33,770 nt of DNA from Ignavibacteria bacterium (GTDB taxonomy: Bacteria; Bacteroidota; Ignavibacteria; Tepidaquicellales; OLB5), in assembly GCA_025451455.1 (NCBI GenBank), contig JANWKI010000046.1, forward strand, positions 1 through 33,770. The letters run 5' to 3'. Below are positions 1 to 33,770 of the stretch, piece by piece (positions within the stretch are counted from its first letter, which is position 1; every line of letters begins with the position of its first letter). Position numbers and translations under genes: made by a program. The notes under the pieces were generated by a model. It did no database searches and was not told the DNA's origin. It was given only the letters and a program-made list of their open reading frames with translations.

Positions 1-1064
1 ATCATTTGCTGTTTTGATACATTAAAATTGTTAGTGTTAGTTCCGATTCCTTTAGTAAAGTTCACGTAACCATTACCATCATGGCACCTGATGCAGTTAC
101 CCAAGTTGTTTGTTCCATTATTTTGCTGTACAAATGAACTTGAATATACAACTTTTGAATGCATTGCATTAGACCACTGTCTGCCAATCGGGTGATTGCT
201 TGGTGAATCATGGCATTTAAGGCAAACACCTTCATTAACTGATTTCTGAATTTTATTTGTGTCGCCGCCGCCAGATACATGTTCGCTTCCCGGTCCATGG
301 CAGCTTTCACATCCTATTGATGCAAATGCAACAAGTGAAGGGAATCTGTTCTTAAGTGAATCCCAGTTTGATGCTTTTGGCGGATTATAATTTGCCCAGT
401 TCCAGCCAAGAATACGTGCTCTGTCATCAAAGCCGCCGTTTTCAGCAACAAGTGTCTGATCATAACCAACAGTGTGGCATTTCATACAGCTTGTGCTGTA
501 TGTACTTCCGGTTGCTGTAATTGCGGTTTTAAATCTGTTTGCATGTCCTGATACTTTCCATTTATTAAATATTGACTGGAAAGGTTCACTTCCGCCGTGG
601 CATGTCATGCAGTTCGGATATGCAGCAGGAACATTATCAAACCCGCCTGTTCCTACAAAAGTTGCACCATAAATCGTTTCAGTTGTATCCTTTGTACCTG
701 TTGATGTTACAACTGATACATTTATTTGGTAGGTACCTGTTGAATCAATTTTAAATTTTGCCCACCAGCTTAATCCGGTAACTGTTGTAAGTGCTGCATT
801 AGATCCTGCTGGTTTGGATACAAATGTCCAGTTAGCACTGGAAATACTTCCTGTATCCCCCCAGTTCCATGCTCTAAAATAAACATAAGTTCCTTTTGGG
901 GCTGTTCTTATGCCGTTAAAAACTGTTGAGTCTGCCGTTAAACCCGGTGTTTGAGACCAAGTATATGGTGTTACATATGATGTTACGATTTTAATTCTTG
1001 GCGCACCAAATATTATTCCTGCGCAGAAAATGACAAATACTGCAATAGTCATTGTCCGTTTCAT
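1..1064 (-). CDS. Secreted c554-type multiheme cytochrome c (3' end beyond left edge)
   Basis: The reading frame is open from the ATG at 1064 to the left edge, giving at least 354 residues. It starts with a signal-like segment (MKRTMTIAVFVIFCAGIIFG). A region of about 100 residues without hemes, rich in beta-type and aromatic residues, follows and looks like an Ig/PKD-type domain. Five CXXCH motifs are visible: CMTCH, CMKCH (followed by TVGYD), CESCH (followed by GPGSEH), CLKCH and CIRCH near residue 324. The CHGPGSEH context is typical of the cytochrome c554 family. An AGGAGGA ribosome site lies at 1071-1077 and a sigma-54-type promoter at 1128-1142. The gene is divergent from the sigma-54 activator at 1345. 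It probably carries electrons in the periplasm or outside the cell; the partner is unknown. More hemes may lie beyond the edge. Confidence 0.88.
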   Translation of the reverse strand, partial: MKRTMTIAVFVIFCAGIIFGAPRIKIVTSYVTPYTWSQTPGLTADSTVFNGIRTAPKGTYVYFRAWNWGDTGSISSANWTFVSKPAGSNAALTTVTGLSWWAKFKIDSTGTYQINVSVVTSTGTKDTTETIYGATFVGTGGFDNVPAAYPNCMTCHGGSEPFQSIFNKWKVSGHANRFKTAITATGSTYSTSCMKCHTVGYDQTLVAENGGFDDRARILGWNWANYNPPKASNWDSLKNRFPSLVAFASIGCESCHGPGSEHVSGGGDTNKIQKSVNEGVCLKCHDSPSNHPIGRQWSNAMHSKVVYSSSFVQQNNGTNNLGNCIRCHDGNGYVNFTKGIGTNTNNFNVSKQQM

Positions 1065-1127
1065 GATGTATCCTCCTGATTTGTTTGTTTTATTCATTTT
1101 AATTCAAATTAACTATCCATATAAATA

Positions 1128-1142
1128 TCAAATTATGTGCCA
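1128..1142 (-). promoter_or_regulatory. Sigma-54-type -24/-12 promoter of the left-edge cytochrome
   Basis: Read on the minus strand the site is TGGCACATAATTTGA. It matches the -24 box TGGCAC exactly and has TTG at the correct spacing for the -12 box; the usual final C is A. Transcription would start near 1116, about 50 bases before the ATG at 1064. Confidence 0.65.
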
Positions 1143-1187
1143 AAATATTTGCTTATTAATGAGAGTTTCCTGCCAATAATAGTAGTC

Positions 1188-1238
1188 AGGGGAATTTTTA
1201 CACAACACTAAGGGAGATTTTGTTGAAATTAGGGGAAT
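1188..1238. repeat. Three G-rich direct repeats, possible activator binding sites
   Basis: AGGGGAAT occurs at 1188-1195 and again at 1231-1238, with the related AGGGAGAT at 1211-1218. The spacing is 23 and 20 bases, roughly two helical turns. They lie 45-110 bases upstream of the sigma-54-type promoter at 1128-1142, where an enhancer-binding protein would be expected to bind. The function is inferred. Confidence 0.3.
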
Positions 1239-1297
1239 ATATGACAGGAGTCAATAATTTTTATGACAAATATCATAAAAATGCACTATTAGTAACT

Positions 1298-1305
1298 ATA
1301 TATTT
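1298..1305 (+). promoter_or_regulatory. Possible Bacteroidota-type -7 element (TATATTTG)
   Basis: TATATTTG matches the TAnnTTTG -7 element of the Bacteroidota housekeeping sigma factor. It lies about 40 bases before the ATG at 1345. I see no clear -33 box. If real, it favours the 1345 start over the upstream TTG at 1309. Confidence 0.3.
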
Positions 1306-1344
1306 GTATTGAAAATAGGACTTATTTATGCAAATTTACAAAAT

Positions 1345-2688
1345 ATGACTTCAAACGGGATAAAAATTCTGATAATAGATGACGAACTGAATTCTACCAT
1401 TCTATTAAAGAAAGTACTTGAAAAAAAGGGCTTTCAGGCATCAACTGAAAATGACAGTGTTATTGCAAAAAAAAGGATTGAATCTGAGGATTTTGATATT
1501 ATTATCTCAGATTTACAAATGCCTGATGTAAGCGGTAATGATTTGTTGAAGATAAAACATCCGGAAACTATTTTTATTTTGATAACAGGATTTGGATCAA
1601 TAGATTCGGCTGTAGAATCCATGAAACTTGGAGCATTTGATTATATTATCAAGCCATTCAACCTAGATGAATTTATTATTAAATTTGAAAAAGCTGTTGA
1701 GGTTATCAAGCTTAACAGCCAGCTCAGGAATCTGCGCACACAGATCGAAGAAACGTCTTCATTCAGCAATATTATCGGGTCCAGCCGGAAAATGAAGAGT
1801 GTATATGAGTTGATTAAAAATGTTTCCAGATCGAATGCCAATGTATTGATCGAAGGCCAAAGCGGAACCGGTAAAGAACTTGTTGCAAGAGCAATACACC
1901 ATAATTCGTCCCGTTCAAACGGTCCATTCATTGCAATAAACTGCAGCGCAATTCCCGATAACCTGCTTGAGAGCGAGCTCTTTGGTCATACCAAAGGCGC
2001 TTATACCGGGGCAATTGATTCACAAAGGGGAGTATTTGAACTTGCTGACGGAGGTACATTGCTTCTGGATGAAATTGCCGAAATGCCTTACATGCTGCAA
2101 TCAAAGCTCCTAAGGGTCATCGAGACCTGGGAAGTAAAACCGCTTGGAAGCGATAAGGTCAGGAAAGTTGATATCAGGCTGCTATCTGCAACAAACCAGA
2201 ATATCAAAGAAGTCATCGAAGAAAAGAAATTCAGAGAAGACCTTTATTACAGGATTGCTACCGTTTCAATCTCATTGCCTCCTTTAAACGATAGAACAGA
2301 AGATATACCGCTCCTTGCTAATCATTTTATTAAAAAGTTCTCCGAGAAAATGGGTAGAGGCTTTATTCTTAATTCAGATGTAGTTGAGCTGCTGATGGCT
2401 CACAACTGGAAAGGAAATGTCCGTGAACTTGAAAGTGTCATTGAAAGGGCACTTATCTCAGCGGAAAATGATATACTTGTGAAAAATAATTTCAAGTTTC
2501 TAACTTCAAGTCCGGGTGAAGAAAGAACTTTCGGCTCTTCAGGCAATATGGATCTAAAAGATATGGAAAGGATATATATCAAGAAAGTACTTGAAGAAAA
2601 CGGTTGGAATAAGCTTCAGGCAGCTAAGGTGCTTGGTATCGACCGCAAAACCCTGTATAAGAAGATCAAGGAATATGATCTGGAATGA
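1345..2688 (+). CDS. NtrC-type sigma-54-dependent response regulator
   Basis: The 447-residue product has the standard three-domain layout. An N-terminal receiver carries the IIDDE acidic pocket, a phosphoacceptor Asp in IISDLQMPD (about residue 56) and a KPF lysine. The central AAA+ domain has Walker A (GQSGTGKE), GAYTGA as its sigma-54 contact loop (a variant of GAFTGA) and Walker B (LLLDE). A Fis-type helix-turn-helix ends the protein (NKLQAAKVLGIDRKTLYKKI). The frame also has a TTG at 1309, but ATG 1345 places the receiver at the usual distance from the N-terminus. No histidine kinase is in view, so it is an orphan within this window. Four sites with sigma-54 spacing lie in front of nearby cytochrome and ccm operons, making them the obvious candidate targets; that link is inferred. 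Confidence 0.95.
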   Translation: MTSNGIKILIIDDELNSTILLKKVLEKKGFQASTENDSVIAKKRIESEDFDIIISDLQMPDVSGNDLLKIKHPETIFILITGFGSIDSAVESMKLGAFDYIIKPFNLDEFIIKFEKAVEVIKLNSQLRNLRTQIEETSSFSNIIGSSRKMKSVYELIKNVSRSNANVLIEGQSGTGKELVARAIHHNSSRSNGPFIAINCSAIPDNLLESELFGHTKGAYTGAIDSQRGVFELADGGTLLLDEIAEMPYMLQSKLLRVIETWEVKPLGSDKVRKVDIRLLSATNQNIKEVIEEKKFREDLYYRIATVSISLPPLNDRTEDIPLLANHFIKKFSEKMGRGFILNSDVVELLMAHNWKGNVRELESVIERALISAENDILVKNNFKFLTSSPGEERTFGSSGNMDLKDMERIYIKKVLEENGWNKLQAAKVLGIDRKTLYKKIKEYDLE

Positions 2689-2858
2689 AAGTACTTCCTT
2701 TTTGCAAATTCAAGTTCAGTATTAATTTTTGCTAAGCCTTTTACAGCCTTTATTTTCAAATTTATTAAATAATCTACCGTTTTCGTCTCTCCTTAAAATC
2801 ACCACTATTTTGTAGAAAACATCTACACTTTTTGCATTTTTGCCTAAAATATATCAAT

Positions 2859-2879
2859 TATGCCAAATATTGTGGCATA
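2859..2879. repeat. Inverted repeat overlapping the -24 box
   Basis: TATGCCA (2859-2865) and TGGCATA (2873-2879) are perfect 7-base inverted arms around a 7-base spacer. The right arm coincides with the -24 box of the sigma-54-type promoter. It could be an operator that blocks the polymerase, or chance symmetry built on the TGGCA box. Confidence 0.4.
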
Positions 2880-2887
2880 TAATTTGT
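2873..2887 (+). promoter_or_regulatory. Sigma-54-type promoter of the 2922-12897 operon
   Basis: TGGCATATAATTTGT has TGGCA and TTG at exact -24/-12 spacing, with T in place of the final C. The start point would be near 2899, just before the ATG at 2922. This argues against the in-frame TTG at 2901 as translation start. The preceding intergenic stretch from 2689 is AT-rich, and I see no other gene in it. Confidence 0.65.
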
Positions 2888-2921
2888 ATAGTTTAAGTTA
2901 TTGATATCATCAAAAAGTAAA

Positions 2922-3275
2922 ATGAAGAATTATATAATCCATATAATAAGTCTAAAATGTGAGATATGCTCCCTTATCAAGAAAACACTTAATTCGGATA
3001 AATACACTATTTCATGTATTCTTGCAGAGGATATAGATGAGAATTATATGAATAGTTTAGATAATTCTATAGATTGCCTTATACTTGATAAGGACGTAGA
3101 TGAAGATGTTAGAAAAAGAGTTAAAGAAAAACTCACCGGAACCCCAATCATTAGCCTGCCTTCACTGGGAAATGATATTGAAGAAGGTGCAGGTGTTAAG
3201 TATATGACAGAACCTTTTAAACTAAGCGAACTCAAAAAGACTGTGGATGAGATCACATCAAATCTGCGAAAATGA
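2922..3275 (+). CDS. Small degenerate receiver-like protein
   Basis: The 117-residue product opens the large cytochrome operon and overlaps the next gene by 4 bases (ATGA). Its second half follows the receiver fold pattern: a strand ending in LILDKD, a strand in TPIISLPS, and a last segment YMTEPFKLSELKKTVDEI. The conserved Lys-Pro is replaced by Glu-Pro and the N-terminal acidic pair is missing, so normal phosphorylation is unlikely. A CEIC pair lies near the N-terminus. It has no signal peptide and no heme motif, so it should be cytoplasmic. It may be a regulatory or redox-sensing partner of the neighbouring activator, but the function is not known. A thioredoxin-like fold around CEIC is a less likely alternative. 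Confidence 0.75.
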   Translation: MKNYIIHIISLKCEICSLIKKTLNSDKYTISCILAEDIDENYMNSLDNSIDCLILDKDVDEDVRKRVKEKLTGTPIISLPSLGNDIEEGAGVKYMTEPFKLSELKKTVDEITSNLRK

Positions 3276-5191
3276 AAGGAAAATTTCAAAATATCGGCAT
3301 TATTTTTATTCCGGTTCTCCTTATTACCGGATTATTAATTTTTGCTGAAAGTTATTCCGGGTTAACAAAAAAAGGAGACACGGATATTTGCTTAACTTGC
3401 CATGAAGATAAAGGTCTTACCATGGAAAAAAGCGGGAAGAAAATATCTTTGTTTGTTGATGCTTCCCATTATAAGAATTCCGTTCACCAAATAGCAGAAT
3501 GCGAAGACTGCCATGAGAATTATAATCCTGATGAGATACCCCATACAAAATCTAAACAGGAAGTAAATTGCATCAGCTGCCACAGTGAGGCAAGAAACAT
3601 CGAAACAAATGTTCATGCAAAAGTAAAGTGTTACGATTGCCATACCAAACACGAAATTAAGCCGGCCAGGGAATTTGCAAAAGAACAGGTAAAAGCCTGC
3701 ATAAGCTGTCATAAGAACCAGACATTACAGCATTTTTCGGAAAGTGTACACTCTAAGAACAATGTTAACTGTGAGAAATGTCATGACGGCGGCCATAAAG
3801 TAAAAAAGATAAGTAAACAGGAAGTTTCAGGGCTTTGCGGCAAATGCCACGGAGATCATGAGAAGAATTTCAGGAACAGTATTCATCAAACTGTAATGAA
3901 AGCCGGCAACGTGAATGCCCCGACGTGTACAGACTGCCACGGCTCTCACACAATTATCAGCGGAAAGATCTCGGTTGAATCAAGAGCCTGCCTTGAGTGC
4001 CATCTTGATGAAAAAAAGTTTCCCGGAGAAAACCTGGGTTCTGCAAAATTTGTTGCGCATTACAAAACCAGTATCCATGCTTCTGTCGAAAAAGAAGGGC
4101 TTCTGGAAGCTGCAGGATGTGTTGACTGTCATGGAAATCATATGGTACAGAACCTTGATAACCCAAAAGCTTCAACCAGCCGTGCAAAATTAATAGAAAC
4201 CTGCGGAAAGTGTCATAAAGATGTGGTTGACAGCTTTAAGAAATCAAAGCACGGAATGGAGCTATCAAAAGGGAATGATAAGGCACCTACCTGCACTGAC
4301 TGCCACGGAGAGCATGACATTCAATCAACTCAGCTTTCAAATGATTTTTCGAAAGTAAATCTAACAGAAAAATGCTTAAGCTGTCACAAAGACGGAAAAA
4401 TACCGCACAAGAATTATAAAGGTGAAGAAGAGCTGATTACCGGTTACCAGAAGAGTGTTCATTACCAGGCATTGAAAAACGGAAACTTTAGCGCTCCAAC
4501 ATGTTACCAGTGTCACGGTGCACATGAAATGGAAACACTTGATAACCCTGATTCCAAGCTCAACAAAAATAATATTGCAAAAACATGCGGGCAGTCAAAT
4601 TGTCACGTTAATCAGCTGCGGGACTATTCAGGCAGCATTCATGAAATTGGAGTTTCTAAAGGCAACATAGATGCTCCTACCTGTAATAATTGCCATGGAA
4701 ATCACGGAATACTATCAAAAGATATCGATAACAAAGTCCAGAAGTCAAAAGATCTGATCAATCTTTGTTCTACATGCCATACTTCTGTAGAATTAATTGA
4801 AAGAAATGATCTACCGACCAAAGTAGGGGAGTCATACCAGGAAAGTTTTCATGGTCTTGCAACCAGGGGCGGTTCCAAAGAAGCTGCAAATTGCGAAAGC
4901 TGCCACGGCAATCACAATGTCCGTCCATCAAACGATTCTCTTTCAACTATCAACAGGAAGAATTTGCCTCAAACTTGCGGTAAATGCCATCCCGGTGCGA
5001 CAGAAGTTTTATTTACGAAAAAAATACACATGAATGATGTCGAAAATGATTCACCCGGCGTATTCTGGATAACTAGATTTTACGTAATCATGATAATTGG
5101 TCTTATCGGATTCATGCTATTCCATAACATAATGGACTTCAGAAGAAAAATGAAGAAAAAGAAAACCGGAAACAATGTTAAGAAAATATGA
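3272..5191 (+). CDS. 19-heme membrane-anchored cytochrome c
   Basis: The 639-residue product has an N-terminal membrane or signal segment (residues about 6-26), a periplasmic heme region, and a C-terminal membrane helix with a basic tail. I count 18 CXXCH motifs and one CX4CH (CGQSNCH, residue 439). The core is a repeated two-heme unit: APTCxxCHGxH (or EAA-CxxCHGNH), then about 30 residues, then xxCxxCH. At least six CHGxH blocks are visible, suggesting growth by tandem duplication. Start and stop overlap the neighbours by 4 bases on each side, indicating translational coupling. The cytochrome b protein encoded next is the likely quinol-side partner, as in Cbc-type complexes of metal reducers; that role is inferred. 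Confidence 0.93.
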   Translation: MKGKFQNIGIIFIPVLLITGLLIFAESYSGLTKKGDTDICLTCHEDKGLTMEKSGKKISLFVDASHYKNSVHQIAECEDCHENYNPDEIPHTKSKQEVNCISCHSEARNIETNVHAKVKCYDCHTKHEIKPAREFAKEQVKACISCHKNQTLQHFSESVHSKNNVNCEKCHDGGHKVKKISKQEVSGLCGKCHGDHEKNFRNSIHQTVMKAGNVNAPTCTDCHGSHTIISGKISVESRACLECHLDEKKFPGENLGSAKFVAHYKTSIHASVEKEGLLEAAGCVDCHGNHMVQNLDNPKASTSRAKLIETCGKCHKDVVDSFKKSKHGMELSKGNDKAPTCTDCHGEHDIQSTQLSNDFSKVNLTEKCLSCHKDGKIPHKNYKGEEELITGYQKSVHYQALKNGNFSAPTCYQCHGAHEMETLDNPDSKLNKNNIAKTCGQSNCHVNQLRDYSGSIHEIGVSKGNIDAPTCNNCHGNHGILSKDIDNKVQKSKDLINLCSTCHTSVELIERNDLPTKVGESYQESFHGLATRGGSKEAANCESCHGNHNVRPSNDSLSTINRKNLPQTCGKCHPGATEVLFTKKIHMNDVENDSPGVFWITRFYVIMIIGLIGFMLFHNIMDFRRKMKKKKTGNNVKKI

Positions 5192-5934
5192 GTGAGCCGG
5201 AAAATAATATAAAGCAGGAGCTATTTCTTAGAATGACCAAGAATGAAAGGATACAGCATTTCCTTCTCCTTTCAAGCTTCATGGTACTTATTTTAACAGG
5301 GTTTGGATTGAAATTTCCGGAATCTTTCTGGGTAAAATGGATAGCTTTTATAATTGGTGAAAACGCATTTGAAGCCAGGGGAGTTGTGCATAGAATTGCA
5401 TCATTGGTCATGATTGCAGTATCGCTCTACCACCTTTTTTACATTTTGTTCACTGATCGGGGAAAGCAGCTGGTTAAAGATTTCTTCCCGCGCAAACAGG
5501 ATCTGATAGATTTTAGAAACTCAATGCTATATCTGGTAGGTAAGTCTGATGAAAAACCGAAATTGGGAAGATTCAGTTACATGGAAAAAATGGAATATTG
5601 GGCTGTTGTTTGGGGAACAGTTATTATGGGAGGGACGGGTCTGGTATTATGGTTTGAAAATCTCTTTCTTAAATATGTTTCTACAATGGGAATGGATATT
5701 GCTACTGCTATTCATTACTATGAAGCAATACTGGCTTCGCTTGCAATACTTGTTTGGCATTTCTACTTTATTTTCTTTAACCCTGATGTTTTTCCTATGA
5801 ACAAGGCGTGGTTTAAGGGAACTTTAACAAGAGAAGAGATGGAAAAGGAACATCCTCTGGAATTAGAAATGCTCGAATCCTCAAAAACTGATCCTGAAAT
5901 CAAAGATGAAAAAGCCGATATAAATGAAGCATAA
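5188..5934 (+). CDS. FdnI-like diheme cytochrome b membrane subunit
   Basis: The 248-residue protein has about four membrane helices in the pattern of formate dehydrogenase gamma / thiosulfate reductase cytochrome b subunits. The family signature RIQHFLLLSSFMVLILTGFG carries a helix-1 His. VVHR and LYHLFY follow, then the EYWAVVWG-TGLVLW block, HYYEAI and LVWHFYF. These histidines would bind two b hemes on the quinol pathway. It overlaps the 19-heme cytochrome gene by 4 bases and is followed by a second cytochrome b gene. It probably passes electrons from menaquinol to the periplasmic multiheme partner. The charged C-terminal tail resembles that of the paralogues at 5950 and 7743. Confidence 0.9.
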   Translation: MSEPENNIKQELFLRMTKNERIQHFLLLSSFMVLILTGFGLKFPESFWVKWIAFIIGENAFEARGVVHRIASLVMIAVSLYHLFYILFTDRGKQLVKDFFPRKQDLIDFRNSMLYLVGKSDEKPKLGRFSYMEKMEYWAVVWGTVIMGGTGLVLWFENLFLKYVSTMGMDIATAIHYYEAILASLAILVWHFYFIFFNPDVFPMNKAWFKGTLTREEMEKEHPLELEMLESSKTDPEIKDEKADINEA

Positions 5935-5949
5935 TTACAGGTATTATTT

Positions 5950-6672
5950 ATGAATAAAACAAAATTTCAGAATGGATATTTAATTCGTTTTAATTTAATA
6001 GAAAGAATTCAGCACATAATTCTATTTGTTGCACTCATAATGCTTTTATTAACCGGCTTATCATTATCATATTACGATTCATGGTTTGGAAGATTTATGA
6101 TAGATATTGAAGGCGGACTGGAAAGCAGGGGTAATCTTCATTATTTCTTTGCTTTCGTGCTCATGGCGCTTGGTGTGTTTCATGCCTTTTATGTAACTTT
6201 TTCGGATAAAGGGCAAAGCGAGATCGCTCATATGAAATATACTAAAAAAGATTTCAGGAACATGCTTATTAGTTTCCGGTATAATTTTGGTATGGGAAAA
6301 GCCACACCATATTATGGAAGGTATAATCTCTCTCAGAAATTCCAATATTGGGGAGTCATTTTTGGAAGCGTCATCATGATAACGACCGGGATCATTCTGC
6401 TTTTGAAAGTCTGGAAGATAGCCATGCTGTTCCCAAAGTGGTTATGGGATATTACCAATCTGGTTCACAGTTTTGAGGGAATGATGATTTTCCTTGTACT
6501 GTTTTTATGGCATATTTATGACGTACACTTATCTCCGGGTGTTTTTCCAATGAGCAGAGTATGGCTTACAGGAAAAATCAGCGAAGAAGAATTAAAAAAA
6601 GAACACCCTGAAGAATACGATGAGATCAATAAGGATAAATCTGGAGAATGGAAAATTGATGGGAATATTTAA
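5950..6672 (+). CDS. FdnI-like cytochrome b membrane subunit, second copy
   Basis: The 240-residue protein is a paralogue of the preceding gene. It keeps RIQHIILFVALIMLLLTGLS, LHYFFAF, FHAFYVTF, QYWGVIFG, the VHSFEG histidine and LWHIYDVHLSPGVFPMS. Four membrane helices and two b hemes are expected. It starts 15 bases after its neighbour, and its end overlaps the following 9-heme cytochrome gene by 14 bases. It may pair with that cytochrome rather than with the 19-heme one. Two consecutive cytochrome b genes suggest either a heterodimeric membrane unit or two separate c/b pairs; the sequence does not decide this. Confidence 0.88.
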   Translation: MNKTKFQNGYLIRFNLIERIQHIILFVALIMLLLTGLSLSYYDSWFGRFMIDIEGGLESRGNLHYFFAFVLMALGVFHAFYVTFSDKGQSEIAHMKYTKKDFRNMLISFRYNFGMGKATPYYGRYNLSQKFQYWGVIFGSVIMITTGIILLLKVWKIAMLFPKWLWDITNLVHSFEGMMIFLVLFLWHIYDVHLSPGVFPMSRVWLTGKISEEELKKEHPEEYDEINKDKSGEWKIDGNI

Positions 6673-7741
6673 GGTTAATATACTTTTTTTTATTATCAGC
6701 ATTTTTGTATTCACCAAATTAAACTCACCGGAACTCTATTCCCAGAATCAAAATCAAAAATGCCTTATCTGCCACGGCAAACCTGATTTTAAATTAAAGA
6801 ACGATGATGGTTCTGTAAAACAGCTTTTTGTAAATGACAGCCTTCTTGCAAGATCTCCACACTCAAAAATCAGCTGTTATGACTGTCATAATGATATAGT
6901 TGAAATAACGGCATTTGGTCATAAAAAGAATGTTAATAAAGTTCAATGTACCAGGTGCCATTATGAAAATAATCCCGTTGGAGCACCTGAAACAGAGAAG
7001 TATCTTGAATTTCAGGAGAGTGTGCATCAGCTGGAATTGAATAAAGGGAATCCGAATGCTCCAAATTGCCAGTCATGCCATGGTTCACATGATATTGTAA
7101 AGAGAAAATCATTAAGCTCTTTAGAACTTAAAAAGAAAATTACGCAAATTTGTGCAAAGTGCCACCTTGATATATATGCGGTTTATAAAAACAGTATTCA
7201 CGGCTCCGAGCTTTTTGAAAAAAATAATGCAGATGTTCCTTCCTGTACAGATTGTCATGGAGAGCATACAATAAAAAAACATGATGATCCGCTATCTTCT
7301 GTTTATGAAACAAAAATTTACGGAACGTGCGGTGAGTGCCATGCATCGGAAAAAATATTTGAAAAATACGGGATCAAATCTGATAAGATCAAGACATATG
7401 AATCAAGCTATCACGGAATTGCCGTACAGTTTGGAGAAAAAACAGTTGCTAACTGCGCAAGCTGTCATGGTGTTCACGATATCAGGCCGCAGGATGACCC
7501 GGCATCTCTAATAAACCCGGCTAATATTGTGAAGACCTGCGGAAAGTGTCATCCTGATGCTAATGCAAACTATACAATGGGTAAAATACACCTTAACCCT
7601 CATAATGAAGATTCAGGTTCTATTTATTACATAAGCGGATTTTTCAAATGGCTTACATTAATTACAATTTTCCTGCTGGCAATACATGTAATGCTGGATC
7701 TTTTCAGGAAATTAAAACATAAAAAAGCTTTAACGAAATAA
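6659..7741 (+). CDS. 9-heme membrane-anchored cytochrome c
   Basis: The 360-residue product has a signal or anchor segment (KVNILFFIISIFVF), nine CXXCH motifs (CLICH, CYDCH, CTRCH, CQSCH, CAKCH, CTDCH, CGECH, CASCH, CGKCH) and a C-terminal membrane helix with a basic tail. It looks like a shorter version of the 19-heme protein, with the same NAPNCQSCHGSH and TCGKCHPDA blocks. I chose ATG 6659 because it directly precedes the signal segment and has GGAG upstream; an in-frame ATG at 6620 would add 13 hydrophilic residues. The gene sits between two cytochrome b genes, so a c/b quinol-oxidising complex is the likely setting. Confidence 0.9.
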   Translation: MGIFKVNILFFIISIFVFTKLNSPELYSQNQNQKCLICHGKPDFKLKNDDGSVKQLFVNDSLLARSPHSKISCYDCHNDIVEITAFGHKKNVNKVQCTRCHYENNPVGAPETEKYLEFQESVHQLELNKGNPNAPNCQSCHGSHDIVKRKSLSSLELKKKITQICAKCHLDIYAVYKNSIHGSELFEKNNADVPSCTDCHGEHTIKKHDDPLSSVYETKIYGTCGECHASEKIFEKYGIKSDKIKTYESSYHGIAVQFGEKTVANCASCHGVHDIRPQDDPASLINPANIVKTCGKCHPDANANYTMGKIHLNPHNEDSGSIYYISGFFKWLTLITIFLLAIHVMLDLFRKLKHKKALTK

Positions 7742-7742
7742 A

Positions 7743-8657
7743 ATGGATAAGCAGAACGATATTAACGATAAATTTAACAGAGAAGTTGAGAAAAGACTCA
7801 AGAGTAAGCTTGCAGAATACGAGTCTCGGGTACGGGAAGAAATTCAGCGGGAATTGCAGAAAGAAGCGGAGCTTCTTGCAAGTGATGAACAGAAAAAAGA
7901 GGATGAAAGAATTGAATCAGGAAAAAAGAAAGAAATCTTTTATGAACGGTTTGGAATTAATTTCCGGATTCAGCATATAATTTTGTTTTCCTGTACTATT
8001 ATGTTAATTGTAACAGGGGTCCCTTTAAAATTTCCGAAGAATTCAGTTTCTCAATTTGCCATAGGATTGTTTGGTGGTGCTCCGGGAGCACGTGCAATCC
8101 ATCATTTCTTTGCTCTCGGTCTGATAATTATTGGTATTTACCACCTTTTATATACTTTTTGGTCAAGTCATGGCAGGAAAGACTTTTTTGAATTGCTTCC
8201 CAATCTCAGGGATTTTTCGGATGTTTATAACCAGATCAGATATTTCCTCGGATTTCGTAAAGAGAAAGTTAAATACGGAAGATTCAGTTACATTGAAAAA
8301 TTTGATTACTGGGCTGTATATTGGGGTCTTATCATGATGATCGGTACCGGATTAGTAATGTGGCTCTTCCAGGGAAAGTTTGAACCGATAATCTTCGGTG
8401 AAATAAATTTAGCCTGGGGACCTGAAATTATTACTAATTATGTGCATGCAATTGCAAGAGAAATGCACAGTGATGAAGCATTACTTGCAACATTAGTAAT
8501 TATTGGATGGCACTTTTATAACGTTCATTTCAATCCTCATAAATTTCCAATGAGCAAGGTATGGCTTACCGGGAAAATCACAGAAAAGGAAATGAAGGAT
8601 GAGCACGCACTTGAATATGAGAAAATGATGAAGAAGAAAGAAGATAACGGGGACTGA
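7743..8657 (+). CDS. FdnI-like cytochrome b with N-terminal coiled coil
   Basis: The 304-residue protein is the third cytochrome b of the operon. Residues 1 to about 65 are highly charged and look like a cytoplasmic coiled coil (KRLKSKLAEYESRVREEIQR), absent from the two other copies. The membrane part has FRIQHIILFSCTIMLIVTG, AIHHFFALG, IYHLLYTF, FDYWAVYWG-TGLVMW, a MHSDEALL segment and GWHFYNVHFNPHKFPMS. It starts one base after the stop of the 9-heme gene and precedes the NapC-like giants by two bases. The role is probably quinol oxidation coupled to the neighbouring cytochromes. The coiled coil may dimerise the complex or bind a cytoplasmic partner. Confidence 0.9.
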   Translation: MDKQNDINDKFNREVEKRLKSKLAEYESRVREEIQRELQKEAELLASDEQKKEDERIESGKKKEIFYERFGINFRIQHIILFSCTIMLIVTGVPLKFPKNSVSQFAIGLFGGAPGARAIHHFFALGLIIIGIYHLLYTFWSSHGRKDFFELLPNLRDFSDVYNQIRYFLGFRKEKVKYGRFSYIEKFDYWAVYWGLIMMIGTGLVMWLFQGKFEPIIFGEINLAWGPEIITNYVHAIAREMHSDEALLATLVIIGWHFYNVHFNPHKFPMSKVWLTGKITEKEMKDEHALEYEKMMKKKEDNGD

Positions 8658-8659
8658 AT

Positions 8660-10801
8660 ATGGCTTTATTAAATAAAGTTTTTTCTCCGTTTGGGAAATT
8701 TCTAAGAAGCAAGAATCACCCCTTGATCAAAATTAGTGTAATCTTGTTTTTGGGTTTGTTAACGTTAAACGGAATATATTATTTTGCATCAGCATACAAT
8801 CCCGGGTGTGTGATGTGCCATTATATGAAGCCTTACTATGAACAGTCATCTCATTCGGTTCACAAAGATGTTTCATGTGTAACATGTCATCCGAGCAGAA
8901 GAATTCTGACAGCCCCTTATTTGTTAAGGTACTTAGCGGGATCGTATAATCCGAGGCCAAGAGCAGAAGTAGACGACAATGTTTGCCTCGATTGCCATGA
9001 AGCTCAGGATCTGAAAAAGCAGACTGCATTTGAAATGAATATTTCATTTAATCATTCAGATCATTTGAGCGAACTGAAACGGGGCAAGAAACTGCGTTGT
9101 ACCAGTTGTCATGCCAGGGGAGAGTTTGAAGAGCATTTTGCTATCAATAAAAATGTATGCTTTACCTGTCATTTTAAAGGAGCTAAAACAGGGCATTCGG
9201 CTACCAGCTGCAACGTATGTCATGGATATCCGAAAAAAATTGTGGAGCACGGAGGTTTCAAGTTTAGCCACGAGTCATATCTGAAGATCGGAGTTGATTG
9301 TTCCCAATGCCATCTGGATGTTACTAAAGGAGATGCAGAAGTTGAAAAGAAAAGATGTTTCCAATGCCATGTAGAAAGAACTGAAGAGTTTTCAAATGTT
9401 GAAAAAATTCACAATGTTCATATAAATGAAAGAGGTGTTGATTGTGAAGAATGCCATAACCAGATAGAGCATGGGAAAATGAAAATGATAAATACTCTTG
9501 AAGCTAATTGCGAAAATTGCCATCAGTTAAGGCATACACCTCAGCGCGAAATGTATATTGGCAGTGAAGGGAGAGGTGTAGGAAGTATACCGAGCAGGAT
9601 GTTTGGGGCGCAGGTATCGTGTGAGGGCTGTCATGTAGATCTTAACAATGACGGTAAAAGTGATATGAATGAAAGAAGACAATCTTGCATAAAATGTCAT
9701 TCTGATGGTTATGACAAAATGCTTGATAAATGGGTTGCGTCAATAGATGAGTCGCTGAATGCTGTAGAACCGGGACTGGAATACACAAGGCAATTGTTAA
9801 ATTCAGAAAGATCCCGCGGCAGAAATGTTGAAGGAGTTTTATCTTTTTTTAAAGATGCAGAAGATAATTTTAATCTAGTAAAAGATGGTAAAGGTGTACA
9901 CAACATTGATTACGCTTTAAAACTTCTTATTAATGTTGCATCTAATCTGGAGGGAATTAACGAAAATCTGGGTAATAAGAATTTTAGGGTTAACCGGAGC
10001 AAACTGATGTCCGATGAGAATGAATATTGCAACTTGTGTCATTTTGTTATACAGCCAAAAAATATAACCAAATTTGGTGAGGATCAGTTTCCGCATTCAA
10101 ATCATATGAAGTTTATACAGTGCACTAAATGTCATTCAAGAGATGAACATAAAAAGATAACTGCAACAAAGGAAACATGTGAATCCTGTCACAAGAATTT
10201 CTCAAGTATTCCGGAAAATTTGAAGTACAAATCCATATTGTTTTCACATAATCTGCATACAACAAAGAACAATATCGAATGCAAAACCTGCCATTTAACT
10301 ATCGATTTTGATAAGATTCAAATAAAAGAAAATGTATGCAGCAGCTGTCATCATAAAAAGGAAAATATAAAGAATTGTGCAAAGTGCCATCCTGTTCAGA
10401 ATAATACATACGAAGGCAATATACTAAGTGTGAAATTGGATCCTGACCTGATGAGATCGGGCGGTGTTGCTTGTGCAGACTGTCATATGCCCAATAAAAT
10501 AAATGTTTCAAAACCTGGGAATGATTTCTGTGCAGGCTGTCATGATGCAACTTATACAAGTATGAAAACTGATTGGGTAAATGAGATAAGAACTAAATCA
10601 GGTAAGCTATCAATATTAATTAAGAATACAAAGAATCAGAATTTAACCGAGGAAGAAAAATCAAAATTACAGAAAGCAAAAAGCCTTGTATCATTAATTA
10701 AGGCTGATGGAAGCAATGGTTTGCACAATTATATGGTATTGAGTTCATTATTAGATAATGCTATGAAAGAACTTAATGCAATAACTAAAGAGGAAAATTA
10801 G
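8660..10801 (+). CDS. 20-heme NapC/NrfH-like giant cytochrome c
   Basis: The 713-residue protein has one N-terminal membrane anchor (about 23-46) followed by CVMCHYM and CVTCH. This is the CXXCHxM arrangement of NapC/NrfH-type quinol dehydrogenases. I count 20 CXXCH motifs. Heme-rich segments alternate with two heme-free helical stretches, one at about residues 355-455 and one at the C-terminus. Each follows a CxxCH-x-x-Y block (SDGYDKMLDKW, DATYTSMKTDW) and contains a VHN/LHN motif, so the protein appears internally duplicated. The helical parts recall the C-terminal helices of NrfA-like cytochromes. It may take electrons from quinol or cytochrome b and spread them over a long heme wire. The next gene is a paralogue. 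Confidence 0.92.
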   Translation: MALLNKVFSPFGKFLRSKNHPLIKISVILFLGLLTLNGIYYFASAYNPGCVMCHYMKPYYEQSSHSVHKDVSCVTCHPSRRILTAPYLLRYLAGSYNPRPRAEVDDNVCLDCHEAQDLKKQTAFEMNISFNHSDHLSELKRGKKLRCTSCHARGEFEEHFAINKNVCFTCHFKGAKTGHSATSCNVCHGYPKKIVEHGGFKFSHESYLKIGVDCSQCHLDVTKGDAEVEKKRCFQCHVERTEEFSNVEKIHNVHINERGVDCEECHNQIEHGKMKMINTLEANCENCHQLRHTPQREMYIGSEGRGVGSIPSRMFGAQVSCEGCHVDLNNDGKSDMNERRQSCIKCHSDGYDKMLDKWVASIDESLNAVEPGLEYTRQLLNSERSRGRNVEGVLSFFKDAEDNFNLVKDGKGVHNIDYALKLLINVASNLEGINENLGNKNFRVNRSKLMSDENEYCNLCHFVIQPKNITKFGEDQFPHSNHMKFIQCTKCHSRDEHKKITATKETCESCHKNFSSIPENLKYKSILFSHNLHTTKNNIECKTCHLTIDFDKIQIKENVCSSCHHKKENIKNCAKCHPVQNNTYEGNILSVKLDPDLMRSGGVACADCHMPNKINVSKPGNDFCAGCHDATYTSMKTDWVNEIRTKSGKLSILIKNTKNQNLTEEEKSKLQKAKSLVSLIKADGSNGLHNYMVLSSLLDNAMKELNAITKEEN

Positions 10802-10809
10802 TATATTTG
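10802..10809 (+). promoter_or_regulatory. Possible internal -7 element (TATATTTG)
   Basis: TATATTTG follows the stop of the 20-heme gene directly and lies 54 bases before the ATG at 10864. This 62-base gap is the longest between genes of the operon. It might give the last gene its own promoter. No -33 box is evident. Confidence 0.22.
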
Positions 10810-10863
10810 TAGTTAAGTTTTGTGAAAAACCGATCAATAGAATATTAGACAGATAACAGAATA

Positions 10864-12897
10864 ATGAGCGAAGATAAAAAAAAGGATTTAAAGCCGAAAA
10901 AGTGGTTTAAGAATATAAGAGGATACAAAAGGTTTTTACTCTTTACGGGTATATATATCGGTCTATTTTTAATTCTTTTGGCAGGGTCTGCAGAATACAC
11001 TTCACGTCCCGCTTTTTGCCCCACATGCCATTATATGGAAACATTTTACCAGAGCTGGAGGACTTCTGCCCACAATAAGATTGATTGTGTTGAGTGTCAT
11101 TTCGAACCGGGCATATCAGGAACAGTAAGAGGAAAGCTTAACGGACTAGTCCAGATAGTAAATTACGTATCACTTTCCTATAAGAAGCGCAAACCATGGG
11201 CTGAAATACCCGATAATACATGCGCACGCTCCGGATGTCATGAAAAACAGGCTTTGCAGGATACACTTTATAATTTCAAAGGGGTAATGTTTAGCCATAA
11301 AAACCATCTTTCGGAACTAAAAAGAGGTAAGACACTTAAATGTACCAGCTGCCACTCTCAAATTGTTCAGGGTACACATATCGAAGTGACAGAGCAAACA
11401 TGCTTTGGCTGCCATTTTAAAAAGTCGGATGATCCTGAACATAATACACGAAAGCTGACATTGTGTACGAACTGCCACAAATGGGAGAATAAATCAAAGG
11501 ATGAGATGGCCTCTTACAGGTACAATCACACAATGGTTGTTGAAAACAAGATTGAATGCCAGAGCTGCCATAACAAGGTTGTATCAGGCAACGGTGAAGT
11601 TGGTAAAGAAAGATGTTTCCAGTGCCACTTTGAAAATGACAGACTCGAAAAATACAACAATACAGAATTCCTGCATACTACTCATATTTCAAAACATTCA
11701 ATGAAATGTTCAGTATGCCACTCGCCTATTGAACACAAAATTCAAAAAATAGAGCCAAATTCCCCGGCGGACTGCCAGAGCTGCCATACGGATGCTCATA
11801 CTTACCAGGTTAACCTGTATTCAGGTGAAGGAGGATTTGATGTTGAAAAATCACCAAGTGCGATGTACCTGAACGGGATAAATTGCAAAGGTTGCCATGT
11901 GTTTCATGAAACCGATAAGAGAGATATCAAGACAGAAAAAGCAGGTGCAAAATCATGTGAAAAGTGTCATGGGCCCGGTTATGACAATTTATTGACTCAA
12001 TGGGAAACTGCATCTATAAAAAGAGTAGGTATCATCAATATTTTATATAATAATGTAGAGAAGCAGATTAAGAATTCCGGCAGCTCCAATAAGTCAGAAG
12101 CAGAAACAATTCTTGATCAGGCAAAGCATAATATCAGGATTGTTGAAATTGGTAAAAGTGTCCATAATGTTCAGTTTGCCGATAAGCTATTAGTTGCGGC
12201 ATATACACTGTTGAAGAAAACACTGACCATAATTGGTTCAAAAGTTAATTTGCCGGAATTTTCTTCAAGCTCTGAGTTTATTCCTAATGAATGCTATAAC
12301 TGCCATTCCGGAATCCAGGAAATTAATGTGAAGAAGTTCGATATGAATTTTTCACATAACCAGCATATTGTTAAAGAAAAAATAATATGTGCAAAATGTC
12401 ATTCCAATTCTCAGAGGCACGGAGAACTTATTCAAACCAAAGAAACATGTAACAGCTGTCATCATGCAAAAGGTAAAAATAATGATGCATGCCAGAGCTG
12501 TCATAGTTTTCAGGCGAATGTATACAATGGCAATTTTGCAGGAATGAATCAGCCGGATTATATGAAAGAAGGCGGAGTTGGCTGTATTGACTGCCATATT
12601 TCTACTGATAAAGTATTTTTACCCGATGAAAAGATATGTCTTAAATGCCACGATGATTCATATAAACAAATGGCAACTGAATGGAAAAACGATATCAAGA
12701 AACTGATCAAAGATGCTGAAACTGAATTAAGGAATGTAAAAAATCTTAGTCCGGATGAAGAACAACAGGCGGTAATTTCCGATACTAAAAAGATTTTAAG
12801 CGAACTTTCAACAAGGCCCAGCATATATGTTCATAATTATGATTTGTTAAGTTCTGTACTGACAAAACATATCAAAAAATTGAGAGAAATAAAATAG
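10864..12897 (+). CDS. 18-heme NapC/NrfH-like giant cytochrome c, paralogue of 8660
   Basis: The 677-residue protein shares the whole plan of its upstream neighbour: a membrane anchor (about 20-45), CPTCHYM and CVECH at the NapC-like start, heme runs, and two VHN-containing helical segments. It has 17 CXXCH plus one CX4CH (CARSGCH, residue 120) where the paralogue has an ordinary CLDCH. Two hemes present in the second half of the paralogue (around CESCH/CKTCH) are missing here. The shared FSHKNHLSELKRGKxLKCTSCH block shows a tandem gene duplication followed by divergence. It is the last gene of the operon. The role is inferred to be quinol-linked electron transfer to other periplasmic cytochromes. 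Confidence 0.92.
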   Translation: MSEDKKKDLKPKKWFKNIRGYKRFLLFTGIYIGLFLILLAGSAEYTSRPAFCPTCHYMETFYQSWRTSAHNKIDCVECHFEPGISGTVRGKLNGLVQIVNYVSLSYKKRKPWAEIPDNTCARSGCHEKQALQDTLYNFKGVMFSHKNHLSELKRGKTLKCTSCHSQIVQGTHIEVTEQTCFGCHFKKSDDPEHNTRKLTLCTNCHKWENKSKDEMASYRYNHTMVVENKIECQSCHNKVVSGNGEVGKERCFQCHFENDRLEKYNNTEFLHTTHISKHSMKCSVCHSPIEHKIQKIEPNSPADCQSCHTDAHTYQVNLYSGEGGFDVEKSPSAMYLNGINCKGCHVFHETDKRDIKTEKAGAKSCEKCHGPGYDNLLTQWETASIKRVGIINILYNNVEKQIKNSGSSNKSEAETILDQAKHNIRIVEIGKSVHNVQFADKLLVAAYTLLKKTLTIIGSKVNLPEFSSSSEFIPNECYNCHSGIQEINVKKFDMNFSHNQHIVKEKIICAKCHSNSQRHGELIQTKETCNSCHHAKGKNNDACQSCHSFQANVYNGNFAGMNQPDYMKEGGVGCIDCHISTDKVFLPDEKICLKCHDDSYKQMATEWKNDIKKLIKDAETELRNVKNLSPDEEQQAVISDTKKILSELSTRPSIYVHNYDLLSSVLTKHIKKLREIK

Positions 12898-13012
12898 GGC
12901 CTGCCCCGGAAAGACTAGATTTACTTTATTACCTCCAGAGATCAAGATCAGTAGATATGGGTTAAAGCTGTTTGTATCACTGTCTTTTTTCAACAAGGGT
13001 TCCTTTCTTTAT

Positions 13013-13104
13013 CTCTGTTTTATAAGTGTATGTTGAAGATAACTAATCTTATAAAAAGCAGAGTCAATTCAAACTTGAACACAGATTAATTTGTGTGTTG
13101 AATT
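13013..13104. repeat. Two inverted repeats in the 12898-13237 intergenic region
   Basis: This 340-base gap holds no gene. It carries a long imperfect hairpin (13013-13063): CTCTG-TTTTATAAG pairs with CTTATAAAA-ag-CAGAG around a 21-base loop that itself contains AAGAT/ATCTT. A second dyad (13066-13104) has outer arms AATTCAA/TTGAATT and inner arms ACACA/TGTGT. They lie about 100-190 bases upstream of the sigma-54-type promoter, so they could end the previous operon or serve as regulator sites. No U-tract follows either one. Confidence 0.4.
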
Positions 13105-13201
13105 ATGTCAGCTTTTTTGAGGAATATCTCCACACTTCAATTAATTAAGAGCCTTACATCACTTTTAACTATTAATTAACAGTAACTTACATTCAATTTA
13201 T

Positions 13202-13216
13202 TGGCACGATATTTGT
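13202..13216 (+). promoter_or_regulatory. Sigma-54-type promoter of the 15-heme/ferredoxin/NrfD operon
   Basis: TGGCACGATATTTGT matches the -24 consensus TGGCACG in full and has TTG at the right spacing for -12; only the last C differs. This is the best match of the four sites. Transcription would begin near 13228, leaving a short leader of about 10 bases before ATG 13238. Confidence 0.72.
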
Positions 13217-13237
13217 GTTAATATCTGTAGAGTTTTT

Positions 13238-14530
13238 ATGTCCAATTTGAACCAAATGCTGAAAGATAAAAAACATATTATTGCAATATTCTCTGTAATA
13301 ATTATTATAATTTTTATCGGGGTTATTGCCGGTATATTTTTTTCACCGGAGAGTTTTGGTAAATATGGTCATTACAGATGGAATGCTAATAATGAAAATG
13401 CTTCCCTTAAAATGGTGAACCAGAATATTAATACCTGCAAAGAATGTCATGAAAGTATTTACCAGCTTCATGAGAAAGATGCTCATTATAGTGTACCTTG
13501 CGTTGATTGCCACGGCGCAGGAAATTTGCATGTAGAATTTCATAAAAGCGGTGATAGTACCAACATTTCCGCAAAACAGCTTGCAGTGATGCCTAAGGAA
13601 TTTGATTTTGAGGGCTGCCTGTATTGCCACAGAAAATTAAAAGCAAGGCCAGCAGACTTTCCCCAGGTAAACCAGGAAGAACATTATAAATTTCTGCATA
13701 TAACAGATAGCAAGACAAAATGTATTGAATGCCACAACCCGCATGAACCGATATTCTTGTTAACTGATGTAAAACAGTCACGCATTCATCCAATTATTAA
13801 CAGGTGCACAGAGTGTCACTCAAAGAACCCGGAAAAAAGCTTTAAAGAAGTTAGTGACCACCCTGCAATATTTGAATGTAAAGATTGTCATAAAGAAGTT
13901 GTAAATGATTTTAATCAGAAACCTCATCATAAATATATAGACTGCAGAACCTGCCATCTTTATCATAAAGAAAATGAGACGACCGGAAGAATATATAAAA
14001 ATGGAAATGCTAAGTTTTGCCTTCTGTGCCACGAAAAGAAGCCGTTCAAAGATGAAAAATACCCTCCCAAAATTGATTGGCCGTCGCATATTGGCAATTT
14101 AAGCATATTACAAAAAAGTGATGAAAAGATCTGTCTAAGCTGTCACTCAGAGCAGATTCATAAAATGGATTTGAAAGTAAAAGAAAACCCTCATCCTAAG
14201 AACTGGCGCCCTGAACACAAAGATTTTGCAAAAGAAAAGCCGGAAATGTGTAAACGGTGCCATACCACAAACGAATGCGCATCATGTCATTTAAAGAATA
14301 AACCGCAGACGCACAATGACAGCTGGTTAAAGGGGCACTCTATAGCAGGTGAAAAAAATAAGACATCTTGCGATTTTTGTCATAAACAAAATTCATGCAA
14401 TTCATGCCATAAAGTAGTTATGCCCCATCCTAAAGGATTTGATGAACTTCACAAAGAGGTGGTATCGCAAAAAGGCAGAGAAGTTTGCATGAAATGCCAC
14501 AAAGAGAATTTTTGCGGTCAATGTCATTAG
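13238..14530 (+). CDS. 15-heme membrane-anchored cytochrome c (Hmc-like complex)
   Basis: The 430-residue protein has one N-terminal membrane helix (about 13-35) and 15 CXXCH motifs, from CKECH to CGQCH. The coding region ends on the histidine of the last motif, so the fifteenth heme sits at the extreme C-terminus. The genes that follow encode a four-cluster ferredoxin and an NrfD protein. That set (multiheme c, FeS, NrfD) is the core of the Hmc, Nrf, Qrc and Psr families. It most resembles Hmc, whose cytochrome has 16 hemes. It likely exchanges electrons between the quinol pool and periplasmic cytochromes. An in-frame ATG at 13256 is an alternative start if the leader is very short. Confidence 0.92.
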   Translation: MSNLNQMLKDKKHIIAIFSVIIIIIFIGVIAGIFFSPESFGKYGHYRWNANNENASLKMVNQNINTCKECHESIYQLHEKDAHYSVPCVDCHGAGNLHVEFHKSGDSTNISAKQLAVMPKEFDFEGCLYCHRKLKARPADFPQVNQEEHYKFLHITDSKTKCIECHNPHEPIFLLTDVKQSRIHPIINRCTECHSKNPEKSFKEVSDHPAIFECKDCHKEVVNDFNQKPHHKYIDCRTCHLYHKENETTGRIYKNGNAKFCLLCHEKKPFKDEKYPPKIDWPSHIGNLSILQKSDEKICLSCHSEQIHKMDLKVKENPHPKNWRPEHKDFAKEKPEMCKRCHTTNECASCHLKNKPQTHNDSWLKGHSIAGEKNKTSCDFCHKQNSCNSCHKVVMPHPKGFDELHKEVVSQKGREVCMKCHKENFCGQCH

Positions 14531-14575
14531 AGTTTTTGTTTTGTTGTAAATGGAGGTAAGTAAAATCAATTTGAA

Positions 14576-15334
14576 ATGAATAAGATAGAACGGCGTAAGT
14601 TTATTAAATTAGGATTGTACAGCACCGCAGGCGTATTGTGCGGCTCTCTATTTGCCTTTTCTAAGATAGAGCAGGATGCAAATGTTGATAATTACGAAGC
14701 ATTGTTGAAGTTTGACTGGGGATTTCTTGTAGATACAACCAGATGCATAGGTTGCGGCGCCTGTGTAAGGGCATGCAAGATTGAAAATAATGTCCCCGAG
14801 AGTTATTTCCGAACCTGGGTTGAACGCTATGAAATTGATAAGAACGGAAATATAAGGGTAGACTCACCCAAAGGAGCGATCGAGAGCTTTAAGACTGATA
14901 ATTTTCAGAGTGAAGATATTGTGAAGGCTTTTTTTGTCCCTAAATTGTGCAATCACTGTTACGATTCTGCATGCACTCAGGTTTGTCCCGTTGGAGCAAC
15001 ATACGAGACACCTGATAAAGTTGTCCTGATAGATAAAGAAAGATGTGTTGGCTGCGGCTACTGTGTGCAGGCTTGCCCATACGGCTGCAGATATATTGAC
15101 CATGAAAAAGGTGTTGCTGATAAGTGCACTCTGTGTTATCACAGGATACAAAAAGGAGAAGCACCTGCTTGTGTAAACGCCTGTCCAAGAAGCGCAAGAA
15201 TATTCGGCAATCTAAAAGACCCGAAAAGCAAGATAAGAAGAATACTAGACCAGAGAAGATACGGGCAATTGAAACCCGATTTAGGTACCAATCCTAAATG
15301 CTTTTACATTGGGTTAGATAAGGAGGTAGTATGA
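14576..15334 (+). CDS. Tat-exported four-cluster [4Fe-4S] protein (NrfC/HmcB/PsrB-like)
   Basis: The 252-residue protein has a twin-arginine leader (ERRKFIKLG followed by a hydrophobic stretch). Four cysteine groups fit four [4Fe-4S] clusters: CIGCGACVRAC (from residue 57), CNHCYDSACTQVCP, CVGCGYCVQACP and CTLCYHRIQKGEAPACVNACP. This is the electron-transfer subunit of NrfC/PsrB/TtrB type and links the 15-heme cytochrome to the membrane NrfD protein. Its stop overlaps the next start by 4 bases. No molybdopterin catalytic subunit is encoded nearby, so the unit looks like an electron-transfer complex rather than a terminal reductase. Confidence 0.95.
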   Translation: MNKIERRKFIKLGLYSTAGVLCGSLFAFSKIEQDANVDNYEALLKFDWGFLVDTTRCIGCGACVRACKIENNVPESYFRTWVERYEIDKNGNIRVDSPKGAIESFKTDNFQSEDIVKAFFVPKLCNHCYDSACTQVCPVGATYETPDKVVLIDKERCVGCGYCVQACPYGCRYIDHEKGVADKCTLCYHRIQKGEAPACVNACPRSARIFGNLKDPKSKIRRILDQRRYGQLKPDLGTNPKCFYIGLDKEVV

Positions 15335-16515
15335 TCGAGTCGGCTAACGGTTTTGTATTCCCGAATGAAATGCATGTAACGTGGACCGTTATGATTGTTT
15401 TATACCCCTATATCACAGGAATGGTTGCGGGTGCTTTTATTGTTTCATCATTTTATCATGTTTTCGGAATGGAAAAGCTGAAACCGATCGCAAAATTTGC
15501 TCTGGTATCATCTTTTGCTTTTTTGTGTTTTGCAACTGTACCCTTGCTTAACCATCTTGGCAGTCCGCAGCGCGCATTTAACATTATGCTCACACCTAAT
15601 TTTTCTTCTGCAATGAGCGGGTTTGGTTTTGTTTATTCATTTTACATGATAATTGTAATCCTTGAGATATGGTTCTGTTACCGTGAAGAATTTATAGAAA
15701 AATATACAAATTCCGGAAATGTTTTGAAGAAAATTTATTATTTGCTGTTATTGGGTAATACTGTTCAAAACGAAAATACAAGAAAATACGACAGGAAGAT
15801 CGTTGTTTTCCTGGCAGGGTTCGGTATTCCTGTTGCCTGCATACTTCACGGATATGTTGGTTTCCTGTTTGGATCTATTAAGGCGAATCTATGGTGGTCT
15901 ACACCATTAATGTTTATTATATTTATATTTTCAGCAATAGTATCCGGTTTATCCGTGCTGATATTTTTGTATCAATTGATTCATTGGATGAGAAAAAAGG
16001 AAATTGATCAGCGCTGTTATGAACTTATGGCAAAATGGCTTTGGGGTTTTATGATAATTGCCGTAATTCTGGAACTTATGGAAATACTTTCTATTTCCTA
16101 CGAAAATACAGAAAGATGGGCAGTCTTGAAACAGCTTATCAACGGCAAATTATGGATATCATATGTTGTAATGCAGATCGGATTGTTTTCTATAGTACCG
16201 TTTCTTATGCTTACGTTTACTTCATTATTAAAGCTTAACAACCGAATTAAGAACATCCTTATATTTTGTTCATCAGGGATGTTATTGCTCCAGGTATTAT
16301 TTATGCGCTGGAACGTAGTAATTGGCGGCCAGCTGGTTTCAAAGAGCATGCGCGGATTCACAGAATATTTTCCCGGTTATTTTGATAAAGAAGGAATAAT
16401 AGTATCGGTTATCATAATTTTAGTCCCATTCCTGATGCTTAGGCTTTTTGACAGTATTTTCCCGTTTTTTCATAAGAAAAAGGTGCGTAGAATATTCTTT
16501 AGTGAATATGAGTAA
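15331..16515 (+). CDS. NrfD/PsrC-like integral membrane quinone-interacting subunit
   Basis: The 394-residue protein is highly hydrophobic, with about 8-10 membrane helices. The first conserved part (TGMVAGAFIVSSFYHVFG) and the PLLNHLGSPQRAFN loop are typical of the NrfD/PsrC/HmcC family, which binds quinone in the membrane and passes electrons to a periplasmic FeS partner. The gene overlaps its FeS neighbour by 4 bases and has the clear ribosome site AAGGAGG. It ends the sigma-54-type transcription unit that begins at 13238. A palindrome (TAATTACGTAATTA, 16513-16526) overlaps its stop codon. The direction of electron flow cannot be read from the sequence. Confidence 0.92.
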   Translation: MIESANGFVFPNEMHVTWTVMIVLYPYITGMVAGAFIVSSFYHVFGMEKLKPIAKFALVSSFAFLCFATVPLLNHLGSPQRAFNIMLTPNFSSAMSGFGFVYSFYMIIVILEIWFCYREEFIEKYTNSGNVLKKIYYLLLLGNTVQNENTRKYDRKIVVFLAGFGIPVACILHGYVGFLFGSIKANLWWSTPLMFIIFIFSAIVSGLSVLIFLYQLIHWMRKKEIDQRCYELMAKWLWGFMIIAVILELMEILSISYENTERWAVLKQLINGKLWISYVVMQIGLFSIVPFLMLTFTSLLKLNNRIKNILIFCSSGMLLLQVLFMRWNVVIGGQLVSKSMRGFTEYFPGYFDKEGIIVSVIIILVPFLMLRLFDSIFPFFHKKKVRRIFFSEYE

Positions 16516-16628
16516 TTACGTAATTAATATTTTACCTTTTTATAAAGTTTCAATTAACGCTATATTGTAATGTAATTTTTGAAAGTGAATGAAGATAATA
16601 AACCGGAATAAATGAACTCAGGAAATTA

Positions 16629-16686
16629 CTGATTTAAACCTGAACAAGCACGCAGAGCGATATTTTTAAAGGAATGGTTTAATCAG
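16629..16686. repeat. Imperfect inverted repeat before the Rieske gene
   Basis: CTGATTTAAACC (16629-16640) and GGTTTAATCAG (16676-16686) pair with one bulged base around a 35-base loop. They lie in the 239-base gap between the NrfD gene and the Rieske gene. The hairpin may be a weak terminator or a regulatory site; no U-tract follows. Confidence 0.35.
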
Positions 16687-16754
16687 TTTCAATTCATTTG
16701 TGGATTTAAAGATTCCGAAAAACCTAAATAAGTATTAATTCATAACCTAATAAT

Positions 16755-17204
16755 ATGAACGAAATACCGGGGTACACAGAAAAAAGTTCAAGAAGAGATT
16801 TTTTGAATTACGTATTATCCATAGGTTTTTTTGGATGGATAGTTGCGATTCTGTATCCATTGTATTCATACCTGGTTCCTCCAAAATCGCCTGATGTAGA
16901 TGTTTCCAATATCAGTATCGGTAAAGCCAGCGAGATAGAGAACAATTCAAGCAAGATGTTCAAGATGGGAAACAAGCCGGGAATACTTATTAAGACAAAA
17001 GAAGGCGAGTTGAGAGCTTTCAGCGCCACCTGCACTCATCTTGACTGCACGGTACAGTTTAATAAAGAAGAGAATTTGATCTGGTGTGCATGCCATAACG
17101 GTAAGTATGACCTTAACGGTAAAAACATCAGCGGACCGCCGCCAAGTCCTCTGACTCCATTTAATATTAATGTTCAAAAAGATGAGATTTATATTCTAAA
17201 ATAA
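16755..17204 (+). CDS. Rieske [2Fe-2S] protein of a bc-type complex
   Basis: The 149-residue protein starts with a Tat-like SRRDFL motif and one membrane helix (about 18-40). The cluster-binding boxes are CTHLDC (C93, H95, C98) and CACH (C111, C113, H114). C93, H95, C111 and H114 should bind the cluster, and C98-C113 should form the stabilising disulfide. SGPPPSPL is the usual proline loop. At 149 residues it is near the short end for the family. It accepts electrons from quinol at the site formed with the cytochrome b encoded next. A new transcription unit probably begins here, since a 239-base gap precedes it; I see no confident promoter. Confidence 0.95.
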
Positions 17205-17215
17205 TTTACTTTCTG

Positions 17216-18304
17216 TTGGGTAAAAACTCTGTAAATAGAAAAGTGTATGGCTGGTTAGACGAACGGTTCAAACTGGACGATCTGATAAATTTCATGAAGA
17301 AAAAGGAAGTACCTTTATACAGGGGGACTATATGGTATTATTTTGGAGGTATAACGTTATTGCTGTTTATAATACAAGTTGTAACCGGCATGCTTTTATT
17401 GTTGTATTACAAAGGAAGTTCTGAATTAGCTTTTGAAAGTGTACGGTTTATTTCTGCAAAAGTTAAATTCGGATGGTTGATAAGATCTATTCATTCCTGG
17501 TCTGCAAATTTGATGGTTCTTTCAGCATTTATTCATATGTTCAGTGTATTTTTTACTAAGGCATATAAAAAGCCAAGAGAGCTCACATGGTATTCCGGAT
17601 TCTTACTGCTGGTATTGGCAATGGGTTTTGGTTTTACAGGCTATTTGCTGCCATGGAATGAACTTTCATTATTTGCTACAAAGGTCGGTACGGATATTCC
17701 GAAAACAATTCCTTTGGTAGGCGGTTTCATTATGAATCTGTTGAGAGGCGGTGAAGAAGTATCAGGCTCAACCCTATCAAGGTTTTTTGGATTTCACGTC
17801 GCATTATTACCGGGAATCTTTACCGTAATCTTAGCGCTGCACTTAGTTTTGATCCAAAGGCAGGGAATGGCAGCCCCTGAGAACTGGGACGAATTGCCCG
17901 AATCCAGAAAGAAAAAAATCCCTTTTTTCCCGAATTTTCTTCTGAGGGATTTATTGATATGGCTGATTATTATAAACGTTTTGTCTGTACTTGCAGTATT
18001 TTTCCCATGGGATCTCGGAACTAAAGCAGATGAATTAGCTCCCGCTCCTGCGGGGATCAAACCGGAATGGTATTTTCTATTCATGTTCCAGACGCTGAAG
18101 ATAATACCTGCAAAATTGTTTGTTATCGATGGTGAAGTATTTGGTGTTATGTTGTTTTCAATTGCGGGATTGTTGTGGTTTTTAGTTCCATTAATGGACA
18201 GGAAAACAAAATCAGGAGAAAAAAGCTATTGGCTCATTTATTCGGGGATATTTGTTATAATTTATATTATAGTATTTACTATAGTTGGATTTATTGCTAA
18301 GTAA
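17216..18304 (+). CDS. Cytochrome b, b6-type fused to subunit IV-like region
   Basis: The 362-residue protein has the four-helix cytochrome b core with heme ligands H93/H107 and H194/H209. The spacing is 13 residues in helix B and 14 in helix D, the b6-type pattern rather than the mitochondrial one. PEWYFLF marks the quinol site in the C-terminal part, which resembles subunit IV and is fused to the core. The cysteine that binds heme cn in plastid b6 (in YCLGG) is tyrosine here (YYFGG, Y42), so that extra heme is probably not covalently bound. The start is a TTG 12 bases after the Rieske gene; GTG 17243 is an alternative. It forms the core of a bc complex with the 11-heme protein. Confidence 0.94.
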
Positions 18305-18314
18305 TGGGAATTAA

Positions 18315-19760
18315 ATGACAAATACAGTAAAATATAATAAGATATTGATTCTTTTGATCATGCTGATTCTGAATCCAGCCGTTATATTGTCACAGGAAAT
18401 AGAAAGTAAGGATGCTTGTTTTAATTGCCATGCAATAACAGAAGGCAGGCTAAAGACTCCAGCAGATATGTTTAAGTCAGATATTCATTTCCGGAAGGGT
18501 ATTTCTTGTGCCGCTTGCCACGGAGGAGATTCAAAGGAAGAAGACCAGGATAAGTCAATGAGTAAATCTGCTGGATTTATCGGTATCCCGCAGGGATTAC
18601 AGGTTTCGAAAATCTGTGCAAAGTGCCACAGTAAAGAATTTGAGACCTTAAGCAAAAGTGTGCATGGACAGTCATCTACAGGAACCGGACTTGTCATAAA
18701 CAGTTGTATCACCTGCCATGGCATTCATAACATTATTCCCGTAAAAAGCCAGGGTTCAAAAGTAAACGGAGCAAATATTGTAAGCACCTGTGCTAACTGC
18801 CATAACAATGCGTCATTAATGAAGAAGTATAATCCGGGACTAAAAGTTGACCAGCTTGAGAAATATAAGACATCTGTACACGGGCAAAAAGTTTTCAGCG
18901 GAGACAGCAAAGCTGCAAACTGTGCATCTTGTCACGGCAACCATGATATCAAAAAGGTAAATGACCCGAACGCCAGGGTATATATAACAAACATCCCTTC
19001 AACATGTAATAAATGCCACGGTGATGCCAATTATATGAGGGAATATAAAATTCCTACAGATCAATATGAAAAATTCAGAAAAAGCGTTCATGGTATAGCT
19101 TTGCTTGAAAAGGGAGATTTGAATGCGCCATCATGCAATAAATGCCATGGTGACCACGGCGCATCTCCCCCTGAAGTTGAATCAATATCAAAAGTATGCG
19201 GAACTTGCCATGTGTTAAATTCACAGATGTTTCAGGAAAGTCCGCACAAGCCTGCCTTTGACAAGTCAAGAACACATGAATGCAGTGCGTGCCATAGTAA
19301 CCATGAAATAAACAAGCCGACCGATGAAATGCTTGGTACCGGTGAAAAATCAGTCTGTATCAAATGTCATAAAGATAATGATAAAGGCTTCCTTGCAGCC
19401 GGAATGATGAAGAATATGATAGACAGCCTGTTAAAAGATGTTGAGCTTGCTAATTATTTTATTAATGCAGCTGAACAAAAGGGTATGGATGTAAGCGATT
19501 CTAAGTTTGAAGCCAATGATATCAAGAAAGTACTGATAACCTCAAGAACAAGCACTCATTATGGTGATATTGAAAAATATCTGAATACAATAAACGAAGG
19601 ATTCAAAATCACAAACAAGGCTAAGATAGATGGAGAGGAAGCTGTTAATGAGTATTATTTCAGGAGGCTGGGATTGGGTGTTTCAACAATTTTTATTACG
19701 ATAATTTGTATTACTTTATATTTCAAATTGAAAAAAATTGAGAAAAAACAAAAAACCTAG
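18315..19760 (+). CDS. 11-heme cytochrome c, probable electron acceptor of the bc complex
   Basis: The 481-residue protein has a signal peptide (about 1-27), 11 CXXCH motifs (CFNCH to CIKCH), then a heme-free helical stretch and a C-terminal membrane helix with a lysine-rich tail. The GDLNAPSCNKCHGDHG and SCITCHGIHNI units are the repeats seen in the 19-heme and 9-heme proteins. It starts 10 bases after cytochrome b and would take the place of cytochrome c1 or f. Multiheme cytochromes in this position are known in bc complexes of some anaerobes. The complex would thus send quinol electrons straight into the multiheme network. Confidence 0.93.
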   Translation: MTNTVKYNKILILLIMLILNPAVILSQEIESKDACFNCHAITEGRLKTPADMFKSDIHFRKGISCAACHGGDSKEEDQDKSMSKSAGFIGIPQGLQVSKICAKCHSKEFETLSKSVHGQSSTGTGLVINSCITCHGIHNIIPVKSQGSKVNGANIVSTCANCHNNASLMKKYNPGLKVDQLEKYKTSVHGQKVFSGDSKAANCASCHGNHDIKKVNDPNARVYITNIPSTCNKCHGDANYMREYKIPTDQYEKFRKSVHGIALLEKGDLNAPSCNKCHGDHGASPPEVESISKVCGTCHVLNSQMFQESPHKPAFDKSRTHECSACHSNHEINKPTDEMLGTGEKSVCIKCHKDNDKGFLAAGMMKNMIDSLLKDVELANYFINAAEQKGMDVSDSKFEANDIKKVLITSRTSTHYGDIEKYLNTINEGFKITNKAKIDGEEAVNEYYFRRLGLGVSTIFITIICITLYFKLKKIEKKQKT

Positions 19761-19829
19761 TACTATTTGAGTTTCTAATAATAATTTTTTTTAGCAATTT
19801 ATAACATATTTTTTACAAACTTAAACCAA

Positions 19830-20414
19830 ATGAAAATGAAAACGAAAATATTCTTACCTGTAATTGGTGTACTTTTCTTTGCCTTTATACTATTTACTTC
19901 ATTTACAGATTCTTTTAGTGATCCTGTTTCACGAGCATCGGCATTTAAATATGTAGGTGTTGATAAATGTGCCGGAACATGCCATAAGGGTGACACTAAA
20001 GGCAAACAACTTGAAATTTGGCAGGATTCTAAGCACTCACAGGCATACAAAACACTGCAGACTCCGGAAGCTGATAAAATTGCCAAGGATAAAGGATTCA
20101 CAACTGCAGCAGCAGAAACACCACAGTGCCTGAAATGCCACGTTCTTGGTAAGGATATTGATCCTTCAGAATTTGATGACTCATTTGATAAAACACAGGG
20201 TGTTCAATGTGAAACATGCCATGGACCCGGTTCAGAATACAAAAAACTTTCTATTATGAAAGATAAAGAACTTGCAAAGCAAAACGGCCTGATCATTCAT
20301 ACAGAAAAGGAAGCATTTTGCACTACATGCCATAATTCTGAAAGCCCTTCGTTCAAATCATTTAATTATGAAGAAGCATGGGCAAAGATTCAGCATTCAA
20401 AACCTAAAGATTAA
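19830..20414 (+). CDS. Tetraheme c554-like cytochrome with one CX3CH motif
   Basis: The 194-residue protein has an N-terminal membrane or signal segment (about 5-25). It carries three CXXCH motifs (CLKCH, CETCH followed by GPGSEY, CTTCH) and a first motif CAGTCH (residue 47), which has three residues between the cysteines. The surrounding sequence is that of a c554-type heme site, and the frame is intact on both sides, so CAGTCH is probably a real variant site. The CHGPGSE block relates it to the left-edge cytochrome. The next gene encodes a beta-barrel, so it may be the periplasmic donor of an outer-membrane conduit. It starts a new unit 69 bases after the bc genes. Confidence 0.9.
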   Translation: MKMKTKIFLPVIGVLFFAFILFTSFTDSFSDPVSRASAFKYVGVDKCAGTCHKGDTKGKQLEIWQDSKHSQAYKTLQTPEADKIAKDKGFTTAAAETPQCLKCHVLGKDIDPSEFDDSFDKTQGVQCETCHGPGSEYKKLSIMKDKELAKQNGLIIHTEKEAFCTTCHNSESPSFKSFNYEEAWAKIQHSKPKD

Positions 20415-20453
20415 TAAGATATAGACTGATCGAACTCTAAAATATAAAATACT

Positions 20454-21782
20454 ATGAAACCTAAACTACTGTTGCTGGTTGTGGTTCTGTTTGCAGTTCA
20501 AATGGCAGAAGCTCAATCAGTGAATTTCAGGTTTAACAATTATTTTTACGGATGGCAGCGAATTGATAGTCTTTCAGAAAGCACTGATGCGAAAACAACC
20601 CATTTGAGAGGATATCAAAATTACCTGCTTGAATTTAAAGGTGCGAAGTGGAGTTTTAATACTCTTGCACAGACCGAGGAAGATGTCATTGAAAAATCAG
20701 GACGCGGTTTTGCATACAGGTTTTATAACCTTTTTGTCAAAGGAACGAACCTGTTCGAAGTTTTAGATGTGAAGCTTGGCAGGCAGTATATCTTTGCAGG
20801 AACGGGTAAAGGGACACTGGACGGCTTAAGCCTGAAGCTCAAGGCCGGCAAATATAAAGAATACCAGCTTTCAATGTTTGGAGGAGCCCTCGCTCCGAAT
20901 TCTTATGACTTCAAAAAATACCCTGAAATAAGCAACAATTATCATTTTGGGGCACAGTTCTATTATTACGGTGTTAAAGACCTTTCTGCTGCTTTAAGCT
21001 ATTCAAATAAGAAACAAACGCCTGAGCCTTACAATGCATTTCGTGTTGATAGCGCTTTTAATCTGGTTGAAAGGACAATTTCTTTTGACGGTCCGGCTCA
21101 ACAGTTAGCAGGCATTGACTTGAATTATACATATTTAAGCAGGCATAATTTCTTTGGGAGAGCTTATTATGATTTTACTCAGCAAAAACTCTACCGTGCT
21201 GAAGCAAACGTAAGAATTAGTCTTCCCAATAACTTCAGGGTATTTGCAGAGTATATTTACAGGGAACCTCAAATTACTTATAACAGCATATTCTGGGTAT
21301 TTTCTTTTACTAAAAATCAGGAAATTACCGGAGGGTTAGACTATACTTTGAAAAATGGTATCAACATTTATGGAAGAGCAGGAGTTGTATTATATGATAA
21401 AAGCACTACCGATACATTTGATACTAAAAACAATTCCATTAAAATACAAGCCGGGTTCACTCACCCCAATTACGGATTTTCTTTTACCAGGTACATGGGT
21501 TATTCGGGAGAATCAGACGGTGCATCTGCTTATTACCAAAGGAAACTGTTCAATGATGAACTGTCTTTATCGGCATCCGTTAGTTATGCAAGTTACAGGT
21601 TAGGAGATACCTATGCCACCATGGAAAAGGTAAATGCATTCAGCGGAATGCTTGGATTTTCATACCGCCCGATGCCGCAGTTTTCAGTTGATCTGCAGGG
21701 TCAAATGTTAATTAACCGAATATATAAAACCGATGCAAGAATATTAGCCGGCTTCAGTTACTGGCTTTTCAAGAAGCTCTAA
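20454..21782 (+). CDS. Outer-membrane beta-barrel protein, candidate porin of a cytochrome conduit
   Basis: The 442-residue protein has a signal peptide (to about residue 21, ending AEAQS). It is followed by many alternating amphipathic strands rich in Tyr, Phe and Gly, such as LLEFKGAKWSFNTL and NFRVFAEYIYREPQITY. No heme motif is present. Its length fits a barrel of roughly 16-20 strands. I do not see sequence similarity that would name it MtrB or a Geobacter Omb porin. Its place between c554-like, 14-heme and lipoprotein cytochrome genes suggests the sheath of a porin-cytochrome complex, which threads hemes through the outer membrane. A general porin is the alternative. Confidence 0.82.
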   Translation: MKPKLLLLVVVLFAVQMAEAQSVNFRFNNYFYGWQRIDSLSESTDAKTTHLRGYQNYLLEFKGAKWSFNTLAQTEEDVIEKSGRGFAYRFYNLFVKGTNLFEVLDVKLGRQYIFAGTGKGTLDGLSLKLKAGKYKEYQLSMFGGALAPNSYDFKKYPEISNNYHFGAQFYYYGVKDLSAALSYSNKKQTPEPYNAFRVDSAFNLVERTISFDGPAQQLAGIDLNYTYLSRHNFFGRAYYDFTQQKLYRAEANVRISLPNNFRVFAEYIYREPQITYNSIFWVFSFTKNQEITGGLDYTLKNGINIYGRAGVVLYDKSTTDTFDTKNNSIKIQAGFTHPNYGFSFTRYMGYSGESDGASAYYQRKLFNDELSLSASVSYASYRLGDTYATMEKVNAFSGMLGFSYRPMPQFSVDLQGQMLINRIYKTDARILAGFSYWLFKKL

Positions 21783-21794
21783 ATATAAAGGACT

Positions 21795-23057
21795 ATGAAA
21801 ATAACAAAAGTATATATATTTCTTCTGGCAGGTCTGCTTATTTTCTTAAGCTCCACAGCATACCTTGTTAAAGATTCATCCGGCTTAAAGAAGCTCAGCC
21901 CTAAGGTTTTTGCAACCCAAAGGTATGACAACAGCAAGATAATAAAGTTCAATCATAAACTTCATGTGACAGATGCAGGTGTCAAGTGTGAAGACTGCCA
22001 CACAAGAGCTGTGAACTCTGGTTCATCAAAGGATAACCTTAATCCTAAAAAAGAGAATTGCGCCGGCTGCCACGATGTAAAGGACGAAAAAACCTGTAAC
22101 CTGTGTCATTATGACGGAGTTTATAAGAAACTAAAAACTTCTAAATCAGAGCTTAATTTTTCACATAAGCAGCATATTGAATCTGAAAAAAAGGCTTGCC
22201 TTGATTGTCATAATGGACTTGATAAGGTCAAGTTTTCAAAGGAAAGTGTAACTGCATTTCCGGTCATGGAGAGCTGTTTCAGCTGTCATAATACACAAAA
22301 GGCATCCGGGAATTGTGAAAGCTGCCATAATAACCTGACAAACCTTACTCCTAATAACCATCAAAGCCCGAATTTCCTGAACGAACACAGGGTTGTTGAG
22401 GCTTTAGGAAGTAAGAATAACTGTATGATGTGCCATAGTGATAATTTCTGTCAGGCATGCCACTCACCAATTGGTTATAAAGGAAATAACACAAAAGAGG
22501 ATTTCTATGCTCCGTATTACACTAAGGAAAACGCTGTAAGAACTGACAGAACATCGCTTCAAAAGCTTTCAACAGCACATGATTTAAATTACAGATTCAC
22601 TCACGGGCTTGATGCTAATCAGAAAAGCTTTGAATGCAAAACATGCCATGAAACACAGACATTCTGCGCTTCCTGTCATCAAAACGGAGGTGAGTTGGTT
22701 ACAGGTATTGCTCCAACAAGCCATCAGATCCCGAATTTCACAACCTTCGGAGTTAACACCGGTGGCGGCCTGCACTCTGAACTGGCAAAGAAGGATATCG
22801 AATCGTGTCAATCATGCCATGATGTTGAAGGCAGAGACCCAACCTGTTTAAAATGTCATTTTGATAACGATGGAATTAGAGGAACTAATCCCAAAACCCA
22901 TGACAATGGATTTATGAAGGATGAAAAGGGAATATGGCATGATACTGAAGGCGCAAATTGCTACAGCTGTCATACGGATGCAAACGCAAGACCCAATGGT
23001 ATAACCGGTGTCGGATTTTGCGGATACTGTCACGGAGCACAGAATGAAAAAAAATAA
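21795..23057 (+). CDS. 14-heme cytochrome c of the outer-membrane conduit
   Basis: The 420-residue protein has a signal or anchor segment (about 5-25) and 14 CXXCH motifs (CEDCH to CGYCH). FNHKLHV and FSHKQHI blocks before heme sites supply distal histidine ligands, as in class III-type multiheme cytochromes. No C-terminal membrane helix is present, so after export it should be periplasmic or inserted into the barrel encoded next to it. AAAGGA lies upstream of its start, 12 bases after the barrel gene. It is the best candidate for the heme wire inside the conduit; this is inferred from the gene order. Confidence 0.92.
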   Translation: MKITKVYIFLLAGLLIFLSSTAYLVKDSSGLKKLSPKVFATQRYDNSKIIKFNHKLHVTDAGVKCEDCHTRAVNSGSSKDNLNPKKENCAGCHDVKDEKTCNLCHYDGVYKKLKTSKSELNFSHKQHIESEKKACLDCHNGLDKVKFSKESVTAFPVMESCFSCHNTQKASGNCESCHNNLTNLTPNNHQSPNFLNEHRVVEALGSKNNCMMCHSDNFCQACHSPIGYKGNNTKEDFYAPYYTKENAVRTDRTSLQKLSTAHDLNYRFTHGLDANQKSFECKTCHETQTFCASCHQNGGELVTGIAPTSHQIPNFTTFGVNTGGGLHSELAKKDIESCQSCHDVEGRDPTCLKCHFDNDGIRGTNPKTHDNGFMKDEKGIWHDTEGANCYSCHTDANARPNGITGVGFCGYCHGAQNEKK

Positions 23058-23079
23058 TATCAACTAAATACATTTTATA

Positions 23080-23937
23080 ATGAAAAAGATAATAATGCTC
23101 TACGGGCTGTTCCTGGTGATGATCGGTTCACTACTGATGTACCAGGGCTGCAGCGAACTGGATACCAGCGCTACTATTGCGCCAGATCTGGATACGCACC
23201 CCGACGGCTGGGCTGTACCAACTTCAAATAACTTCCACGGTTCATATATTGCCTCGCATAAATGGAATCTTTCACAGTGTAAAACATGTCATGGCGGCGA
23301 TTATTCCGGCGGCAGTTCAGGTACAAGCTGTTTGGGTTGCCATACTAACAACAATGGTCCGGAAAACTGCAGAACATGTCATGGTAACAGTGATCATTCA
23401 AACCCGCCAAGGGCATTGAACGGCGATACTTCGACCACATCGGTTGGAGTCGGCATGCATATGTTTCACAGGTTCCCGCTTTATTCTGCCTCAGTTGCCT
23501 GTGAAGAATGCCACCGTGATATAAACGGATTTGATGACCCAAATCACATAGGTACTGATCCGGACGGGATTGCAGAGATAACATTCGGACCCCTTGCTTT
23601 TGATACTATAAACGGGCCAATAAGGCCGAACCCGACATGGGACAGGAATACAGCTACCTGCTCAAATGCATACTGCCATGGTACTTTTAAGGAAGGTAAT
23701 GTAAATGCAGTTGGTATTTGGACGAACCAGGGAAGCGTTGTTTGCGGCACTTGCCACGGTGATCCAAACACAGGGAACCCGACACCAAGAACAAATGGTG
23801 TATTCACTCCACCGCATTATTCATTTATGACGATAAATTCCTGTTATGTTTGCCACGGTAATGTTATTAATTCTCAGGGACAATTTGTAGACAAAGATCT
23901 TCATGTGAATGGTGAGATTGATTTTTTCGCCAGGTAA
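23080..23937 (+). CDS. 7-heme outer-surface lipoprotein cytochrome, CX4CH/CXXCH type
   Basis: The 285-residue protein begins with a lipoprotein-like leader ending at C24 (LLMYQGC, followed by SELD); the lipobox is not canonical. Six CXXCH (CKTCH, CLGCH, CRTCH, CEECH, CGTCH, CYVCH) and one CX4CH (CSNAYCH, residue 194) are present. The CSNAYCHG then CGTCHGDP arrangement matches the CxxxxCH/CxxCH domain known from Geobacter outer-membrane cytochromes. The rest is low in Lys and rich in Gly, Asn and Pro, unlike the periplasmic cytochromes nearby. It is probably the external terminal reductase of the conduit, meeting minerals or other acceptors. It ends the rightward gene block. Confidence 0.9.
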   Translation: MKKIIMLYGLFLVMIGSLLMYQGCSELDTSATIAPDLDTHPDGWAVPTSNNFHGSYIASHKWNLSQCKTCHGGDYSGGSSGTSCLGCHTNNNGPENCRTCHGNSDHSNPPRALNGDTSTTSVGVGMHMFHRFPLYSASVACEECHRDINGFDDPNHIGTDPDGIAEITFGPLAFDTINGPIRPNPTWDRNTATCSNAYCHGTFKEGNVNAVGIWTNQGSVVCGTCHGDPNTGNPTPRTNGVFTPPHYSFMTINSCYVCHGNVINSQGQFVDKDLHVNGEIDFFAR

Positions 23938-24010
23938 AGTTTGCATTCGCCATTAGTCTATTTGAATATGGACCCGGTGAATGTAATAATCGAAACAATC
24001 CAGACATAAA

Positions 24011-24047
24011 AAAACAGGGCAGTTCCAATTTGGGGCTGTCCTGTTTT
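24011..24047. terminator. Hairpin terminator after the cytochrome block
   Basis: AAAACAGGGCAG pairs with CTGTCCTGTTTT (12 base pairs, one G-U) around a 13-base loop, and the right arm ends in TTTT. It lies about 75 bases after the 7-heme lipoprotein gene. The 307-base gap 23938-24244 between convergent genes holds this hairpin and the next one, and no gene. Confidence 0.8.
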
Positions 24048-24147
24048 GATGTAAATACAGTTAATAATCTTTATAAGTAAATCTTGTATAAACATGACTA
24101 CATGTTATATTTCACTGAGTTGCACCGATAAAGATGATAACAAACAG

Positions 24148-24173
24148 AAAGGGCTTGATCGCTCAAGCCCTTT
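24148..24173. terminator. Second hairpin, likely bidirectional terminator
   Basis: AAAGGGCTTGA and TCAAGCCCTTT form a perfect 11-base-pair stem with a TCGC tetraloop. The arms end in A and T runs on both strands. It lies between the end of ccmF (minus strand) and the cytochrome block, so it can stop transcription from both sides. Confidence 0.8.
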
Positions 24174-24244
24174 AGTTGTAACGCTGCACCTCTCAAAACC
24201 CTCTTCTTAATTGAAAAGGAAAGTGGGATGCCTAATCCGCAACT

Positions 24245-26650
24245 TTAATCAATTAGGTTCTCTTCTGTTATAATTTCATTTTTTTGGTGTTCTTTCCTGT
24301 GATTCTTTCCATTTTGCCCATTAGAATGTTTATGACTATTTCCATTGGAATTAATGCCATTGAGTTTTTTTGTTTCAGATTTCATTTTGCGGTACCTTGT
24401 CAAAAGCGCCAGATAAAATCCCAAGACCATTACAAGTGTTCCGCCCCATACCAGATTTATGAAAGGTTTGATGCTGGCTGTTAAAATAAGTGTTTCGGGA
24501 GCTTCAGGTTTACTTGGTTTGGTTTCGTCAATAATTGCAATATCTACCGTCGATTCGCCAGCAATAGATAATTTTGTGAGAAGGAAAGTGAAATTATCGT
24601 TTCCTGCCAGCCTTGTTGGAATGCTGTTAGACCCGCTTTCCGAAATATGCTGCTCTGGAACAAGTTTTTCTGTCTTTCCGTTTATTGTAACCTCAAATTC
24701 TGCACCCATTATATTTTCTTTACCGCTTGACATATCATCCTTGTTGAATTTTGACCTGTCGAAATCAATGAACTTAATCTTCATTCCATTAATATCTTTT
24801 TCTTCACCTTTCTTAAATGAATGAAGCTGGTCGGGAGTGTAAGGACTCGGCTCATCAATCCCCATCGGGGATAGATAAAGGTCTTTAGTCATTAAATTGG
24901 CAATATCCGGGTTCTTCATTATACCCTCAGAATACTCGCTGTAATACATTATCGGCTGAAGTAGAAATGTTTTGTCATCTTTCTGTACAATAACATTAAA
25001 ATGAAATTTTTCTTCATCTCCGGGTATCGGGGTTGAACCTTTATAAGTAAGTAAATAACCAAGCGCTTGTTTTGGTTCATTAAGCGGGAGTGAAACATTT
25101 TCTTCCTGTGAATATCTTCCGGACCCTATTATCCCCAGGAATAAAAGCATTATGCCTATATGTGCAACATGAGCACCGGCTTTAGTTCTGTTCTTCAGGA
25201 AGATCCTGTAAGCAATTTCTGCATTAATAAAGAATGCAAATATTGCTGCTGCACCGAGAACTGCTATTAAGAGATCTCTTAAACCGAGAATAACAAGTAC
25301 AAGGGTAACAGCAACAGTAAATCCAACTGGCAGGTACAGGCTCTTTAAGAATGTTTTTTCCTCTGAGTGTTTCCATTTCAGAAGAATACTGATTCCGTTG
25401 ATTGCAGCTATAAGTATCGCTAGCGGAATGTTCATCCTGTTGTAAAAATCCGGCTCCACTGTTCCTTTCGAAAGTATTGGCCAGCTAGTGCCCACTGCAA
25501 TCACCAATGCTGCTGCGCAAATTGTCATTGCACCTACAAACAGTGCAGATTCTCTTGAAAGAAGCTGGGCAGATATATCGGTTTTTTCAGCTCTTAAACT
25601 CTTGAAGCGGAATATTAATAATCCGATTCCACCACCTACAAATATCGTGAGGAATACAATCAGGAACAGGTATACTTCCTGTCCGGGATCAACAAAAGAA
25701 TGCACTGATGCATCTCCAAGGACACCGCTTCTGGTGAGAAAGGTTGAGTATAATACCAATGAGTATGCAAGTATACAAAGTAAAAGACTTGTTTTCTTAT
25801 ACTTATTAACTTTTTCTCCTGCAACCATCGTATGTATTGCTCCGACTATTAAAAGCCATGGTATGAATGATGAGTTCTCAACCGGATCCCATGCCCAGTA
25901 ACCGCCCCAGCCAAGTACTCCATAAGCCCAGTAGCCGCCCAGCATTATTCCAAGTCCGAGGATCATTCCGCCAAAAAGCGTCCATGGCATTGCGAGCTTC
26001 ATCCAGACATCGTATTTATTTTTTATCAATGCCGCAATTGCAAAGCTGAACGGTATTGAAAGTGATGTAAATCCGGTAAATAAAATCGGCGGATGTATGG
26101 TCATCCAGAAATTCTGAAGCAGGGGATTAAGCCCTCTGCCGTCCGGGGGAATAAATCCCATCTGAACATCAGCCGGAAATGATTCCCATACAAAAAGATA
26201 AGGTGATTTGATAATAAGTATAAAAAGAAGGAAAGCCTCTATGAGCATAAATACTCCCATGACCAGCGGTTCATATTTATCATCTTTATGGCCTGCGGTA
26301 ACTGCTTCTTTATCTTTATTTGCCAGGTAGGGCATCAAAAATATTCCAAGCATAGCCATGAGGAATGCCCACAAATGGAAACTGCCTTCCTGCCCGGCAT
26401 AAAATGTTGCGATCAGGAGATTCCACGGCAAATCACTTGAGCTGTAGTTCCACACGTAAGTGTATTGAAACTGGTGTGAAATTATGAGGTAAAGAAGAAA
26501 TGCGGCTGATGATATTGTGAGAATTGCCGCCGAATGAAACAACAACCTCGCATATTTTGTATATTTAACATTGCCGCCGTTTGAGATAAAATACAGCAGC
26601 GATGAAAGAATTGCTGATGCAAATGCGGCTTCTATTAGAAATGAACCCAT
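24245..26650 (-). CDS. ccmF: CcmF-type cytochrome c heme lyase subunit
   Basis: The 801-residue multispanning protein carries the WWD heme-handling domain (WGGYWAWDPVENSSFIPW, about residues 248-265) and conserved HPPI (H186). A periplasmic domain follows at about 530-740, ahead of the last membrane helix. The C-terminal tail is rich in Asn, His and Lys and is probably not conserved. CcmF attaches heme to apocytochromes in System I, working with CcmH and heme-loaded CcmE. The other Ccm proteins (A, B, C, E) are not in this window. It follows a CcmD-like peptide gene and a lipoprotein gene in one minus-strand unit with a sigma-54-type promoter at 27350-27364. That would link heme attachment capacity to the cytochrome operons. 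Confidence 0.96.
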   Translation of the reverse strand: MGSFLIEAAFASAILSSLLYFISNGGNVKYTKYARLLFHSAAILTISSAAFLLYLIISHQFQYTYVWNYSSSDLPWNLLIATFYAGQEGSFHLWAFLMAMLGIFLMPYLANKDKEAVTAGHKDDKYEPLVMGVFMLIEAFLLFILIIKSPYLFVWESFPADVQMGFIPPDGRGLNPLLQNFWMTIHPPILFTGFTSLSIPFSFAIAALIKNKYDVWMKLAMPWTLFGGMILGLGIMLGGYWAYGVLGWGGYWAWDPVENSSFIPWLLIVGAIHTMVAGEKVNKYKKTSLLLCILAYSLVLYSTFLTRSGVLGDASVHSFVDPGQEVYLFLIVFLTIFVGGGIGLLIFRFKSLRAEKTDISAQLLSRESALFVGAMTICAAALVIAVGTSWPILSKGTVEPDFYNRMNIPLAILIAAINGISILLKWKHSEEKTFLKSLYLPVGFTVAVTLVLVILGLRDLLIAVLGAAAIFAFFINAEIAYRIFLKNRTKAGAHVAHIGIMLLFLGIIGSGRYSQEENVSLPLNEPKQALGYLLTYKGSTPIPGDEEKFHFNVIVQKDDKTFLLQPIMYYSEYSEGIMKNPDIANLMTKDLYLSPMGIDEPSPYTPDQLHSFKKGEEKDINGMKIKFIDFDRSKFNKDDMSSGKENIMGAEFEVTINGKTEKLVPEQHISESGSNSIPTRLAGNDNFTFLLTKLSIAGESTVDIAIIDETKPSKPEAPETLILTASIKPFINLVWGGTLVMVLGFYLALLTRYRKMKSETKKLNGINSNGNSHKHSNGQNGKNHRKEHQKNEIITEENLID

Positions 26651-26674
26651 TTTATTATGATTTAGTTTGCTTCG

Positions 26675-26821
26675 TTATTTTAATACATTTTGTTGAGTCA
26701 ATTTCTTGACTTTTCTGCTCAGATTTGAAACATACATGAACATACCCGCCCAAACGATAAGGATTATCACCAGTAATCCATAATAAGCGTTCTTGTCCAG
26801 AAAATTATATAAGCTTTCCAT
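26675..26821 (-). CDS. CcmD-like small membrane protein (48 aa)
   Basis: This short frame translates to a 48-residue peptide with one membrane helix (NAYYGLLVIILIVWAGMFMY), followed by a basic, helical cytoplasmic part (SRKVKKLTQQN). Size, topology and position just upstream of ccmF fit CcmD, which helps release heme-loaded CcmE from the CcmABC transporter. The gap to the upstream lipoprotein gene is 12 bases and to ccmF 24 bases. Such peptides are poorly conserved, so the name rests on context. Confidence 0.75.
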   Translation of the reverse strand: MESLYNFLDKNAYYGLLVIILIVWAGMFMYVSNLSRKVKKLTQQNVLK

Positions 26822-26833
26822 TATTACTATTGT

Positions 26834-27319
26834 TTAATTAGGTATTGGCATACCCATTGATTGATAAATATCCTCTATCTGTTTTTTATTCTCCATTGCT
26901 TCACTGTTTTTAGGATCTATTTCAAGTATTTTATTATATCTCTGCAAAGCAGGTTTGTATTTTTTCTTTGGTGAAAGATTAGCTTCAAACATCAGGTAAT
27001 TTGCTGCCCCCAATTGTTTTTCAATATAAGATTTCTTGTCACTTTCTGATTTCGATTTCATGAACTGCGCCTCGGCATCGTCAGCAACCTTCATCATTTC
27101 ATCTGCTTTAGTGTCTCCTTTTGTATCACTTGACTGGTCTTTTGAAAGATTTCTGTGTATTGAGTCATCCGGCATCTGCTGCTGGTTCTGTTGGTTTTGC
27201 TGCTGATTTTGCAGCGGTTTTTGGTTATTTAATAATTCCTTAGGTACTTCTTTAGTACATGAGGTAAATATTACAGTTGAGAGAATTATGATTGAAATAT
27301 TGATTATCTTACTGATCAT
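26834..27319 (-). CDS. Lipoprotein with TPR-like C-terminus, linked to ccm genes
   Basis: The 161-residue product has a lipoprotein leader (lipobox IFTSC). A low-complexity Gln/Asn linker follows (about 33-50). The C-terminal part (residues about 75-155) looks helical and contains one clear TPR-type unit (YKPALQRYNKILEIDPKNSEAM). In System I, CcmI/CcmH proteins carry TPR domains that hold apocytochromes for CcmF, so a similar chaperone role is plausible given the operon. No CcmH redox motif (CxxC) is present. It is the first gene after the sigma-54-type promoter. The function is not certain. Confidence 0.82.
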   Translation of the reverse strand: MISKIINISIIILSTVIFTSCTKEVPKELLNNQKPLQNQQQNQQNQQQMPDDSIHRNLSKDQSSDTKGDTKADEMMKVADDAEAQFMKSKSESDKKSYIEKQLGAANYLMFEANLSPKKKYKPALQRYNKILEIDPKNSEAMENKKQIEDIYQSMGMPIPN

Positions 27320-27349
27320 TGATTTAGTTATGTTAATTATAATAATTAT

Positions 27350-27364
27350 TCAATTTCTGTGCCA
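27350..27364 (-). promoter_or_regulatory. Sigma-54-type promoter of the lipoprotein/ccmD/ccmF operon
   Basis: On the minus strand the site reads TGGCACAGAAATTGA: TGGCAC at -24 and TTG at exact -12 spacing, with A for the final C. Transcription would start near 27338, about 19 bases before the ATG at 27319. The rest of 27365-27609 is AT-rich, with no gene seen. Confidence 0.62.
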
Positions 27365-27609
27365 AATATGACACTCTTTTAATATAATTGTTTATGTTTT
27401 TCTTTAATATGCCCTAATTTTCCACATATTTGATGTAGCGCATTACCCCGAATCAGAGATAAAAATCATATACAAACATAACTAATAGTTTGATTCCAGC
27501 CAATGATATACGTCATATTACCCATCAAATGAATTACAAAAGATAGCTGTAGTTTACCGAATTGGTGGTTTAATCTTAATTCGATAATATCATAACATAA
27601 GCAGAAACC

Positions 27610-28719
27610 TCAATTTACCTGTTTAATCGCTTCCATCAGCTTCTCAAATTCATTGAAGATTTCATCTGTAAAAACAGACTTCATACACTTGTGGGTTCCT
27701 GTATGGCAAATGAAAGTGTTATTTTTCCAATATTTTCTGTTTGTCTTATCAATAGCTGTTTCAGGTGTGTAACAGGGGCTGCATTCAGGTTTTTTCCATA
27801 CATAAAAATGTTTTTTAACAGAATTATCTGAATTCACCGGAGCAAGAATTCTCGGATCTGAAGGTCCGAATATTGAAACTGTAGGTATTTCCATCGCAGC
27901 AGCAATGTGAAGTGATCCCGTATCTCCTGAAATAAAATAATCGCAGCATGCAATCAGTTCATTTTTTATTGTTTCTTTCATTGCTTTAATTTCATCTGGT
28001 AATTTGAATTTTTCATCTAAACGGATTCCTTCGAAAAAGATTATTTTCAGTTCCGGAAACTCCGAATTTATCATTTTAGCCAGCTCAATGTACTTTTCGA
28101 ATTCTAATTTTTTAATATCCATTTCTGTACCGGGGTTATTTCCTCCTTTCGGGAATATTCCGAGAACCTTTTGGCCGGGATTTAATTCCATTTTTTTTCG
28201 GTAAGCACCAATATCAGGCTTTTTGAGTTTTGGCAGCGATCTGAGGGTAGTCAAACCGTTATCAAACAAAATCCTCTGATATCTTTCATATTCGGGCAGG
28301 CTGCTTATGAATACAGAGGTATGGGTAAGATATTTAGTCCCTTCATATCCCAGTCTGTATCGTACTCCGCACAACATCAAAACAAATGAAAGCAAACTTG
28401 ATCTGTGTCCGTAAAAGACCATATCAAATTTCTCTTTACGAACCATCTTAATAAACTTCAAAGTGCCGCTTATCTTCCTGAAAATGTTCTTGTCGTAAAC
28501 ATTTTCAAATAATATTCCGCGCTCAATATCAGGAATAAAGCTGATCATGGGGCTTATCCAGTCAGCATGGGCAAAGGTAATTTCTGAGTCCGGAAAATTA
28601 TATTTCAAAGAACTTACTGCGGGAGTTATGAAAACCGAGTCCCCGAAACAGCATAGCTTGAAAATTAATATTTTATTTACGTTATAGAACAATTTTTTAA
28701 GTTTTGGGATACATATCAA
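27610..28719 (-). CDS. GT9-family (heptosyltransferase-like) glycosyltransferase
   Basis: The 369-residue protein has the GT9 pattern of a GT-B fold. The N-terminal ILIFKLCCFGDSVFITPAV gives the acceptor-side start. The C-terminal nucleotide-sugar part has SGDTGSLHIAAAMEIPTVSIFGPSDP, and WKKPECSPCYTPETA follows. Such enzymes add heptose or a related sugar to lipopolysaccharide core or other glycans at the inner face of the membrane. The start used is a TTG at 28719, because no ATG precedes the first beta strand closely. It is separated by 130 bases from the ligase gene upstream and ends the minus-strand polysaccharide cluster. Confidence 0.88.
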   Translation of the reverse strand: MICIPKLKKLFYNVNKILIFKLCCFGDSVFITPAVSSLKYNFPDSEITFAHADWISPMISFIPDIERGILFENVYDKNIFRKISGTLKFIKMVRKEKFDMVFYGHRSSLLSFVLMLCGVRYRLGYEGTKYLTHTSVFISSLPEYERYQRILFDNGLTTLRSLPKLKKPDIGAYRKKMELNPGQKVLGIFPKGGNNPGTEMDIKKLEFEKYIELAKMINSEFPELKIIFFEGIRLDEKFKLPDEIKAMKETIKNELIACCDYFISGDTGSLHIAAAMEIPTVSIFGPSDPRILAPVNSDNSVKKHFYVWKKPECSPCYTPETAIDKTNRKYWKNNTFICHTGTHKCMKSVFTDEIFNEFEKLMEAIKQVN

Positions 28720-28849
28720 TAGTATTCAATGTTAAACGAATACAAACATAATATTTTGTAAAATCAGGAGAAATGTCATTAGTCATGTCATATTATGTTA
28801 TCAGTATAAATGTACATAAAAGATACTCAAATTACTAAAAGTACCGCAA

Positions 28850-30220
28850 TTATTGATTTGCTTCGGAACTAACGCTGCTAATTTTCATATCTTTATTTGA
28901 GGCTATAAAGTAAACAATACAAATGATCAGGTAAAACTTATAATGCGGTGCAAAATTTGAAAGTGATGAAACAAAAATGATATTAAGGAGGAACAACAAT
29001 GAAATATATTTTCTTTCTTTAATATAAATGTAAATGAGCAAACCGATCAGGGCAAGAAACACAGAAAACCCCATAAGCCCGGTTTCTGAGAGCATAACGA
29101 GAAAGATATTGTGCGGGTTTACTCTATCGATTTTGTGATAACTTTTCAGAAAAGGGTTATCCAGGTTAATATTCGGGTTTTGTGATAACAATACATCCCT
29201 TATCCGCTGCTGGCTGACTTCAAAGAAATTACCCGGTCCCGCGCCAATTACCATGTTTTCCTTAAATAGCCCAAAGGAAGCCTCCCAAATTGTAAGCCTG
29301 CCGTAAGATACTTCGCTTTTAAATCTACTCTTATCAAAAAAAGAAGCTATCCTGACGTAAGTTTGGGGCGTAATTAACTGAAAGAACACAAATAATACAG
29401 TAAATATGTAAATTTCCTTCTTTTCAACAATCTTAAAGGAAAAGAATACGATTACAGTTAAAATGCAAACCAGTAATGATGCTCTCGAAACAAGCATTCC
29501 GAAGATGTATGATCCCAAGGCAAAAAAAGAATACCTGAATATCCTTCCGAAGTTTTTGTAATTAACAAGAAGCAGACCCAGTGAAATAGCAATTGAAAAT
29601 GCGGTTAAATTGGAATCCGTCAGGAAACCCATTGGCCGCATTATTTTTTCCGACCCGATTGACATTGTTGAATGATATGTTTCTGGCCTCCCGAAGCTAT
29701 CAACCAGCAATACATGGAATTGAGGAACATAAAAATCAAGAAATGATCCAAGAATGACCAGAACATTGGAATAGATGAAAGTCCTGATAAAAAAATCAGG
29801 TGCTTCCTCGAAGTACCTAGAAGCTGATACACAAATAATCAGGATACAAGTATAGAAAGCCATTCTTCGTGAAGTAGAGAATGCAGTCTCTGGGAATTGA
29901 GCGTAATTTGATGAAATAAAAGCTATGACTATCAGGACGAATAGCGGAATTATTTTGAATAGGAACACCCTGTCTTTGAAAATCCCTGTGAATTCCCTGA
30001 AAGGTATTAAAACAAAGGCGGCGATAACAAACGGAGTATACTTTATGAACAGGATTACGGAAACATGCAAGAACGGGATATTCAGGTTCAGTTCCGCAAT
30101 GTTGAGCACCAGAAAGTAAACCCAAAACGCCTGAAATATCCTGTATGCGTTTGCTTTATGTATCATATTAAAAGCAATATTTTTTAATAACTTCAGAAAT
30201 AAATTTGATACCAAGCTCAT
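28850..30220 (-). CDS. O-antigen ligase/polymerase-like membrane protein (Wzy/WaaL family)
   Basis: The 456-residue protein is hydrophobic with about 10-12 membrane helices. The large periplasmic loop region carries GRLTIWEASFGLFKENMVIGAGPGNF and then NPHNIFLVMLSETGLMGF, the hallmark of O-antigen ligase/polymerase proteins. It would join or polymerise lipid-linked glycan at the periplasmic face. The ATG at 30220 overlaps the preceding gene by 53 bases. A second in-frame ATG at 30166 starts just after that gene's stop and would give 438 residues; I cannot decide between them. It lies with two GT9 genes and a flippase. Confidence 0.87.
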   Translation of the reverse strand: MSLVSNLFLKLLKNIAFNMIHKANAYRIFQAFWVYFLVLNIAELNLNIPFLHVSVILFIKYTPFVIAAFVLIPFREFTGIFKDRVFLFKIIPLFVLIVIAFISSNYAQFPETAFSTSRRMAFYTCILIICVSASRYFEEAPDFFIRTFIYSNVLVILGSFLDFYVPQFHVLLVDSFGRPETYHSTMSIGSEKIMRPMGFLTDSNLTAFSIAISLGLLLVNYKNFGRIFRYSFFALGSYIFGMLVSRASLLVCILTVIVFFSFKIVEKKEIYIFTVLFVFFQLITPQTYVRIASFFDKSRFKSEVSYGRLTIWEASFGLFKENMVIGAGPGNFFEVSQQRIRDVLLSQNPNINLDNPFLKSYHKIDRVNPHNIFLVMLSETGLMGFSVFLALIGLLIYIYIKERKYISLLFLLNIIFVSSLSNFAPHYKFYLIICIVYFIASNKDMKISSVSSEANQ

Positions 30221-31412
30221 TCAAACAGGGCTTATCTTTACAGCCGGTATCAAAACATGGATTACACCACATTGAACGGAAGAGAGCAATATGGCGGAAT
30301 TTACCGGAAGATACTATTGCTTTAGTACCGCTTTCATCTGTTTCCAGAGTGTCATAATCTTTAAATTCATAGGGCTTCCATAAGGCTGCTGAACCGGGGC
30401 CGAATATTGCAACTGTTCGTATGTACTGAGCAAGATAATGAGACTGGCCGCCATCATAACATACAAGTATCCCCGAACTACGGCAGTCCTTAACCATATC
30501 TTTCAATGCGGGATAAATTTTGTAAGTAATGTTTTCTTTACCCTTAAAGAATTCCATTAGTTTTTTTAACCCATCTGTTTCAAATGAATCTGTAATCAGG
30601 ATTTTGTGATTTGATAACGATTCTATGAGCTCTTTTTCTTTTTCTGGTGAGAGTTTCCTAAGTTTGCTTGTCCCCAGATGAAAAATAATTTCAAACGTAT
30701 TTCCTGGTGAACTCACATCTTTTGTTTCCGCATGTACAAGCGGCAGCCCAGTATCTCTTTTTGGCAGTTTGAACCCTAAAGCATCAGTTATTGTGTATTC
30801 TATCTTCCGTGTCATAAAATCATCGTCTCCTGCCGAAACCCAGTTTGATGAAGAATAATAATCGTAAAACAGAAAAGCTGCAAGTCGGCCGGGACCAATA
30901 GTAAATCCAGATAGATATCGTGCAACAAGTGAATTCCTTTTTAATCCAACCAGGTCAACTGCGGCATCATAATTGTTTTTTTTCAGATTGAGGAGTTCTG
31001 TTCTGAAATCATGTGAAAATATTAAAGGAAATAAAAGGAATTTCATAAACAGTAAGAATCCTCCGATAAAAGGAAACTTAAATATACCGCCTGAGTTATT
31101 ATCAGAAAGTTCAATCTCAATCAAATTATCAGCATACTCAAAGCCATCGAAAACGAATTTGTTGCCGGGGGAAACAATAACATCAATTATCAAATCCGGA
31201 TAATTAGTCTTTATGTCTCTTATAACCGGAAGCGTTACTACAGCGTCACCTATCCTGTCATTTCTGAAAAGAAGTATTCTTTTAGGTACTCCGGTATATT
31301 TTTTTGATGGCTTTATTTTAGAAATAAAACCATTCAACGCATCAACTGCCCCGGAGTTTTTAAGCCGCTTCAGCTTAAGAACAAATGGTATTTTCTGTTT
31401 TTTAATTTCCAT
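30168..31412 (-). CDS. GT9-family glycosyltransferase, second copy
   Basis: At 414 residues this is longer than typical GT9 enzymes because of about 40 basic N-terminal residues before KRILLFRNDRIGDAVVTLPV. The donor side has VCYDGGQSHYLAQYIRTVAIFGPGSAALWKP, where the usual D-x-G-x-x-H of the family is modified. A Cys-rich segment follows near the end (WCNPCFDTGCKDKPC) and recalls the ECSPCY of the other copy. ATG 31412 overlaps the flippase gene by 11 bases, which fits translational coupling; an upstream in-frame start at 31451 would overlap more. It probably adds a sugar to a lipid-linked glycan; the specificity is unknown. Confidence 0.85.
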   Translation of the reverse strand: MEIKKQKIPFVLKLKRLKNSGAVDALNGFISKIKPSKKYTGVPKRILLFRNDRIGDAVVTLPVIRDIKTNYPDLIIDVIVSPGNKFVFDGFEYADNLIEIELSDNNSGGIFKFPFIGGFLLFMKFLLFPLIFSHDFRTELLNLKKNNYDAAVDLVGLKRNSLVARYLSGFTIGPGRLAAFLFYDYYSSSNWVSAGDDDFMTRKIEYTITDALGFKLPKRDTGLPLVHAETKDVSSPGNTFEIIFHLGTSKLRKLSPEKEKELIESLSNHKILITDSFETDGLKKLMEFFKGKENITYKIYPALKDMVKDCRSSGILVCYDGGQSHYLAQYIRTVAIFGPGSAALWKPYEFKDYDTLETDESGTKAIVSSGKFRHIALFRSMWCNPCFDTGCKDKPCLNELGIKFISEVIKKYCF

Positions 31413-32628
31413 CAGCAGAAAACTTTCTGATATAATGGTAACCCGAGACAAAAATCACAAATTCACAAATACCGATTGAAATTGCTGAACCGGCTGCTCC
31501 CATTTGCGGGATCAATATGATTGATATTATTACATTAAGTATGAGAGCAGCAATAAGAATTTTTGCAAACACCATATTTTTGTTCAGTGCTATTAATCCC
31601 TGTGTTATTAGGAAATTAGGGAAGAGGAAAACCAGGGGAAAAGTCAGATACCGCAATATTAAATATGACCTGTCATAATCATTGCCAACAAATGAGAAAA
31701 TAAACTTGCCGCTGAACCAGCAAAATAACCCCGAGAGAATTCCAAATAAGAAAAGCAGCAGAAGTATCTTATTAAACTGAAGCCTGAACTCTTTCAGATT
31801 ATCAGCTGCAAGCTTAACAAAAGCAGGGAAGAGCGCTATTAATAGTATTGAGGGGAAGTTAGTGAAAACTTCAATGATACGATACGCAACGCTGTAAACG
31901 CTTACTTCTTCAAATCCCCTGAAATGTTCCAAAAAAACCTGGTTCAGCCTGAAATATAGGCTGCTGATAATTTCCACCAGGGCAAGTGAAAATACATCCC
32001 TTATGTAATCCCTGAATTCAATTTCCAGTTTATTATCTTTTTCAATATAATGAGTTTCTTCTTTTTTGAAATAACGGAGTATCAGGAGAAAACCAATGAT
32101 CATGCTAAGCATAAATGCCAAAAGTACATTTACACCGGTTTTATTCCAATATACCAGTGCCCCAGCAATTATAATAAATAGTGCTTTCTGGATAATTAAT
32201 ACGATCGCTTCATATTTCATTTTTCCTGCACCCCGGAAAAACGCAAAATAAAGGTTCATCATTGAGCTGAATGCGAGCCCTATGCTTGCATAGACAATAT
32301 ACAGATGAATTTCATTATAAAGGCCGAAAGTAAAAAGGACCAGGTAAAAGACAAACAGCGTAATTACGATACTGTAGAGGCGTATTTTTAGGGCATAATA
32401 AATGCTTGAGTAAAAATTCCGGGCAACATGTTTTGTAAGGATCATATTGCCTCCAAGCTCGAAGAACATCCCAACTATATAGCCGAGAGATACTGCGAAT
32501 TCATATTTGCCGTACTCTACCCCGCCGAGTATCCGGGCAATATACATAATAAATAAGAACATCATTGCCCGGGGAATGATCTGGGCAATTGACTGGTAAG
32601 AAATATTCCTGAGGTTCTTTCTTAGCAA
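31402..32628 (-). CDS. Polysaccharide flippase (Wzx/MVF-type)
   Basis: The 408-residue protein has about 12 membrane helices. Its N-terminal part is typical of oligosaccharide flippases (IARILGGVEYGKYEFAVSLGYIVGMFFELGGN). These proteins move undecaprenyl-linked glycan across the inner membrane. It is the first gene of the minus-strand polysaccharide cluster and overlaps the following glycosyltransferase gene by 11 bases. I see no confident promoter in the 198 bases before it. Confidence 0.88.
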   Translation of the reverse strand: MLRKNLRNISYQSIAQIIPRAMMFLFIMYIARILGGVEYGKYEFAVSLGYIVGMFFELGGNMILTKHVARNFYSSIYYALKIRLYSIVITLFVFYLVLFTFGLYNEIHLYIVYASIGLAFSSMMNLYFAFFRGAGKMKYEAIVLIIQKALFIIIAGALVYWNKTGVNVLLAFMLSMIIGFLLILRYFKKEETHYIEKDNKLEIEFRDYIRDVFSLALVEIISSLYFRLNQVFLEHFRGFEEVSVYSVAYRIIEVFTNFPSILLIALFPAFVKLAADNLKEFRLQFNKILLLLFLFGILSGLFCWFSGKFIFSFVGNDYDRSYLILRYLTFPLVFLFPNFLITQGLIALNKNMVFAKILIAALILNVIISIILIPQMGAAGSAISIGICEFVIFVSGYHYIRKFSADGN

Positions 32629-32736
32629 TAATTCGGAGCCATAATCTTATCATTCATAGATTTCAAAATTAATTATTAATAATTTCTAATGAAATCTACA
32701 AATTTTAACGATTTTGACAGTATTTATCAATTTATT

Positions 32737-32819
32737 GTGGCAATTTCAAATGCCACTTTACTTGGAAACTTATCGCCTAACTTCTTCATAAAGGCGAAGC
32801 AATCTCATAAAGTTATGAG
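32737..32819. repeat. Three short inverted repeats between the flippase and PNPOx genes
   Basis: GTGGCA/TGCCAC (32737-32756, 8-base loop), TCGCCT/AGGCGA (32773-32797) and CTCATAA/TTATGAG (32804-32819) follow one another. The last two lie directly downstream of the PNPOx gene and could end its transcript. The first lies about 110 bases before the flippase start and may be a regulator site. Roles are inferred. Confidence 0.35.
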
Positions 32820-32826
32820 TTTTCGT

Positions 32827-33264
32827 TTAATTCTGTGATTCAAGAACTTTTGCGGGGAACCAGCCCTTTTGAAGTGAGGTAGCAAATATCTTCGAAGACT
32901 CTATTTTAAGAGGCACCATTGGCACAAATGTTTGATACCACGGCATTTTGTTCACTAACATTTCTCTCACACGGGGTTCCTCTTCATCAGGAAGGATCTT
33001 TATGATGGCTTTTCCCTGGATGAAATCTTTCATAGCATCGTTTTGCGAAATTGAATATGCGGCATTTTTATTTGCCAGGATATTCGCAAAACTTTTTCCT
33101 CCTTTTTCAACAAGCAGGTAAATATCAAGCCCGTCACTTGCATAATAAGCACCGAGTATCCATGGCGAATAATCAGTTCCGGTCGTAGCAAGCATAATGG
33201 CGTTATTGCCTTCCATTACTTCTTTTATCTTCAGTTCAACTTCGTTGTTTAGAGTTTCTGTCAT
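32827..33264 (-). CDS. Pyridoxamine 5'-phosphate oxidase-like flavin-binding protein
   Basis: The 145-residue protein has the split-barrel pattern of the PNPOx-like family: an N-terminal helix, then NAIMLATTGTDYSPWILGAYY and LDIYLLVEKGGKSFANILANKNAAYSI, as in small FMN- or heme-binding proteins. It lacks the C-terminal part of true PNPOx enzymes, so it is probably not vitamin B6 synthesis. A clear AAAGGAG ribosome site lies 10 bases before the ATG. It is monocistronic and not obviously tied to its neighbours. The substrate is unknown. Confidence 0.82.
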   Translation of the reverse strand: MTETLNNEVELKIKEVMEGNNAIMLATTGTDYSPWILGAYYASDGLDIYLLVEKGGKSFANILANKNAAYSISQNDAMKDFIQGKAIIKILPDEEEPRVREMLVNKMPWYQTFVPMVPLKIESSKIFATSLQKGWFPAKVLESQN

Positions 33265-33308
33265 TTTGGTTCTGCTCCTTTTAGGTATTTATTTGGATGA
33301 ATTAAGTG

Positions 33309-33316
33309 CAAATATA
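33309..33316 (-). promoter_or_regulatory. Possible -7 element of the PNPOx-like gene
   Basis: The minus strand reads TATATTTG, matching the TAnnTTTG element of Bacteroidota promoters, 44 bases before the ATG at 33264. No clear -33 box is seen. Confidence 0.35.
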
Positions 33317-33550
33317 TTTAAAATCATGATTTAATGATACCTATAACATGATGGGAAAAAACTACCTTTCCAACCATAAAGGAAAATAAATAATCATTAT
33401 TAAACATCGTATTTCGAATTTTCTTGTTGCATTTTTCAGTTAATTTTGGCTGATGTAACAGGAATTGCATTTTATTTATTAAGTTATTTAGGTAGTTTAC
33501 ATGCAAGTCATCTTACATCCTAAATAGGCAACTTCTTCAAATGGTCTCTC

Positions 33551-33573
33551 TAAAGCAGGGAAATACTGCTTTA
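33551..33573. terminator. Perfect 8-bp hairpin in the right intergenic region
   Basis: TAAAGCAG and CTGCTTTA flank a 7-base loop. A modest T-rich stretch follows on the plus strand. The 458-base gap 33265-33722 holds no convincing gene apart from this hairpin, a possible -7 element and the leader of the last gene. It may be a terminator remnant or a regulator site. Confidence 0.35.
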
Positions 33574-33722
33574 TATATAATTTTCTTATTCCCAATTAAT
33601 AATCAGATGTATTGATTTTTGTGAATAATTAAATGAATGCTCTTGGTTAATTATTGGTGATAATCACGATAAAATGAACTTTAAGATATGTTGATTATCG
33701 TAAGTTAGTGTAAGAGGTTTAT

Positions 33723-33770
33723 GTGAAAAACCTGAACAGACGGAATTTTTTAAAGACAGCAGCAATTGGC
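33723..33770 (+). CDS. Start of a Tat-exported protein (cut by right edge)
   Basis: A GTG start gives MKNLNRRNFLKTAAIG before the window ends. RRNFLK is a twin-arginine export motif, followed by the beginning of a hydrophobic region. AAGAGG lies 6 bases upstream. An ATG two bases earlier meets a stop at once, so GTG is the start. Tat leaders of this kind are usual on cofactor-containing periplasmic enzymes such as molybdopterin or FeS proteins. The identity cannot be told from 16 residues. Confidence 0.7.
   Translation, partial: MKNLNRRNFLKTAAIG

Follow-up and report, generated by a model that had tools for sequence, protein, structure and literature searches.

Two tandem giant cytochromes of an Ignavibacteria bacterium, each joining an NrfH-like membrane anchor to two NrfA/OcwA-type heme units

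The window, that is, the whole stretch of 33,770 nucleotides from an Ignavibacteria bacterium analysed here, encodes a cluster of multiheme cytochromes and membrane-bound electron transfer proteins. The two open reading frames of 713 and 677 amino acids reported in the initial annotation are present exactly at positions 8660-10801 and 10864-12897 and are referred to as giant cytochromes A and B. The genes of the cluster are the following:

3272..5191, + strand: M18, a cytochrome with 18 CxxCH motifs and a hydrophobic segment at either terminus; conserved partner
5188..5934, + strand: cb1, a b561/FdnI-type membrane cytochrome b (Pfam PF01292, synteny)
5950..6672, + strand: cb2, a second b561-type subunit, in the A module
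6620..7741, + strand: M9, a nonaheme cytochrome with a hydrophobic C-terminal segment, in the A module
7743..8657, + strand: cb3, a third b561-type subunit, directly upstream of A in relatives
8660..10801, + strand: giant cytochrome A (A-type), 713 aa, 20 CxxCH; A-type clade 100/99 in the tree
10864..12897, + strand: giant cytochrome B (B-type), 677 aa, 17 CxxCH and one CX4CH; 34 B rows in one clade (100/99)
13238..14530, + strand: M15, a 15-heme anchored cytochrome, partner of the FeS/NrfD proteins
14576..15334, + strand: NrfC-like 4Fe-4S protein
15331..16515, + strand: NrfD-like quinol-oxidising membrane subunit (Pfam NrfD, 1.5e-31)
16755..18304, + strand: Rieske protein and cytochrome b
18315..19760, + strand: M11, an 11-heme cytochrome with a hydrophobic C-terminal segment, linked to Rieske/cytochrome b
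19830..20414, + strand: small cytochrome c554-family protein
20454..21782, + strand: putative outer-membrane porin (sequence character and position; no Pfam/NCBIfam match)
21795..23937, + strand: cytochromes with 14 hemes and 7 heme motifs (lipobox in the latter), completing a putative conduit of porin and cytochromes

Each of the neighbouring b561, NrfD and Rieske/cytochrome b proteins could be the actual quinol oxidase in place of the giants. Within the giants, the following features were located:

8720..8794, + strand: membrane anchor of A, residues 21-45 (hydropathy; helix 21-44 in the model)
8807..8827, + strand: CVMCHYM of A, the CxxCHxM quinol-heme motif of NapC/NrfH
9341..10009, + strand: repeat unit U2 of A, residues 228-450, five hemes and helical segment (hhalign U2/U3)
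9701..10027, + strand: first heme-free helical segment of A with GVHN, residues 348-456 (predicted model)
10013..10798, + strand: repeat unit U3 of A, residues 452-713, eight hemes including two inserted ones and helical segment (hhalign)
10178..10336, + strand: two-heme insertion of A, hemes C507 and C541 (alignments; missing from most relatives)
10544..10798, + strand: second heme-free helical segment of A with GLHN, residues 629-713 (predicted model)
10924..10995, + strand: membrane anchor of B, residues 21-44 (hydropathy; helix 21-46 in the model)
11017..11037, + strand: CPTCHYM of B, Cys/His and Met58 invariant
11221..11241, + strand: CX4CH heme motif CARSGCH of B, third heme, residues 120-126, kept throughout the family
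11599..12249, + strand: repeat unit U2 of B, residues 246-462, five hemes and helical segment (hhalign U2/U3)
11971..12249, + strand: first heme-free helical segment of B with SVHN, residues 370-462 (predicted model)
12271..12894, + strand: repeat unit U3 of B, residues 470-677, six hemes and helical segment, matching OcwA residues 268-497
12652..12894, + strand: second heme-free helical segment of B with YVHN, residues 597-677 (predicted model)

Cytochrome A is laid out as an anchor, an NrfH-like start, linker hemes and two NrfA/OcwA-like units. The heme counts of 20 and 18 given in the initial annotation were recovered, with the CX4CH motif completing the count in B, and its description of a NapC/NrfH-like start holds for both proteins: one strong N-terminal hydrophobic segment forms the anchor helix and is followed at residue 50 or 52 by CxxCHYM. 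A single N-terminal anchor and then CxxCHxM were found in 37 of the 38 relatives scanned, A and B included. B scores above the cut-off of Pfam Cytochrom_NNT (38.5 against 24.1 bits), and NrfH (2j7a) is matched by the head with 9e-11. No Pfam NNT match was obtained for A, and its quinol site is therefore less certain than that of B. The NCBIfam NrfH model gives 52.6 and 56.9 bits for the two giants, below its equivalog cut-off of 134.2.

In the A subfamily, the core comprises 18 heme sites, namely 17 CxxCH/CX4CH motifs and the site at H461, which is CxxCH in A and a conserved His in its subfamily relatives. Judged from the alignments, the count of 20 hemes is special to the A of the window, with the two inserted hemes (C507 and C541) added to this core. 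In the B family, the 18 proximal His are invariant or near-invariant, and 15 further His as well as Met58, Met334, Met567 and Lys91 are conserved at at least 92%, which would give each heme roughly one candidate distal ligand.

Two heme-free helical segments with a V/L-HN motif, each after a CxxCH-x-x-Y block, were found in both proteins, as had been noted before. They are preceded by CIKCHSDGY and CAGCHDATY in A and by CEKCHGPGY and CLKCHDDSY in B, and contain VHN (His414) and LHN (His689) in A and VHN in both cases (His434 and His657) in B; these HN residues are invariant in both family alignments. In the AlphaFold models, which are heme-free and of moderate quality for B (pLDDT 69) and poor quality for A (pLDDT 60, pTM 0.36), every segment consists of three helices: 351-385, 391-410 and 416-436 (pLDDT about 77-92) and 631-658, 664-682 and 691-710 in A, and 373-403, 410-430 and 436-457 (pLDDT about 83-95) and 599-625, 632-649 and 659-676 in B.

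The suggestion of a doubled unit was borne out by self-alignment, in which the pair of segments of A reaches a score of 66, while shuffled sequences average 31 (sd 6; none of 1000 shuffles reaches 66), and by profile comparison, which places two homologous units in register. The first and second helical segments match with E 8e-8 in the B family, heme motifs excluded, and with 8.4e-12 in the A family. For the full units U2 and U3, hhalign returned 5e-27 in the B family and 9e-30 in the A family; these unmasked values alone are insufficient to establish a duplication, since unrelated multiheme proteins of this cluster give values as strong as 3e-14 in the same way. When all heme motifs were masked before the unit-versus-unit alignment, E was 1.8e-12 in the B family (173 columns) and 8.8e-16 in the A family (181 columns). 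As the match persists under masking, a likeness of the halves due solely to repeated CxxCH is ruled out. At the profile level, A and B each carry two homologous units, alike beyond chance. A third repeat in the N-terminal heme block was also considered and is unsupported, its masked match to the units being 0.002-0.17.

The likeness to NrfA-type C-terminal helices proposed in the initial annotation was traced to OcwA, OmhA and MccA by sequence and to OcwA, MccA, OmhA and NrfA by fold, all four of which belong to a family with a three-helix bundle (PMC6703420). B residues 463-674 align with OcwA 268-497 (hmmsearch, E 2e-17), and the units correspond to OcwA hemes 5-9 and the three-helix bundle; the matches to OmhA (E 5e-9) and MccA, whose helical segment matches B residues 377-461, are weaker. 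Foldseek ranked OcwA, OmhA and MccA best for both models, with NrfA-type nitrite reductases next among cytochromes; no match lies below E 0.001 and the E-values for the model of A are weak despite a probability near 1 for OcwA, OmhA and MccA, so that the fold likeness counts as supporting evidence only. As the head matches NrfH and the units match OcwA and, less strongly, OmhA and MccA, each giant is at the sequence level a fusion of an NrfH-like anchor with two NrfA/OcwA-type units. Neither A nor B matches Pfam Cytochrom_C552 or NCBIfam NrfA, and the catalytic heme motif CxxCK is absent from all 38 relatives scanned; an open site elsewhere in the chain would be compatible with the sequences.

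The full-length architecture is assigned to one family in none of Pfam, NCBIfam and PDB; Pfam and NCBIfam yield short c7/c3/NNT pieces or sub-cut-off matches alone. The earlier statement that no named family has this architecture therefore stands, and the giants belong to an unnamed family. No description of the giants in Ignavibacteria or Kryptonia was found in open-licence papers.

A and B are 33% identical, and all 34 B rows fall together in one clade that leaves out A, which groups in the tree with copies from another phylum; a recent local tandem duplication is rejected. Both types recur in several bacterial phyla. The Kryptonia A' copies lie between the A and B clades and have an A-like gene order. 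In relatives with enough sequence to show it, cb2-M9-cb3 always precedes A. The gene cluster around B, which includes b-type cytochromes and the putative conduit of porin and cytochromes, is conserved in Ignavibacteria and Kryptonia; no porin was seen near many A-type loci outside the window. Phylogeny and gene order indicate that A and B are two deep subfamilies with different gene partners.

We consider it slightly better than an even chance that the giants, constructed like a covalently joined NrfH-(NrfA)2 complex, are membrane-anchored quinol dehydrogenases and electron wires that serve extracellular electron transfer and feed the conduit of the cluster. At heme 1 (CxxCHxM), the NrfH-type head would accept electrons from menaquinol; these would then cross the periplasm along about three linker hemes and the two tandem NrfA/OcwA-type units and leave the cell through the cluster-encoded putative porin-cytochrome conduit. 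The two three-helix bundles probably pack like those of the NrfA dimer and form an internal pseudo-dimer. A would work with the b-type module cb2-M9-cb3, often extended to M18-cb1-cb2-M9-cb3, and B with M18-cb1 and a c554-type carrier. Only the gene context speaks for placing the giants in the functional class of quinol oxidases feeding an outer-membrane conduit. The broader proposal of a further class of inner-membrane quinol dehydrogenases for extracellular electron transfer is more tentative and falls just short of even; here the fusion of an NrfH head with two NrfA-type units that have no catalytic role would yield a continuous 18-20-heme wire mimicking NrfH:NrfA2, and each of the two deep subfamilies would be linked to a cytochrome b module of its own.

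An unlikely alternative is that menaquinol is oxidised by the b561-type proteins cb1 and cb3, from which electrons would reach the giants via M18 or M9, the NrfH-like start being a mere anchor; each module would then be a split-gene analogue of CbcL or CbcBA. The gene order is in keeping with it, as the upstream neighbour of A is cb3 both in the window and in all A-type relatives, cb3 also precedes the Kryptonia copies, and cb1 precedes B in most Ignavibacteria. There is also a precedent in CbcL, which combines a di-heme b-type membrane domain with nine c hemes (PMC9129911). However, the anchor, CxxCHxM and NrfH-like heme spacing are kept family-wide, and a bare anchor would not need them.

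It is improbable that the giants are membrane-attached reductases that act on nitrite, hydroxylamine, sulfite or some other compound through a catalytic heme retained in one of the units. In favour of this reading, substrates of this kind are reduced by OcwA, MccA and NrfA, to which the units are homologous (PMC6703420); the five hemes in U2 of B have six candidate ligands, and the invariant His312 of this unit aligns with a His-His pair of OcwA, which the alignment suggests to be a distal active-site pair. Against this, CxxCK occurs in 0 of 38 relatives, an extra heme motif occupies the position equivalent to His312 in U3, and nearly every heme has conserved candidate ligands. The OcwA-type terminal reductase has two five-coordinate active-site hemes, whereas the ligand count of the giants would leave little room for open sites. 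The NrfA active site thus appears to be lost, with nearly every heme apparently six-coordinate. Due to the lack of CxxCK and the invariant candidate distal ligand for nearly every heme, a wire is likelier than a reductase. An inward chain that reduces quinone during electron uptake (e.g. Fe(II) oxidation or interspecies transfer) is more improbable still, even though homologues of CymA and CbcL/MtoC occur in Fe(III) reducers and Fe(II) oxidisers alike (PMC6295460); the sequence as such is compatible with either direction.

The wire reading bears on a step for which few proteins are known, the inner-membrane entry point for extracellular respiration. Ignavibacteria are MHC-rich and present on electrodes, and, CbcL and ImcH homologues aside, none of the literature found assigns them such an entry point. 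The giants are a conserved candidate for this step in Ignavibacteria and Kryptonia, and occur in other phyla as well. If the reading is true, the NrfA fold was turned from an enzyme to a wire through internal duplication. A survey from 2018 named CymA, CbcL and ImcH only (PMC6295460), and CbcBA was added later (PMC9129911).

Among these systems, CbcL and CbcBA of Geobacter serve respiration to extracellular acceptors and, like the modules of the giants, combine a b-type membrane cytochrome with a multiheme c part; in CbcL/MtrH/MtoC the b and c parts form one chain, whereas the window has separate ORFs and a NapC-type giant. ImcH of Geobacter resembles the giants as a NapC-like multiheme protein of the inner membrane for which a role as quinol oxidase in extracellular respiration has been proposed. 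It differs in having three membrane helices at its N-terminus and, across its family, 6-10 hemes, against one helix and 18-20 hemes in the giants, and NrfA-like units are not described for it. CymA, NapC and NirT have the anchor and first hemes in common with the giants and lack NrfA-like units; the NapC/NirT/NrfH quinol dehydrogenases have four or five hemes in total, against 20 and 18. OcwA (Thermincola potens, 6i5b) and OmhA (Carboxydothermus ferrireducens, 6qvm) share the pentaheme block and three-helix bundle with HN, but are cell-surface proteins with one bundle, while the giants carry two units on an inner-membrane-type anchor. The octaheme sulfite reductase MccA (4rkm) has a helical segment resembling that of B and is, unlike the giants, a catalytic single unit with no fused anchor. 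NrfHA shares both the anchored NrfH-type head with CxxCHxM and the NrfA-type heme unit with three long helices at its end. In NrfHA, a single NrfH is bound to an NrfA dimer, which forms via three long helices, and the D. vulgaris complex has the same 1:2 head-to-unit stoichiometry in separate chains (PMC8840924). NrfHA has 14 hemes and a CxxCK site, whereas each giant is one polypeptide with 18-20 hemes, no CxxCK and extra linker hemes.

Two adjacent giant cytochromes, each opening with a membrane anchor and a CxxCHYM site, had been described in the initial annotation, and both reading frames were recovered as stated, with a single hydrophobic N-terminal segment followed by CxxCHYM in each:
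8660-10801, forward strand, A, 713 residues with 20 CxxCH motifs
10864-12897, forward strand, B, 677 residues with 17 CxxCH motifs and one CX4CH motif
The two proteins aligned over their full length (33% identity, E 7e-106). From alignments of 16-26 relatives the following anatomy of B was derived:
N-terminal anchor, then hemes 1-4 (proximal His56, 79, 126, 164), the NrfH/NapC-like head
linker with three hemes (184, 205, 236)
first repeat unit, U2: five hemes, at 255, 286, 308, 345 and 369, then a helical segment that lacks hemes and closes with VHN (His434)
second repeat unit, U3: six hemes, at 481, 513, 533, 547, 578 and 596, then a helical segment that likewise closes with VHN (His657)
A follows the plan of B, except that its U3 carries two inserted hemes, whose motifs lie at C507 and C541. 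The CxxCH count is 16-18 in the remaining A-type copies and in those of Kryptonia.

In a protein packed with CxxCH, the HN that follows each run of heme-free helix might have arisen by chance. The U2 and U3 family profiles aligned in register (E 5e-27 for the B family, 9e-30 for the A family) with heme motifs unmasked, but other multiheme proteins of the cluster also matched these profiles, with E-values as low as 3e-14, because heme motifs align; every heme motif was therefore masked. The suspected doubled unit was borne out after masking, with E 1.8e-12 over 173 columns (B family) and 8.8e-16 over 181 columns (A family), the N-terminal heme block reaching only 0.002-0.17. The helical segments without any heme motif also matched each other (E 8e-8 and 8.4e-12, respectively). 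Judged by sequence profiles, the duplication is genuine and, since it was found in both subfamilies, predates their separation.

The family profile matched OcwA (6i5b, E 2e-17), with U3 aligned to residues 268-497, the C-terminal part including the three-helix bundle; OcwA hemes 5-9 are NrfA-like, and the bundle is common to NrfA, HAO and MccA (PMC6703420). Further matches were to OmhA (6qvm), to MccA (4rkm) over the U2 helical segment and, for the head, to NrfH (2j7a). Foldseek searches with the AlphaFold models of A and B ranked OcwA, MccA and OmhA top and, among cytochromes, NrfA-type nitrite reductases next. The proposed likeness to NrfA-type C-terminal helices thus held by profile and by fold, the fold evidence being supporting rather than decisive since Foldseek E-values were weak and model confidence, good in the helical segments, was moderate or poor for the models as a whole (69 for B, 60 for A).

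A and B represent two families rather than one tandem pair. Members occur in 30 of the 44 genomes of the window's order, where B is the standard copy and an A-type copy was found only in the window's genome (a MAG, 64% complete, 0.14% contamination). A groups instead with sequences from the GTDB phylum that includes Candidatus Fischerbacteria, in a separate clade of 10 rows (support 100/99); in that phylum 23 of 149 genomes carry a family member. B-type members were also found in Rhodothermia and Calditrichota. The B cluster is conserved and runs NtrC-type regulator, small CxxC protein, 18-heme cytochrome M18, b561-type subunit cb1, [15-heme M15-FeS-NrfD], B, c554, [Rieske-cyt b-M11], followed by a putative porin, a 14-heme cytochrome and a lipobox-bearing cytochrome. 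A-type loci often read M18-cb1-cb2-M9-cb3-A (cb2 and cb3, b561-type; M9, nine hemes), and cb2-M9-cb3-A was kept wherever enough upstream sequence existed; at the contig edge of L130, cb3-A is visible. The window's whole extended arrangement, with an A-position copy adjoining B, recurs in Kryptonia loci L068 and L079, and its end (cb3-A'-B) in L066; in the tree the Kryptonia A-position copy lies between the A and B clades.

The window's genome has a second cluster with a further B-type copy (contig C135, L006:1-9175), M18-cb1-M15-FeS-NrfD-B-c554-porin, at 64-84% identity to the window proteins and, in its assembled part, without the A module and Rieske/cyt b. B relatives at L117, L119 and L121-L123 have only one helical region with HN and are rich in hemes at the C-terminus, possibly a form in which the second bundle was lost or never gained; those at L119 and L123 reach 950-1261 aa with 27 CxxCH and extra N-terminal membrane segments. 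Among the neighbouring genes were:
2901-3275, small protein carrying a CxxC near its start, which precedes M18 in the majority of Ignavibacteria clusters; not convincingly placed in any family
18315-19760, M11, 11-heme protein adjoining Rieske/cyt b, ending in a helical stretch and a C-terminal hydrophobic segment, weakly matching Cytochrom_C552 (24.3 bits, cut-off 24.1); perhaps a further NrfA-superfamily offshoot replacing cytochrome c1
19830-20414, c554-family protein, first heme motif CX3CH (CAGTCH); two tandem copies in some relatives
20454-21782, putative outer-membrane porin, 44-77% conserved across Ignavibacteria clusters; no Pfam or NCBIfam match
24245-26650, reverse strand, CcmF-type cytochrome c maturation protein, near the cluster in many relatives

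In the favoured view, A and B would act as inner-membrane quinol dehydrogenase(s), and electrons would be handed along the 18-20 hemes of the giant cytochrome to a porin-cytochrome conduit. The main rival would have quinol oxidised by the b561 subunits, the giants conducting only. In the B family, with its 18 hemes, conservation of at least 92% is seen for 15 non-motif His and for Met58, Met334, Met567 and Lys91; Met334 (U2) and Met567 (U3) stand at equivalent positions, with a Met also in the aligned OcwA sequence. With about one conserved candidate ligand per heme, six-coordination is thus possible for most or all of the hemes, in keeping with a wire. U2 may nevertheless retain a residual catalytic site: His312 is kept where OcwA has a His-His pair, a place taken by an additional heme in U3. 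CxxCK was absent from all 38 relatives scanned.

Besides those for the giants, the cluster has genes for b561-type subunits and for two pairs, one NrfCD-like and one of Rieske protein and cytochrome b; several quinol-oxidising routes thus appear to feed one outlet in this organism, comparable to Geobacter, in which ImcH, CbcL and CbcBA are used at different potentials (PMC9129911). Each part of the A/B architecture is of an already known kind. The full combination, in which an NrfH-type head and two NrfA/OcwA-type units share a chain and both subfamilies have fixed b-type partners, was assigned to no family by Pfam, NCBIfam or PDB search, in agreement with the earlier failure to name one, and was not found in the open-licence literature searched. 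The same 1:2 composition of head to units is seen in D. vulgaris NrfHA, where one NrfA dimer is bound per NrfH in an overall alpha4-beta2 complex and dimerisation proceeds via three long helices per monomer (PMC8840924). NrfHA is a complex, whereas A and B each join the NrfH-like head and both NrfA-like units in a single chain, and by analogy their two bundles may pack as a pseudo-dimer.
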